Shown piece after piece: positions 1 through 64,000 of a DNA stretch of 64,000 nt; the first letter of the stretch is position 1; each line of letters begins with the position of its first letter. The translations under genes were made by a program, and so were the position numbers. Source of the stretch: Methanosphaera sp. BMS (GTDB taxonomy: Archaea; Methanobacteriota; Methanobacteria; Methanobacteriales; Methanobacteriaceae). The notes under the pieces were generated by a model. It was not told the DNA's origin. It ran no database searches and was given only the letters and a program-made list of their open reading frames with translations. Location: NCBI RefSeq assembly GCF_003268005.1, contig NZ_CP014213.1, positions 1,240,001-1,304,000 on the forward strand. The letters are read 5' to 3'.

Positions 1-492
1 TTTTTTTAAAACTTTAACCTGATTTTTATAATATAACTGTTAGATACTCTTATCCAGCTTACTAAAATAGATATTTTATTAAGTTAAATAGTTATATCAG
101 CAAAAAATAGTTTTTGTATATACTTAAAATATTTTTATATAAAATACTGTGCTTTCTACACAAAGCACTCACCTGAAAATAGTATGGAACAATTCCTGCA
201 TAAAGCATGACAAGAAACTCGTTTCAATAGTCCAATAATTATAGTATAACCATGATAATTATAAACATCTAATCAAATATGTTAAAAAGTAGTTTTAATG
301 TACCAGTCAACAGCACATAAAAATGCTGTTGACTGAAAAAATCTAATCAATAGTTGTAATTATCATATTTCGAAATATATTATGTAAAGATAATTACATT
401 AATATTTCTATGTATACTAATTTTTATAGTTATTCTAAAATATTATCAAAAAAAGATAAGAAAAATTAAATTAAATTAATTTTCCGATTGGG
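1..492. other. AT-rich intergenic region with one perfect hairpin
   Basis: No gene is supported here. The only structured element is the perfect inverted repeat at 304-335, listed separately. A 23-codon TTG-started frame with four Cys codons lies on the minus strand near 145-230, but it lacks a ribosome binding site and is not called. Confidence 0.6.
304..335. repeat. perfect 12-bp inverted repeat with 8-nt loop
   Basis: CAGTCAACAGCA is followed by an 8-nt AT-rich loop and TGCTGTTGACTG, then a run of A. The stem is much more GC-rich than its surroundings. It lies about 160 bp beyond the stop of the minus-strand methyltransferase gene. It could be an mRNA 3'-end structure, a protein-binding dyad or a relic of a mobile element end. 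No target duplication was seen. Confidence 0.7.
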
Positions 493-1173
493 TTATCGTT
501 TGGTTGCACCGTATACGGCATTGCCGTAATATTTCCAGATGACATCAATATCCTCAAAACCCGCTTCTTCAAGTAGATTTAAGTGTTTGGTTAGCGTGAT
601 TGGTATATCATTGACATGCCTTTTATGTCTATGTTCACTGATATCCTGAGAGGATACCCCATTGTCTTTCATGAACTCATCAAAGACTTTCTGATTTAAT
701 TCTTCGTTATATTTACTGGCAGCCTTTATCACATCAGCGTTATAAAATACGCCCCCATTATTTAATGCAGCATATATGTGTTTGTACATCTCGAGTTTTG
801 CATCATCAGATGGTATGTGATGTAGTGCGAGGGAGGATATGATTGCATCATAATTATCGATGATGTCAATTATCGTAAAATCCCCCAGCACGTATTCAAT
901 TGAATCATAACCGGATAACTTCTCTTTGGCCAACTCCAGCATATTTTTTGATAAGTCAAGGCAAGTCACATGTGCCTTCGGATATCTTTCAAGAACCTTC
1001 TTGGTTATGTTACCTGTTCCACAGCCAAGATCCAATATCCTTAAATCCTCTTTATCGAAGGGTATTGCTTTTATCAGTGCATCAATCATTTCATCATATC
1101 TTGGTATATTCTTATATACATTATCGTCAAAGTTTTCTGCTTCATTATCAAAGTGTTGTCCCAATTTTGACAT
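493..1173 (-). CDS. class I SAM-dependent methyltransferase
   Basis: A 226-residue protein with the Rossmann-fold methyltransferase core. Motif I (LDLGCGTG) is at about residues 47-54, followed by the acidic end of strand 2 (CLDLS) and the post-I helix. The later stretch YDAIISSLALHHI is the motif IV region typical of small-molecule methyltransferases of the UbiE/Tam type. The substrate cannot be read from sequence; the mostly helical C-terminal third (residues 150-226) probably provides it. ATG start at 1173 with a weak GGTG upstream. The gene ends 11 bp after the start of the DUF368 gene, so the two may share a transcript. Confidence 0.85.
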   Translation of the reverse strand: MSKLGQHFDNEAENFDDNVYKNIPRYDEMIDALIKAIPFDKEDLRILDLGCGTGNITKKVLERYPKAHVTCLDLSKNMLELAKEKLSGYDSIEYVLGDFTIIDIIDNYDAIISSLALHHIPSDDAKLEMYKHIYAALNNGGVFYNADVIKAASKYNEELNQKVFDEFMKDNGVSSQDISEHRHKRHVNDIPITLTKHLNLLEEAGFEDIDVIWKYYGNAVYGATKR

Positions 1174-1184
1174 TTAAATTCACC

Positions 1185-2045
1185 TTATATTATTTCATAG
1201 TTAAATTTGGTATCAACGAACAATACTATGAGCATTCCTATTATTCCTATTACCAGGCAGATAATTAATGAGAACAGATCTCCCATTACAATGTTTTGCA
1301 TCGGCACACGTAGTGAACCCAACATTATACCGATTAATGCAGCTACTGTTAACTGTTTATGATTTTCCAGTAGGTATTTTATTATTCTGCTCATTATCAT
1401 AAATCCACAGACTGCCCCTCCTACGAATACGATTATCTCCACTATTGATATTCTGTGAAGTACATCTATCATGTATTCATATTGACCCAACAAGAGAAGT
1501 AGTGATGAACCTGAAATTCCGGGAAGCAGCATTGCACATATGGCTGTGAAACCTGATATGAAAAGTACGGGCAGTGAATGTGATGCCTGTAATGGATTCA
1601 ATCCAACAAATAGGTATGCGAGTATTGCAAATATTATTGTGGTCGTTATTGCCTTTATGTTCAACGCATCCAATTGCTTGTAGAGTATGTATATTGATGC
1701 AAGTATCAAACCTGCAAAGAAGGAATATGTATATCCTGCATAGCTTCCCAGTAAAAAGTTTATCACTCCGGCCATCAAGACCATAGCCAGTACTACTCCT
1801 AGACCCAATGGTATGAAGAATTCAAAGTCAACCTCCTCAAACAGCTGATCTTTAAATCCTTTCAGATCCGCCTTGAGCAATGGCTTTAAGAATAATAGTT
1901 TTATATTACTTATGGAGGCTATTAACTTGTCGTATATTCCGGTTATTAATGCTATAGTACCACCGGATATTCCCGGCATGATATCCGATGCTCCCATTAA
2001 AAATCCCCTAAGGAATATTTTAAGTAAGTCCATATAATCTGTCAT
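1185..2045 (-). CDS. DUF368 family polyprenyl-phosphate transporter
   Basis: A 286-residue, very hydrophobic protein with about eight membrane segments. It contains the two DUF368 hallmark loops, GASDIMPGISGGTIAL near residue 19 and LLPGISGSSLLLLLG near residue 193. These form an internally duplicated re-entrant fold. Bacterial members (PopT) recycle undecaprenyl phosphate across the membrane. The inferred archaeal role is returning a lipid-linked sugar carrier used for pseudomurein or protein glycosylation. ATG start at 2045 with a strong GGGGGAG upstream. No wall gene is directly adjacent. Confidence 0.85.
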   Translation of the reverse strand: MTDYMDLLKIFLRGFLMGASDIMPGISGGTIALITGIYDKLIASISNIKLLFLKPLLKADLKGFKDQLFEEVDFEFFIPLGLGVVLAMVLMAGVINFLLGSYAGYTYSFFAGLILASIYILYKQLDALNIKAITTTIIFAILAYLFVGLNPLQASHSLPVLFISGFTAICAMLLPGISGSSLLLLLGQYEYMIDVLHRISIVEIIVFVGGAVCGFMIMSRIIKYLLENHKQLTVAALIGIMLGSLRVPMQNIVMGDLFSLIICLVIGIIGMLIVLFVDTKFNYEII

Positions 2046-2547
2046 GTCTTTTTCTCCCCCTTATAAAAAATTAATAATTTAGATATTAATAGTTATATAA
2101 ATTATATGATATATTTTTAATTAATATATCTGTGAAAAAGATCAAATTTTGATAGAAAAAAATATCTTTTTATCATATTCATATAACAGTTAATTAAAAT
2201 CGCATATTTTATCCAAAACTCCAAAAATCCCCATATTTTTTATTTAAATTAAAAAGTACCGAATTTAAAATAACATAACTAGATTTAAAATAAAATAAAC
2301 ATGATAAAATATATTAATAAAAATTCATATAAAACATATTAACAAAATAGAGATATTCTAAAAATCATATAAAAATTTTAAAAAGCATATATGAGTTAAA
2401 TATTACTAAAAAAGACTAAACAATTAACAACAGACCCCGTGAGTAATATCCCTACTTTTGTTTTACATGTAATTCAATAATAGAATTACGTTGAAAAAAG
2501 AAAAATTGAAATTCAAATTTAGATATCAGGAGAAATAACTGATAAGT
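2046..2547. other. divergent promoter region
   Basis: This AT-rich gap separates the minus-strand DUF368 gene from the plus-strand adhesin gene and must carry both promoters. TATA-like stretches occur near 2366 and 2390. A 7-bp inverted repeat (GTAATTC, 7-nt loop, GAATTAC) lies at 2469-2489. No open frame is supported. Confidence 0.5.
2469..2489. promoter_or_regulatory. inverted repeat upstream of adhesin gene
   Basis: GTAATTC and GAATTAC flank a 7-nt AT spacer and end 58 bp before the adhesin ATG. It may be an operator or a 5'-UTR hairpin. The sequence alone does not decide. Confidence 0.35.
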
Positions 2548-4986
2548 ATGTTGAATAATAAAAAAACATTCTTATTCTTCACGATTCTGATAACAGCATT
2601 ATTTGCCATGACAATTGTTAGTGCAACAGATAACAACGACATGACATCAGATACAGACATGCCGGCAATTGATGAATCCCCATCAGCAAGTGATAACGTT
2701 AACATGATTAGTGAGAAACAAGAAGTAAATAAAGATGATAATAACAACAAATTGAATACTGTTTCAACAACAAATACTCTGACAAAACACAATACAAAGA
2801 ACATTAAAACAAAAACAGAAACAGTTACAAATTACAGTCAACTGGTAAGTAAAATCGAGGATGCCACGACAACAACCAAAATAACATCCAAAAAGATAAA
2901 TACAAAAGTCACATCAACCGTTGTAAACAAGAAAGTAGGCAATAGCAGCATTAATGTAACGCTTAAAACGTCAGACGACAATGTAATATCCAACGCTAAG
3001 ATAACCGTTTTAGATAAAAACAATAAGATAATTGCAAATGCCACAACAAACAATAAGGGAATTAGCAATATAAAACTTGACTTATCCGGTGGAACAAATT
3101 CATTAACTGTTAAATATGATGGTAACGCCACATATAATCCATCAAATACAACGGTTTCAATCAACGTAGAGAAACTTACGCCAAAAATTACGTTAACGGC
3201 TACAACACCGGTTGTTGTCAATCAAACAATTATAATAACTACAAGCGTTAAAGATGCAAACAACAAGCCAATTACTGGAAATGTAACAATCAGATTAAAC
3301 AACAACATCCTTAAAACAATAACGCTCTCTAACGGACAGGCAACAACTACAACCAAGATAACAAACAGCGGCTCCAATCAGATTATAGCAACATACAATG
3401 GAAATGTCAATTTCACGACCATTACCGCAAACAAAACCGTGACGGTAAACAAGCTAAACACGACGTTAAATATATCAGCAAACAATACTGCTCCAAGGGT
3501 AAATGATAAAGTGAAAATAACCGTATCATTAAAAGACTCATCAAACAAAGCCGTTTCAAATCAAAATGTGACAGTCAAGATTAATGAAAAATCATATGCA
3601 TTAACTACAGACAAGAATGGAAATGCAATTGCAGATTACACCCTAACCAAGAGTGATAAGGCAGTAAACGTAACGGCCACATTCAAATCAAACGGCAATT
3701 ACCTGGCATCCAAGAATTCACTCAACATTACAAGAAAATACCAGGCGGATATGGAACTCTTAACAGGATCATTTGACACAAAACCTGGAGATACTGTTAA
3801 ACTCATAGCACATATTCAGGACAATCACATGGACATTGATGGAGGTCAGCTAGTATTCAAACTAAATGGAATGTCACTTAAGGATGAAAACAGCAGTGCG
3901 GTAATAGTCATAATCAAGAATGGCCTTGCAATACTCGAATACAAAATACCTGACACCCTTGGTGCTAGAACACATAACTTAACTGCTGTATATGCTTCAA
4001 ACACCTATGGAAGAGTAGAGTTGACAACGCCTATGACCATAGGAAAATACGTTACACACATCGACGTAAATCCATTATACACTACAAACAACAAAATACG
4101 CATCAAGGCACAAATAGTCGACCAGAACAATCAGGCATTAAACAAGCAAACAACTGTAAGCATAAAACTAAACGGTAAAAGTTACACATTAAACACGACC
4201 AACGGAACAATAGACTACCAAATAAATCAAACACTTGCAAACGGTTACTACAACATTACAATAATAAGTGGAGAAAACGGTAAATACCTGGGTTCAACTG
4301 CTAAAACAGTACTCATTAAATCGGTCACCGAAATAAAAACTAATTACATCAACAACACATTAAATACCAAAACAACGACAAAAAGTGGAGACATAAAAAC
4401 GGGTAATGTAATGAGCATACTGACAGGTGCAAGTATTATAAAACCTGGTGACAGATTAAAACTAATTGCACACCTATCTGATGAGCAGATAGACATAAGC
4501 GGTGGACAACTTGTATTCAAACTAAATGGATTATCACTTAAGGATGAAAACGGCAGTGCAGTAATAGTTAAAATCAAAGACGGACTGGGAATACTTGACT
4601 ATAAAATACCGGATACATTAGGTGCAAGAACACACAACCTGACGGCTGTTTACTCATCAAGCAAATATGACAGGGTAGAGTTATCCACAGACCTAACCAT
4701 GAACAGATTAAACACACACATTGAAATAGACCCAATATTCACCAGTTCATCTACAAATTACATTAAAGCCCAGATACTGGATGACAACAACCAGCTAATC
4801 AACAAGCAAACACAGATAGTTATTAAAATAGACGGTAAAAGTTATAACCTGACAACGTCTAACGGTAAGATAAACTACAAAGTACCAACAATACTATCCA
4901 AGGGATTACATCAGATAACAATCATAGCAGGAGAAAACGGCAAATACATATCAAGCAGAAAGAATACAGTACTCATACAAACCTAA
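2548..4986 (+). CDS. adhesin-like secreted protein with Ig-like repeats
   Basis: An 812-residue surface protein. Residues 1-27 form a signal peptide ending near VSATDN. Residues 28-115 are a Ser/Thr/Asn/Lys-rich linker. From about 120 a series of bacterial Ig-like beta-sandwich domains follows (motif VKYDGNATYNPS). The last 400 residues are a tandem duplication of a two-domain unit: each copy has an FKLNGxSLKDEN core, then IPDTLGARTHNLTAVY, then a domain ending in GENGKY. Many N-x-T/S sequons are present. No C-terminal membrane helix, LPxTG-like signal or pseudomurein-binding repeat is seen. The terminal unit resembles the C-terminus of the giant adhesin at 18337-39609. Start ATG; AGGAG lies unusually far upstream (15 nt). 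Confidence 0.85.
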   Translation: MLNNKKTFLFFTILITALFAMTIVSATDNNDMTSDTDMPAIDESPSASDNVNMISEKQEVNKDDNNNKLNTVSTTNTLTKHNTKNIKTKTETVTNYSQLVSKIEDATTTTKITSKKINTKVTSTVVNKKVGNSSINVTLKTSDDNVISNAKITVLDKNNKIIANATTNNKGISNIKLDLSGGTNSLTVKYDGNATYNPSNTTVSINVEKLTPKITLTATTPVVVNQTIIITTSVKDANNKPITGNVTIRLNNNILKTITLSNGQATTTTKITNSGSNQIIATYNGNVNFTTITANKTVTVNKLNTTLNISANNTAPRVNDKVKITVSLKDSSNKAVSNQNVTVKINEKSYALTTDKNGNAIADYTLTKSDKAVNVTATFKSNGNYLASKNSLNITRKYQADMELLTGSFDTKPGDTVKLIAHIQDNHMDIDGGQLVFKLNGMSLKDENSSAVIVIIKNGLAILEYKIPDTLGARTHNLTAVYASNTYGRVELTTPMTIGKYVTHIDVNPLYTTNNKIRIKAQIVDQNNQALNKQTTVSIKLNGKSYTLNTTNGTIDYQINQTLANGYYNITIISGENGKYLGSTAKTVLIKSVTEIKTNYINNTLNTKTTTKSGDIKTGNVMSILTGASIIKPGDRLKLIAHLSDEQIDISGGQLVFKLNGLSLKDENGSAVIVKIKDGLGILDYKIPDTLGARTHNLTAVYSSSKYDRVELSTDLTMNRLNTHIEIDPIFTSSSTNYIKAQILDDNNQLINKQTQIVIKIDGKSYNLTTSNGKINYKVPTILSKGLHQITIIAGENGKYISSRKNTVLIQT

Positions 4987-5004
4987 ATACACTTTAACCC
5001 CCAA

Positions 5005-5019
5005 TTTTTTACTTTTTTT
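5005..5019 (+). terminator. oligo-T terminator after adhesin gene
   Basis: Runs of six and seven T separated by AC, about 20 nt past the stop codon. Oligo-T tracts are typical archaeal termination signals. Confidence 0.5.
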
Positions 5020-5177
5020 ACTACAAAAATAGCTTTTATTTAATTTCAATCATCCTAATTATAAGATACAGTTCTTCGGTTATGATAATTTTTGGAGTGT
5101 ACTTTGAATTAGGATAATGGATGAAAAAATTTTTTAGTAACGACTTTAAGATATAATTTCATAAGGAGGATATCTTG

Positions 5178-5639
5178 ATGTTAGGAGAACATGAATTGAA
5201 GAAATTATTTCCGGAGTATGCCGATTCAATAGAGGCATCCGGTATTGACTTGAAGGTAGATAGAATATTCAAACAGGCCAGTGGCGGTTCCTTAATTGAT
5301 AACGTTAAAAATTTGCCAGAACTGGAGGAAATTACTGATGATATTGTCATATTGGAGCCTAAAACTGCCTATAGCGTTATGATGGAGGGCAAGATTAAGA
5401 TTCCTAAGGGTTATACCATGCTTTATCTGCCAAGATCTACACTTCTAAGGTCATTTATCTCAGTTCATACTGCCGTGGGTGATCCTAATTTTTATGGAAC
5501 CCTGCAGTTTATGGTTGTCAACAACGGTGAATATCCATTTAAACTAAAGAAGGGTGAACGTATTGTTCAGGCCGTTGTGTTCCCGGTTGAAGGTTCCGGT
5601 GAATATAATGGTTCATATCAAGAAAAGGAAGATGAATGA
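5178..5639 (+). CDS. dut: dUTPase / dCTP deaminase family protein, probably dUTP diphosphatase
   Basis: A 153-residue protein of the trimeric dUTPase/dCTP deaminase fold, which hydrolyses dUTP to dUMP or deaminates dCTP. Visible motifs are PRSTLLRS (motif II) and GDPNFYGTLQ (motif III, with the Asp expected in dUTPases). The Glu of true dCTP deaminases (LEF) is replaced by FMV, favouring dUTPase. AGGAGG at 5164-5169 gives 8-nt spacing to ATG 5178; the in-frame TTG at 5175 is too close. The stop overlaps the start of the next gene in ATGA, so the two genes are translationally coupled. Confidence 0.8.
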   Translation: MLGEHELKKLFPEYADSIEASGIDLKVDRIFKQASGGSLIDNVKNLPELEEITDDIVILEPKTAYSVMMEGKIKIPKGYTMLYLPRSTLLRSFISVHTAVGDPNFYGTLQFMVVNNGEYPFKLKKGERIVQAVVFPVEGSGEYNGSYQEKEDE

Positions 5640-7234
5640 TTAAAATGAAGACTGATAAAAATATTGCACAATATCTTGTTAATAAACTGGAAAAAGAGGG
5701 AGTGGAGTACATATTTGGTTATCCCGGCGAACAGGTTCTGCCGATATATGAGGCTTTACGCAATTCCAAGATTAAGCATGTGCTTGTAAGACATGAACAG
5801 GCAGCGGCTCATGCTGCTGATTGTTATGCCAGAATAACCGGCAAGTATGGTGTTTGTATTGCAACGGCCGGTCCCGGTGCAATGAATCTGGTTATGGGTG
5901 TTGCAACGGCATACAAGGATAATGTTCCTTTGATTGTAATTACGGGTGATGTTGAAAAGGCCGACAGGAATAGCGATTGTTTCCAAGAGATGGACATCAA
6001 TGGTGTTTTTAAGCCGATAACCGTTAAGTCATACTATTCCTGTACTCCCGAGAAGCTTGAGAACAATATAGAGGAAGTGTTCAACTATAAAAAAAGTGGT
6101 ATCAACGGGCCGTTCCACATCAATATACCAAAAGATGTTCAAAATAAACCAATGAATATACACCACAGGACCATTACAAAGAAAAAAATAGGGGATGTTA
6201 TTGAATCTTCGATTTTAGATACAATTAAAGATATAGATGATAGCATAAAACCATTAATTATTGTAGGTTCCGGTGTGATTTATGGGGGTTGTATTGATGA
6301 GTTAAAAACCTTTGTTGAAAAAACACAAATACCACTTACAACAACATTCACATCACGTGGCATCATCTCCGAATATGATGATATCAACCTTGGATTGACC
6401 GGTACACGGGGAACAAAAGAGGCCAACTATGCTGCGGGTCATGCGGATTTGATACTTGCACTGGGCTGCAGATTATCCGACAGAACTCTCAAGCATGTGG
6501 CTACAAAAAACATCATACAGATAAACACCAACGTCGAACATAACCGTGCAGGCAAATTCTACAACTATAACATCAAGGAATTTTTGGAAAAAATGAACGA
6601 AAAGGACCTGCCCCAAAAAGATGACAAATGGCTGCATAGGATAAAGTCCCAGGGTGAATATCCACCTAATGAAATTGATAAAACGGACAATCTGCATCCT
6701 GAAGAGGTAATAAACACAATATTATCAAAGGAAAACAGGAACATAACCTTCATATTCGATGCGGGACAGAGCCCAACATACTTTACCACGAATTCAAAGG
6801 CAGAAAAACACGGACAACTGCTCTTTTCTGGTGGGTTTGGGCCTATGGGTTTTGCATTACCTGCAAGTATCGGTGCAAGCTTTGCCACGGATGACGTTAT
6901 AATAGCATGTCCGGGTGACGGGTCAATACAAATGACGATAGAGGAATTGGCCACTATACATACCTATAAGCTACCCGTTATTATCATAGTACTTGACAAC
7001 AACCTTCTTGGTATTATAAAGCAGTGGCAGGATATGCAAGAGTTGCCGAATTACCAGGTAAAACTGGATAACCCTGACTTCATAGGATTGGCCAAGGCAT
7101 ATGGCATAGACGCCGAAGAGATTACAAGCATAGAACAGTTAAGCATGAAACTTGAGGAGGCAATTGAAAAGAGGAAGGCAAAATTATTCCACGTTATGAT
7201 TGAGGACGTGCATATACCAATGCCCAACCATTAA
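5636..7234 (+). CDS. ilvB: acetolactate synthase large-subunit-like ThDP enzyme
   Basis: A 532-residue thiamine diphosphate enzyme with three domains: N-terminal PYR domain with catalytic Glu in RHEQAAAHAA (about residue 48), central domain with LGCRLSDRT, and C-terminal PP domain with GDGSIQM and NNLLGIIKQWQ. The NxLxG...QWQ signature is that of acetohydroxyacid synthase rather than pyruvate oxidase or sulfopyruvate decarboxylase. Acetolactate synthase condenses pyruvate for Val/Leu/Ile synthesis. No ilvN regulatory subunit is adjacent, so this may be a paralogue with a different acceptor. The start ATG lies inside the upstream stop (ATGA); another in-frame ATG is at 5645. Confidence 0.8.
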   Translation: MIKMKTDKNIAQYLVNKLEKEGVEYIFGYPGEQVLPIYEALRNSKIKHVLVRHEQAAAHAADCYARITGKYGVCIATAGPGAMNLVMGVATAYKDNVPLIVITGDVEKADRNSDCFQEMDINGVFKPITVKSYYSCTPEKLENNIEEVFNYKKSGINGPFHINIPKDVQNKPMNIHHRTITKKKIGDVIESSILDTIKDIDDSIKPLIIVGSGVIYGGCIDELKTFVEKTQIPLTTTFTSRGIISEYDDINLGLTGTRGTKEANYAAGHADLILALGCRLSDRTLKHVATKNIIQINTNVEHNRAGKFYNYNIKEFLEKMNEKDLPQKDDKWLHRIKSQGEYPPNEIDKTDNLHPEEVINTILSKENRNITFIFDAGQSPTYFTTNSKAEKHGQLLFSGGFGPMGFALPASIGASFATDDVIIACPGDGSIQMTIEELATIHTYKLPVIIIVLDNNLLGIIKQWQDMQELPNYQVKLDNPDFIGLAKAYGIDAEEITSIEQLSMKLEEAIEKRKAKLFHVMIEDVHIPMPNH

Positions 7235-7261
7235 AACAAAAAAATAGCGTGACATGAGTTT

Positions 7262-7317
7262 TATTAAAAAAAAAAGTGATTGGTAAAAAAAAATAAATTT
7301 AAAAAAAAACGAAAAAA
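7262..7317 (-). terminator. A-rich tract serving as oligo-T terminator of the minus-strand radical SAM gene
   Basis: Four runs of 6 to 10 A on the plus strand (oligo-U in the minus transcript) begin about 20 bp past the radical SAM stop, in the gap between convergent genes. Confidence 0.45.
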
Positions 7318-7336
7318 TAATCGGTTGTAGTAAGTA

Positions 7337-8506
7337 TCACTTCATGGCGATATCCATTACACTGAACTTCTTCTTATTATCCTCTTTTTTACCTAACCCC
7401 ACATCCAAAGTGAAGTTAAAGTCTTTTTCTACGGTTTGATCCAATTCATCAAATGAAAACATCAGCTGTTCATCCATTAATTCATTTATCTTATCGAATA
7501 TCATTTTATAGGCCGTGCAGTGTGGATCCACCTGGTTTACTTCATGATTTGACATTACCAGTGCATTATATGGACATCCTCCACGACAATACTTGATGTG
7601 TTTGCAGTCGGCACAGTCTGTGTCAACGAAATCCTTGAATTCATGCAATAACTTTTCTGCCCGGGAGTCCATAAGCTCCTCATATGACGGCTTATCCGAT
7701 ACGTGTCCCATCACATAGTCGGGCATGTCCACAAATCGGTAGCAAGGATAGATGCTCCCGTCAGGCCCTATTGCAAATGTTGAATCCATACAGTCCACAT
7801 ATGTACATACGAATCCTGTCTTCATGAAGACTGCCTTACATAGGTGGTCAATATTTTTTAGCTCTATCTCATCTGCCAAATCAAGGTATTCATCAAGCAG
7901 GTATAACAACAATTCACCATAATCTTCTGGTTCCAATGCGAAGTTATCGCTTTTATGACTCTTTATTGATGGAAGTGCAGGGTGTATCTTCATGTTAAAA
8001 GCATTGCCCTTGAAGAAGTTGAATATTTCCTCCTTGTATTTAATGGAGTAGTTTGTAAACGTGCTTATGAAACTGCATCGAAGTCCATGTTTTTTGGCTA
8101 TTTCATATCCTGCCAACGTCTTGTCATAGTATCCAACTCCACGCTGAAGGTCATTCAATTCTTTTGGGCCGTCCAGGCTGCTTCCTATGGGAACTTCATA
8201 TTTCTTGAAGAGACTTGCCAGTTTATCATCCATCAGCCACAGGTTTGTCTGGATTGCATATGCAGGATAAAGATCATCAAGATGCGTGCTTATCTTTTCA
8301 AGGGCATATTCATAGAAGTCATATCCTGCAAGTAATGGCTCTCCCCCATGGAATGTGAATGTCACCGGTTCTTTTTTAAAGTCCTCGAGCCATTCTACTA
8401 TGTCATCCATGGTTTCTTTTGTCATCACCAGGCTTGTTGTCTCTGAACTCCAGCAGTAGCTGCAATTTGCGGGACATCCCATTGTCGGTATTATCATTAT
8501 GTGCAT
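7337..8506 (-). CDS. radical SAM protein with SPASM domain, anSME-like
   Basis: A 389-residue enzyme. The N-terminal motif CPANCSYC (C11, C15, C18) binds the radical-generating [4Fe-4S] cluster, and FHGGEP (about residues 53-58) is the SAM-binding motif. The C-terminal half has a SPASM region for auxiliary clusters: CTYVDC, IYPCYRF, CADCKHIKYCRGGCPYNAL and a last Cys in DPHC. This architecture is shared by anaerobic sulfatase-maturating enzymes and RiPP peptide-modifying enzymes, so a protein or peptide substrate is likely. No sulfatase or short Cys-rich precursor gene was found beside it. ATG start with AGGTG upstream. The gene lies 36 bp after the ABCE1 stop, on the same strand. Confidence 0.85.
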   Translation of the reverse strand: MHIMIIPTMGCPANCSYCWSSETTSLVMTKETMDDIVEWLEDFKKEPVTFTFHGGEPLLAGYDFYEYALEKISTHLDDLYPAYAIQTNLWLMDDKLASLFKKYEVPIGSSLDGPKELNDLQRGVGYYDKTLAGYEIAKKHGLRCSFISTFTNYSIKYKEEIFNFFKGNAFNMKIHPALPSIKSHKSDNFALEPEDYGELLLYLLDEYLDLADEIELKNIDHLCKAVFMKTGFVCTYVDCMDSTFAIGPDGSIYPCYRFVDMPDYVMGHVSDKPSYEELMDSRAEKLLHEFKDFVDTDCADCKHIKYCRGGCPYNALVMSNHEVNQVDPHCTAYKMIFDKINELMDEQLMFSFDELDQTVEKDFNFTLDVGLGKKEDNKKKFSVMDIAMK

Positions 8507-8542
8507 ATGGTTTTCACCTGAAATAATATGATTTGAAGGAAA

Positions 8543-10321
8543 TTATTCCTCCAGATAGTAGTATTCGCCTTTTTCTTTTTGTTGACGGTCAAGGTAACTG
8601 TCGTATTTGTTTACTCTTGGCCTGTTGGTTTCCTTATCTCTACGGAAGGTTATTTCCACGTCGGATAGGAATTTGTTCATTGCATCCCTTAAGTTTATTG
8701 GTGCTGTCGCCTTACCGTATTGGCTTGATTTTCCATAGAATACCATTGCCCTATCAGATATGTAGTCGATGAATACTATGTCGTGGTCTATGATTATCGC
8801 TGATGTATCGTCCCTTGTGATTACGTGTTTTATTGCCTTTGCTATTTTGAGCCTTTGTTCCACGTCAAGAAATGCAGTCGGTTCATCCAAGAGGTATAGG
8901 TCTGCTTCCTGTGATAATGTTACGGCTGTTGCCAGTCTTTGCATTTCCCCACCGGATAGTTTGCTTACCTGTTTGTCGATTATTTTGTCCAGGTCAAATG
9001 GTTTTGATATGTCTGTTTTAAATACGTTTGATCCGTATCCCTTTGCATGGGTGTATAGGAAGTCTTCTACACTTCCATCGTAATCTGACTGTATGTACTG
9101 TGGTTTGTATGCTATTTTTATTTCCTCTTCTATTTCACCGGAATCTGGCTTTACCACACCGGCCAGCATTTTAGCATATGTTGTTTTTCCTATACCGTTT
9201 GGTCCGAATGCCGTGATTACCTGGCTTCTGTTGAGTTCTCCCTCTTCTACCTCAAGTTGGAAGTTTTCATATTTTTTGGAAAAGTCAGAGTATTTTGTTA
9301 TTGTCTCTGATTCTATCATGTCACTTGGTGGTCTTATCTCGAATTCTATCGGCTGCTTTCTTATTCGTATATTTTCCTCGTTTAAGAATCCGTTGATGTA
9401 GGCGTTTATTCCTACTCTTACTCCACGTAGTTTGGATACTACACCGTATGCCCCTTCCTGGCCGTACATTACGTGCACGTAGTCACTCATCGCGTCAAGG
9501 GTCGCCAGGTCGTGTTCGATTACAAGTACGTTTCTTTTTTCTTCAGTCAGTTGTCTTATTACCTGTACAGTGTTTAGTCTTTGTTTTACGTCAAGCCATG
9601 AGGTCGGCTCGTCTATGTAGTAGAAGTCTGCGTCTTTGAGTACTGCCGCTGCTATTGCTATTCTCTGTAATTCTCCTCCGGATAGGTTTGCCAGTTTTCT
9701 GTCAAGTGTTGATTCCAACTCCAGTGTCTGGACTATTTCATCCATCTTGTTTCTTTCATCCACTCCCTCCAGTAGTTGGGATACGTTTCCTTTTACTACT
9801 TTTGGCAGTTGGTCTACCATCTGAGGTTTGTATGATAGTCTTATTTCATTGTTTGATAGTTTTTTGAAGTAGTTCTGCAGTTGGGATCCCTTGAAGAAGT
9901 CTATCGTTTCATCCCATGTTGCTTCATGTTCATAGTTTCCGTAGTTTGGTATGATTTGTCCGGATAGTATGTTCAGTATTGTGGATTTTCCTATACCGTT
10001 TGGTCCAAGTAGTCCCACTACTGATCCTTCCTCTATTGTTGGCATTCCGAATAGTTCAAAACTGTTTGGACCATAGCGGTGTATTGGCGTTTCGGTCAAT
10101 ACTTCTGGCAGGTTAATTATGTTTATTGCATTGAATACACATCTGTTTGTACATATTCCACAACCGGAACATAATTCCTCCGATATTACTGGTTTTTTAT
10201 CTTCTTCACTTATGATTATGGTATCCTCTTCCATCCTTACTCCAGGACAGTATTCTATACACATATAATTACATTTTTTTGGTTGGCATTTATCTTTATC
10301 CAATATTGCAATTCGGCTCAA
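8543..10321 (-). CDS. ABCE1/Rli1 ribosome-recycling ATPase
   Basis: A 592-residue twin ABC ATPase that splits ribosomes after termination with aPelota or aRF1 and takes part in initiation. The N-terminus carries two ferredoxin-like [4Fe-4S] sites ([14 protein letters not shown] and [11 protein letters not shown]). NBD1 has [17 protein letters not shown] and [11 protein letters not shown]2 has [17 protein letters not shown] and DEPTAFLD. The start is TTG at 10321: GGGGGAG at 10330-10336 lies 8 nt upstream, and the protein then begins [12 protein letters not shown] as in the family. A GTG three codons further upstream overlaps the ribosome binding site and is rejected. Confidence 0.96.
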
Positions 10322-11067
10322 AAATAACACTCCCCCTTGATTTCGTATTTGTATAAATAATGTTGATTAAAAAGAATTGATATTAATATTTTTTTGATTG
10401 TGATAAACTGTTTTTAAAAATCATTGATAATTATATACTATATTTATAGTTAGTGATATATATCTTTATATTTTTTTAATGTGAAAGTTGAATTGAAAAT
10501 AACCGAAGCATAATCACTATTTTTAATATTTAATTAGGTAGTATTAGTTAATTTAGATAAAAAAAATAGTTTTTGTAAGTATATGTGATTTTATATAAAA
10601 AATTGTTGAATAAATAGAAAAAGAGTAATAAAATGATTATATTCAATAATAACAGCACCATTGGACTATTTAGACAGGACTTAATATAAAAAATATACAA
10701 TGTATAATATAATTGGCAATATTAAAACAATTTATACAAATATATTTCCAATACTAAAAATACCAGTATCAAGTTATATATAGATAGTCCCATTTTATGT
10801 CTAGTTAATGAATTACTTTTATTTTAATCTATGGTTAAAGTATTTATAGCAGCCATAGAAATCTACAATTAAAACTACTTAAAATCTTATTTTAAAAAAA
10901 TAATATTAATCTTTTATTTTAGATAAACCTTTAATTTTATGTCTATTTATTTATTTTATAATATGTCAAGTCTTATATTTTCATATACCAATATATAAAA
11001 ATTATGATGTAAAAAACAATACATATAAATACTACAAAGATATACTAAATTTTATAGGAGTGATAAT
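10322..11067. other. long AT-rich divergent intergenic region
   Basis: About 745 bp with no supportable frame or structured RNA. It must hold the promoters of ABCE1 (left) and histone (right). It is rich in TATA-like words. A stretch near 10560-10600 recalls positions 95-145, but the match is short and AT-driven. Confidence 0.5.
11024..11031 (+). promoter_or_regulatory. candidate TATA box of the histone gene
   Basis: TATAAATA lies about 37 bp upstream of the histone ATG, behind a purine-rich run (AAAAAAC) suitable as a BRE. A start 20-25 bp downstream would give a short leader containing the GGAG at 11057-11060. Confidence 0.5.
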
Positions 11068-11277
11068 ATGGAACAATTACCAATTGCACCTATGGGTAGA
11101 ATTTTATCTAATGCAGGTGCTTCACGTGCTACAAAAGACGCAAAAATAGAATTATCCAAAAAATTATCAGAACTTGGAGAAGCTATTTCTGTAGAAGCAG
11201 TAGCCATAGCAGAACATGCTGGTAGAAAAACTGTAAAAGTTTCTGATATCGAATTAGCAGTAAAATTAAAATTTTAA
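11068..11277 (+). CDS. archaeal histone
   Basis: A 69-residue histone-fold protein that wraps DNA as dimers and multimers. It begins ELPIAPMGRIL-like (EQLPIAPMGRIL), has the long central helix, and ends with GRKTVKVSDIELAVK, including the Arg-Thr pair contacting the minor groove. Length is standard (66-70). GGAG at 11057-11060 sits 7 nt before the ATG. Short hydrophobic tail KLKF instead of a charged extension. Monocistronic, followed by T-rich DNA. Confidence 0.97.
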   Translation: MEQLPIAPMGRILSNAGASRATKDAKIELSKKLSELGEAISVEAVAIAEHAGRKTVKVSDIELAVKLKF

Positions 11278-11777
11278 ATAGAAAAAAAAAACTTTAATTG
11301 GTTAATTTTTTAATCAAAATCTGACACATTAGTTATTAAATAATAACTATAAAATAACTTTTTTTATTCACATATTTTTTTATTTTTTTATTATAGCCCA
11401 AAAGGATATTATGTTTAAAACGTTAAAAAAATAAAAAATAATTTTTTTCTTTCATTAAAAAATCCGAGGATAAACATACTATTGGCATTTAACTTTTTAG
11501 GATAGAACATAATTTATTTAATTAAAATAAAAATTTTAGTAAAGCATTGGAAAAACACGACCTGATTTTAAAAATAAAGCATCATTGAACTTTTTCTCAA
11601 AAATAACTTAATTTTGCATATTCTCATGTCAATACATGATTATACACTAAACATATCCCCCATAAAAAGAACACAAAAATACACCCCACTTAGTATGCAA
11701 CTATTAAAAAGTATAATTCTAAGATTTGACAAATAGATAAATAGAAACATATAAAAAGATAAGGGGAAAGCGAATAT
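11278..11777. other. AT-rich intergenic region
   Basis: Apart from histone-terminator-like T runs (11304-11312, 11359-11365, 11376-11391) and the promoter of the following GT-C gene, nothing is recognised. No RNA gene is apparent. Confidence 0.5.
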
Positions 11778-13604
11778 ATGATAAATGAGATTAAAGAATT
11801 TATTGACAGGAATCGTTTAGATATTTATTATATATTAATACTAGTGGCATTACTGTTAATCATAAGCATTCCCAAGTTATTAGTTCAATATAACGCGGGC
11901 ATCATTAACTGGGACACATACCTGTACCTGGAAAATGGTCGTTTATATGCCAAGATGGGCTGGGGTGACGTTCCAAGCATATCACCAGTTCTTCCATTGA
12001 TACTTGCAAAGATATTCCTGATAAGAGGACATACATTTCAGGAGGCAATATTTACTGTCGACGTATTATTTTACATACTGGGAGCAATAGCATTATACCT
12101 GCTTTTAAGATACAAGTTTGACTACAACACAAGCCTTCTTGCAAGCATAATCTATGCGACATTCACCCTGCTGTATTCATGGGTCGGCATTGGAGGAAAC
12201 GACATCATAGGAGTAACCGGAACAATACTGACAGTCTACCTGATATTAATTTCAAATAAATATTCAAACAAGTTCTATCTTCTGGCAATTCCAATTGCGG
12301 CATATGCATTTCTATCAAGATATACTGCAGGAGTGATGATTTTTGCCATATTGTTTTTCATAATAATCAACAAGATAAATCTTAAAGAATTAAAATATAT
12401 GATAGCAGGTTCAATACTTGGAGTAATCAGTATTTCATGGTTCTTATATGAATTCAACAAGGCACTGGACACTCCATTTCCGTTTCTTGGACAGTTCAGT
12501 GGAACTGTACAAAACACGCCCGTCCTTGATTCCGGTTATCTTCCTGATAACACATACTTCCTGAGAAATCTGCCGCAATACCTGTCAAGCCATATCAATT
12601 CAAACAATTTTAACAGCTGGGTAAATCCATCATTCAATGACCCGTCAATAATCTCATATATACTGATTATAATGATGATAATTGGATTTGCCGCCATAGT
12701 CTACAAGATATTTAAGGCCGTCCGTGACAACAAAGAGGATTTCCTTCAAATAAAAAACATTATCCTTCTGGCAGTACTTGCAATAGTTGCGGCTGTATGC
12801 ATATTGACCATAGGAACATCATACATCATCACGATACTGCTGTTTATGGTTGTGCTTGGAGGATTATATTATCTGTTGAAGGATTACCCTATAGAAAAGC
12901 TCGACTATGAATTTCTGATGATAAGCCTGTTTGTGGTATATCTAGTGTTCCAGTCAATATTATCCACCAAAAACGATCGATACTTCATAACGGTCCTGCC
13001 GTTTATAGCATACTTCATAGCATGCGGAGTATCATGGATATATGAACTGATGGATAAGCATGTATCCCCATTAGAAGTCAAAAAGAGAAGTGTCAAACTA
13101 TCAAGCATCATATCGGCGATATTAATAGTTTTCCTGATAGCAAACTCTTTGGCATACTGCTATGACACGCCGACGGAGAATCATTACGAAGACATTGAAG
13201 AAGCCTGCAGTTGGCTTACCGGCTATGACAACAACATAACAAATCAGACCATTATCGTATCGGACAACTGGCCAGCGGTTACGTGGTACTTGAATGTTTA
13301 TGGTCAAAGGGGAGTGTTGAATGTCAAGAATCAGTCCCATTACTGGCTCTTTTCAAGAGACATACTAATCCAAAACGAGACCAATCATGCGGCCACCTAT
13401 TACATCGACACACACAATGACATCAAGGCAGACTATCCTGGACTTACCAAGATATACCGGACGGGGGATGTGGTTATCTATGAAAATGATTACATACTAA
13501 ACAACAGTAATGCAACTGTCGAATGCGACGATTATATTAACTATATCAACAATACACTAGAAAGCGTTAAGGGCAATTATGGTGATGTAAATGGAAAGTT
13601 ATGA
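11778..13604 (+). CDS. GT-C superfamily membrane glycosyltransferase-like protein (GT39-like)
   Basis: A 608-residue polytopic membrane protein with many hydrophobic segments from residue 15 to about 460 and a soluble C-terminal domain of about 150 residues. The first extracytoplasmic loop contains INWDTYLYLENGRLY, an acidic pattern matching the metal/catalytic Asp loop of GT-C (dolichyl-phosphate-mannose transferase) enzymes. These transfer sugars from a polyprenyl carrier to proteins or glycans outside the membrane. The C-terminal domain has several N-x-T/S sequons. SD AGGGGA lies upstream of the ATG. The 3' end overlaps the next gene by 14 bp. Substrate unknown. Confidence 0.7.
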   Translation: MINEIKEFIDRNRLDIYYILILVALLLIISIPKLLVQYNAGIINWDTYLYLENGRLYAKMGWGDVPSISPVLPLILAKIFLIRGHTFQEAIFTVDVLFYILGAIALYLLLRYKFDYNTSLLASIIYATFTLLYSWVGIGGNDIIGVTGTILTVYLILISNKYSNKFYLLAIPIAAYAFLSRYTAGVMIFAILFFIIINKINLKELKYMIAGSILGVISISWFLYEFNKALDTPFPFLGQFSGTVQNTPVLDSGYLPDNTYFLRNLPQYLSSHINSNNFNSWVNPSFNDPSIISYILIIMMIIGFAAIVYKIFKAVRDNKEDFLQIKNIILLAVLAIVAAVCILTIGTSYIITILLFMVVLGGLYYLLKDYPIEKLDYEFLMISLFVVYLVFQSILSTKNDRYFITVLPFIAYFIACGVSWIYELMDKHVSPLEVKKRSVKLSSIISAILIVFLIANSLAYCYDTPTENHYEDIEEACSWLTGYDNNITNQTIIVSDNWPAVTWYLNVYGQRGVLNVKNQSHYWLFSRDILIQNETNHAATYYIDTHNDIKADYPGLTKIYRTGDVVIYENDYILNNSNATVECDDYINYINNTLESVKGNYGDVNGKL

Positions 13605-15237
13605 TTATAAAACGGACAAGCTGTTATATCTGCTTGTGATTATTTCATGCGTTTATACGGGAGTTCTGATTTACTGCCAAAACATCATAGGAATCAGTTA
13701 CTGGGATATCTTCGTTTACCTCAATAACGCCATGCTGTTTTCACATATAAACATCGGCAGCCAGCTGAGTGTTCCGCCGATTCTATCCCTGATTACATCA
13801 ATACCATTCCAGATGGGCTTTATAAGCGAGTTGACGCTCTTTTGTGTAAGTGGAGTATTGTTTGTATTCTTGATGATAGGAATATACATATTGTTTAATT
13901 ACAGATTCAAACGTGAGTATTCATTTATTGCAAGCATCATATTTTCAATGACATCACTTGTTGTTACATGGGCCGTAAGCGGATCCAATGATTTACCGTC
14001 ACTGGCATTTGCCATATGGGCCATCATATTTACGATAAAGGCCGTCAATGAGGATTTCAAATACTACTATCCTGCTTTCGGATTGTTTTTATTATCCTTC
14101 TTCACAAGATTTACTGGAGGATTTGTACTTATTGTAATGATATGCTACATATTGTTAAATCGCAAGAAGGTTATGGGACAACTTACCAAGAAGAATATTA
14201 TGCAATTTGTACTGTTCTTTTTATTGGTTTTTGGAGTCATATCAGTCATATATTATTCTTATCTTGGTGGCATTCCATTTATCAGCCAGTTTATTGAAGT
14301 GTCAAACAGCAATCAGGTATCAAGCGTCAATGTGGGATATGAGTTAAATACGTTCTATTACATTGAACACCTGCCTCAGTTTATCAGTTCATATTCGGTT
14401 AATGATTTGTACTTTTCATCATTATCTACAGTGTATAATACGCCCACACCGTTGGCATACGTGATTTTACTGCTGTCGACGGCGGGTGTGATCTTATTTA
14501 TGGCAAAGATATTCAATGAGGACAATCGCATAGACAAATCATTCAAATATAAGATAGCATTATTGGCAATAATATGCATTTTTATAATAATTAGTTATTC
14601 ACATATATCTTACTTGATAACAGAATTATTGTTTATAGCATTGGTGTTATTATTATACAAATTACTTCCAAATAAATTAAATAAAATCGACTTACTTATG
14701 ATATTATGGATGGGAATTTTTATTATATTGCATTCTTATCACCCGGTAAAAGTTGATAGGTATATTGTGACAATAATAATACCAATAATATATTTCATGA
14801 TTATAGCAGTAGACAACATAAGCCATTATCTTAATAATAACAAAGTACCATTAACCATATTGACGATAATCATGATATTGATGATAGCATTCAATGCTAG
14901 CTACATGCAGTCAATCACCCATGAAAATCCCCATACCACGGAGGAAAAGAGGGCAACACAATGGCTAAAGGATTATGACAATAACCTTACGACAGAAAAC
15001 ATATCCTCGGACAGGGGAGTAGTATTCAGCTGGTATCTTAAAAAATACGTCTACACCACAATACCAAGGGTACTTGAAAACGGTAACGAAAGCCTGGAGG
15101 ATAAACTCGATTCGATAAATGCAAAATATTACATAGACTCAAGCAGTAACCTTACAGGAATAGAAGGATATCACAGGATATATTCAAACAACAACAGCCA
15201 ATATAAACTGGCAATATATGAAAAGGACAACAGATAA
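13591..15237 (+). CDS. paralogous GT-C superfamily membrane protein (GT39-like)
   Basis: A 548-residue polytopic protein related to the upstream gene. It shares the loop ISYWDIFVYLNNAMLF, the SNDLPSLAFA region (GGNDIIG upstream) and the SRYTAG/TRFTGG motif between membrane segments. It has a shorter extracytoplasmic C-terminal domain from about residue 435 with WLKDYDNN, also found upstream as WLTGYDNN. The 14-bp overlap with GGTG just before its ATG points to translational coupling and perhaps a heteromeric pair. The duplicated pair probably arose by tandem duplication followed by divergence. Confidence 0.7.
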   Translation: MESYDYKTDKLLYLLVIISCVYTGVLIYCQNIIGISYWDIFVYLNNAMLFSHINIGSQLSVPPILSLITSIPFQMGFISELTLFCVSGVLFVFLMIGIYILFNYRFKREYSFIASIIFSMTSLVVTWAVSGSNDLPSLAFAIWAIIFTIKAVNEDFKYYYPAFGLFLLSFFTRFTGGFVLIVMICYILLNRKKVMGQLTKKNIMQFVLFFLLVFGVISVIYYSYLGGIPFISQFIEVSNSNQVSSVNVGYELNTFYYIEHLPQFISSYSVNDLYFSSLSTVYNTPTPLAYVILLLSTAGVILFMAKIFNEDNRIDKSFKYKIALLAIICIFIIISYSHISYLITELLFIALVLLLYKLLPNKLNKIDLLMILWMGIFIILHSYHPVKVDRYIVTIIIPIIYFMIIAVDNISHYLNNNKVPLTILTIIMILMIAFNASYMQSITHENPHTTEEKRATQWLKDYDNNLTTENISSDRGVVFSWYLKKYVYTTIPRVLENGNESLEDKLDSINAKYYIDSSSNLTGIEGYHRIYSNNNSQYKLAIYEKDNR

Positions 15238-15306
15238 AAATTCAAACAAATATATTAAGTATAAACCCATATATACCAATACAATTAGACTACAAATGGA
15301 GATAAT

Positions 15307-16332
15307 ATGTACACAAAACAACAGCTCATCCATGAAATAATGCAGATAAGAAAGGAAATAGGCCATGAGGAAGTAGTTCCAGAAATTAAGGAGATCCACT
15401 ACAATAATGATGAACTGACAATCATAACACCAGATAGACCAGAGAAATCCATCATAATCGGAAAAGGAGGATGGGTAGTGGGAAAACTACGTGAAAAATT
15501 AGGGATAAACCAGATTCACATCGTAGCATATACTGACCTGATACTGAAAGAGTACCAAGTAGGCTTATCTGTAAAGCATGTCGAATCGTTAATCAAGGAC
15601 AAAAAAATACCAGAGGAGTATTCTATTGTATTTAACGGCATACACGATCTTTTAAAACAAAAACATGAAGCGATATATGACAAGTCTGTGATAGAAATGT
15701 TCATTGACGAAAATATTGACAGAAAAAAAATAGATGGCACCAAGTGTTATGTGGCATTATCCGGTGGAGCAGACAGCAGTTTTTCAACCATATTTGCAAA
15801 GGCCTTGGGCTTTGACGTTAAATGCATAAGCGTATTTGCAGGTACCATCATCCTACCGAGCAAATTCCAGAGAAACATTAACAACCTGTGCAATAAACTC
15901 AACTTGGAGCATGAATACCTTGAAACTGATATGGATGAGGTGATACAGGAAGCATTGAAGGGAAACATCCACCCCTGCGGACAATGTTCAAGCCATACCT
16001 CAAGTGTAATAAAGCAGAAACTTGAAGATGATGACATTAAAATCGTTATCTATGGAGATTTACTGTCAACGGGTTCAAGATCAATAATAATCGATGATGA
16101 CATTATTAGAATAAACCTGCCGGCACTATTTAGAATGGAAAAAACAGAGATTAAAAATATCAATGCAAAGTTTGATGTTGAAAAAATAAAGGGATATGGT
16201 TGCCCATTGATTGTTCAAGTGCATGAGAAATATCCACAGTATAAGCAATTCTCAATACAAAGAGTGCTTAGAGAAACACGTTCCGGTATATTGGAACCCG
16301 GCGAGGCACTTGAATTAATTAAAACTATTTAA
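15307..16332 (+). CDS. KH-domain PP-loop ATPase (adenine nucleotide alpha-hydrolase family)
   Basis: A 341-residue protein. The N-terminal part holds a KH-type RNA-binding motif (IIIGKGGWVVGKLREKLG, GxxG core) at about residues 60-78. The C-terminal half is an N-type ATP pyrophosphatase with SGGADSS at about residues 150-156, which adenylates a substrate for sulfur or nitrogen transfer. A CGQC motif near residue 220 could carry sulfur or bind a metal. The pairing suggests an RNA-directed thiolation or related modification, as in TtuA/ThiI-like enzymes, but the target is unknown. ATG start with GGAG 5-8 nt upstream. Its last 8 bp overlap a small convergent gene. Confidence 0.8.
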   Translation: MYTKQQLIHEIMQIRKEIGHEEVVPEIKEIHYNNDELTIITPDRPEKSIIIGKGGWVVGKLREKLGINQIHIVAYTDLILKEYQVGLSVKHVESLIKDKKIPEEYSIVFNGIHDLLKQKHEAIYDKSVIEMFIDENIDRKKIDGTKCYVALSGGADSSFSTIFAKALGFDVKCISVFAGTIILPSKFQRNINNLCNKLNLEHEYLETDMDEVIQEALKGNIHPCGQCSSHTSSVIKQKLEDDDIKIVIYGDLLSTGSRSIIIDDDIIRINLPALFRMEKTEIKNINAKFDVEKIKGYGCPLIVQVHEKYPQYKQFSIQRVLRETRSGILEPGEALELIKTI

Positions 16333-16462
16333 TTATCTGAAGCACACCATACACTATCAAAAATATTGCAATAACATAAGCCACTAAATTCGGATAGATT
16401 AATATCAATAAACCACCGATGATAGCGGCCACATTTAATAGTTGGTTTGTATTGTCTGACAT
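16325..16462 (-). CDS. small DUF3096-like membrane protein
   Basis: A 45-codon frame running from ATG at 16462 to TAG at 16325-16327. After a polar start (MSDNTNQLLN) it is two short hydrophobic helices joined by a YPNLVAY turn, ending LQIIK. The pattern, about 20 residues, a Pro turn, then about 20 residues, is that of the DUF3096 family of tiny membrane proteins found in methanogens and bacteria. Function unknown. No strong SD is visible. Its 3' end overlaps the PP-loop gene by 8 bp in convergent orientation. Confidence 0.7.
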   Translation of the reverse strand: MSDNTNQLLNVAAIIGGLLILIYPNLVAYVIAIFLIVYGVLQIIK

Positions 16463-16597
16463 AATACTATTATATATTACTTTGATTATTTAAAAGTAAT
16501 GCAGACATATTGAAGATATCTTCCATAACAGAACATAATTATTATATAAAAGAGTTAAATGAAAAAAAGAGATTAAAAAGAGATTATTCATGAATGA

Positions 16598-17995
16598 TTA
16601 TTCACTCAAATAATCTTCCATTATTTCAATGGATTCTTCCACCGCACTAGGAGCACATCCACCCTTAACCGTCCTACTTTTTACGTTTTTAAGCGGATTT
16701 AATGCCTGTGATACCAGTTCATCCCCCAGATTTATTGGACTGCCCGTAACCATTTCTGATATCCGGTTTACATAGTCATCATCAATATCGTTAGTGCCTA
16801 TTCCTTCATCTATAGCCTCTGAGACGATTCTTCCAACTATCTTATGGGCTGTCCTAAATGGGATATTCTTGTGGCGTACCATTACGTCAGCCAGTTCGGT
16901 TGCAGTTGCAAAGTTTGCACCCGCCAGGTATTCGGTACGGTCCTTATTTATCGTCAAGGTACTAATCATGCCGTGCATGATTTTCAATATTTCATTGGTG
17001 TTGTCTATTGCATTCCACAGGTGTGGAGATACTTCCTGTAAATCCCTGTTGTAGCTGTGTGGAATACCCTTTATCATGGAAAGAACAGTCATCAGTTCAC
17101 CATATGCTATGGTACTTTTTCCTCGGGCCAGTTCTGCTATGTCCGGGTTTTTCTTCTGTGGCATGATTGATGATGTTGAGGAGTACTGGTTTGAACATTC
17201 CACCATTCTAAATTCATAACTGCTCCATATTACCACTTCATCAGCCATTTTACCAAGAGTTGTGGATAGCATTGCATAGTCAAATATTGCCTCTGCTGCA
17301 AAGTCACGGCTGCTTACGCCATCTATGGAGTTATCCATCACCTTAGTAAAGCCCAGCAATTCTGCCGTCCTGTTTCTGTTTATTGGAAATCCTGTGGTAG
17401 TTAGTGCTGCACTTCCAAGAGGTGACATGTCCACACGTTTATATGTATCTTCAAATCTTTCACAGTCCCTTCTTAGCTCATTGGCATATGCCATCAGGTG
17501 ATGGGCAAATGTGTTTGGCTGAGCATGCTGCAGGTGGGTGTATGCTATAAACAGTGTGTCAAGGTTGTCCTTTGCCATGTCCACTATTGTCCGGATGAAA
17601 TCCTTTATGGCACCGATTGTATTTTCTATTTCTTCCTTGAGGGCAATTCTAACATCTGTACATACCTGGTCGTTTCTGCTTTTGGCCGTATGCATGAAGC
17701 CAGCCTCTTGACCTATCAGTTTTGTTATGTAGTCTTCCAGTGCCATATGAATATCCTCAAATGATGGATTCATATCCAATGCATCAATTCCTTCCGTTTC
17801 CAGCTTATCCAATGCATCCAATATTTTTTTTGCGGATTCTTCAGGTATTATGCCCTCTTCCATGAGCATTGTTGTATGTGCCCGGTTGCATTTTATATCA
17901 GCGTCAAATAATCTTCTGTCAAATTCTATTGATGATGAGAACTTGGCTGCATCATCTGTCATTTGACCGTCAAAACGTCCTGCTCTAAGATCCAT
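16598..17995 (-). CDS. argH: argininosuccinate lyase
   Basis: A 465-residue enzyme cleaving argininosuccinate to arginine and fumarate, the last step of arginine synthesis. The N-terminus ([20 protein letters not shown]) and the fumarase/ASL superfamily signature [11 protein letters not shown] (about residues 277-287, with the catalytic Ser just before) are clear. [13 protein letters not shown] carries the catalytic His region. Length matches the family (about 460). ATG start at 17995. Monocistronic here; no argG is adjacent. Confidence 0.97.
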
Positions 17996-18336
17996 GATAT
18001 CACTTCACATATTTTATTATTTTTTATTGTTAACGTAAATTAATGTTTTTTATTATTTCTCGTAATCTATTATTTATCTTTGTATTTTCCATCTAATGAA
18101 ATTAACGAATGACACCCCACTCCTTTTAATTATAGCAAATTTTTTTTATTTTGAAAAGTTTGGATATGTTGGTGAATCCCTGTTAAAATGATTATGGATA
18201 ATGATGTGATAAGATTAAATTAGAAAAAAATGTCTGAATAACTTTAATTATAAAAATTAGATTTTTGGATGTGAATTTGAATTATTGAAGATTTTTGAAA
18301 AAAAAATAAAAGGAAAAGAATAAAATTGTAATTTTA
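17996..18336. other. intergenic region between argH and the giant gene
   Basis: Holds the argH promoter and the 3' end of the giant adhesin transcript. No frame or RNA gene is seen. Confidence 0.5.
18298..18306 (-). terminator. oligo-T terminator of the giant adhesin gene
   Basis: Nine consecutive A on the plus strand (nine U in the transcript), 31 bp past the stop codon, with A-rich DNA continuing. Confidence 0.5.
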
Positions 18337-21300
18337 TTATTGAACTTTTATGTCTGTAATGTTTTGTCTACAAGCATTGTATGCGTAGGTTGCACCAGCG
18401 ACCATTTCAAGAGTTCTGATTGTTGTGTTAGCGAACTTGGTTGGAATATCCACTGTTATGTCAACGGTTCCGTTTACAATTGCAAATGTACTCGTACCGC
18501 TATCTTTACCATAGGTTTCACCGTTTATTTTTATACATGAAGTGGTTGTACCTACGGTGGTATGATTAGACGGATCTAAGAGTTTACCTTTGATGGATAA
18601 TTTTCCATTAGATACCGTTGCCGTGACATTAAAGTGTGTGTCAACTGCTTCAATTGTTAGAGTTGCATTAGCTTTAGCACCATAGAAGTCTTTATATGAG
18701 TATGTAGCATTTATTGTGTAGTTTCTTGCTTTCATACCATCAGGGACTGTGTAGTTGAATACAGCTTGACCGTTTACAACTTGTACTTGTATTGGGTTTC
18801 CGCTAGCATCTTTTAATGTTTGACCATTAAGTTTAAAGATTACAACACCATTTTGTAGTTTAGCTTTTGTAGAGTTGTCTGTTACAGTAGCGATGAATTT
18901 AACTGTTTTATCCATGCTGCTTGTACCCGGACTTACGGCTAAGTTAATGTTTGCTGTTCTGTATTTCATGGTCAATTTATTTGGTCCTCCACGGCTTGCC
19001 TCATAGATTCTGTTGGTTCCACTGTATACTGCTGTAATGTTATAGCTTGATCCTCTCCAACTTAATGGAACTGTGAATTTGACCTTAGCTACTCCATTTT
19101 CTACTTTGGCAGATACAGGAGTTCCATTAGCATCTTTTAGGGTTACACCGTTAAGTTTTATTACTACAGTACCTTCTGTTACTTTATGGTTGTTTTCATC
19201 TGTTACTTTTGCAACAAATTCAATTGTGTCACCGATTACTGCTTCCATATCATTCAGATCTACCCTGGTTTCAAGTTTAATAACTTCTACGGTTGTGTTG
19301 TCCGTATCCTTATTGTATTTTGAAGTTCCAAGATATCTGGCTTCTACTGGATATATTCCATTTTGTTTGTTGGAGTAGTTTTTGTATATGGTTCCGTTTG
19401 TTAATTTGACCGTACCTATATCTGTACCGTTTACAAATAGCTGTACGTTTCCTTCTTTAACTAGGTTGCCATATGAATCTTTTACAGTAGCGTTTATTAG
19501 ATATGTCTTGTTGATTTTTACAGTGTTTATCGGTTGAATTGTTATGTTCACGTTGAGTTTTGCATCCATTGTAACTGATTTACTTACTGGAGCATATGTA
19601 CTGTCACCAGGAGAGGTAACGTTGAGTTTTGTTCTTCCGGCAGGTACATTTACAGGTATCACGGCATTTCCGTTTTTGTCGGTTTTGCCTTCTCCTACTT
19701 TTTTACCGTTTTCATCATAGATTTCAACCGGTGCATTTGCAAGAGGTTTGCCTGTTACAGGATCAGTTAGTGTTACATTTACACTGGCATTTCCTACGGT
19801 ATTGTTATTGACGGTAGCGTTCATGGCGGATTTACGTCCTACCACATCAACATTCTTGATTGTTGCTGATGAGTTAGTGAAGTTTTTGTTTCCTCCATAG
19901 TCAAGGGTAATGTTATATTTACCTTTATCCGTTATGTTGGTGACTATTGTTGCCACTCCATCTTTAACTGTTCCTTTTCCTACTACTTTTCCATCTACAG
20001 TCGCAGTTACAGGACCGTTTGGAATACTTTCACCAGTTGTTTTGTCAGTTACGTTAGCTGTAATTGTTACGTTTCCTGCTGTTCTGTTTGTTACTTTTCC
20101 GGTTGTTTTTGTTGGACGTTTTGCTACGTCTATCGGAACAGTTACTTTAGCAGGGCTGTATGTTTCGTTACCAGGATAGTTTATTACAACATTTTGTTTT
20201 CCTACCGGTAGGTCAACTGGTACTACAACACTACCGTTTGAATCAGTAGTTGCTGGGATTTCTGTACCGTTTGGTAATTTTACTGTTATAGGTGCATTTG
20301 GAATAGGTTCTCCAGTTGCAGGATCTGTAAGTGTTACGTTTACTGTTGTGTTTCCAAGGGTACTGTTTGTTACTTTAGGAGTTATTGTTGCTTTACGTCC
20401 AACTACTTTGGTTGGAATTAGGCTTGACTGGCTTTCAGTGTAATTTTCATTACCTTTGTATTTAGCCGTTATGTTGTAGTCTCCTATTTCATCAATACCT
20501 GTTACTATGGATACAGTATTTGTACCATTTAAGACTCCGTTTCCAATAATTTTCTCATTACCATATTTGTCTACAGCTACTATGTCAACTGGACCATTTG
20601 TTACTGGTTTACCGTTTTGTTTATCGGTTACAGTTGCTTTGACTGTTACGTTACCAGCTGTTTTGTTGGTAACTTGAGCAGTTGTTTTTGTTGGACGTGG
20701 TTTTACATCCACTTTTGCTGTGGTATTTGTTGTGTTATATGTGTCATTTCCTGGGTATACTATGGTTAATTCTTCAGGTCCGACCGGTACGTTTGCGGTT
20801 ATGTTTGCATTACCGTTTTTGTCAGTCTTACCTTCTCCTACTTTTGTACCGTTTTCATCATAGATTTCAACTGGTGCATTTGGTATAGGTTTACCTGTAG
20901 TATCATCAGTTAATGTTACACCGATAACTGTTTTGTTTAAGGTGTCGTTTACTACACTAGCATTTACTGTTGCAGTTCTACCTACTATTTCTTCCGGCAC
21001 TTTGGCAGATTTACTTGGTAGGTATTTGTCTGTTCCATTGTATGCTGCTGTGAAGTTGTATTTGCCTTCTTTGTTTAGGTTTGTGACAACTGTTGCAATT
21101 CCATCATGTACTTCTGCCTGTCCGATAGTCTGTGTTTTGCCATCTGGACCTGTAGCTTGGATGGTTACTGTACCGTTTGGTACTTTGTTACCGTTTACAT
21201 CAAGGACTTCTGCTTCAATTGTTACGTTTCCTGCTGTATTGTTAACGACTTCCAGTGTGGTGGTTGTATTGATTTTTGTTACTTTTACATCTTTTAGTGT

Positions 21301-24300
21301 TGTTTCATTACCGTTGAATACGTCATTTCCATCATATTTGATGTTGAATGTGTATTTTCCGACTTCATCAATATCTAATTTGATGTTTCTTGCAACTCCA
21401 TCGACTACTTCTCCTTCTCCAACTTTTACGTCATCAACGAATACTTCTACTTTACCACTTAATACTTTTCCGGTTGTGTCTTTTCCATCAACTTTAACGT
21501 CTATTGTGACGTTTGTTACAGTAGCGTTTGTTACTGTAGCTTTTACAGTTGTGTTAAGTTTAGCTACTTCAAATGAAGTATTGTTATACTCGGATTTGAG
21601 GTATGCGTTTGTTGTGTTTTCCACATAGTATCCGGTAATTGTTACGTTTTTACCAACGGTTGTGTTGGTGTATTCGTATAATCCACTACCTTCAGTTATG
21701 TCTACTTCCACGATGTCACCGTCAACGATTAATAATACTGTACCGTTTACAGGGTTACCTAATTCATCGGTTACATTTACTTTAATGTTTGATGTTCCAT
21801 TAATTATCACGTCGTTTGATGTGATGTTAATGAATGTTGGCATGTATTTTACGTTTACGACTTCTGTTGCGTTATCAGCACCTAGATATACTGGTGTTTC
21901 ATTGTATACAGCGACAATATCAATATGTTCAGCATTGAATGGTGTATATGGTATTGTTACCTGACCATTTTCATCTGTGGTTAAGTTTCCACTAGCTATT
22001 TCTTTACCGTCTTGAGTTACTACAACACTTACAGTTTCACCAGCAGGTAATGTGCTTGTTTCATTTGAAACAGTTATTACAGCACTTGTTGGTTTGTGTG
22101 CAGTTACTGGTGCATCTGGTTCGATTACAATTGTAGTTTCTCGTTTGGCTATTTCTATTGTCACATCTACTGGTTCTACTTCTTCATAACCTTCTGTAGG
22201 TTCAGTTAACTCTGCAGTTATGGTTACGTTTTTACCTTCTTCAGTATCTTTGAATTCATATGTTCCGATACCATCTTTAACTTCAACAGGTACTGGTTCA
22301 TCTACTCCAGGAATTGTTATAAGAACAGTTCCGTCAAGTGGATTACCATCCTCATCAGTTAAGTTGATGGTTACTATGCTTGTACCGTTGATTGTAGTGT
22401 TTTCAGCGGTAACGGTCATGTTGATACCCATAGCACCTACATCTTCAATGATTTCTGTTTCTTCACCATCATTGTATTGAGGTGTTTCATCAAAGATTAC
22501 AGTAATTTCAATATCATCAGTATTTTCTGGTGTAAATGGAATTACTACCTGACCATTTTCATCAAGCTCAACTTCATCATTGAATAACTCAATATCACCT
22601 TGAGTTACAATCACACTTACAGTTTCACCAACAGGAATACTACCTTCCTCAGTTGAGACTGTGATTGTAGCATTTGTAGGTCTGTGAGCAGTCACATCAT
22701 CCTCAGGTGCAATGTCAATAATGACATCTAACTTGTCTACATCAAATTCATCAGTATCAGGTTCTGATTCGGCATAACCATTATCCTCATCAGCTAATAC
22801 TTTAGCACTTACTTCGACTGTTTTACCATCTTCCGTATCATCATATACATATACTGCTTTACCCTCTGTATCAGTAGTTACAGTTTCAACTTTAGGTTCA
22901 CCAGTGCCATCATCAAATGTTAACTCCACAGTTGCACCGGCAACAGGATAACCTAATTCATCGGTTACAACAACTTCAACAGGAGTTGTACCGTTAATTG
23001 CAGTATCATCCACAGGAGTAATTTCAACATTTGTACCCATAGCATTTACATCAAGAATAACTGTACCGGCAATTGCTTCAATATATACATCATTTTCTGG
23101 ATGTACAACATTAATCGTTACTGGTTCAGTTGTTACTGGAGTAAAGTCAACAGTTACCTGACCAGCATCATTTGTCTTAGCAGTTACTTCTGCTAATACA
23201 TTGCCTGCTTCATCGGTAATTGTTACTGTTACCTCTTCACCTGCTACGTTATCTTCAGTTTCATTTGTTAATGTGATAACGACAGTTGCAGGAACATGAG
23301 CAGTTAACTCTTCTGGTGCATCGATATCTATGGTAATATCAAGTTTTTCAACTTCAAACGTTGTACTGTTTGTTTTTGATTTGAGATATCCGTTTTCTGG
23401 ATCTGCTTCAAAGTAACCTGTTACAGTTACCTCTTTACCAACTGTTGTATTGGTGTAGTCATATACTGCTATACCTTCATCATTTGTTTCAACTTCTACC
23501 ATTTGACCGTCAACGATTAATACGACAGTACCAGTTACAGGATTGCCTTCTTCATCAGTTACATTTACTGTAATGTGACTTGTACCATTGATGGATACAT
23601 CTTCTGATGTGATGTTTAGGTATGTGTTTGTAGATTTAATGTTTCCAATTGTTGTTTCAGCATCACTAGCCAGATATACTGGTGTTTCATCGAATACAGC
23701 TGAAATTACTATATCATCAGTGTTTACAGGCACAAATGGAACATCTACAGCACCATTTTCATCAGTAGTAAATGACATGTTGTCCACTAATACTGTATCA
23801 CCTTGTTTTACAGTAACATTTACTGTTTCACCAGCCGATAATGTGCTTGTTTCATTTGAAACAGTTATTGTAGCACTTGTAGGTTCATGTGCCTTAATAG
23901 GACTTTCAGCTACAATTTCCATAGTAGTGTCCAATTTAGCTACTTCAAATGTTACATCTACTGGTTCTACTTCTTCATAACCTTCTGTAGGTTCAGTTAA
24001 CTCTGCGGTTATGGTTACGTTTTTACCTTCCTTAGTATCAATATATTCAATTGTAGCAATACCAGTTTCATCAACAGCTACAATTCTAGGTTCGTCTTCA
24101 CCAGGAATTGTCACTTCAACAGTTCCACTGATTGGATTGCCGTCCTCGTCAGTCAAGTTAATAGTGATTACACTTGTACCGTTGATTGTGGTGTTTTCAG
24201 CGGTAACGGTCATGTTGATACCCATAGCCTCTACATCGTCAATGATTTCTGTTTCTTCACCATCATTGTATTGAGGTGTTTCATCAAAGATTACAGTAAT

Positions 24301-27300
24301 TTCAATATCATCAGTATTTTCTGGTGTAAATGGAATTACTACCTGACCATTTTCATCAAGCTCAACTTCATCATTGAATAACTCAATATCACCTTGAGTT
24401 ACAATCACACTTACAGTTTCACCAACTGGAATACTACCTTCCTCGGTTGAGACAGAGATTGTAGCATTTGTAGGTCTGTGAGCAGTCACATCATCCTCAG
24501 GTGCAATGTCAATAATGACATTTAACTTCTCTACTGTGAATTCTTCCGGTTCATCAGTTTCAGATGTTGCATAACCATCATCATTTGCTACTAATGCAGC
24601 AGTTACTTCCACTACTTTACCCTCTTTGGTATTATCGTAGACATATACTGCTTCACCATTTTCATCAGTAGTTACAGTTACAGCTTCAATATTTCCCTTT
24701 TCATCCTCAAATGTTAATCCCACAATTTGACCAATTACAGGATTACCTAATTCATCTGTTACAATAACTTTAACATCAGTTGTACCATTGATAATTGTAT
24801 CTTCAGGTTCTTCAAGTTCAATTGTAGTTTTAATTTGAGCAACTGAATTTTCAGCCATAGCCGTACATTCTAGATATACATCATTTTCAGGATGTACAAC
24901 ATCAATTGTTACAGTTCCATCTGTTACAGGTGTAAAGTCAACAACAAGCTGACCCCTATCATTAGTAACAGCAGTCACATTAGCAAGTACATTACCAGCT
25001 TCATCCGTAATAACAACAGTTACCTCTTCACCAGGAACAACAACTGTTTTATCAGTGTCATTGGTTAATGTAACGGTTGCAGTTGCAGGAACATGAGCAG
25101 TTAAATCAGAACTGACCTCTAAATCCATGTAGATTGGTAATTTTTCAACTTCAAATGTTGTACTGTTTACTTTGGATTTTAGATATCCGTTTTCTGGATC
25201 TGCTTCAAAGTAACCGGTTACAGTTACGGTTTTACCAACTGTTGTATTGGTGTAGTCATATACTGCTATACCTTCATCATTTGTTTCAACTTCTACAAGG
25301 TTACCATCAATAGTTAAGACAACTGTTCCACTTACTGGTTTACCTTCATCATCAGTTACATTTAGTGTAATGTGACTTGTATGATTGATTGATACATCTT
25401 CAGATGTAATGTTAAGGTTTGTTCCAATAGATTTGATGTTTCCAACAGTTGCACTGTTTTCTGATGGGTTATATACATCGTCACCTTCATATGTAACTGT
25501 GATTACTACATCATCAGTATTTATTGGTGTGAAGTCTATTACAAGTTTTCCATCTTCATCAGTGACTAAATCATCTGCTGGTTGTTTGATAGGTACTGGA
25601 ATACCATTTTGTGTTACGGTAACTTCAACTTTCTGATTAGGTAATAATACACCATCACTTGATAATGTAATAGTAGCACTTGTTTCTTTATTAGCGGTTA
25701 TTGGACTTTCAGGTTCTATTTCAATAGTAGTGTCTAATTTAGCTACTTCAAATGTATCTGGTTCTGAAGGTTCTGATTCAGCATAACCATTATCCTCATC
25801 AGCCAATACTTTAGCAGTCACAGTTACATTCTTACCAACTGTAGTGTTGGTATAATCAACTGTTGTCATACCATTCTCATCAGTAGGACCAATAGTAATA
25901 GTATCTTCTTCACCATCTTCATTAACAATAGTTAAATTAACTTTTACACCAGCAACAGGATTACCTTCATCATCAGTTACGGTTACTTCTATAGGAGTCT
26001 TACCACCGATTGTGGTATCGTCTATTGGAGCAATTACAACATGAGTACCAATAGCATCTATATCAGTGATAGTTGCAGATTCTTCACCATCATAATATTG
26101 AGGTGTTTCATCAAAGATTACCAGTATTTCAATTTCCTCCATATTTTCCGGAGTGAATGGAATTACAACTTGACCATTCTCATCAAGAGTTACTTCATCA
26201 TTGAATAACTCCTCATCATCCTGAGTAATAACAACACTTACAGTTTCACCTACAGGTATACTACCTTCCTCGGTTGTAACGGTAATAGTTGCAGTTGTAG
26301 GAACATGAGCAGTTACTTCATCTTCAGGAACAATATCAATTATAACCGGTAATTTTTCAACATCAAATTCATCACTTGTACTTGACTCATCTGAAAGATC
26401 ATAACCATCCTCAGCAACCTCGGCAGTAACACTTACAGTCTTACCTTCCTCAGTGTCATCATAAGGAATAGTTATCGTACCATCTTCACCGGTAGTAATT
26501 GTCACGACAATAGGTTCACCAGTACCATCATCAATGGTTACTTTTACAGGTACACCCTCTACAGGATTACCATCCTCATCAGTGACAACTATTTCAACGT
26601 TATTTGTTTCATTAATCTTAATGTCATCCAGTTGAGTAACTTCAAGAGTAATCTCTTTTGTATCTACATCAAATGTAGGATATTCACCAGTTGCTTCATC
26701 TTTATTGTCTGCATATTGATATACATCATTTTCAGGATGTGTTACTTCAACAGTTATTTTACCACTATCTTCAGGAGTAAAGTCAACTACAACTTGACCT
26801 GCATCATCTGTAGTAGCAGTTACATTTGCAAGTACATTTCCATCCTCATCAGTTATTACAACTGTTACTTCTTCACCTGGAACAACAACCTGTTTCTCGG
26901 TGTCATTGGTTAACGTTACCGTAGCAGTTGCAGGCTCGTGAGCAGTTAAATCCTGACTTACTTCAAGAGTAATGTCAATAGGTAACTTACTTACTTCGAA
27001 TGTTGTACTGTTTACGCTGGACTTGAGATATCCAGCTTCTGAGTCACCAACATAGTAACCGGTTACTGTGACATCCTTACCGACATGGGTATCATTGTAC
27101 TCATATACAGCAGTACCATCACTTTCCAGTTCTACTTCCACAAGGTTACCGTCAACTGTTAACATTACTGTACCAGTTACAGGGTTACCTTCCTCATCAG
27201 TTACGTTTAACCTGATGTGACTTGTACCGTTAATGGATACATCCTCAGACGTAATGTTTAGATAGGTATTTGTAGATTTAACATTTCCAACGGTTGCAGT

Positions 27301-30300
27301 GTTTTCTGCCTCGTTGTAAACAGGACTACCCTCATATTCTACTGTGATTACTACATCATCAGTATTTTCCGGCATGTATGAAACTGTTACTTGACCGTTT
27401 TCATCGATAGTTAATGGCTCGGCTTCCTCACTTGAATCATATAATACCGTATCACCCTGTTTTATAACAACAACGACCGGTTCACCTTCAGGTAAAGCTT
27501 CACCATCACTAGTTAATGTAATAGTAGCACTAGTCTCTTCATGAGCAGTTACAGGTCTTTCAGGAACTATTTCAATAGTTGTGTCCTTCTTAGCTACCTC
27601 GAATGTATCTGGTTCTGAAGGCTCTGATTCAGCATAACCATTATCCTCATCAGCTAATACAGTAGCAGTCACAGTTACATTCTTACCAACTGTAGTGTTG
27701 GTATAATCAACTGTTGCCTTACCATTCTCATCAGTAGGACCAATAGTAATAGTATCCTCTTGGCCATCTTCATTAACAATAGTTAAATTAACTTTTACAC
27801 CAGCAACAGGATTACCTTCATCATCAGTTACGGTTACTTCTATAGGAGTCTTACCACCGATTGTGGTATCGTCTATTGGAGCAATTACAACATGAGTACC
27901 AATAGCATCTATATCAGTGATAGTTGCAGATTCTTCACCATCATAATATTGAGGTGTTTCATCAAAGATTACCAGTATTTCAATTTCCTCCATATTTTCC
28001 GGAGTGAATGGAATTACAACTTGACCATTCTCATCAAGAGTTACTTCATCATTGAATAACTCCTCATCATCCTGAGTAATAACAACACTTACAGTTTCAC
28101 CTACAGGTATACTACCTTCCTCGGTTGTAACGGTAATAGTTGCAGTTGTAGGAACATGAGCAGTTACTTCATCTTCAGGAACAATATCAATTATAACCGG
28201 TAATTTTTCAACATCAAATTCATCACTTGTACTTGACTCATCTGAAAGATCATAACCATCCTCAGCAACCTCGGCAGTAACACTTACAGTCTTACCTTCC
28301 TCAGTGTCATCATAAGGAATAGTTATCGTACCATCTTCACCGGTAGTAATTGTCACGACAATAGGTTCACCAGTACCATCATCAATGGTTACTTTTACAG
28401 GTACACCCTCTACAGGATTACCATCCTCATCAGTGACAACTATTTCAACGTTATTTGTTTCATTAATCTTAATGTCATCCAGTTGAGTAACTTCAAGAGT
28501 AATCTCTTTTGTATCTACATCAAATGTAGGATATTCACCAGTTGCTTCATCTTTATTGTCTGCATATTGATATACATCATTTTCAGGATGTGTTACTTCA
28601 ACAGTTATTTTACCACTATCTTCAGGAGTAAAGTCAACTACAACTTGACCTGCATCATCTGTAGTAGCAGTTACATTTGCAAGTACATTTCCATCCTCAT
28701 CAGTTATTACAACTGTTACTTCTTCACCTGGAACAACAACCTGTTTCTCGGTGTCATTGGTTAACGTTACCGTAGCAGTTGCAGGCTCGTGAGCAGTTAA
28801 ATCCTGACTTACTTCAAGAGTAATGTCAATAGGTAACTTTTCAACTTCAAATGTTGTTGTGTTTACATTTGATTTGAGATATCCAGCTTCTGGATCTGCA
28901 TCGAAGTAACCTGTTACAGTTACATTCTTACCTACCTGAGTATTGTTGTATTCATATACAGCACTACCTTCTACAACGTCCACTTCTACAATCTGACCAT
29001 CAACGATTAAGGTAGCTGTACCGTTTACCGGATTGCCTTCCTCATCAGTTACATTCAATGTAATGTGACTTGTACCGTTAATGGATACATCCTCAGACGT
29101 AATGTTTAGATAGGTATTTGTAGACTTAATGTTACCAATTGTTGTTTCAGCTTCAGCTGAGTTATATACAGGTGTTTCATTAAATACTGCTGTGATTGTA
29201 ACATCATCAGTATTCTCTGGTGTATAATCAACAGTTACTGTACCATCATCATTTGTTACAAATGTATCATTTACAAGTACAATATCACCCTGTTTAATGA
29301 TAACTGTAACCTCTTCACCTGCAGCTAAAGCACTTGTATCATTATATACTGTAATGTTAGCGCTTGTAGGTTCATGTGCTTTTACAGGACTTTCAGGCAC
29401 TATCTCAATAGTAGTGTCCAGCTTAGCCACTTCAAGCGGTACAACAACAGGTTCAACAGGATCATAACCATCGACTGGTTCAACCAATTCGGCAGTTACA
29501 TCAATAACTTTACCTTCATCAGTATCCTCATAGATAATTGATCCGGTACCATTTACAACTTCTACAGGTATAGGTTCATCCAATCCAGGAATAGTTATGT
29601 TTACAGTTCCGTTAAGTGGATTACCATCCTCATCAGTTAATGTAACAGTAATGTTACTTGTACCGTTGATTGTAGTGTTTTCAGCAGTTACGTTCATAAC
29701 AATGCCCATAGCTTCCACTGGAGTTATGACATCATCTGCATCGATATCCTTGTATTGAGGTGTTTCATCAAAGATTACTCTTACTTCAATATCCTCCGTA
29801 TTTATTGGCGTAAATGGAATTACTACCTGACCGTTTTCATCAAGAGTACCTTCACCATTGTATAACTCCTCATTATCCTGAGTAATGATTACATTTACAG
29901 TTTCACCGACAGGAACACTTCCTTCCTCGGTTGAAACAGTAACTGTTACATTTGTAGGTCTGTGAGCAGTTATGCCATCTTCATAGTCGATATCGATTGT
30001 AGTTTCTAGTTTGGCTACTTCAAATTCATCATTAGCAATTCCTGATGCACCATAACCATTTACCCAATCATTTTGAGCTGCAGCACTTACATCTACATGC
30101 TTACCTTCTTCAGTATCGGTGTATGTATATACTACCATACCATTCTCATCGGTAGTGACATTTACTTTTACAGGTTCTTGACCTTCAACCTCAAACGTAA
30201 ATGTTACGTTTACACCGGCTACAGGCTCATCAGTGAAATCAGTGAGTACTGTAGCTGTAATAATGCTTGTACCATTTATTATAGTGTCTTCGGCTGCGAG

Positions 30301-33300
30301 ATTGACAATATGAGTGCCTATTGCATTTACGTCAGTTATTTCTTTTGAAGCTTCCTTTTCATTGTATGCATCACTTTCAGGATGTTCAACAGTAATTGTA
30401 ATCTTTGAATCACTTGCAGCTGTTACAGGAGTAAAGTCAACATAAACCTTACCATCAGCATCAGTAACAGCGGTGACATTAGCAAGTACATTACCTGCTC
30501 CATCCTTAATTACTACAATTACCTCTTCACCAGGAACATTATCATCAGTCTCATTGGTTAACGTAATGGTTGCAGTGTAATCCGTGTGAGCAATCACCCG
30601 TTCAGGTACCTCAATATCAATGGTTAAATCAAGTTTCTTAACTTCAAACTCATCAGATGTCACAGGACTTCTAATATAACCATTTGTTACATTATCAGCA
30701 AAGTAACCAGTTACAGTTACGTTCTTACCAACACTGGTATTGGTGTATTGATATTCACCATGACCATTATCTACAGGAACTTCTACAAGTTGACCATCAA
30801 CTGTTATTATAGCAGTACCTGTTACTGGTTTACCATTAGCATCAACAACTTCAACGTTAATAACGGCGGTATCATTGATACTTACATCATCGGTTGAGAT
30901 TGTCATCACTGTGTCGATTGGTTTGATGTTATTTACGATTGCAGTGTTTTCTGCTTCATTGTATACATCGTCACCTTCATATTCAACTTTAATTTCCACA
31001 TCATCAGTATTTACTGGCGTGTATTGAACTGTCACTTGACCGTTTGCATCAATAGTAGCTGTTGTCTGATTAAGTGGTATGCCATTCTGTGTTATAGTAA
31101 CTTTTATCTCTGTACCTTCAGGTAAAGGTTCATCATCACTAGTAACTGTTATGGTAGCACTTGTTTCTTCATGAGCAGTTACAGGTCTTTCAGGAACTAT
31201 CTCAATAGTAGTGTCCTTCTTAGCTACCTCAAATGTATCTGGTTCTGAAGGCTCTGATTCAGCATAACCATTATCCTCATCAGCTAATACCTTAGCTGTT
31301 ACAGTGACGTTTTTACCAACGGTTGTGTTGGTATAAGGTACTGTTGCTACACCATTTTCATATGTAGGACCAATAGTTATAGTTTCCTCTTCGCCATCCT
31401 CATTGACGATAGTTAACTCTACTTCTACACCAGCAACCGGATTACCGAATTCATCAGTTACGACTACTTCAATAGGAGTAGTTCCGCCAATTACTGTATC
31501 ATCTATTGGAGTAATCTCAACATGAGTTCCAATAGATTCAACACCAGTAATAGTTGCAGGTTGTTCAGCACTATAGTATTGAGGTGTTTCATCAAATGTT
31601 ACTTTAATGTTAATCTCTTCAGTAGTTTCTGGTGTAAACATTATTGTAAATTTACCATCGTAGCTAAGTGTAATATCTTGTTCGAATAACGTGTCTTCAT
31701 TATCACCTTGAGTTACGGTAACTGTTACAGTTTCACCAACAGGAATGATTCCTTCTAATGTTGTGATAGTTATTTCAGCACTTGTTGTTTTATGAGCAGT
31801 TACATCATCTTCAGGTACAATATTTATAGTAGGAGTTAACTTATCTACCTTGAATTCATCACTTGTACTTGATTCATCAGAAAGATCATAACCATCCTCG
31901 GCAACATCGGCTGTAACACTTACAGTCTTACCTTCCTCAGTATCATCATAAGGAATGGTTATCGTACCATCTTCACCTGTAGGAATTGTCACAACAATAG
32001 GCTCACCAGTACCATCATCAATGGTTACTTTTACAGGTACACCCTCTACAGGATTACCATCCTCATCAGTGACAACTATTTCAATATTATTTGTTTCATT
32101 AATCTTAATGTCATCCAGTGGAGTAACTTCAAGAGTAATCTCTTTTGCATCTACACTAAATGTAGGATATTCACCGGTTGCTTCATCCTTATTGTCTGCA
32201 TATTGATATACATCATTTTCAGGATGTGTTACTTCAACAGTTATTTTACCACTATCTTCAGGAGTAAAGTCAACTACAACTTGACCAGCATCATCTGTAG
32301 TAGCAGTCACATTAGCAAGTACGTTTCCGTCCTCATCAGTAATTACGACTGTTACCTCTTCACCAGGAACAACAACCTGTTTCTCGGTGTCATTGGTTAA
32401 CGTTACCGTAGCAGTTGCAGGCTCGTTAGCAGTTAAATCCTGACTTACTTCAAGAGTAATGTCAATAGGTAACTTGAGTACATCAAAGTCATCAGATGTT
32501 ACAGGACTTCTGATGTAGCCGTTTGTAACATTATCAGCAAAGTATCCGGTTACAGGTACGTTTTTACCAACACTGGTATTGGTGTATTGAATTTCACCAT
32601 GACCATTATCTACAGGAACTTCTACAAGCTGACCATCAACGGTTAATATTGCCGTACCAGTTGCAGGATTACCTTCAGCATCAACAACTTCAACATTAAT
32701 GACAGCAGTACCATTGATGCTTACATCATCAGCGGTGATAGTCATAACCGTATCGATTGGTTTGATGCTTGAAACTGTTGTGCTGTCTTGTGTACCATAA
32801 TAATAATCATCGTTGCCATCATATTCTACTATGATTTCAATGTCATCAGCAGTTTGTGGCGTGAAGTCTATTGTTACTTGACCGTTTTCGTCTGTCGTTA
32901 ATGTTTCAGTAGCGATTGCTTCGCCATTTTGCATTACGGTTACTTTAACTTGTTCACCAGCAGGTAGTGGTTGATCTTCACATGAAACTGTTATATCTGC
33001 ACTACTTTCCTTATGAGCAACCACAGGAGTTGCAGGGTCAATATCAATTGTAGTGTTTAACTTATCTACTTTGAAAGTTTCAGGACCAGCTTCGGATTCT
33101 GCATAACCATCGCCAGCTACCAGTTCAGCAGTTACACTGACTGTTTTACTTATTTCTGTTTTGTCATAAGTGTATGTTGCTACACCGTTTTCATCAGTTA
33201 CTACTGGTACTGGTTCATCGATACCTTCAATTGTTAATTCTACTGTTTCACCGACAACAGGGTTTCCTTCATCATCAGTTACAACAACTGTTATAGTGCT

Positions 33301-36300
33301 TGTACCGTTGATTATGGTGTCTTCTGTTGTAAGTTCTATCGTAGTTTCACGTTCTCCAACATTATCAAATGTATCCTCATCGGTTGTGTATTTGTATGCA
33401 TCACTTTCTGGGTGTTCAACGGTTACCGTTACCGGAGTGATTGTTATAGGAGTAAAGTCAACCATTACTTGACCATTGCTATCTGTAGTAGCAGTTGTAT
33501 CGGCCAATACATTGCCTTCTTCATCTGTTATCACTACGTTTAGTACTTCACCGGCAACATTATCTGCCGTATCATTGGTTAATGTGATGGTTGCTGTTGC
33601 AGGTTTGTGAGCAGTTAAATCTGTACATGCAATGTCTGTGTATATGTCGAGTTTTAGAACTTCAAATTCGGTTGAATCGGTTCTTGATTTTACATATCCG
33701 TTATCAGCGTCTTCTTCGAAGTAACCTGATACTTCCACGGTTTTACCTACATGTGTATTGTTATATTGATATGTAGCAGCACCATTAGTTATGTCTACTT
33801 CTACGAATTTACCATCCACTAAGAGTAATACTGTACCGGTTACAGGATTACCTAATTCATCGGTTACGGTTATGCCAATATTTGCAGTTTCATTGATACT
33901 TACATCACTGGATGAAAGTTCAAGGTATGTTTTCATCTCTTTGATGTTCGTGAGTGTTTTATCGTCTTCATTAGCATTGTATACATCGTTTTCTGCATAG
34001 TTTACTGTTATTTCAATGTCTTCTGTGTTTAATGGTGTGAAGTCTACTGTGACTTGACCATCCTCATCGGTATATACTGTTGTTGAATTGAGTATTTCTC
34101 CATCCTGTGTTATGATTACTTCAAGTGGTTCACCTTCTGCTAGGTGACTTGTACTGTTGGATATTGTGATTGTTGCACTTGTAGGTTTATGTGCTTTAAG
34201 ATTTGATTCTGTTTGTATGTCGATTGTAGTGTTTAACCTATCTACTACAAATGAAGTTGGATCACTTTCTGAAGCTTTATAACCATTTGTTTCATTTGCA
34301 ATATATTTGGCTGATACACTTACTTCTTTGTATGTTTCTGTATCATCATATGTATATGTTGCAATACCATTTTCATCAGTTTCAATGGTTTGTGGTAAGT
34401 CTTGACCATCAATGGTAAATTGAACCTGACCTTTTACAGGATTACCTTCTGAGTCGGTAACGACAGCAGTAATGGTACTTGTACCGTTAATTGTGGTATT
34501 GGTTGCTGTTACTGCTGTAACTGTATCAATTAACAGGATAGGTGCAATTTCTTTAGTAGCCTCGGACCGGTTATATACCTCATTTTCTGGATGATCAGCA
34601 ATTACTGTAATTTCACCGCCAGTAACTGGAATGAATTTAACTTCCACTTGACCATTCTCATCGGTTACTGCTTCAATTTCAGTAGCTAATATATTGTCAT
34701 ATGCATCTTTAATTTCTATGTTAACTACTTCACCAACAACTGGTTGTCCATCATGAGTTAATGTGATTATAGCAGTTGCTTCTTTGTGAGCGGTTACATC
34801 AGAACTGTTTGTGATTTCAATATCTGTACCTAACTTTAATACGTCAAATTCGGTTGAATTAACAGGTGATTCTAAATATCCTTTAGTTTCATTTGCCATG
34901 AAGTAACCTGATATCTCTACATGTTTACCAATCTCTGTATTAGTGTATTGATATAATCCAAGTCCATCAGTTATTGGTACATCTACAAAGTTACCATCTA
35001 CACTTAATCTTACTGTACCATTAATATAATTACCATTTTCATCAGTAACTACTAGATTAATGTCACTTGTTTCATTAATTGAAACGTCAGTTGATGTAAT
35101 ATTTAATTGTGTAGGAATATGTCTGATTTTTATATCAATCTCTTTTGAAGCGTTGGATGGGTTGTAACTGTCATTTCCTGCATATGTAACAGTGATATTG
35201 TAATCGAATGTTGAATTGATCTTTATTGGAATGGATTCATATGTACCATCAGGGTTTACAGGAACCGTTAATGGCTCATTATTCCTACCAATAGTAATTA
35301 CAACTTCCACAGGATTCTCATCAGTTGAACCTATAGGATTGTCATCCTCATCTTTTAATATACCTGTGATTACTATTTCTTCACCGACATATGCTTCATC
35401 CACGGTATCCAATGTTACTGTTGTATTTTTAATGTAGTATACACGGAACTTATATGTACCGTTCAGGTAATGCTTATCTGATTTATAATCTAATCTTACA
35501 ACGTTTTCATAGTCTGTAAAGTCATCGGCAGCAAAGTCAATGGTTATCAATGAATCATCAACTTCTCCAGTGAAAAATGGAGTTTCTTCATCATTTAAGT
35601 ATGCATATACTGTACCGTTTCTTACTAAATCATTATATACTTCCCTGAGTTTGAATTCAACATCAGTTGTATTATCAGTAGCATTTACTATTACACTGAC
35701 ACCATCAGTTATTTCTGTACCATTTACTAGGTTTACATCAGGTTCATGGACAAGGGTTACGTTATAACTTAATGTATTGTTGATGTATGTGTTTCCACTC
35801 ATTGTAGGTGCACCAAAGTAATTATCTCTTGCTAACATATCACGATAATTATTAGTGTTGTTCTCAAAGTAATTGTTATTGAAAGTAACATCACCAAAGA
35901 GTGGTTCAATATTAAAGTTTTCTTCATCAACACTGTTAATAGTGTTATTAATGAACCTATTATTTTCGAATAAAGCTTCATCAAAAGCAAAAGTACCAAT
36001 AGTACCCGCTCTACCTTTACTATTAGCAAATACGCTGTTTGTTACAGTTAATGTACCTCCTTCATCCATAAATAATGCTCCATTACCTCTTGAGAAATCA
36101 TCAGGATCATCAGAAGTACTCATATTATCAACAGTCAGACCATCCATGGTGACATCACCACCAGCATTAATTAGTAGTCCACCAAACTGATCTGCATAAC
36201 CATTTCTTACTTCAGTATTTTCAACAATTAAAGTACCACTATCAACATTAAATGCTGCACCATTCATTGCAGTCATATCAGTTAACTTTGAATTTTTTAC

Positions 36301-39300
36301 TGTTGTAGTAGCATCATAATTTTCAGTATAAATGGTACCACCAAAGTATGAACTAGAATCATCTTTAAGTATCTGAACTTTAGTGATATTAACATTGTCT
36401 ATAACAACGTTTCCACCAATGTTAGCAACAGCACCACCAAAGTCACTGGCAGTTAAGTTTGTGAAATTTGTATTAGTAATATTAGTTTTACCACCATCAT
36501 TTATGATAGCTCCACCTTGTGTTAAAGCTGTAGCATTAGTAATACTGGTATTGTCAATTGTTAATGTTCCACCCTTGTTACTGAATGCTGCACCATAATC
36601 ACCAGTCATATTATATAATGATGAATTACCCATAGTTAATGTAGCCTTATTATATATGGTACCACCATACATAGCACTAGCATCATCTTTATACTTAATT
36701 TCTACATCACTAATATCAGTATCATTTATTTCAACTGTACCAGCTAAGTTAGCAACTGCACCACCGTATTGATTTGCGGTTAGATTGGTCATGGTAGTGT
36801 TGTTAATAACCGTTTTACCATCATCATTTACGATAGCTCCACCTTCACTTAATGCGTTGGTGTCATTAATGGTTGTATTGATAATGGTTAATGTTCCACC
36901 TTTGTTGCTGAATGCTGCACCGTAATCACCAGTCATGTTATTCATTGTTGAATTACCGATTGTTAATGTAGCCTTGTTATAGATTGTACCTCCATATCTG
37001 GCATCTTCATCGTCAGCTTCTGTAATTTCAACGTTTTCAATAGTGGCGTTGTTCATTGTTACTGTACCTGCTAGGTTTGCTACTGCACCACCGTATTTTT
37101 TAGCAGTTGAATTTGCGATAGTTGTATTGGTTATGTTAGTTTTACCACCATTGTTTATGATAGCTCCACCTTCACTTAAACCTTCTGTATCATTAATAGT
37201 AGTATTAATTATGGTTAAAGTAGCATCACCACCATTGTTGCTGAAAGCAGCACCATAATCACCAGTAACATTATCAATATTTGAATTTGTAATGTTTAAT
37301 GTGGCTTGATTATATATAGTACCACCATATTTGGCTGTGTCATCACCTGTGTTTACAATGAGTACATCTTCAATATTTGTATCATCAATGATAACAGTAC
37401 CAGCTAAGTTTCCTACTGCTCCACCATAGTTATTAGCAGTTACATTACCAATTGTTACATTAGTAATATTAGTTTTACCACCATCGTTAATAACAGCACC
37501 ACCATCACTTAAAGCAGTAGTGTCATTAATTGTAGTATTTTTTATAGTTAATGTACCACGTCTGTTACTGAAAGCAGCACCATAATCACCAGTCACATTA
37601 TCTATTCTTGAATTTGTAATGTTTAATGTAGCTTGGTTATATATAGTACCACCATATTTACCATCCCCACCAGTTTTAGTGATGTTAACATTTTCAATAG
37701 TAGTATCATCTATCAATACAGTACCCAATAAGTTTGATACGGCACCACCATAGTTACTAGATGTTAAATTGGTGAATGTAACATTGGTAATGTTGGTTCT
37801 ACCACCATCGTTAATAACAGCACCACCTTCAGTTAAAGCAGTGGCATTGTTAATAGTGGTATTCATTATAGTTAAAGTACCATCCATATTATTGAAAGCA
37901 GCACCATAATCACCAGTAACATTATTCATGGATGAATTACCCATAGTTAAAGTACCCATATTATAGATTGTACCACCATATTTAGCATCAGCATCTCCAG
38001 TATTTTTTATTGATACAGAGTCTATATCCGTATCATTAATTAAAACTGTTCCTGCTAAGTTAGCAACTGCACCACCATAATTTTTTGCTGTTACATTACC
38101 TACAGTAACATTCGTAATGTTTGTTCTACCATTACGGTTTACAATAGCTCCACCTTGACTTAAAGCTTCGGTATCATTTATAGTAGTATTGATAATGGTT
38201 AAATTACCAGCAATATTACTGAATGCAGCTCCGAAGTCACCAGTCATATTATTTAATGATGAGTTACCAATTGTTACATTACCTTGTTTGTTATAGATGG
38301 TTCCACCATATGCATCGTCTTGAGTTCCGGTTTTGGTGATGTTGACATTATCAACATTTAAATTGTTAATGGTTATATTACCTTCAACATTTGCTATTGC
38401 ACCACCATACTTGGCAGAGGTTAAGTTTGTCATGTTGACGTTTTTAATGTCCATCTTACCGTTATGGTTAATGATAGCTCCACCTTCAACTGATGATGTT
38501 GCATTGATGATTGTCACATTTTCAACGTTGAATACAGCCTCATTATTTAGGAATACTGCACCGTTTTCACCAGTTACATTAGTGAAATTACAGTTTCTAA
38601 CTGTTACTTGAACCGGATAAGCATAACTGTTATTTGTTTTGGTTGCCGAAATTGCTCCACCATATGCTATATTTTCTGGTTGATCTTGTATGTTAGTAAC
38701 ATTGGTCGAATTAATTAACCGGAATGTCGAATTTTCAATTAATGCTGTAGCATGATTGTAGTTTGCTATTGCACCACCATACTGGTTTGCCTCAATTCTT
38801 TCAAAGGTACAATTGATTACATGTATATTACCTCTGTTATCGATAGCTCCTCCCACATTTGCAGTTTTTTGATAATCCTCTTGACCACGTTTGATTCCAC
38901 TGGCGTTTCCATCACGGAATACTATATTTTGGATTGTGACAGTACTTCCAATAGATACACTGAGCATGTTGGTTGTCCAGTTTTTACCAGAGAACACTAT
39001 GGTTTTTCCTTCTTCTCCCATCAATGTAACAGTGATAGGTTTATTATCCGCAACATATACTGCAAAGTCTTCTGCTTCATAAACAGTTTCATGAGCAAGA
39101 TCATCACTATCATCGGCCATCATATATATGACAGAAGCCTGAGAATTACCATCTTGAACTCGTGCAAATGCCGTGTATATATCAGTCGGGTCATTTATTG
39201 TACCTGCGGCATTAGGTCTTTCATTTGCTTTAGCACCACCAGATGGCGGGTTATCCATAGTACCTACATAATGCGGTCTTACATATATGTAGTCTGGATA

Positions 39301-39609
39301 ATGATTATCCGTCGGCGTCTGTTTTATGTTCTTACTATGCGTCGTATCTGTTTGTTGTATTTCATTATTCGTATTTCTCGTATTCTTTTCTTCATAGTTT
39401 TCTTTCTTTATTTCATTCGTCTTCGTATTGCTTACTGTTTCTTCTACATCACGTGTCACTTGGACAGATGTTGTATCGGAAACCACCTTTTGTTCAATAC
39501 TTGTCTGATTTCCATCATCTACGCTTGCAGCACTTAATGCTGTTATTCCCAAGAGTAGTATCATGGTTATCGAGATAAATATCAAACTCGATTTCACATG
39601 AAACTTCAA
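18337..39609 (-). CDS. giant adhesin-like protein, beta-helix head and Ig-domain stalk
   Basis: A 7,090-residue secreted protein in one uninterrupted frame. Residues 1-28 are a signal peptide (hydrophobic core LIFISITMILLLGITAL). Residues 30-100 are a Ser/Thr/Asn/Lys linker. Residues about 130-1280 form a right-handed parallel beta-helix with six or more repeats of 107-110 residues (motifs YGGTIYN, GDYGAAFSN, SEGGAIIN) and dense N-x-T/S sequons. Residues 1290 to about 6000 are several dozen acidic Ig-like domains of two alternating types, DVSINGTSxI...GNPVxGT and VTAHxPTSATITV. The last 1,000 residues are shorter Ig-like domains and a closing module pair shared with the 812-residue adhesin. 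No LPxTG, C-terminal membrane helix or pseudomurein-binding repeat. Start TTG at 39609, supported by GGAGG at 39618-39622 with 8-nt spacing. Confidence 0.93.
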   Translation of the reverse strand: MKFHVKSSLIFISITMILLLGITALSAASVDDGNQTSIEQKVVSDTTSVQVTRDVEETVSNTKTNEIKKENYEEKNTRNTNNEIQQTDTTHSKNIKQTPTDNHYPDYIYVRPHYVGTMDNPPSGGAKANERPNAAGTINDPTDIYTAFARVQDGNSQASVIYMMADDSDDLAHETVYEAEDFAVYVADNKPITVTLMGEEGKTIVFSGKNWTTNMLSVSIGSTVTIQNIVFRDGNASGIKRGQEDYQKTANVGGAIDNRGNIHVINCTFERIEANQYGGAIANYNHATALIENSTFRLINSTNVTNIQDQPENIAYGGAISATKTNNSYAYPVQVTVRNCNFTNVTGENGAVFLNNEAVFNVENVTIINATSSVEGGAIINHNGKMDIKNVNMTNLTSAKYGGAIANVEGNITINNLNVDNVNITKTGTQDDAYGGTIYNKQGNVTIGNSSLNNMTGDFGAAFSNIAGNLTIINTTINDTEALSQGGAIVNRNGRTNITNVTVGNVTAKNYGGAVANLAGTVLINDTDIDSVSIKNTGDADAKYGGTIYNMGTLTMGNSSMNNVTGDYGAAFNNMDGTLTIMNTTINNATALTEGGAVINDGGRTNITNVTFTNLTSSNYGGAVSNLLGTVLIDDTTIENVNITKTGGDGKYGGTIYNQATLNITNSRIDNVTGDYGAAFSNRRGTLTIKNTTINDTTALSDGGAVINDGGKTNITNVTIGNVTANNYGGAVGNLAGTVIIDDTNIEDVLIVNTGDDTAKYGGTIYNQATLNITNSNIDNVTGDYGAAFSNNGGDATLTIINTTINDTEGLSEGGAIINNGGKTNITNTTIANSTAKKYGGAVANLAGTVTMNNATIENVEITEADDEDARYGGTIYNKATLTIGNSTMNNMTGDYGAAFSNKGGTLTIINTTINDTNALSEGGAIVNDDGKTVINNTTMTNLTANQYGGAVANLAGTVEINDTDISDVEIKYKDDASAMYGGTIYNKATLTMGNSSLYNMTGDYGAAFSNKGGTLTIDNTSITNATALTQGGAIINDGGKTNITNTNFTNLTASDFGGAVANIGGNVVIDNVNITKVQILKDDSSSYFGGTIYTENYDATTTVKNSKLTDMTAMNGAAFNVDSGTLIVENTEVRNGYADQFGGLLINAGGDVTMDGLTVDNMSTSDDPDDFSRGNGALFMDEGGTLTVTNSVFANSKGRAGTIGTFAFDEALFENNRFINNTINSVDEENFNIEPLFGDVTFNNNYFENNTNNYRDMLARDNYFGAPTMSGNTYINNTLSYNVTLVHEPDVNLVNGTEITDGVSVIVNATDNTTDVEFKLREVYNDLVRNGTVYAYLNDEETPFFTGEVDDSLITIDFAADDFTDYENVVRLDYKSDKHYLNGTYKFRVYYIKNTTVTLDTVDEAYVGEEIVITGILKDEDDNPIGSTDENPVEVVITIGRNNEPLTVPVNPDGTYESIPIKINSTFDYNITVTYAGNDSYNPSNASKEIDIKIRHIPTQLNITSTDVSINETSDINLVVTDENGNYINGTVRLSVDGNFVDVPITDGLGLYQYTNTEIGKHVEISGYFMANETKGYLESPVNSTEFDVLKLGTDIEITNSSDVTAHKEATAIITLTHDGQPVVGEVVNIEIKDAYDNILATEIEAVTDENGQVEVKFIPVTGGEITVIADHPENEVYNRSEATKEIAPILLIDTVTAVTATNTTINGTSTITAVVTDSEGNPVKGQVQFTIDGQDLPQTIETDENGIATYTYDDTETYKEVSVSAKYIANETNGYKASESDPTSFVVDRLNTTIDIQTESNLKAHKPTSATITISNSTSHLAEGEPLEVIITQDGEILNSTTVYTDEDGQVTVDFTPLNTEDIEITVNYAENDVYNANEDDKTLTNIKEMKTYLELSSSDVSINETANIGITVTDELGNPVTGTVLLLVDGKFVEVDITNGAATYQYNNTHVGKTVEVSGYFEEDADNGYVKSRTDSTEFEVLKLDIYTDIACTDLTAHKPATATITLTNDTADNVAGEVLNVVITDEEGNVLADTTATTDSNGQVMVDFTPITITPVTVTVEHPESDAYKYTTDEDTFDNVGERETTIELTTEDTIINGTSTITVVVTDDEGNPVVGETVELTIEGIDEPVPVVTDENGVATYTYDKTEISKTVSVTAELVAGDGYAESEAGPETFKVDKLNTTIDIDPATPVVAHKESSADITVSCEDQPLPAGEQVKVTVMQNGEAIATETLTTDENGQVTIDFTPQTADDIEIIVEYDGNDDYYYGTQDSTTVSSIKPIDTVMTITADDVSINGTAVINVEVVDAEGNPATGTAILTVDGQLVEVPVDNGHGEIQYTNTSVGKNVPVTGYFADNVTNGYIRSPVTSDDFDVLKLPIDITLEVSQDLTANEPATATVTLTNDTEKQVVVPGEEVTVVITDEDGNVLANVTATTDDAGQVVVDFTPEDSGKITVEVTHPENDVYQYADNKDEATGEYPTFSVDAKEITLEVTPLDDIKINETNNIEIVVTDEDGNPVEGVPVKVTIDDGTGEPIVVTIPTGEDGTITIPYDDTEEGKTVSVTADVAEDGYDLSDESSTSDEFKVDKLTPTINIVPEDDVTAHKTTSAEITITTLEGIIPVGETVTVTVTQGDNEDTLFEQDITLSYDGKFTIMFTPETTEEINIKVTFDETPQYYSAEQPATITGVESIGTHVEITPIDDTVIGGTTPIEVVVTDEFGNPVAGVEVELTIVNEDGEEETITIGPTYENGVATVPYTNTTVGKNVTVTAKVLADEDNGYAESEPSEPDTFEVAKKDTTIEIVPERPVTAHEETSATITVTSDDEPLPEGTEIKVTITQNGIPLNQTTATIDANGQVTVQYTPVNTDDVEIKVEYEGDDVYNEAENTAIVNNIKPIDTVMTISTDDVSINDTAVINVEVVDANGKPVTGTAIITVDGQLVEVPVDNGHGEYQYTNTSVGKNVTVTGYFADNVTNGYIRSPVTSDEFEVKKLDLTIDIEVPERVIAHTDYTATITLTNETDDNVPGEEVIVVIKDGAGNVLANVTAVTDADGKVYVDFTPVTAASDSKITITVEHPESDAYNEKEASKEITDVNAIGTHIVNLAAEDTIINGTSIITATVLTDFTDEPVAGVNVTFTFEVEGQEPVKVNVTTDENGMVVYTYTDTEEGKHVDVSAAAQNDWVNGYGASGIANDEFEVAKLETTIDIDYEDGITAHRPTNVTVTVSTEEGSVPVGETVNVIITQDNEELYNGEGTLDENGQVVIPFTPINTEDIEVRVIFDETPQYKDIDADDVITPVEAMGIVMNVTAENTTINGTSNITVTLTDEDGNPLNGTVNITIPGLDEPIPVEVVNGTGSIIYEDTDEGKVIDVTAELVEPVDGYDPVEPVVVPLEVAKLDTTIEIVPESPVKAHEPTSANITVYNDTSALAAGEEVTVIIKQGDIVLVNDTFVTNDDGTVTVDYTPENTDDVTITAVFNETPVYNSAEAETTIGNIKSTNTYLNITSEDVSINGTSHITLNVTDEEGNPVNGTATLIVDGQIVEVDVVEGSAVYEYNNTQVGKNVTVTGYFDADPEAGYLKSNVNTTTFEVEKLPIDITLEVSQDLTAHEPATATVTLTNDTEKQVVVPGEEVTVVITDEDGNVLANVTATTDDAGQVVVDFTPEDSGKITVEVTHPENDVYQYADNKDEATGEYPTFDVDTKEITLEVTQLDDIKINETNNVEIVVTDEDGNPVEGVPVKVTIDDGTGEPIVVTITTGEDGTITIPYDDTEEGKTVSVTAEVAEDGYDLSDESSTSDEFDVEKLPVIIDIVPEDEVTAHVPTTATITVTTEEGSIPVGETVSVVITQDDEELFNDEVTLDENGQVVIPFTPENMEEIEILVIFDETPQYYDGEESATITDIDAIGTHVVIAPIDDTTIGGKTPIEVTVTDDEGNPVAGVKVNLTIVNEDGQEDTITIGPTDENGKATVDYTNTTVGKNVTVTATVLADEDNGYAESEPSEPDTFEVAKKDTTIEIVPERPVTAHEETSATITLTSDGEALPEGEPVVVVIKQGDTVLYDSSEEAEPLTIDENGQVTVSYMPENTDDVVITVEYEGSPVYNEAENTATVGNVKSTNTYLNITSEDVSINGTSHIRLNVTDEEGNPVTGTVMLTVDGNLVEVELESDGTAVYEYNDTHVGKDVTVTGYYVGDSEAGYLKSSVNSTTFEVSKLPIDITLEVSQDLTAHEPATATVTLTNDTEKQVVVPGEEVTVVITDEDGNVLANVTATTDDAGQVVVDFTPEDSGKITVEVTHPENDVYQYADNKDEATGEYPTFDVDTKEITLEVTQLDDIKINETNNVEIVVTDEDGNPVEGVPVKVTIDDGTGEPIVVTITTGEDGTITIPYDDTEEGKTVSVTAEVAEDGYDLSDESSTSDEFDVEKLPVIIDIVPEDEVTAHVPTTATITVTTEEGSIPVGETVSVVITQDDEELFNDEVTLDENGQVVIPFTPENMEEIEILVIFDETPQYYDGEESATITDIDAIGTHVVIAPIDDTTIGGKTPIEVTVTDDEGNPVAGVKVNLTIVNEDGEEDTITIGPTDENGMTTVDYTNTTVGKNVTVTAKVLADEDNGYAESEPSEPDTFEVAKLDTTIEIEPESPITANKETSATITLSSDGVLLPNQKVEVTVTQNGIPVPIKQPADDLVTDEDGKLVIDFTPINTDDVVITVTYEGDDVYNPSENSATVGNIKSIGTNLNITSEDVSINHTSHITLNVTDDEGKPVSGTVVLTIDGNLVEVETNDEGIAVYDYTNTTVGKTVTVTGYFEADPENGYLKSKVNSTTFEVEKLPIYMDLEVSSDLTAHVPATATVTLTNDTDKTVVVPGEEVTVVITDEAGNVLANVTAVTNDRGQLVVDFTPVTDGTVTIDVVHPENDVYLECTAMAENSVAQIKTTIELEEPEDTIINGTTDVKVIVTDELGNPVIGQIVGLTFEDEKGNIEAVTVTTDENGEAVYVYDNTKEGKVVEVTAALVANDDGYATSETDEPEEFTVEKLNVIIDIAPEDDVTAHRPTNATISVSTEEGSIPVGETVSVIVTQGDIELFNDEVELDENGQVVIPFTPENTDDIEITVIFDETPQYNDGEETEIIDDVEAMGINMTVTAENTTINGTSVITINLTDEDGNPISGTVEVTIPGEDEPRIVAVDETGIATIEYIDTKEGKNVTITAELTEPTEGYEEVEPVDVTFEVAKLDTTMEIVAESPIKAHEPTSATITVSNETSTLSAGETVNVTVKQGDTVLVDNMSFTTDENGAVDVPFVPVNTDDIVISAVFDETPVYLASDAETTIGNIKSTNTYLNITSEDVSINGTSHITVNVTDEEGNPVTGTVVLIVDGQMVEVETNDEGIAVYDYTNTTVGKEVTVTGYFEADPENGYLKSKTNSTTFEVEKLDITIDIDAPEELTAHVPATVVITLTNETEDNVAGEEVTVTITDEAGNVLAEVTAKTNDAGQVTVDFTPVTTEPVTINVVHPENDVYIEAIAGTVILDVNAMGTNVEITPVDDTAINGTTPVEVVVTDELGYPVAGATVELTFDDGTGEPKVETVTTDTEGKAVYVYDDTEDGKTVEVSAKVLADEDNGYAESEPDTDEFDVDKLDVIIDIAPEDDVTAHRPTNATITVSTEEGSIPVGETVSVIVTQGDIELFNDEVELDENGQVVIPFTPENTDDIEITVIFDETPQYNDGEETEIIEDVGAMGINMTVTAENTTINGTSIVTINLTDEDGNPLDGTVLITIPGVDEPVPVEVKDGIGTYEFKDTEEGKNVTITAELTEPTEGYEEVEPVDVTIEIAKRETTIVIEPDAPVTAHKPTSAVITVSNETSTLPAGETVSVVVTQDGKEIASGNLTTDENGQVTIPYTPFNAEHIDIVAVYNETPVYLGADNATEVVNVKYMPTFINITSNDVIINGTSNIKVNVTDELGNPVNGTVLLIVDGDIVEVDITEGSGLYEYTNTTVGKNVTITGYYVENTTNAYLKSEYNNTSFEVAKLNTTVKATVTNATVTNVTIDVKVDGKDTTGKVLSGKVEVFVDDVKVGEGEVVDGVARNIKLDIDEVGKYTFNIKYDGNDVFNGNETTLKDVKVTKINTTTTLEVVNNTAGNVTIEAEVLDVNGNKVPNGTVTIQATGPDGKTQTIGQAEVHDGIATVVTNLNKEGKYNFTAAYNGTDKYLPSKSAKVPEEIVGRTATVNASVVNDTLNKTVIGVTLTDDTTGKPIPNAPVEIYDENGTKVGEGKTDKNGNANITANVPVGPEELTIVYPGNDTYNTTNTTAKVDVKPRPTKTTAQVTNKTAGNVTVKATVTDKQNGKPVTNGPVDIVAVDKYGNEKIIGNGVLNGTNTVSIVTGIDEIGDYNITAKYKGNENYTESQSSLIPTKVVGRKATITPKVTNSTLGNTTVNVTLTDPATGEPIPNAPITVKLPNGTEIPATTDSNGSVVVPVDLPVGKQNVVINYPGNETYSPAKVTVPIDVAKRPTKTTGKVTNRTAGNVTITANVTDKTTGESIPNGPVTATVDGKVVGKGTVKDGVATIVTNITDKGKYNITLDYGGNKNFTNSSATIKNVDVVGRKSAMNATVNNNTVGNASVNVTLTDPVTGKPLANAPVEIYDENGKKVGEGKTDKNGNAVIPVNVPAGRTKLNVTSPGDSTYAPVSKSVTMDAKLNVNITIQPINTVKINKTYLINATVKDSYGNLVKEGNVQLFVNGTDIGTVKLTNGTIYKNYSNKQNGIYPVEARYLGTSKYNKDTDNTTVEVIKLETRVDLNDMEAVIGDTIEFVAKVTDENNHKVTEGTVVIKLNGVTLKDANGTPVSAKVENGVAKVKFTVPLSWRGSSYNITAVYSGTNRIYEASRGGPNKLTMKYRTANINLAVSPGTSSMDKTVKFIATVTDNSTKAKLQNGVVIFKLNGQTLKDASGNPIQVQVVNGQAVFNYTVPDGMKARNYTINATYSYKDFYGAKANATLTIEAVDTHFNVTATVSNGKLSIKGKLLDPSNHTTVGTTTSCIKINGETYGKDSGTSTFAIVNGTVDITVDIPTKFANTTIRTLEMVAGATYAYNACRQNITDIKVQ
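22155..22735. repeat. intragenic repeat, pair A copy 1
   Basis: Closely matches 23949-24529 (offset 1,794 bp, 598 codons), near-identical in its outer parts with a more diverged middle (about 22241-22360). Encodes two to three Ig-like domains. Confidence 0.75.
23949..24529. repeat. intragenic repeat, pair A copy 2
   Basis: Second copy of the 22155-22735 segment. The offset is a whole number of codons, so the reading frame is kept. Confidence 0.75.
25751..26988. repeat. intragenic long repeat B copy 1
   Basis: About 1.24 kb repeated at 27602-28839. By eye, 25913-26988 has no mismatch to 27764-28839; the first 160 bp carry scattered substitutions. Offset 1,851 bp (617 codons). Confidence 0.85.
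27602..28839. repeat. intragenic long repeat B copy 2
   Basis: Second copy of the 25751-26988 segment. The boundary at 28839 is sharp: both copies read GGTAACTT and then diverge. Confidence 0.85.
31858..32475. repeat. intragenic long repeat B, diverged third copy
   Basis: Matches 26371-26988 at an offset of 5,487 bp (1,829 codons, three times 1,829 bp), with scattered third-position substitutions. Confidence 0.75.
36200..38520. repeat. tandem beta-helix repeats of about 325 bp
   Basis: The word encoding GDYGAAF(S/N)N recurs near 36589, 36910, 37240, 37569, 37890 and 38218, a spacing of 320-330 bp. Each unit also carries GGTIYN, GGAI and N-rich strands, so these are diverged tandem repeats inside the giant gene. 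Confidence 0.8.
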
Positions 39610-39632
39610 GGTGTTATCCTCCTTGATATATA

Positions 39633-39656
39633 GTAACTAATTAAAAAATTAATTAC
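39633..39656. promoter_or_regulatory. AT-rich dyad in the giant gene leader
   Basis: TAATTAA, AAAA, TTAATTA at 39638-39655, inside GTAA...TTAC, 24-47 bp upstream of the TTG start. Possibly an operator or leader hairpin. In such AT-rich DNA it may be chance. Confidence 0.3.
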
Positions 39657-39681
39657 ATTATATATTATGTGAATTTATGAA

Positions 39682-39689
39682 TATATAAA
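39682..39689 (-). promoter_or_regulatory. candidate TATA box of the giant adhesin gene
   Basis: On the minus strand this reads TTTATATA, a consensus archaeal box A, about 73 bp upstream of the TTG start. A start point 25 bp downstream gives a leader of roughly 50 nt. Confidence 0.45.
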
Positions 39690-40368
39690 TAATGGCATAT
39701 CAAAAAACATTGATATATTGATTTATTTAAACATTAAACAAGAAATAATCCTTAGATTTTATTGGATGTAATACACCGGATTCAGAGAAATAATGAAATT
39801 TGTTTATTTATTTTGATAATTATGATGGATTTTTTTATATAATATTATTTTAAAAATAGCATTATTTATAAATTTTATTATAAATATCATTTTGTATTAC
39901 ATAAATATTATTATAAATATCATGATATTAGATTATTTTGTATAATATTAAAGAGACATATACTAATTTTGTTTAAAATATACAATGTTTAATATAAAAT
40001 GAAAGAATAATGATTAGTAATGACAGTTAATCATAATGATAATTACCATTATTTTTATTTTTTAATGAAACATTATGATTTTTTTTAGAAAATTATGATA
40101 ATTTACATAAAAATAAATTATTTATTAACCTATTAATCCTAACAATTACAAATAGTTATTAATTGACATTGAAAATATGACAAAACATGATTAACAAATG
40201 TTGTAAAAATAACCAAAGATGATAAATCTTAGTTTGGTAATAATAGTACCAATCAATTGATTTTTCAAAATAAAAATAAAAAAAATATAAAAATTTTTTT
40301 TGGGGGTCAGTTGATTAATGTATTTTTAGATTCGTGTTTCTAATTATATATTATATTGTATGTTATAT

Positions 40369-40524
40369 TTATTCATTTTTCCATTGTGTGTATCCACAAC
40401 GACCACATGAATATCTGTCCCCATGGTCTGCCATGAAGATACCATGTGAACATCTTACACATTCAGGGTTTTTTCTTACGATTTTACCATCTTTTACTTC
40501 GTATAATTCGTATTTTTTAGACAT
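40369..40524 (-). CDS. rps27ae: ribosomal protein S27ae (eS31)
   Basis: A 51-residue zinc-ribbon protein of the small subunit. It has CVRC (C22, C25) and CGRC (C40, C43) as four Cys ligands, with [21 protein letters not shown] between and after them. Length and sequence match archaeal S27ae, which lacks the eukaryotic ubiquitin fusion. ATG at 40524. It is last in the minus-strand cluster, 17 bp after the S24e stop, matching its position next to rps24e in other Methanobacteriales. Confidence 0.95.
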
Positions 40525-40541
40525 TAAACTATCCCCTTTAT

Positions 40542-40916
40542 TTATTCGTCTTCAGCTTCTTCTTCAGCTGGAGCTTCTTCAGCTTCTTCTTCAGCAGGAG
40601 CTTCTTCTGCTTCTTCTTCAGCTGGAGCTTCTTCTTCAGGTTCTTCGTTCTTAACTTTTACAGATTCAGTTTCAATTTCATTTAATTTTTCTACAGAGTC
40701 ATATACTTTTGCTAAACCTACTGCTTTAGCTTCTCCGTAACTAGGCTTCATGCTGTCCACCACGAGGAGATCCTTAGATGAGTCTTCTAGTGCTATGAGT
40801 TTGTGTTTCACATCTAGGATGTTTGGTGTTCCTTCGGTTGGATAGTCACATTCGAATTTGATTTCTGTCCTATTTAATAATGGGTTTTCTATTTTTTCTA
40901 ATATTGTTATTTCCAT
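40542..40916 (-). CDS. rps24e: ribosomal protein S24e (eS24) with acidic tail
   Basis: A 124-residue small-subunit protein. The first 95 residues are the normal S24e fold ([21 protein letters not shown] at the start; [17 protein letters not shown] near 60-76). The last 30 or so residues are an acidic tail of near-perfect 10-residue repeats ([10 protein letters not shown]), unusual for S24e, which typically ends near 100 residues. The tail is encoded by a 30-bp tandem repeat. It lies between the dephospho-CoA kinase gene and rps27ae with 7- and 17-bp gaps. Confidence 0.93.
40547..40640. repeat. 30-bp tandem repeat coding the S24e acidic tail
   Basis: Three imperfect copies of a 30-bp unit built from CTTCTT and AGC words on the plus strand. 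The unit encodes ten residues, so copy number can change without frameshift. Confidence 0.8.
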
Positions 40917-40923
40917 ATTATCG

Positions 40924-41433
40924 TTATTCCTTAATTAATTGATTATAATAATTTAAAGCCGTATCATAGGCTTTTGTTGAATTCACCAATACAACCCCTT
41001 CTTTTGGTTGTCCATATAATATATATGTATCTTCAGGTGAATTGAGTATTGCTGGTAGTACTGCCAAATCCTCTTCACCATCAACTACGATTATGATTGG
41101 ATTGTCGCTTGTTGATGTTTTGATTGAATCGGTTATCAATTCTATTAATTCATCGGTTAGTACTCCTGGTGGATTTTCAACATATACTATGTTGTCTGTA
41201 TGATCCAAGTTGTGTTGTACAGGCCTGCGTTCTATTAAATTATCGACAATACATATCTGAGGCGTTAAGTCCAACTCAACTAATGTTTTTGTTGTCACGT
41301 CCCCTATACCGATTACCAGTTTTTCATCGGATAATTGTTTTTGTATTGCTTCTTTGACTTCATCAATAGATTCATGCAAGTTACCTAATGGTTTTTTCAA
41401 CTCTTTTCTTAAATATTTGGGTAATTTTAGCAC
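40924..41433 (-). CDS. GTP-dependent dephospho-CoA kinase (DUF359)
   Basis: A 169-residue protein of the archaeal DUF359 family, shown in Thermococcus to phosphorylate dephospho-CoA with GTP, the last step of CoA synthesis. Visible motifs are GDVTTKTL (about 43-50), CIVDNLIERR (about 57-66) and VDGEEDLAVLP (about 120-130). The start is GTG at 41433 with AAAGGGCG upstream; no in-frame ATG is near. It sits in the translation/transcription cluster between Spt4 and S24e, the usual place in Methanobacteriales. Confidence 0.88.
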   Translation of the reverse strand: MLKLPKYLRKELKKPLGNLHESIDEVKEAIQKQLSDEKLVIGIGDVTTKTLVELDLTPQICIVDNLIERRPVQHNLDHTDNIVYVENPPGVLTDELIELITDSIKTSTSDNPIIIVVDGEEDLAVLPAILNSPEDTYILYGQPKEGVVLVNSTKAYDTALNYYNQLIKE

Positions 41434-41451
41434 AAATATCGCCCTTTAAAT

Positions 41452-41640
41452 TTATTCTTCTTTAACTCTTAAGGCATATCTTCCAGGTATTGTGATATTT
41501 AATTCCTTAGCTAAGTCTGAATCATCAGGATCTAGGATAACTACTAATCCATTCCAATTGTTTGATGTTTTATATCCACATAATGGACATTCATCCTCAA
41601 ATGATATTATATTACATCTTGGACATGCTTTTTCTGCCAT
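41452..41640 (-). CDS. spt4: transcription elongation factor Spt4 (RpoE'')
   Basis: A 62-residue zinc protein that pairs with Spt5 to keep RNA polymerase processive. Zinc ligands are CPRC near the start and CPLC near residues 19-22. The C-terminal GRYALRVKE is the usual ending. ATG at 41640 lies 8 nt from AGGAG; the preceding in-frame GTG at 41643 is closer to the SD and less likely. It lies directly downstream of Rpo7 (rpoE1), forming the classical rpoE1-spt4 pair. Confidence 0.94.
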   Translation of the reverse strand: MAEKACPRCNIISFEDECPLCGYKTSNNWNGLVVILDPDDSDLAKELNITIPGRYALRVKEE

Positions 41641-41672
41641 CACATAATCTCCTATATAACTTGTTCATACTT

Positions 41673-42227
41673 TTACTTTTTCTTGCTTTTTTCTTCATCA
41701 ATCCATTCAAAACGACCTAGTCCAGGTTGTCTCATGGTCAAACCAATCTTACAGTCCTTGGTTGTTTTACCCTTTATACTTACTGCCACAATTCTGGCAC
41801 GTACAAAGTCAGGCTTTTCTAAAGATTTAGGAGTTTCTTTAGCCACCAATGCTCCACGTTTTTGATCATATGTTATGAAGTCATCGGTTACCTGGGATAC
41901 GTGGACTAATCCATCGATTGGTCCTATTCGTATGAATGCACCGAATTCGGTTACTTCCATTACTTCACCGTCAACCACTTCATGCAGTACCGGTTTAAAG
42001 AATAGTGCTTTAAATGTTACATGATAAAATGCTGATCCATCACCTATGACCACTTGACCAACATTATGTTCAAGTATGTCAGTGACCATTACCAATATAC
42101 CTAATTTCTTATCTGTCTTACCGACATATTTCCTGTTTAAGATTTCAATTGCTGTTTCTTTAAATGGATTATCAAAGCTACTTGGTGGTATTCTAACAGT
42201 ATCTTCAATTGTTGTTAATTCATACAC
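41673..42227 (-). CDS. rpoE1: DNA-directed RNA polymerase subunit Rpo7 (E')
   Basis: A 184-residue stalk subunit that binds Rpo4 and nascent RNA. The N-terminal tip domain begins [18 protein letters not shown]. The C-terminal S1 RNA-binding domain runs from about residue 80 ([26 protein letters not shown]). It ends in a Lys-rich tail. Start is GTG at 42227 with GGGGT upstream, and the resulting N-terminus fits the family exactly. It overlaps no neighbour and precedes spt4 by 32 bp. Confidence 0.95.
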
Positions 42228-42246
42228 TTTCTATACCCCACAAGAC

Positions 42247-42774
42247 TTATTCATATTTTTCTTTATAGAGTTCTATTGCGTGAAGTACTGCTTCTTTTGC
42301 AGCTTCATTATCTTCCCAGCCATTGATTTCAACTGTTTTGTTTTCAAGTGCCTTATATTGGCTGAAGAAATGTTCAATTTCCTTAAGATAATGTTCTGGT
42401 AATTGTGATATATCAGTTATATCTGCAAATCTTGGATCTTCTACAGGTACTGCTAATAATTTATCGTCGCTGTCTCCTTGATCTATCATTCTCATGATAC
42501 CTATTGGTCTTGCGTCAATGATACATCCAGGGAAAGTTGCCTGGTCCATTATTACGAGTACGTCAAATGGATCTCCATCTTCCCATAATGATTTTGGCAT
42601 GAATCCATATTCAGCCGGATAATGGAATGGTGAGAATAACACTCTGTCAAGAGCAAATGCTTCTTTGTCCTTATCGTATTCGTATTTGTTACGTGACCCT
42701 GTTGGTATTTCTACTACAACTGTGATTTCATTAGGTACGTCTGATCCTGCTTCTATATCTTTCCAAAGATTCAT
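42247..42774 (-). CDS. ppa: inorganic pyrophosphatase (family I)
   Basis: A 175-residue soluble pyrophosphatase that hydrolyses PPi with Mg2+ and drives biosynthetic reactions. The family signature DGDPFDVLV (about residues 66-74) is present, as are the early EIPTGSRNKYEYD loop with catalytic Lys/Arg/Tyr residues and DDKLLAVPVEDPRF. Length is typical. ATG with GGAGG about 10 nt upstream. It is part of the information-processing cluster. Confidence 0.96.
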   Translation of the reverse strand: MNLWKDIEAGSDVPNEITVVVEIPTGSRNKYEYDKDKEAFALDRVLFSPFHYPAEYGFMPKSLWEDGDPFDVLVIMDQATFPGCIIDARPIGIMRMIDQGDSDDKLLAVPVEDPRFADITDISQLPEHYLKEIEHFFSQYKALENKTVEINGWEDNEAAKEAVLHAIELYKEKYE

Positions 42775-42804
42775 TATTTTTCCTCCAGTAATTAATGCTT
42801 TTCG

Positions 42805-43179
42805 TTATTTGTTACGTTTTATATAACCATCGACTTCCAAATATCTGTGTTGTCTTAGATAAACTACACTTATGCCAAGTTCTCTAGCCTTTTTACGAAG
42901 ATTCCTGTCATTTGTACACAGCACGTCATCTGCTGTGCAATATTTAAGCAGTAGATTATCCACGTGTTCTGTCTTGTCTATTTGAACTGTTTTAAAAACT
43001 TCACTTTTAGCTATCTGCAATGCAATTGTAGCGGCCAGCTTGTTTTTACCTTTGGAATTTCTTTTTAGTTTATCTAATTCATCAAGTACAAGTGATGGAA
43101 CTATTAATTCATAATATGATGGTAACCGACTCGTAAGTTGTGTGACTACATCCACATCCTTTTGAATCATCATCATCAA
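42805..43179 (-). CDS. PIN-domain protein, apparently frameshifted at its 5' end
   Basis: The open frame (TTG 43179, then three ATG codons) encodes 124 residues with the second and third PIN acidic sites (VLDELDKLKR and CTADDVLCTNDR) but lacks the first catalytic Asp. That residue is found just upstream in another frame: ATG 43220 reads [14 protein letters not shown] and then TGA. Joining the frames by one base gives VVDTNFLMMM, the expected start of this Fcf1/VapC-like nuclease family. It sits between aIF2-gamma and PPase, the normal locus for this gene, so it may act in rRNA processing or RNA turnover. Either a one-base deletion, a sequencing error or a programmed -1 frameshift explains it. 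Confidence 0.8.
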   Translation of the reverse strand: MMMMIQKDVDVVTQLTSRLPSYYELIVPSLVLDELDKLKRNSKGKNKLAATIALQIAKSEVFKTVQIDKTEHVDNLLLKYCTADDVLCTNDRNLRKKARELGISVVYLRQHRYLEVDGYIKRNK

Positions 43180-43220
43180 AAATTTGTATCAACAACCGCC
43201 TTATGATTTGATGATACCAT
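43176..43220 (-). other. split 5' end of the PIN gene with slippery heptamer
   Basis: On the minus strand, ATG at 43220 opens a 14-codon frame ending at TGA 43178-43176, overlapping the end of the aIF2-gamma gene by 20 bp. At 43185-43179 the sequence A AAT TTT matches the X XXY YYZ pattern for -1 slippage, and slipping there enters the downstream PIN frame exactly. Confidence 0.75.
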
Positions 43221-44430
43221 AACCTATTAGCCTCCATCTAGCTCCAACACGACGGCTTAATGCAACACGTTGTCCTTCTTCTGCACATACTGGTAATTTT
43301 AGTTTTACATCTACTTCCTTATCTCTAGCACTGGTAACAAGTCCTATGGTAGTGGACGTTCCCACGTTTATCATCAAGTTTTCAGAAGAATGTATAGGTT
43401 CCACGTCTGTTTCATCCTTGGTTCCGACAACCCTTTCAAGCAGGTTTGTCTTCATGGTAAACTCCTGGATTGTTGGTGGTAAAGTACCTGGTTTTCCTGC
43501 TATAGAACCTGATAATGAATCTGCCTTGGTAAGAGCTGGGTCAAGCAGTAATGCTATACCTATTAATCCTCCAGGTCCAACATCGTCAACGAATTCATCG
43601 GCAGCTTCAAGTCCGGTGATTGTTGATATTAAGCTGACCCATTCGGATTTGCCCTTACGTTTAACCTGTATTCCAGGTTTTATTTCTATCTCATCGCCGA
43701 GTTTGAATTTACCCTGTACGAGTGAACCTCCAATGATTCCACCTTTGATTTTCTTTGGATGTGTACCCGGTTTGTTTATATCAAATGATCTTGCTACGAA
43801 TAGTTTAGGATTTTTACGTACTGATCTTCTAGGTGTCTTGATAAACTTCTGTATTGTCTTGATTAATACGTCGATGTTTGCACCCTGCTGAGCTGATATA
43901 GGTATGATAGGTACTCCTTCTGCACAGGTTCCCTTTACGAACTCCTTGATTTCATGATAGTTTTCTATAGCCTTTTCTTTTGGTACTGTATCTATTTTGT
44001 TCTGAACTACAATTACGTTTTGAACACCTATTACATCCAATGCCATTAAGTGCTCTTTTGTCTGTGGTTGAGGACATGGCTCGTTGGCACCGATAACCAA
44101 TATTGCACCGTCCATTATGGCGGCTCCTGAAAGCATTGTTGCCATTAATGTTTCGTGTCCCGGTGAATCAACAAATGATACTTTTCTAAGTACATCAGTT
44201 TTAGAACCGCAGTGTTCACAAGTTTCTTTTGTAGTGTAACATTGAGGTGATGGACATTCATTGCATCTTCTGAAGGTTATGTCAGCATAACCTAATCTGA
44301 TTGAAATCCCTCTTTTAGCTTCTTCGCTATGAGTATCAGTCCATATTCCTGATAAAGCCTTTGTGAGTGTGGTTTTACCATGATCAACGTGACCTACTAA
44401 TCCAATATTTACTTCGGATTGTACTTTCAT
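43201..44430 (-). CDS. eif2g: translation initiation factor aIF2 gamma subunit
   Basis: A 409-residue GTPase that carries Met-tRNAi to the small subunit with the alpha and beta subunits. Motifs: [10 protein letters not shown] (G1, about 13-22), a Zn knuckle CNEC...CYTT...CEHCG (about 56-75), DSPGHE (G3), NKID (G4) and SAQQG (G5), then two beta-barrel domains. Length is standard. ATG start. The last bases overlap the probable start of the PIN gene. Confidence 0.97.
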
Positions 44431-44472
44431 AAGTTACACCCCCATATAGATTATTAATGGTATATTAAGAAT

Positions 44473-44868
44473 CTATTCTTCTTGTTCTTCTTCAGCTGGT
44501 TCTGCGAAAATTTCAGTTAGTGTTTGTTCTCCTCTTTCTGAAACTTTTACATTAATTTGTGAGATATCATCTGCAATTGTGTTTCCACGTACAGTTTTTC
44601 TTCTTCTTAAACCTTTTCTTGTTGGTTTAAATCCAATTCCACCACTTACTAAACTTTTGAATCTGCGTGATCCGTCTACATCTGGTTTCATTGGGAATCC
44701 GTTTTTGTCACTTCCACCGGTGATTTGTAATTTGTAACCTTTGAGTCCTAAAACTCCACCGTTAAATTCATCACCAATTTTAAGTCCGTTAACGATTTTT
44801 GCATCTTTATCATCTAATTCTAATTGGTATGTTACATCTGCATCTGATACAACTACTTTGTATACCAT
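44473..44868 (-). CDS. rps6e: ribosomal protein S6e (eS6)
   Basis: A 131-residue small-subunit protein. The core is GDEFNGGVLGLKGYKLQITGGSDKNGFPMKPDV, followed by RKGLRRRKTVRGNTI, both diagnostic of S6e. It ends in a short acidic tail (AEPAEEEQEE). GGAGG lies 6 nt before the ATG at 44868. It lies between infB and the aIF2-gamma gene. Confidence 0.96.
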   Translation of the reverse strand: MVYKVVVSDADVTYQLELDDKDAKIVNGLKIGDEFNGGVLGLKGYKLQITGGSDKNGFPMKPDVDGSRRFKSLVSGGIGFKPTRKGLRRRKTVRGNTIADDISQINVKVSERGEQTLTEIFAEPAEEEQEE

Positions 44869-44937
44869 TATATGCCTCCGTTATTTGTTTAATTTATTTA
44901 TTGAAGGGTAGTTTATTCTACCTTTTTTTTTATTTAC

Positions 44938-46809
44938 CTATTCATAGTAATCTTCAAACTCGCCATCATCAAGTGTGTCAAGTTGGCTCCAGTCTGTATT
45001 GACTACTCCCCACATTGAATCTTCACATTCCTGTTTGATTTGCTGTAGCTCTTCCATGGTCAGTATTTCGTCGTCAAGGAATTTGCTTTCGAATTCATTC
45101 TTGAGTGTTAAAAAGTTTGCCTCGTCCATGTCCACGTATAGTACGTCGCCTTCTTCAAAGTCCTTTTGGAAGACTGCTGAGCCTATGGCCATTGCAACCT
45201 TTGAACCTCTGGATGATTTCGGCAGTGTTTCTCCCTTATCTTCCATACTGTCTACGGTTCCTACAATATGACCGTCCTTGTTGATTAAAGTAACGCCTTT
45301 TTCGATTATTCCACTCATTACTTCAATACCGGCGATTGCAGGTTTGCTTTTTCTGAATACTAATTTAGGTATTATTCTGATTTTAGCAGGACGTATGATT
45401 GAATCCAGTCTTGCCTTCTTCTTACGTTCTTGAGCCGTCAGTAACCATTCCTGGTAATCCTCGGTTATTTGATAGATTACTTTATCTCGGAATATCTTTA
45501 TGTCTTGACCCTGTAGTTCTTCCTGTGCTGATGGCAATAGGTTTACGTTGAATGCTATGATTACACCGTATTTTTCATCCTCTTCATGCATTATTGATGC
45601 ATTTATGATGTCACGACGTGATACGTCCCCTATTTCAGCGGACTTGATTGGAATGTCCATTCCATCAAATATGTTTACGAGTGCCTCCAGGGATCCAAGT
45701 GTGTCTGCCTTTACGATTATTCCGACATCATTTGTCTGTATGCGTATATTGTCCACTTCTGATAGCAATTCCTCATGGATGTTTGCATCATTGTCGTTTG
45801 CCACCTTGAGGGGTGAACCTGATACCACATCATCGACGTGTGGTGCCACTATCTTTACACCGGCTGCTGCAACTATCTGTTCGGTATCCTCAAACATTGT
45901 ATGGGATTCCCTGATTTCCTCCAGTGCATTCGGTTTAAGAAGTGATCGTATCTTGGTAGATATTACCTTGTTGTCCTTTGTAAGTAGCATTATGCGGTCA
46001 TCCTTGTTTAGTACTCCATCGTATAATATTGTGTCGATGGTTAAACCGAGACCCTTTTCTTCCTTAACTTCAAGTACCGTTCCTGCTGCAGGTGCGTCCT
46101 CTTCTATTTGAAGTTGCTGACTGAGGTATTGGTATGCCAGTCCCAGTAGCATGGTCAATAGTTCAGGTATTCCTTCACCTGTCATGGCACTGATAGGTAC
46201 TATTGTTATTTGACTTGCAAAGTTACTTACACGGTCAAATCTTTCTGATTCAAATCCTTTTTTATGCAATTCTCCAACTATTTCATAAATCTTTTGATCT
46301 AAATCAAATGCCACATTCTTATGCTGATTTTGTATTGATTCTGAGAAGGATACGTATTTTTTTGATTCTGTATCTTCTTCATCATCTGGTGAATTCCATC
46401 CAGGGATTCTGTCAATCTTGTTTGCAGCTACTACAAATGGTGTTTTGGATGATTTCAATATGCTTAATGCCTCATATGTTTGAGGTTTAAATCCTTCATT
46501 GATATCCATTATTAAGATTGCTAAATCGGCAAGCGAACCTCCTCTTTTACGAAGGGTCGTGAATGCTTCATGACCTGGCGTGTCTATAAAGAATAATCCT
46601 GGTAGCTTTTCTTGGATATTCATTTTTGCCAGAAAATCACCACAGATTGATGAGATAACATCCATTGGAATTTCCGTTGCTCCGATGTGCTGTGTTATTC
46701 CACCGGCCTCCTTGGATGCAACAGTACTGCCCCTTATATTATCTAAAAGAGTAGTTTTTCCATGGTCTACATGACCTAGAACAGATACTATCGGTGATCT
46801 AGTCTTCAT
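44938..46809 (-). CDS. infB: translation initiation factor aIF5B (IF2-like)
   Basis: A GTPase of 623 residues promoting ribosomal subunit joining. It has [12 protein letters not shown] (G1, residues 9-20), DTPGHEAF (G3) and NKID (G4), then domains II-IV typical of the archaeal/eukaryotic form. No intein interrupts the G domain. I place the start at ATG 46809 ([12 protein letters not shown]), preceded by AGGAG; the longer frame from 46839 adds ten residues not found in the family. It lies about 360 bp beyond ndk and starts a subcluster with rps6e. Confidence 0.95.
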
Positions 46810-47171
46810 TTTCCTTATCTCCTTAAAAAAACATTTCATTATACAATTTGTATAATCCTTTTAACCGGGTTAAATAAGTTCAAAGTTCTATTGTTTTTAT
46901 CCTGATGTGACTCTGACAACTATTTTCTTGATTTCCTGAAAAAGAATGGTTAATCCTAGAACATATTGCTTATTTTAATGTATTGAATAAATTCACTCAA
47001 ACTAATAAGTCGTGGTTTTTTTTTATTTTATTATTTTTTTACGCGTAAATTAAAATAAATTTTTTAAAGGGTTTTTGGATGAGTTATTAGTCTTTATGCA
47101 CTATCCAATAATTTTTGTTTTGTTAAATGTAATAACAAAAAGAGCAAAATTAAAGAAAATTATTGCTTTTC
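46810..47171. other. intergenic region between ndk and infB
   Basis: Contains the likely infB promoter and T/A-rich tracts (47008-47040). This divides the cluster into two transcription units on the minus strand. No other gene is seen. Confidence 0.5.
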
Positions 47172-47785
<614 letters not shown>

Positions 47786-47858
47786 TTTTAAACTCCTGTT
47801 ATGTATATAAAAGAATTTCTTTTACAATAAAAAAGATTACAATCATCATCCATAGAAT

Positions 47859-48065
47859 CTATGGAGTTCTGATTTCTTTTGCTTCTCTTATTGTATCCAG
47901 TAACATTAGGATGTCGCCTTCTTTGATAGCTCCCATAACGTTTCTAGTGAGAATTCTTCCTTTATCTCTTCCATCAAGTATTCTGCATTTTACTTGCATT
48001 ACTTCTCCAGTCATTCCTGTTCTTTTTAAAACTTCAATAACTTCTGCTGGAGTACCGTCTTCCAT
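47859..48065 (-). CDS. rps28e: ribosomal protein S28e (eS28)
   Basis: A 68-residue OB-fold protein of the small subunit. [39 protein letters not shown] and the ending [10 protein letters not shown] are diagnostic. ATG at 48065 with a GGTG-type SD. It lies between rpl7ae and rpl24e, the standard order. Confidence 0.96.
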
Positions 48066-48258
48066 ATAATCACCTTATAAAATTTGATTGGTATAAAAAT
48101 CTAATACTGAAGTTTTTTTACTATATTTAAAAAATTAAAAGAAAGAATAAGAACATCGTTTCCTTATAATAGAATATCTTTTAAGTCCGTTTAAATAGTG
48201 TAAAATTATGATACTTCAATTTAAGATACTTATTTTCCTAAACTAGGTCCAATCACGA

Positions 48259-48615
48259 TTAGTTTTTGAGTTCTGCGACTTTTTCAACAATTTCATTTAC
48301 AAGTTCTTGACCTTCACCAGCATCAATGATACATGCGGATGCGGTACCAACTTTAAGTCCTGCAGCTTCTCCTAATTCTTCTTTGGTTGGAAGATATACG
48401 TAAGGAATTTCTTTTTCTTCTGCTAAGATAGGTAAGTGTGCTACGATTTCAGCTGGTTCAATATCTTCTGCAATTATAGCGAGTGCTACATTGCTTCTTT
48501 CGATATTTTTAGTAACTTCGTTAGTTCCTTTTCCTATTTTACCTGTATCTCTTGCTATTTCTAAAGCTTCATAAACTTTATCAGCTATTTCTTTTGGTAC
48601 TTCAAAATTTGCCAT
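48259..48615 (-). CDS. rpl7ae: ribosomal protein L7Ae (eL8), kink-turn binding
   Basis: A 118-residue protein that binds kink-turns in 23S rRNA, box C/D and H/ACA guide RNAs and RNase P RNA. The motif [23 protein letters not shown] (about 29-51) holds the RNA-contacting Asn/Glu/Lys. VGTASACII near 90-98 is also typical. GGAGG lies 6 nt before the ATG at 48615. First gene of the minus-strand cluster. Confidence 0.97.
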
Positions 48616-49159
48616 TTAATTTCCTCCAATTATCATCTGGCTTTTTAACCATCCATTTCAAGGTCTAAAAAGTTACATCAAATTATCTAACGATAAGTTG
48701 ATTGTCTGATTATTATATAAAATATTAATACACCCGACTGTAATTTTTAAGAACTTGTTGTCTGATTAAATGGCCATTCTAAAAATATAAATTTTATATT
48801 AAAAAATATTCTAATTTAAAACTCCTTAATGAGTGATACTCATTCGCTCACAGTTTTAAGTATGTTAAAAATTAGTTATTTAATACTATGTTTTGTATAA
48901 TATAAATACTTTGCGATGGTACAGAAGGACATATTTATTGAATCATGAAATTGATGTGTATCCCATCATCACAGAGCTGATTTAATTCTTAGTTGTCACG
49001 TGCTAATCATGTTGATTCAATGTTGCTTTCATGTTTTTCTTTTCATCTTTAACTGGGAGGAGTCATCATTTATATATTAGTATACCCATATATAATTATA
49101 CCCATAGGGGTATAGGTATATTAAAGATATCCCTAAATAATAAATAAGAGGAACCCGAA
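48616..49159. other. divergent intergenic region, candidate regulatory or origin area
   Basis: Separates the leftward translation cluster from the rightward small-ORF/prenyltransferase/cdc6 run. Seen here are an 11-bp direct repeat (TTGTCTGATTA at 48702 and 48758), a palindrome ATGAGT-GAT-ACTCAT at 48829-48843, and the TATACCC cluster at 49081-49120. No RNA gene was recognised. Confidence 0.5.
49081..49120. promoter_or_regulatory. TATACCC operator-like dyad cluster
   Basis: TATACCC occurs at 49081-49087 and 49097-49103 (16-bp spacing). The second copy forms an inverted repeat with GGGTATA at 49108-49114 (4-bp spacer), and a partial GGTATA follows at 49115-49120. The cluster ends 39 bp before a small ORF. 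The arrangement suggests a cooperative repressor or activator site overlapping a TATA element. Confidence 0.6.
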
Positions 49160-49309
49160 ATGAACATGACACTAATAACCGACATAATAAATATAGTCAG
49201 CATTACAAGCATAATGGCAGTTATGATATACTACAGTTTCATATTCAAAAAGACAAGCGTCCAACTATCCAAAATAAGATCAGACAGACAAAAGACATTA
49301 TCAAAGTAA
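49160..49309 (+). CDS. small single-pass membrane protein, unknown
   Basis: A 49-codon frame from ATG 49160 to TAA 49307-49309 with GAGGA about 8 nt upstream. Residues 4-29 are hydrophobic (LITDIINIVSITSIMAVMIY), followed by a basic tail with Lys/Arg-rich stretches. That gives a likely N-out, C-in small membrane protein. No family is recognised. The operator-like cluster just upstream and the SD argue it is expressed. It could be a regulated stress or transporter-accessory peptide; that is only a guess. Confidence 0.5.
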   Translation: MNMTLITDIINIVSITSIMAVMIYYSFIFKKTSVQLSKIRSDRQKTLSK

Positions 49310-49571
49310 AAACTAATTCCGCATGCATCCACATAATTCCATTGGCAATACGAGCAATCACATTACCTGACAGCACAAAATATATCAATAATCCAAAGGA
49401 TTAATGAACCCCCATTATTACTTTTTTTTGAAATCATGAATTTATACTAAAGTATAACATGACATATCCTCAAAAAGGATATTTTTTCCAAAAATTTTTT
49501 TAATGAAGTATAGTATATATATGATATATAACCATATAATCTTTAAATAATTCCATGAGGATAAAGTTATT

Positions 49572-50393
49572 ATGAATCCATATATTGAAATATTACGACC
49601 TGCAAATGCGGTGATGGCATCAATAGCAGTGCTGCTCATGGCAGTAATAAGCCACGTATACAACATCAACATCATCTTTGGTGCACTAGCCGTATGTATA
49701 GCAACGGGTGCCGGAAACACTATCAACGATTACTATGACTATGAAATCGACAAGATAAACAAGCCCGCCCGGCCAATTCCATCAGGCAGAATATCCCTGA
49801 AAAATGCATTATACTACAGCCTAATACTATTTGCCATAGCAACAATAATTGGCTTTTACATATCAGTTCCAAATGGAATACTGGTAATACTCTGTTCGGC
49901 CATAATGATTGTATATGCCTATGACTTCAAGAAAAGATGCCTGATAGGAAACGTTACCGTCAGTCTGCTTACCGCGTTGACCTTCGTATTCGGTGGACTT
50001 ATAACGCATGACTTGTACATAAGCGTTATACTTGCGGCATTTGCATTTCTGATGACACTCTCACGTGAGATTATAAAGGACTGTGAGGACATCGAGGGAG
50101 ATATTAAGGAGAATGCCCATACCCTTCCGATAGCATATGGTATAGAAAACAGCATAAAGCTGGCCTTTGCAACAAACATATTGACCTGCATACTCACACC
50201 ACTGCTATATGTCTATGGAATCTTCTCACAATATTATATGATAGTGGTACTAGTAGCGGACATAATATTCATATACTGTGGAGTATTAACCCTTAAGAAT
50301 CATGACAAAGATATATTACATAAGGTATCGAAATATATGAAAATCGCAATGCTCATAGCATTCGTATCGTTCATATTCGGAAGTGTGATTTAA
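49572..50393 (+). CDS. digeranylgeranylglyceryl phosphate synthase (UbiA family)
   Basis: A 273-residue polytopic prenyltransferase that adds the second geranylgeranyl chain to GGGP, making the archaeal ether-lipid core. It carries the first Asp-rich motif NDYYDYEID (about 56-64) with NKPARPIPSG following, and the second, KDCEDIEGD (about 176-184), both needed for Mg-diphosphate binding. About eight to nine membrane segments. The N-terminus YIEILRPANAVMA is typical. It ends 25 bp before cdc6 and may be co-transcribed with it. Confidence 0.92.
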   Translation: MNPYIEILRPANAVMASIAVLLMAVISHVYNINIIFGALAVCIATGAGNTINDYYDYEIDKINKPARPIPSGRISLKNALYYSLILFAIATIIGFYISVPNGILVILCSAIMIVYAYDFKKRCLIGNVTVSLLTALTFVFGGLITHDLYISVILAAFAFLMTLSREIIKDCEDIEGDIKENAHTLPIAYGIENSIKLAFATNILTCILTPLLYVYGIFSQYYMIVVLVADIIFIYCGVLTLKNHDKDILHKVSKYMKIAMLIAFVSFIFGSVI

Positions 50394-50418
50394 ACAAACA
50401 AATAGGGAGACAAAATTA

Positions 50419-51564
50419 ATGGACATTAGTGACATTTTATTACATGACGAGACAATCTTTCAGGACATGACAGTATTCAACTCAGATTACATCCCTGAAA
50501 ACTTCAAGCTAAGACAGGCACAAATGGAAGAGATGGCATTATCATTAAGACCTGCACTGCTCAAGGGCAAGCCTATAAACAACCTTATACTGGGACCACC
50601 GGCTACCGGTAAGACAACTGCAATCAAGAAGCTGTTTGAAATGGCCGACTTCGACTGTGACGACACGTTGATATGCGTATACATCAACTGTCAGCTGCAC
50701 TCAACAAAATTCGACATATTCAGTCAGATATACAAGAAGATATTCGGACATGCCCCTCCTGAGACGGGTGTCCCATTTTCAAGGATATACAACAAGATAA
50801 TGAATCATCTTATCGAATCGGATAAAGCATTGATAGTTGCATTGGATGACATCAACCACCTCTTTGCAAGCAACATGATCAGTGAAGTATTTTATGACAT
50901 TCTAAGGGCATATGAATCCTTTGAAGGTGTACGTACAGGACTGTTTGGCGTACTGAGTGACCTTAACTTCAGACATGTTCTTGACCAGAACGTAGGATCA
51001 ATATTCAATGCAAATGAGATAAACTTCAATCCATACACATATGATGAAACGTACAAGATACTTGAGGAAAGGGTACGTCTTGGATTTTTCCCGGGTGTCA
51101 TCTCGGATGATCTTATAGAACAAATAACCGATTACACCTATGAAAGTGGAGATTTACGACTGGGAATTGACCTGTTAAGAACAAGCGGAAACAATGCAGA
51201 GATAAACGCTTCACGTAAGATAACACAGGAAGATGTTGATAAGGCAATCAAGAGTGCTACAAGCATGAGCCTCAATTACATACTCGACGCATTAAATGAA
51301 AATGAACAGAAACTACTATTGTACATTGCAAGGGCAAGTGAGGAAGAGTTAACATCGGGTAAACTATACAAGGGATATAAGAGGGAAAATAACATAAGCT
51401 ATCCTACATTCAATCGTCTTGTAAACAAGCTTGAATTCTACAGACTGATAGATACCACCTATACCAGTACAGGCAAAGTAGGAAACAGCAGAATCATCAC
51501 ACTGCGATTTGACAGTAAGGACATTAAAGAAAATCTTAAACAACATGCCCCTAAACTATATTAA
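50419..51564 (+). CDS. cdc6: Orc1/Cdc6 replication initiator
   Basis: A 381-residue AAA+ protein that binds origin repeats and recruits MCM. Walker A GPPATGKTT (residues 59-67), Walker B ALIVALDDIN (about 135-144), an arginine-rich sensor 2 region (SGDLRLGIDLLR, about 241) and a C-terminal winged helix from about 300 (TYNRL-type, here SYPTFNRLVNKLEF). Length fits the family. GGGAG upstream of the ATG. Archaeal origins often lie beside such genes. Confidence 0.94.
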   Translation: MDISDILLHDETIFQDMTVFNSDYIPENFKLRQAQMEEMALSLRPALLKGKPINNLILGPPATGKTTAIKKLFEMADFDCDDTLICVYINCQLHSTKFDIFSQIYKKIFGHAPPETGVPFSRIYNKIMNHLIESDKALIVALDDINHLFASNMISEVFYDILRAYESFEGVRTGLFGVLSDLNFRHVLDQNVGSIFNANEINFNPYTYDETYKILEERVRLGFFPGVISDDLIEQITDYTYESGDLRLGIDLLRTSGNNAEINASRKITQEDVDKAIKSATSMSLNYILDALNENEQKLLLYIARASEEELTSGKLYKGYKRENNISYPTFNRLVNKLEFYRLIDTTYTSTGKVGNSRIITLRFDSKDIKENLKQHAPKLY

Positions 51565-51592
51565 GTAAATATATTACTTAATCCAATCACAC

Positions 51593-51600
51593 TTTTTTTT
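51593..51600 (+). terminator. oligo-T terminator after cdc6
   Basis: Eight T after CACAC, 29 bp past the cdc6 stop and just before the archease leader. Confidence 0.5.
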
Positions 51601-51628
51601 ATGAAACAATTATGAGGAAGATATTATT

Positions 51629-52054
51629 ATGGATAAATTCAATTATTTTGAGACAACAGCAGATATAGGCATAGATGTAAGGGCAAACAGCATAGAGGAT
51701 GCCTTCATAAGCTCGGCTCTTGCCACGATGAATCTTGTAACGGACGTTGACAAGATAAATCCGGTAATAACAGAGGAAGTTGAGCTTGTATCCGAGGATT
51801 TGTACGCTTTGCTCTATGACTGGGTAACTGAGGTAATCATGCTTATGAACTGTGACTTCTTTATCGCCAACAGGTATGACTTAAAAATCACTAAAGATGA
51901 TGAGAACTACAAGTTGAGTGCAAAACTATACGGAGATACCTACGATACAAACAGGTACAACTATAAGACAGAGGTCAAGGCCATAACATACCACATGATG
52001 AAAATAGAGTCTGTTGAAAATGAGTATCATGTGAAGTTTATTGTGGATATCTAG
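51629..52054 (+). CDS. archease, RtcB activating chaperone
   Basis: A 141-residue archease that promotes guanylylation and turnover of the RNA ligase RtcB. The family N-terminal motif TADIGIDV (about 10-17) and the acidic C-terminus HVKFIVDI are present. The usual His before TAD (HTAD) is Thr here (ETTAD). AGGAAG precedes the ATG. It lies upstream of an Upf1-like helicase gene and then rtcB, which supports a shared role in tRNA splicing and RNA repair. Confidence 0.92.
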   Translation: MDKFNYFETTADIGIDVRANSIEDAFISSALATMNLVTDVDKINPVITEEVELVSEDLYALLYDWVTEVIMLMNCDFFIANRYDLKITKDDENYKLSAKLYGDTYDTNRYNYKTEVKAITYHMMKIESVENEYHVKFIVDI

Positions 52055-52133
52055 AAAATGATTTCAAAGCATAAAGTCCATAACGATAATTTTCTTATTT
52101 GACAAATCCCACATAATAATGAAGTGAAGTCCC

Positions 52134-54026
52134 ATGAAACGATATATTGAAAGATTAATAACATTAATCAACTATGAAAGAGAGGAAGAAGTCAAGGTAA
52201 TGGTCAATGAAATAAAGAAGATGACCTCCTATGAGAGAGAACAGATAGGAAGAGCCGTAAACAACATGAAGGGCAAACGCCTTGCCAAGGAACTTGGTAT
52301 GACCATAGTCCAGTACGGTAGAAAAAAGAGAATCGACTGCGAGATAAACGTGGGAGATGTTGTGCTTATCAGTACGGACAATCCCCTTAAAAGTAACCTG
52401 ACTGCAACCGTCACAGAAAAGGGCGGCAGATATCTTCAGGTGGCATTTGAATCCAAAGTACCCCGATGGGCTCTCAAGAAGAAGGTACGCCTGGATTTGT
52501 ACGTTAATGACGTGACTTTCAGGAGAATGGAGGATAACCTTAAGAACCTGTCGATTAATGCAAAACATGCACTTGAATATCATCTGAACATGAAAAGTCC
52601 CAAAAAGGAAAACGATGTCTACCTGGAATACATCGATACGTCACTGAATGATTCACAAAAACTGGCCGTTAAAAACGCGTTGTCCTCCCAGGACTTTTAT
52701 CTTATTCACGGACCCTTCGGTACAGGTAAAACCAGGACACTCGTTGAACTGATATATCAGGAACTAAGACAGGACAATAAGGTACTTGCAACGGCTGAAA
52801 GCAACACGGCCGTAGATAACCTTCTTGAAAGACTTGCCATGAATGAAAAGATAAATATAACAAGACTTGGTCATCCTCAAAGGGTATCTTCCGAAAACAT
52901 TAAACACACACTGGCATATAAAATCAACAGTCACCCCCTAGGTGCTAACCTTGAAAGCTACTATAACATCATAGATGAATATAATGAGGAAAAAACATAT
53001 TATACCAAGCCGAAGCCACAGCTGAGACGTGGATTAACCGACAATCAGATAAAAAGATGTGCCAGCAAGAACAAATCAACCCGTGGCGTGGATAAAAAGA
53101 TCATCCAGTCCATGGCCAGGTGGATTGACTATGACGAGAAGGTTAAGGAAATCTATGACAAGGTCAAGGTTCTTGAAGACAAGATAGTCAGGGAGATTAT
53201 TGAGGAAAGTGATGTTATCGTATCCACGAATTCCTCTGCGGCACTTGATGTAATAGCAAAGTACAAGTTTGACGTGGCGGTTATTGATGAGGCATCACAG
53301 ACAACCATACCAAGTGTGCTCATACCGATAGCCAAGGCACATAGATTCATACTTGCAGGTGACCACAAGCAGTTGCCCCCAACCGTTATAAGCACTGATG
53401 CATATGAGTTGGAGGAAACGTTGTTTGAATCGTTGATAGAAAAATACCCCCACAAGGGCCAGCTGCTTAATGTCCAATATCGTATGAATGATGAATTGAT
53501 GAGGTTTTCTAATAGTCAGTTCTATGATAACCTACTTGAAACCGACAGCAGTGTATTTGACATTACATTAAATGACTTTGATATTAATGATGAAAAAACC
53601 ATGGAGTTTATTGACACCAGCAACATGAACGATAACAGGGAAGCTCACCTGAACGACTCAAAATCATTCGTCAACAGAACCGAAGCCAGAATATGTATAG
53701 AGCTAGCTAACGACTACCTTGACAAAGGAGTAAAGAAGGAGGACATCGGCATTATCAGCCCATACGCCGACCAGGTAAAACTGATATCCGAACACATCGA
53801 TGTTGAAGTAAAAAGTGTCGACGGATTTCAGGGCCGTGAAAAGGAAATCATTATCATATCCACCGTACGAAGCAACGACAATGGGGAGCTGGGATTTCTC
53901 AATGACCTGCGGCGTTTGAATGTGGCCATAACACGTGCCAAACGTAAACTGATTATCGTCGGAAATCAGGATACCCTGAAGTATAACAGGACTTATGAGA
54001 AACTGATTAAGTCATCCCTTTATTAG
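52134..54026 (+). CDS. SF1B helicase, Upf1/IGHMBP2-like
   Basis: A 630-residue helicase. An N-terminal accessory beta-barrel region (residues about 60-150) precedes the motor. GPFGTGKTRT (about 192-201) is motif I, VIDEASQ motif II, LAGDHKQLPPTV motif III, VQYRMND motif IV, VDGFQGREKEIIIIS motif V and LNVAITRAK motif VI. This order is that of Upf1, Sen1 and Smubp-2 helicases, which unwind RNA or DNA 5' to 3'. It lies between archease and rtcB on the same strand, so a role on RNA is plausible. The start ATG has only a weak SD. Confidence 0.9.
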   Translation: MKRYIERLITLINYEREEEVKVMVNEIKKMTSYEREQIGRAVNNMKGKRLAKELGMTIVQYGRKKRIDCEINVGDVVLISTDNPLKSNLTATVTEKGGRYLQVAFESKVPRWALKKKVRLDLYVNDVTFRRMEDNLKNLSINAKHALEYHLNMKSPKKENDVYLEYIDTSLNDSQKLAVKNALSSQDFYLIHGPFGTGKTRTLVELIYQELRQDNKVLATAESNTAVDNLLERLAMNEKINITRLGHPQRVSSENIKHTLAYKINSHPLGANLESYYNIIDEYNEEKTYYTKPKPQLRRGLTDNQIKRCASKNKSTRGVDKKIIQSMARWIDYDEKVKEIYDKVKVLEDKIVREIIEESDVIVSTNSSAALDVIAKYKFDVAVIDEASQTTIPSVLIPIAKAHRFILAGDHKQLPPTVISTDAYELEETLFESLIEKYPHKGQLLNVQYRMNDELMRFSNSQFYDNLLETDSSVFDITLNDFDINDEKTMEFIDTSNMNDNREAHLNDSKSFVNRTEARICIELANDYLDKGVKKEDIGIISPYADQVKLISEHIDVEVKSVDGFQGREKEIIIISTVRSNDNGELGFLNDLRRLNVAITRAKRKLIIVGNQDTLKYNRTYEKLIKSSLY

Positions 54027-54439
54027 GGGTATTTGCATAAATAATTTTTTAGATTATTTATTCATTTTAAACTAACCCATAATCCAATTTTTCCCCACAT
54101 CCCACTTTTTTTAGTCACGCGTTAAATATTAAATCAGATAGTTAATGTCCCCCATTGGATGATTGCATTGAAGCTTTTTATCTGACATTTAGGAAATAAC
54201 TCTATGGCAACTACCAACATCTCACCATTTCCACTTAATTATTTTTTCATTTAATGAACATATCCCCAGTTATGAAAAATATAATTATCAGAGGACAACA
54301 TTTCCTCCAATGGAATGTATCCGAAGGAAAATAAAAAGTTCATACGAAAAAATAAAATACTATCCTAAACACATAATTATATAATAATAAATGATAAACA
54401 AATTTTTTTATAATAATAATATTTTACACGTGATAACAT
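54027..54439. other. intergenic region before rtcB
   Basis: An oligo-T terminator lies near 54106, an imperfect dyad (TTTCCT...AGGAAA) at 54301-54330, and the rtcB TATA element (TTATATAA, about 54377) about 60 bp before its ATG. No gene seen. Confidence 0.5.
54106..54112 (+). terminator. oligo-T terminator after helicase gene
   Basis: Seven T after CCCAC, 80 bp past the helicase stop. Confidence 0.4.
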
Positions 54440-55888
54440 ATGGTAACTAAAGCTGATTTAGAAAAAGTAAGAGACGGAGTATATGAAATTGCATCCAGCA
54501 AGGAAAAAGGTATGAGAGTATCTGCCAGAGTATATATGGATGATGAATCCGTAAAGACGATAGATGACGGTACCCTTCAACAAGTAGCTAACGTAGCACA
54601 CCTAGAGGGTATACAGAAAAGATCCATTGGACTTCCAGATATTCACTTCGGATACGGTTTCAGTATCGGTGGAGTGGCAGCATTTGCCGAAAACAACGGT
54701 GTCATCAGCCCAGGTGGTGTGGGTTTTGACATAAACTGTGGAGTAAGGCTTGTCAAGACAAACCTAACCAAAGAGGACATTGCACCATACATGAATGACC
54801 TGGTTGAAGACCTGTTCAAAAAGATACCATCAGGTCTAGGAAGCAACGGCATAAAACACCTTAAGGAAACAGAGATTGATGAAGTACTTCAAAACGGTGC
54901 CAAATGGGCCGTGGAAAACGGTTACGGATGGGATGAAGACCTCAAATACCTGGAAGAAAACGGTTGTATGGACATAGCAAATCCTGATGAGGTATCATCA
55001 AAGGCAAAACGTCGTGGCATTCCACAACTCGGTTCTCTCGGTAGCGGTAATCATTTCCTGGAAATCCAGACAATTGGAGACATATATGATGAGGATACCG
55101 CAAAGGTATATGGGCTTGAAAAGGACCAGGTAGTCGTTCTCATCCATACAGGTTCTCGTGGCTGCGGTTACCAGATATGTGCCGACAACCTGAGGGAGAT
55201 GGATAAGGTAGCAAAAAGATTGAAGATGGACATACCTGACAGACAACTTGCATGTGCACCGATAGACTCAGAAGAGGCACAGAAATACCTGCAGGCAATG
55301 GCATGTGGGGCAAACTATGCATGGACCAACCGTCAGATGATCCAGCACTGGCTACGTGAATCATTTGAGACAATCCTTAAACAGGACGCGGACAGCCTTG
55401 GCATGAACGTGTTATATGATGTGGCACACAATATAGTAAAACGTGAACAGCATAAGATAGGCAAGATGAACAAGACTGTCTACGTCCACCGTAAAGGTGC
55501 AACAAGGGCATTCGGTCCAGGACGTAAGGAGGTTACACAGGATTATCGTGATGTGGGACAACCTGTTCTAATACCTGGTACAATGGGTACTGCTTCATAT
55601 GTACTTGCAGGTACCGATACTGCAATGGAGGAAACCTTCGGTTCAACTGCTCACGGTGCCGGCAGGATGCTTTCAAGAAGTGGTGCTAAGAAAGAGTACA
55701 CACCTGAAGAGATATCACAGCAATTAGCCAAGAAGGGCATTGTTCTTAAGGCCAACAGTCCATCCGTTATAGCCGAAGAAGCACCTGGAGCATATAAGGA
55801 TGTTGACAGTGTTGTTAAAACGGCAAATGACACGGGTATCAGCAAACTTGTTGCACAGATGTTACCGCTTGGTGTGATTAAGGGGTAA
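54440..55888 (+). CDS. rtcB: RtcB RNA-splicing ligase
   Basis: A 482-residue ligase joining 2',3'-cyclic phosphate (or 3'-phosphate) and 5'-OH RNA ends with GTP and Mn2+, needed for tRNA intron splicing. Metal and active-site motifs are GFDINCGVR (Cys ligand, about 98), GSGNHFLE (His near 205), HTGSRGCG and the guanylylated His in TAHGAGR (His405). It ends LGVIKG as in the family. No intein. Four bp separate it from the next gene. Archease lies 2.4 kb upstream. Confidence 0.97.
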
Positions 55889-55892
55889 TTAA

Positions 55893-56654
55893 ATGATTGG
55901 CGTTATTGGAGGAACAGGTGCCGAAGGCATACTTGACATGTACCCTCTTATTGAAAGCAGGGATATCAAAACGGACTATGGAGTAAGTCCTACAATCAGC
56001 ATACTTGAGGTTGAAAATAGACAGGTAGCATATATTCCACGTCACAGCAAAGGTCACAGTACTCCTCCACACATGATTAACTACAGGGCAAACATTGAGG
56101 CACTGCACCTGATTGGAGTAAGTGACGTATTTGCCACAAACTCCGTGGGTTCACTTGATGTTGACATACAACCTGGAACGCTGCTTATTCCGGATAACTT
56201 CATAGACTTTACAAAAAATAGGGTTCAGACATTTTATGATGATAAAGTAGTTCACATCGACTGTACCAATCCATACTGTGAGGGTTTAAGAAATCTTCTG
56301 ATTGAAGGCAATGACGTTTGTCCAAGGGGAATATACATAGCCACTGAGGGGCCACGATTCGAGACCGGTGCCGAGATTCAGTTTTATAAGAGTATCGGTG
56401 GAAAGGTTGTAGGCATGACAGGCGTACCGGAAGTGGTGTTGGCAAGGGAAAAACAGATGTGTTATGCCAGCATATGTGCCGTCAGCAACTACGCCGCATC
56501 AATATCCCCCACCAACCTTACAGTCAGTGAAGTTGTTGATGCCATGAAAATGTGTGAGGAAAATTTAATTGAATTATTGACAAGTACAATTAAAAAAACT
56601 GACAAAAATAGGGATTGTAGCTGTAAAAAATTGTTAAATGATGCAATAATATAA
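55893..56654 (+). CDS. mtnP: S-methyl-5'-thioadenosine/thioinosine phosphorylase
   Basis: A 253-residue member of the PNP/MTAP phosphorylase family. It starts MIGVIGGTGAEG, the phosphate-binding loop. RHSKGHSTPPHMINYRANIEAL, ATNSVGSLD and ATEGPRFETGAEI are family motifs; MTGVPEVVLARE sits at the base-binding site. It salvages the nucleoside from polyamine or radical SAM by-products. In methanogens the real substrate may be methylthioinosine. Four bp after rtcB, so co-transcribed; the link is not obvious beyond nucleoside salvage. Confidence 0.87.
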   Translation: MIGVIGGTGAEGILDMYPLIESRDIKTDYGVSPTISILEVENRQVAYIPRHSKGHSTPPHMINYRANIEALHLIGVSDVFATNSVGSLDVDIQPGTLLIPDNFIDFTKNRVQTFYDDKVVHIDCTNPYCEGLRNLLIEGNDVCPRGIYIATEGPRFETGAEIQFYKSIGGKVVGMTGVPEVVLAREKQMCYASICAVSNYAASISPTNLTVSEVVDAMKMCEENLIELLTSTIKKTDKNRDCSCKKLLNDAII

Positions 56655-56730
56655 ATAAGATAAAATAATAATAGAAAATATAAGAGCGTTATATTATAAA
56701 TAAAAAAAAATCTTAATCAAGGGGTGTACT

Positions 56731-57645
56731 ATGATAGACAATATCATTAATGAAATTGAAAAACTCAAAGAAGAAAAAAATGCTATAATTCTTGCACATA
56801 ATTATCAGCCAAAGGAAATTCAGGAAATAGCAGATTTTGTAGGTGACTCACTGGAGTTATGTATCAAGGCAAGCCAGGTGGATGATGCCGACATCATAGT
56901 GTTCTGTGGAGTAAACTTCATGGCAGAAACTGCCGCAATAATAAGTCCTGAGAAAAAAGTTCTACTGCCTGATAATCGTGCAAACTGTCAGATGGCAGAT
57001 ATGGTTTCACTTGAAGAGTTAAAACAGAAGAAAAGTGAAAATCCAGACAGTCCTGTGGTACTCTATGTAAACAGTCGTGCTGAAACCAAAAGCGAGGCAG
57101 ATATCGTATGTACATCAGCCAATGCGGGCAAGGTTGTAAGCAGTCTTGACGGTGACAACTTCATATTTGCACCGGACTATAACCTTGGAACATACTCAGC
57201 CAAGTTATCAGATAAAAATGCATTAATAGTACCGGAAGATGGACATTGCTATGTGCATACAATGTTTAAAGTTGAAGACATCGAAAAAGCAAGAGAGGAT
57301 CATCCAAATGCAAAGATAGTTGTACACCCAGAATGTAATGATGATGTAAGACAACTTGCAGATTATGTTGAAAGTACCGGTGGTATGGTAAGATTGGCCA
57401 AAGATCCATCAATCAAGGAGTTGGTTGTCGGGACCGAAATTGATTTGGCCACTAGGCTTAAACGTGAAAATCCCGATAAGGAATTTTATCCGTTAAGACG
57501 TGACGCCTTCTGTCTAACCATGAAACTCATAACACTTGAAAAGGTATTTGAATGTCTTAAAGAGGAAAAATACGAAGTAACAGTTGACGAGCCTATTGCA
57601 AGCAAGGCACGTGTTGCAATCCAGAGAATGTTAGATTTATCATAA
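56731..57645 (+). CDS. nadA: quinolinate synthase
   Basis: A 304-residue [4Fe-4S] enzyme that makes quinolinate from iminoaspartate and dihydroxyacetone phosphate for NAD. Cluster Cys ligands are likely in VFCGVNFMAE (about 82), CTSANA (about 130) and in FCLTMKLITLEKV (about 264). HNYQP near 23-27 and DNRANCQMAD near 97 are typical. GGGGTG lies 4 nt before the ATG; TATA-like DNA is at about 56689. No nadB/aspartate dehydrogenase or nadC lies beside it. Confidence 0.95.
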   Translation: MIDNIINEIEKLKEEKNAIILAHNYQPKEIQEIADFVGDSLELCIKASQVDDADIIVFCGVNFMAETAAIISPEKKVLLPDNRANCQMADMVSLEELKQKKSENPDSPVVLYVNSRAETKSEADIVCTSANAGKVVSSLDGDNFIFAPDYNLGTYSAKLSDKNALIVPEDGHCYVHTMFKVEDIEKAREDHPNAKIVVHPECNDDVRQLADYVESTGGMVRLAKDPSIKELVVGTEIDLATRLKRENPDKEFYPLRRDAFCLTMKLITLEKVFECLKEEKYEVTVDEPIASKARVAIQRMLDLS

Positions 57646-57662
57646 ATCTAACCACCCAACTA

Positions 57663-57669
57663 TTTTTTT
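57663..57669 (+). terminator. oligo-T terminator after nadA
   Basis: Seven T, 18 bp past the nadA stop. Confidence 0.5.
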
Positions 57670-57898
57670 AATGATTTATCCCAGAGTATAATAACCGATT
57701 TAAGTTATGCTTCAATCCGGATTATTGATTATCCACAATTATATAATATGAACCCTTTTTTTGAAAAATTTACGAGTGACTACAATATTGATGTCACCTG
57801 TTTAATTGCTCATAATTAGAAAAAAAATTTTATATGAAAATCAAAATATATAATATTATACTTTTGATAAAAATTATTCACATAAAAAGGTTGTAAAA

Positions 57899-58957
57899 AT
57901 GGAGATTAATAGAGAATTATTTGGAAAGACACGCTTTAAGCTACTGGTAGCCTTCTCATTAATCCTATTGGCAATCATCATACTCGTAACCGACAGCATT
58001 GATGCTGTCATAACCAACATTCTATGGCCACTTCTTGAGGGATCATCCGAGGGAAAAACAGTCATATTTCTTGGAATGATTGGCTTATTTATCATACTTG
58101 ATGTGGCACTTGACAAAAGCAAATTTATCAATGACAAATTCTACTTTAATGACAATAATCGATTTAGATATTTGCTGGCAACAATACTTATCCTACTTGG
58201 CTGTGCATTCTTCGGATTTATAGTGGAGTTATATATTCGTCAATCCATGGGCGTTAGTCCATTTACGATATTGACATCAATGCACCCCTATCCCAGCACA
58301 TCCAGTCCAATGCATTCACACGCATATAAATCAGTTTTCGGTATCGTTTCATATTATATGGCGCCAAGTCATGTAAATACCGGCATATCAATACTTAAGT
58401 ATGTGGCCCCATATGCATATGTTGTAATACCTGTATGGCTTGTATCATACATTACAGGATTACTTGCATTTCATAAGATGACCGGACTTAACAAGGTGGT
58501 TTGTATCATTGCATTGACTCTGGCACTTATCGGCCTGCTTGATGGAGGCTTATATTCTCAGCCGTTTTTAATAGGTATTGGATTTTTATGGCTGATGTAT
58601 TATACAAATGATGAAAAGCTGAAGCTTAAGCACTTCATAAAGCCTGTCGTTATAATGGGATATATTCTCCTGGTTGCAATGATTTGCGAGGTTGGTGGTA
58701 GTGACACGACATATCATACACTGACCGTTATAAACCAAAGCGAACCGGTTGACATGAGTGAGTATAACATTGTTGAATGTATTCAGGACGGTGAAAAAAC
58801 AACCTATGTGATGAACACGACGATACCGGATAAAGAGTTGATTACATCGGTATTTGATAAGTTTAAGGATAAAAGTGATGCAACATTCATGTCCTGGAAC
58901 TTCTACTCATACTTTGACAATCCAAATGTGGAGATATTGAATAATCATTCAGTATAA
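57899..58957 (+). CDS. polytopic membrane protein, unknown
   Basis: A 352-residue protein with about seven or eight hydrophobic segments between residues 13 and 270 and a soluble, probably extracytoplasmic C-terminal domain of about 80 residues (SGGSDT-like GGSDTTYHTLTVI onward). Between segments, residues about 128-150 carry a His/Pro/Ser/Met-rich loop (SMHPYPSTSSPMHSHAY) with three His in reach, which might bind a metal. I do not recognise the family. It is monocistronic, with its own A/T-rich promoter region and oligo-T end. A surface or transport role is possible but not shown. Confidence 0.7.
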   Translation: MEINRELFGKTRFKLLVAFSLILLAIIILVTDSIDAVITNILWPLLEGSSEGKTVIFLGMIGLFIILDVALDKSKFINDKFYFNDNNRFRYLLATILILLGCAFFGFIVELYIRQSMGVSPFTILTSMHPYPSTSSPMHSHAYKSVFGIVSYYMAPSHVNTGISILKYVAPYAYVVIPVWLVSYITGLLAFHKMTGLNKVVCIIALTLALIGLLDGGLYSQPFLIGIGFLWLMYYTNDEKLKLKHFIKPVVIMGYILLVAMICEVGGSDTTYHTLTVINQSEPVDMSEYNIVECIQDGEKTTYVMNTTIPDKELITSVFDKFKDKSDATFMSWNFYSYFDNPNVEILNNHSV

Positions 58958-58974
58958 CACCACCCGGCACCTTA

Positions 58975-58980
58975 TTTTTT
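58975..58980 (+). terminator. oligo-T terminator
   Basis: Six T, 17 bp past the stop of the unknown membrane protein. Confidence 0.35.
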
Positions 58981-59072
58981 CAAATCTTAAAAGGCATTAA
59001 TAACAGATTATTAAATAATAAATAGCATATTTAACATATATCTTTATTGACAATGATTTAATGTGATTTTTT

Positions 59073-60845
59073 ATGAAACTTAGTATTATTATACCTACAT
59101 ATAATGAAGAGGAATACTTGCCGAATCTACTTGAAAGCATCAAAAGGCAGGATTTTGATGATTTGGAGGTAATCGTGGCAGATAGCCATTCCACGGACAA
59201 AACGGTTGAAATAGCAAACAGTTACGGTTGTAAAATTGTAAATGGCGGTCTTCCGGCTGTAGGTAGAAATAATGGTGCACGTATTGCCACTGGGGAGTTT
59301 CTGTTATTTTTAGACTCCGATTCTGTGTTGACAAATGACTATCTTAAACAGGCTGTTGAGGAGTTTGAGCTGCATAACCTCGGCATTGCAATTACACAGA
59401 TTGTACCGTTAGAGAAGGGTTTTATTAATGAATTATCACATGAATTTGCAAATTACATGACCAAGAAGATTTCTGCCATCAAGCCACATGGTGCCGGCTG
59501 TTACGGCATATTGACTTATAAATCACTGCATGAAGAGGTGGGCGGCTTTGATGAGGCCATTGATTTTGGAGAGGATACCGATTATATTGAAAGAGTGGCT
59601 AAAATTAGCAGGTTTAAGGTACTTGAGACTCCACGGCTTCTCATATCAACCCGTAGGCTTAAGGAGGAAGGCCTTAAAACAATTGCCTGGAAGTACGCCA
59701 AAAGTACTGCATACCAGTTGATGGGACGTAAGGTTACCCTTAAGCAGCTTGACTATAGCTTTGAGCATGAAAAGCATAACACGCGTATATTCTATTCCCT
59801 TTGTGGTGAGGGATTGGGTCATGCAATCCGTAGTGCCGTTGTGATTGAATTCTTAATAAATGAGGGATACGACCTGATGGTATTTGCCAGTGACCGTGCT
59901 TATGATTATCTTAACGCCAAATTTGAGAATGTGTATTATATTGGCGGATTCAATACCGTTTATGAAAACAACAGTGTAAAAAACAAGAAGACCTTTGCAT
60001 ATAACATGAAGGACGTGCCAAGTGATCTTAAAAACAATATGAGCATGATGTATAAGTTGGCCAGGAAGTTTAAGCCGGACATTATCGTATCTGACTTTGA
60101 ATTTTATGCAAACCTGCTTTCGCATATGCTGAGAATACCTCTTATCAGTATTGACAATATGCACGTATTGACCGAGGCCAGGTATTCATCCCCCCATAAG
60201 TACCTGAAGGATAGGATTTTCAGTGAAGCGGTTGTTCATGCATTCATACAGAAGGCCGACAGAACATTAATCTATTCATACTTCTATCCCGAACTTAAAA
60301 ACGAGGGCACCAAGTATGTTGATCCGATTATTAGGGACGAAATTATTAACCTTAAATCAACGGTTGGAAGTCATATCCTCGTATATCAGACGAGTGACTC
60401 CAATAGGAAGTTAATTGAACTTCTTAAGGATAATCCGGACAAGAAATTTATCATATATGGTTTTCACAAGGACTTAAGGGATGATAATCTTCTCTTTAGA
60501 ACATTCAGCGAAACACAGCTGTATGATGACTTTAGAAGTGCCGAATGTGTCATTACCAATGGCGGTTTTTCATTTATCACCGAGGCCTTGCAGTTGGAAA
60601 AGCCTGTTTTGAGCATTCCAGTCAATAAGCAGTTCGAACAGATACTTAATGCAATCTATATCGATAGGCTGGGCTATGGTGAGCATCATGATACCATCAA
60701 CCAGGAGATACTTGACAATTTCCTTGATAATACCGACAAGTACAGAAAAAACATTCAGAATAACTTCCATAAGCTAAAAAATAATGATGAAACATTAAAT
60801 GAACTCAAGAATGCCATTGATGAAGTTGTAGGAAAGAACAATTAG
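59073..60845 (+). CDS. fused glycosyltransferase: GT2 domain plus GT-B (MurG-like) domain
   Basis: A 590-residue two-domain protein. Residues 1 to about 225 are a GT2 (GT-A fold) domain: SIIIPTYNEEEYLPNLLESI, then the DxD motif in LDSDS (about 91-95) and the acceptor loop GFDEAIDFGEDTDY. From about 235 (RIFYSLCGEGLGHAIRS) a GT-B domain of the MurG/GT28 type follows, with GGFSFITEALQLEKPVLSIPV (about 497-517) as the nucleotide-sugar binding C-terminal lobe. No membrane segment is visible, so it acts in the cytoplasm, probably adding two sugars in sequence to a lipid-linked or nucleotide-linked glycan. Confidence 0.85.
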   Translation: MKLSIIIPTYNEEEYLPNLLESIKRQDFDDLEVIVADSHSTDKTVEIANSYGCKIVNGGLPAVGRNNGARIATGEFLLFLDSDSVLTNDYLKQAVEEFELHNLGIAITQIVPLEKGFINELSHEFANYMTKKISAIKPHGAGCYGILTYKSLHEEVGGFDEAIDFGEDTDYIERVAKISRFKVLETPRLLISTRRLKEEGLKTIAWKYAKSTAYQLMGRKVTLKQLDYSFEHEKHNTRIFYSLCGEGLGHAIRSAVVIEFLINEGYDLMVFASDRAYDYLNAKFENVYYIGGFNTVYENNSVKNKKTFAYNMKDVPSDLKNNMSMMYKLARKFKPDIIVSDFEFYANLLSHMLRIPLISIDNMHVLTEARYSSPHKYLKDRIFSEAVVHAFIQKADRTLIYSYFYPELKNEGTKYVDPIIRDEIINLKSTVGSHILVYQTSDSNRKLIELLKDNPDKKFIIYGFHKDLRDDNLLFRTFSETQLYDDFRSAECVITNGGFSFITEALQLEKPVLSIPVNKQFEQILNAIYIDRLGYGEHHDTINQEILDNFLDNTDKYRKNIQNNFHKLKNNDETLNELKNAIDEVVGKNN

Positions 60846-60866
60846 ATAACCCCCATTAATTTACTA

Positions 60867-60873
60867 TTTTTTT
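60867..60873 (+). terminator. oligo-T terminator after glycosyltransferase gene
   Basis: Seven T, 22 bp past the stop. Confidence 0.45.
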
Positions 60874-60985
60874 AACTAATCCCATGGTAATTATTTCAAT
60901 AATAATTCAGGAAATCCATGGCAAATCATTTTAATAACATTAATCATAGATAATATTAAGAATTTAAATAATTGGAGCAATTTAA

Positions 60986-61465
60986 ATGTATAAAAAGATA
61001 TTGATGATAACGGCAGTTGTTGTAATCATACCAATGTTAATATCAAGTGTAAGTGCTGTTGGTATGGCTTCGGCAGGTTATGATGATTTGATAGGTTACT
61101 ATGGCCTTGACACCCCGGCGGGAAGTTCCGGTTATACCTACTCCATTGCAACGGATGATGGAGTCTTCTATATGAGTGACGAGCAGGCAGATACTCTCGG
61201 TAAGCGTGACTACACCCTGCATAAGCTGGTAGAGTATGACTTAAACAAGTATAGTGATTCATTTGGGCCTGATGCTGTAATCTGGGGAAGTGGCGGTTTT
61301 AACTTTGTATATGATCTTCATCATGACAGGGATACCGAGTGCTTCCAGATAGAAAATAACCAGGAGTTTTCATTTGACTATAAAAGTGGCCAGCATGTTG
61401 GATACAACAAGGACGCCAAGGTTGTAACCAGGCTTTACAATAAGGATGGAAGTGTAATGACATAA
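60986..61465 (+). CDS. small secreted protein, unknown
   Basis: A 159-residue protein with a signal peptide (residues 1-25, core ILMITAVVVIIPMLISSVSA). The mature part of about 135 residues is acidic and rich in Tyr, Gly and Asp, with few Lys and one Cys, ending KDGSVMT. A Gly-rich stretch, WGSGGFNFVYD, lies near the middle. It has no domain I recognise. TTGGAG precedes the ATG by about 9 nt. Short adhesin-like or extracellular proteins of this kind are common in this group of methanogens, but function is open. Confidence 0.7.
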   Translation: MYKKILMITAVVVIIPMLISSVSAVGMASAGYDDLIGYYGLDTPAGSSGYTYSIATDDGVFYMSDEQADTLGKRDYTLHKLVEYDLNKYSDSFGPDAVIWGSGGFNFVYDLHHDRDTECFQIENNQEFSFDYKSGQHVGYNKDAKVVTRLYNKDGSVMT

Positions 61466-61482
61466 ACACACTCCTTTTATCA

Positions 61483-61489
61483 TTTTTTT
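61483..61489 (+). terminator. oligo-T terminator
   Basis: Seven T, 17 bp past the stop of the secreted protein. Confidence 0.45.
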
Positions 61490-61529
61490 ATAAAAAAGTA
61501 CATAAATCTCTTTTTAAATATATACATTT

Positions 61530-62000
61530 ATGTTTAGACCTATGAGAAGAATTAATCAACAGTTAGATATGAATGAATGTATGAGTATAATTGAAAAGTC
61601 CCCCAGGGGTACATTGGCTGTTCTGGGTGATGATGACTACCCATATACCGTTGTCTTAAATTATGTTTATTATGACGATAAGATCTATTTTCATGGAGCC
61701 CAGGAAGGTCATAAGCTAGACAGCATAAGAAATCATGATAAGGTATCCTTTTGCATACTTGATGATGGAGTTAAACTGGAGGATAACTGGTGGCTTACAT
61801 TTAGGAATGTCATCTGTTTTGGAAGGATAAATGAAATTGATGATAAAGAAAAGATAATTTCCATTTTAAGGTTGTTTGGTGATAAGTATTTTCCAAGCAA
61901 TGATATTACAAACGATGAAATTGCCAAATTCAAGGACCGTACATTGATTTTGGAGTTGGAAATCGAACATGTGACTGGAAAGCGGGTTAATGAAAAATAA
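61530..62000 (+). CDS. pyridoxamine 5'-phosphate oxidase family flavoprotein (NimA-like)
   Basis: A 156-residue FMN-binding split-barrel protein. The motif RGTLAVLGDDDYPYTVVLNYVYYDDKIYFHGAQEGHKLDSIRNHDKVSF, from about residue 26, is the classic Nim/PNPOx core, with FHGA and GHKLD contacting flavin phosphate. Related proteins reduce nitroimidazoles or other small oxidants, or bind haem/F420. The real substrate here is not known. The leader is short: a TATA-like TTTAAATATATA sits within 25 bp of the ATG. Confidence 0.85.
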   Translation: MFRPMRRINQQLDMNECMSIIEKSPRGTLAVLGDDDYPYTVVLNYVYYDDKIYFHGAQEGHKLDSIRNHDKVSFCILDDGVKLEDNWWLTFRNVICFGRINEIDDKEKIISILRLFGDKYFPSNDITNDEIAKFKDRTLILELEIEHVTGKRVNEK

Positions 62001-62067
62001 CATCCAAAAAAAGTGGGAAAAGATTAATGATTGATGTATGTCATCAAGAAAAATAAGAAAAAAGGGA

Positions 62068-62916
62068 TTATTTCAATTGTTCAAGCAATGCCTTTTCAAA
62101 CGATTCATAAGATGGGGTCCTATCCGTGAATATTTCAAAAGCGGTTATTCCCTGATAAATCAGCATGTTTGTACCACTGATTGTGGTGGCTCCATTATCC
62201 TTTGCCATTTTAAGTAGTTTTGTCTCCAGCGGATTGTAGATTATATCCATTACCACATGATTTCCATTTATTTTTTCGGTTTTTATGGGAGTATCTGCAT
62301 CTACATTAGGATACATTCCTATTGGTGTGGTGTTTATGATTATATCCACATCTTCAAGTATAATGTCTGCTTTTTCAATGTCCACATAGCTTATCTGGTC
62401 AAATCCCGTTTGTTTTTTTAGGTTGTCTATCAATTGAATTGCATTGTCCCTGCTTCTGTTTGCTATTGTTAAACTGTTTATTCCATGATTGAGCAATGTG
62501 AATGTTATCGCCTTTGACGCTCCTCCAGCACCCAGTACGAGTACCTTTTTATCTTTAAGATCCGTGTATTTTTCAATGGACTTAACTGCCCCGGTTCCAT
62601 CGGTATTGTATCCCCTGGCTATCCCATCCTTAAATCTTATTGTATTTACCGCATTGATTCGTCTTGCCGTGTCGTCAACTTCATCCAGGTATTCTATTAT
62701 ATCCGTCTTGTAGGGTATTGTCACATTCAATCCAACCAATCCCATGGTCTTGGCCGATTCTATAAGATGGGATAAATTCCCTTTTTCTATCTTGAATGCC
62801 ACGTATACATAGTCCATACCCAGTTGTTTATATGCCGCGTTGTGCATCGGTGGAGATAGACTGTGTTCTATGGGATTGCCTATTACGGCCACCACTTTTG
62901 TCTTTCCTGTTATCAT
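62068..62916 (-). CDS. aroE: shikimate dehydrogenase
   Basis: A 282-residue NADP-dependent enzyme reducing 3-dehydroshikimate. The substrate-binding SLSP (about 18-21), catalytic Lys in NVTIPYK (about 64-70) and Asp in NTDG (about 104-107) are present, with the cofactor-binding GAGGASKA (about 130-137). Family length about 270-290. ATG at 62916. Convergent with the flavoprotein gene, 67 bp apart. Confidence 0.96.
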   Translation of the reverse strand: MITGKTKVVAVIGNPIEHSLSPPMHNAAYKQLGMDYVYVAFKIEKGNLSHLIESAKTMGLVGLNVTIPYKTDIIEYLDEVDDTARRINAVNTIRFKDGIARGYNTDGTGAVKSIEKYTDLKDKKVLVLGAGGASKAITFTLLNHGINSLTIANRSRDNAIQLIDNLKKQTGFDQISYVDIEKADIILEDVDIIINTTPIGMYPNVDADTPIKTEKINGNHVVMDIIYNPLETKLLKMAKDNGATTISGTNMLIYQGITAFEIFTDRTPSYESFEKALLEQLK

Positions 62917-63306
62917 ATGTTCATCTTCCTTATCAATTATCGATTATCACAAAAATAATTAAAGTCATCATATTGTTGTTTTACATATTTTTAGTTAAAA
63001 TTATTATACTATTAGTTATATATATTTAAATATTAGTAAATAATGAAAATGTCTGTATGAATTGTTGATGGATACAGTGATATCCTTTGACAGTTTATGT
63101 GAATGTTTAATTATTTTTTCAAGAGTTTAAAATGTGTCTTGTTTTAAAGTATATTTAAACCACCTATTTTTTTATATTATTAGGATAAGATGTGTTTTAT
63201 TTAGTTTTACCCTGGTTTATTTATCTTGACTGTATGGATTATGATTAATGTAAGTATTCCAGTATAGAATTAAATTTTATAAGTAATTTTAGGACGTGTA
63301 TTAAAT
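62917..63306. other. divergent promoter region of aroE and hisS
   Basis: About 390 bp of AT-rich DNA with TATA-like words (63017-63030 and 63144-63180). No gene or structured RNA seen. Confidence 0.5.
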
Positions 63307-64000
63307 ATGGATTTTACAAAACCAAGAGGAACAAGGGATTTTCTAATAGAGGATATGAAGGAACGTAAATACGTTGAAAATACCATTAGAAAGACAGTTG
63401 AAAGTTATGGATTCAATGAGATAAAAACGCCGATATTTGAGGATTTGGAACTGTTTACCACAAAAAGTGGAGATGCAATAAAGGAGGAGATTTATCACTT
63501 CCAGGATAAGGGCGGCCGTGACTTGGCATTAAGGCCGGAACTTACAGCCAGCGTGTCACGTTTATATGACAACAACCTCCAGAAGAGTGCAAAACCGTTG
63601 AAGATGTACTACTTCGGCAGCTGTTTCAGATATGAACGACCACAGGCAGGACGTTTCAGACAGTTCTGGCAGTTTGGCGTGGAGGTTATAGGTGGAACAC
63701 CCGTCTATAACGAGGCCGAGATAATAGCAATGGCAAACGAGACCCTTAAAAGATTGAAGATTCAAAACTATGAGGTTGCAATAGGCCATTTGGGAATAAT
63801 AAAGGGTGTTCTAAACCACCTGGATATCCCATCAGATAAACAGACACAAATCATTGCCAGTATCGATAAGCAAGATTATGATTTGCTTGATGAAATCCTT
63901 ACAACATGCAATGTCAACGATGAATATAAAAACATCATCACAAGCATCATCAATGTCAACGGCTCACATGATGATTTAAACAGCATCCGGGATTTACTGC
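63307..64000 (+). CDS. hisS: histidyl-tRNA synthetase, 5' part
   Basis: The first 231 residues of a class II synthetase charging tRNA-His, cut by the window end. It starts MDFTKPRGTRDF, the family N-terminus, followed by class II motif 1 around TPIFEDLELFT and motif 2 FRYERPQAGRFRQFWQFGVE (about 112-131). LRPELTASVSR precedes motif 2, as expected. ATG at 63307 fits the family start; only a weak SD precedes it. Frame open to the window edge. Confidence 0.95.
   Translation, partial: MDFTKPRGTRDFLIEDMKERKYVENTIRKTVESYGFNEIKTPIFEDLELFTTKSGDAIKEEIYHFQDKGGRDLALRPELTASVSRLYDNNLQKSAKPLKMYYFGSCFRYERPQAGRFRQFWQFGVEVIGGTPVYNEAEIIAMANETLKRLKIQNYEVAIGHLGIIKGVLNHLDIPSDKQTQIIASIDKQDYDLLDEILTTCNVNDEYKNIITSIINVNGSHDDLNSIRDLL

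Follow-up and report, generated by a model that had tools for sequence, protein, structure and literature searches.

The question raised by this locus is what keeps very large, otherwise different surface proteins at the wall of a methanogen, and whether the C-terminal block common to two of them takes part. Two adhesin-like proteins with such a block are encoded in the 64,000-nucleotide stretch of Methanosphaera sp. BMS analysed here (contig NZ_CP014213.1, positions 1,240,001 to 1,304,000; hereafter the window). The first-pass annotation had proposed a conserved terminal domain pair resembling a wall-sorting or docking signal, and the motifs behind this proposal were present in both proteins: FKLNGQTLKD (18808-18837, minus strand), YTINATYS and INGETYG (within 18508-18534, minus strand) in the giant protein, and FKLNGLSLKD (4516-4545), HNLTAVYS and IDGKSYN (within 4822-4848) in the 812-residue protein, which does carry the unit twice. 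In what follows, domain A is the one with FKLNGxxLKD ... LTAVYS, A' is the copy that precedes it, and B is the one with IKxNGxxY ... G..xY.s.R. The shared tail is real, and in the giant protein it consists of three domains (A'-A-B), not two. Coordinates are given in the table.

Table. Features of the two tail-bearing proteins of the window.
Feature	Position	Strand	Evidence
Giant adhesin-like protein, 7090 aa, class II tail	18337..39609	-	
Giant protein, terminal B domain, residues 6990-7090	18340..18642	-	B profile (A3) 95.9 bits; AF2 Ig-like domain
Giant protein, A domain with FKLNGQTLKD, residues 6888-6987	18649..18948	-	A profile (A2) 111.6 bits
Giant protein, A' domain with IKLNGVTLKD, residues 6785-6865	19015..19257	-	A profile 70.8 bits
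Giant protein, N-terminal signal peptide (TTG start, ...GITALSA|AS)	39529..39609	-	Sequence; putative cleavage site
Adhesin-like protein, 812 aa, class II tail duplicated (A-B-A-B)	2548..4986	+	
812-aa protein, signal peptide ...MTIVSA|TDNN	2548..2625	+	Sequence and family pattern; putative cleavage site
812-aa protein, first A domain (FKLNGMSLKD)	3754..4041	+	A2 103.6 bits
812-aa protein, first B domain (IKLNGKSYT)	4054..4320	+	A3 65.2 bits
812-aa protein, second A domain (FKLNGLSLKD, HNLTAVYS)	4411..4704	+	A2 113.0 bits
812-aa protein, second, terminal B domain (IDGKSYN ... GENGKYISSR)	4711..4980	+	A3 86.1 bits

The B domain of the giant protein, with the signature G..YAY.A.R, runs to the stop codon, and the terminal B domain of the 812-residue protein stops one residue short of it. 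When all 7090 residues of the giant protein were scored, the A profile stayed below 10 bits everywhere outside the tail. With the last A-B unit of the 812-residue protein as query, only the final ~300 residues of the giant protein matched significantly (E 2e-18; 0.009 for the best match elsewhere in it), and the first A-B unit matched the same tail at 4e-21 (next best in the giant protein 0.05). The similarity is not due to chance. Domains A and B are themselves homologous (hhalign 97.5%). The remainder of the two proteins had been described as different, which is partly right; their upstream Ig repeats are similar, weakly (29% over 461 aa). Neither protein has a C-terminal membrane helix or a Pfam match to PMBR (PF09373) or an anchor domain, as had been noted.

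A search with three tails gave at least 153 matches in the genome, and all ORFs of the surrounding stretches and of further adhesin-like loci were then scored. This census covered 106 stretches of the genome and counts strong copies among the matches listed, so that weak copies may be missed. Strong copies were found in at least 95 stop-terminated ORFs. Among the matches listed, 49 of the 95 ended in a tandem pair (A'-A-stop; class I), 32 in three domains (A'-A-B-stop; class II, including both window proteins), and 14 carried internal copies only. The consensus cores of the class I pair were GKVxFKVNGKTLKD in A' and GKVVFKINGKTVKDxNGKVIYAKV in A. Eight tail proteins had extra strong copies further in, including four with the order A-B-A-B and three paralogues at ~1.06-1.08 Mb. 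Independent Methanosphaera contigs gave 37 class I, 21 class II and 14 internal-only cases (58 of 72 C-terminal), several of the internal-only cases being assembly gaps or frameshifts. In M. stadtmanae, all 11 strong tails inspected ended no more than 8 residues from the stop.

Several loci depart from the two classes. In the three paralogues (C1:1064404-1069992, 1072586-1078117, and one ending at 1084172), a complete A'-A pair lies mid-protein and another such pair is C-terminal, and the core reads FKLDGNTLEN/ED; these genes look like fusions of two adhesin genes. Four ORFs of 109-131 aa hold little beyond a class I tail domain (C1:665646-665975, 1010866-1011207, 1647849-1648244, 2074240-2074596) and are probably 5'-truncated pseudogenes of adhesin genes. 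A third tail class possibly exists in five proteins (C1:1086149-1088419, 2700538-2703033, 2717762-2720254, 2720457-2724683, and one ending at 2295447), which combine A and B with another, divergent Ig domain in different order and end in SGNNRLTGARVDFKDILVV or YNGNTQSN.IKY..KSLTI.

The tail is confined largely to one genus. The A profile matched every one of the 13 good Methanosphaera genomes, with match counts from 17 to at least 52 per genome, and among 96 genomes of the phylum it matched only five outside Methanosphaera, with 1-4 matches each; the B profile was distributed similarly, with scattered weak matches elsewhere. A pattern scan of 84,980 species returned Methanobacteriaceae only, plus two MAGs whose labels suggest mis-binning. 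Strong A/B tails were also seen on a single contig in a Methanobrevibacter-type genome (L137, Methanobrevibacter olleyae MAG SIG14, and G017:C51), the cause being horizontal transfer or the mis-binning of a Methanosphaera contig. Plasmid matches came only from two versions of the Methanosphaera ISO3-F5 megaplasmid; nine places on this 174-kb element (NZ_CP118754) match the A-B tail, so tail-bearing adhesins can be plasmid-borne. A phage origin was rejected, there being no phage match. The tail pattern is thus real, far larger than first reported and genus-wide.

The core of the class I tail is a 24-residue hairpin with four near-invariant lysines. Across 48 class I tails it showed 25% residue differences per pair, compared with 59% in the rest. 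Where amino acids agreed within the core, third positions differed in 43% of cases against ~50% for random choice at the same codon usage, and at four-fold sites 51% of pairs differed in the core and 58% elsewhere in the domain. As the motif is conserved in the protein although its silent sites are close to random, the core is kept by selection. Gene conversion was rejected as the cause of the shared core, since recent conversion would homogenise silent sites. Of the 49 last domains, 40 contained the full core motif, compared with 13 of 43 penultimate domains, 1 of 10 internal domains and 2 of 48 Ig domains of tail-less proteins.

These numbers bear on the idea that the block is a generic stalk end or folding cap, whose last Ig domains bind no ligand and are conserved because folding or export requires them. 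Such a cap need not conserve a lysine-rich 24-residue hairpin, nor be built of tandem pairs or a duplicated A-B-A-B; Ig repeats need no caps, and copies of the module also sit mid-protein. The idea is nevertheless in keeping with A, A' and B forming one Ig family of ordinary fold, and repeat proteins often have terminal repeats that stand apart from the others; overall it is regarded as doubtful. AF2 predicted two all-beta Ig-type domains for a class I tail (pLDDT 94.6) and three for the tail of the giant protein (pLDDT 92.8), and Foldseek against the PDB returned ordinary Ig or macroglobulin folds only. The models, together with these Ig matches, identify the tail domains as seven-stranded beta-sandwiches of the Ig-like/archaeal big domain kind. 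As the fold is generic, structure does not point to wall binding. Searches by sequence gave no meaningful solved relatives, and NCBIfam held no relevant family for the tail.

If the tail were a C-terminal sorting signal that some enzyme processes or links covalently, as with T9SS or LPxTG substrates, its strict C-terminal placement in 81 of the 95 ORFs would be accounted for. Ig-like C-terminal domains common to unrelated surface proteins are known from the T9SS of Bacteroidetes, where they act as such a signal and are cleaved at the outer membrane by a sortase-like protease; Methanosphaera differs in having no outer membrane or candidate enzyme and in carrying internal copies. Unlike LPxTG proteins and archaeosortase (PGF-CTERM-type) substrates, the tail proteins come from genomes with no sortase (PF04203; 0 of 20 Methanosphaera genomes, controls positive) and no exosortase/archaeosortase (PF09721; 0 of 20, M. 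jannaschii control positive), and none of 81 has a C-terminal membrane helix. No hydrophobic or basic segment or cleavage motif follows the tails, and the terminus is not fixed, some tails carrying 30-40 extra residues after them. The first-pass annotation had expected a co-occurring processing gene. No such gene was found, the only recurrent neighbour families of tail ORFs being a transposase and other adhesin-like proteins; a conserved neighbouring processing gene was rejected on this ground, as was processing by sortase or exosortase from the enzyme counts. A wall-sorting signal in the LPxTG sense is accordingly not supported, and sorting through another enzyme is very improbable.

Free occurrence at internal positions had been named as one finding that would tell against the proposal. 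Internal copies exist, in the 14 internal-only ORFs, so the module is not always C-terminal as predicted, and its placement is still overwhelmingly so. In the clearest cases, A-A-B precedes a cyclophilin-like domain (Cyclophil_like2; 2761409-2763220), another A-A-B has 428 residues after it (290710-293166), and a papain-domain protein of 2382 residues (Peptidase_C1; 845867-853015) carries A'-A at residues 285-483; weaker internal copies occur in proteins with transglutaminase or C39-like (Peptidase_C39) domains. A module lying mid-protein next to catalytic domains fits a binding module and does not fit a processed terminal signal.

The proteins that share the tail are otherwise as different as had been suggested, with very different heads, signal peptides and no other recognised anchor. 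Pfam names for the heads of 68 tail proteins included Chlam_PMP (23), Beta_helix (21), Peptidase_C1 (3), Lectin_like (1) and others, and mean column identity was 12% among heads (alignment A5) against 53% among class I tails (alignment A8). Among the 70 tail proteins with 400 aa or more, 64 had a hydrophobic N-terminal segment; in the other six the gene is probably truncated or the start was missed by the script. In 63 of the 70 a small-X-small site, most commonly VSA, lies just after this segment. PMBR occurred in one protein of the genome, neither of those in the window. Many Ig or beta-helix proteins had no tail (some 14 of the 33 beta-helix ORFs when tallied by hand), and so the tail is not the sole route taken by such proteins. 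A few tail-less adhesin-like proteins end in a membrane helix (e.g., 1852906-1857171 and 263697-266334). The tail-less protein C1:647040-648536 and a protein of M. ruminantium (L229) have alike C-termini (CNL..ITSVTCE..T.HG.IA.GSV..SY.MM..LL.YY) and possibly represent a separate surface enzyme common to both genera.

The N-termini also bear on which end of these proteins would face outwards. In N-anchored adhesins of the invasin type the binding tip sits distally, where the Ig stalk ends, and the tail could likewise be outermost, binding a common partner (a host glycan or partner microbe), if the N-terminal segment stayed in place as a membrane anchor. An N-terminal membrane anchor was assigned to 39 of 42 M. 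stadtmanae ALPs by Gupta and Seedorf (2024; PMC11532034). The small-X-small site, however, follows a short h-region and is itself followed by a polar stretch, a cleavage-type pattern. The protease, lectin and beta-helix heads are N-terminal and divergent while the tail is conserved, a tip meeting varied partners being expected to diverge, and some module copies are internal. A distal binding tip is therefore unlikely.

The best explanation, with a probability of roughly 0.55, is docking to the wall: the tail would be a non-covalent binding module specific to the genus, the Methanosphaera counterpart of the M1-C domain of M. ruminantium. The proteins would be exported by a cleavable signal peptide, after which the only part common to all would be the C-terminal Ig-like block of two (A'-A) or three (A'-A-B) domains. 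The conserved KxNGxTxKD hairpin may then bind a polymer of the Methanosphaera pseudomurein wall, class II adding the terminal G..xY.s.R loop; the base would be held in the wall, with the stalk of Ig domains and, beyond it, the head (beta-helix, protease or lectin) pointing outwards. We infer the binding, its wall-polymer ligand and the contact residues alike, and retention by the tail is predicted from sequence. The docking reading is supported by the shared family, its C-terminal position, selection on the core, the signal-peptide pattern, the lack of known alternative anchors and sortases, and restriction to the genus. Against it stand the 14 proteins with the module internal only, and the N-terminal hydrophobic segment, which, if uncleaved as the anchor assignment of PMC11532034 implies, would make the C-terminus the distal tip. 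The original interpretation is partly supported.

The tail offers a concrete candidate module for the retention of tens of very large surface proteins in sortase-less pseudomurein archaea. Present in at least 80 proteins of one genome, it is defined and can be searched for by profile, so that surface proteins of Methanosphaera not yet characterised can be recognised by it. If it works as suggested, it could serve as a display tag for archaeal surfaces.

Among known systems, PMBR is the proposed pseudopeptidoglycan-binding module of related methanogens, built of ~30-residue repeats unrelated to the tail. The Pfam models Big_3_5 (PF16640) and Big_1 (PF02369) match tails and upstream repeats alike and do not tell tail from stalk domains. 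Archaeal big domains (ABDs), treated as stalk repeats of M. smithii and M. stadtmanae ALPs in the part of PMC11532034 drawn on here, are seven-stranded, Ig-type and found in the same proteins, and A and B would count as ABDs; that part of the source singles out no conserved C-terminal clade or tail function.

The closest parallel is M1-C, a conserved C-terminal domain of ~200 residues with weak Big_1 homology in 44 M. ruminantium ALPs, for which wall attachment was proposed in 2010 (Leahy et al., 2010; PMC2812497). The idea of a C-terminal wall-attaching domain is thus already known, and by sequence the Methanosphaera tails form a different family. Both blocks are C-terminal, of ~200 residues and Ig/Big-like, and occur in adhesin-like hosts and on papain-type proteases. 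For the family comparison, tails were read directly in the M. ruminantium M1 genome and not taken from the published Figure S7 consensus; their consensus, TYKASAKTKALTATLK...NGKTYSAKTNAKGVATV, lacks the KDxNGKVIYAKV hairpin of the Methanosphaera tail. The A2 profile found nothing in M1 at 1e-8 (best E=2.9e-5), and profile-profile comparison of the two tails (hhalign) gave 74% over 60 columns; identity of the tail with M1-C was rejected on these grounds. The M1-C profile was strongest in the genus of M1 and widespread in the family. The Methanosphaera tail thus fills the slot of M1-C, and probably does its job, from another branch of the Ig superfamily, and would give the M. ruminantium idea an independent counterpart in another genus. 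It is conceivable, as a tentative extension, that each gut genus of Methanobacteriales has evolved Ig-type docking tails of its own, fitted to the chemistry of the pseudomurein or wall polymer that it makes. Methanosphaera would then use A/B, and M. ruminantium with its relatives M1-C, and tail type could be read as an address label across the entire surface proteome.
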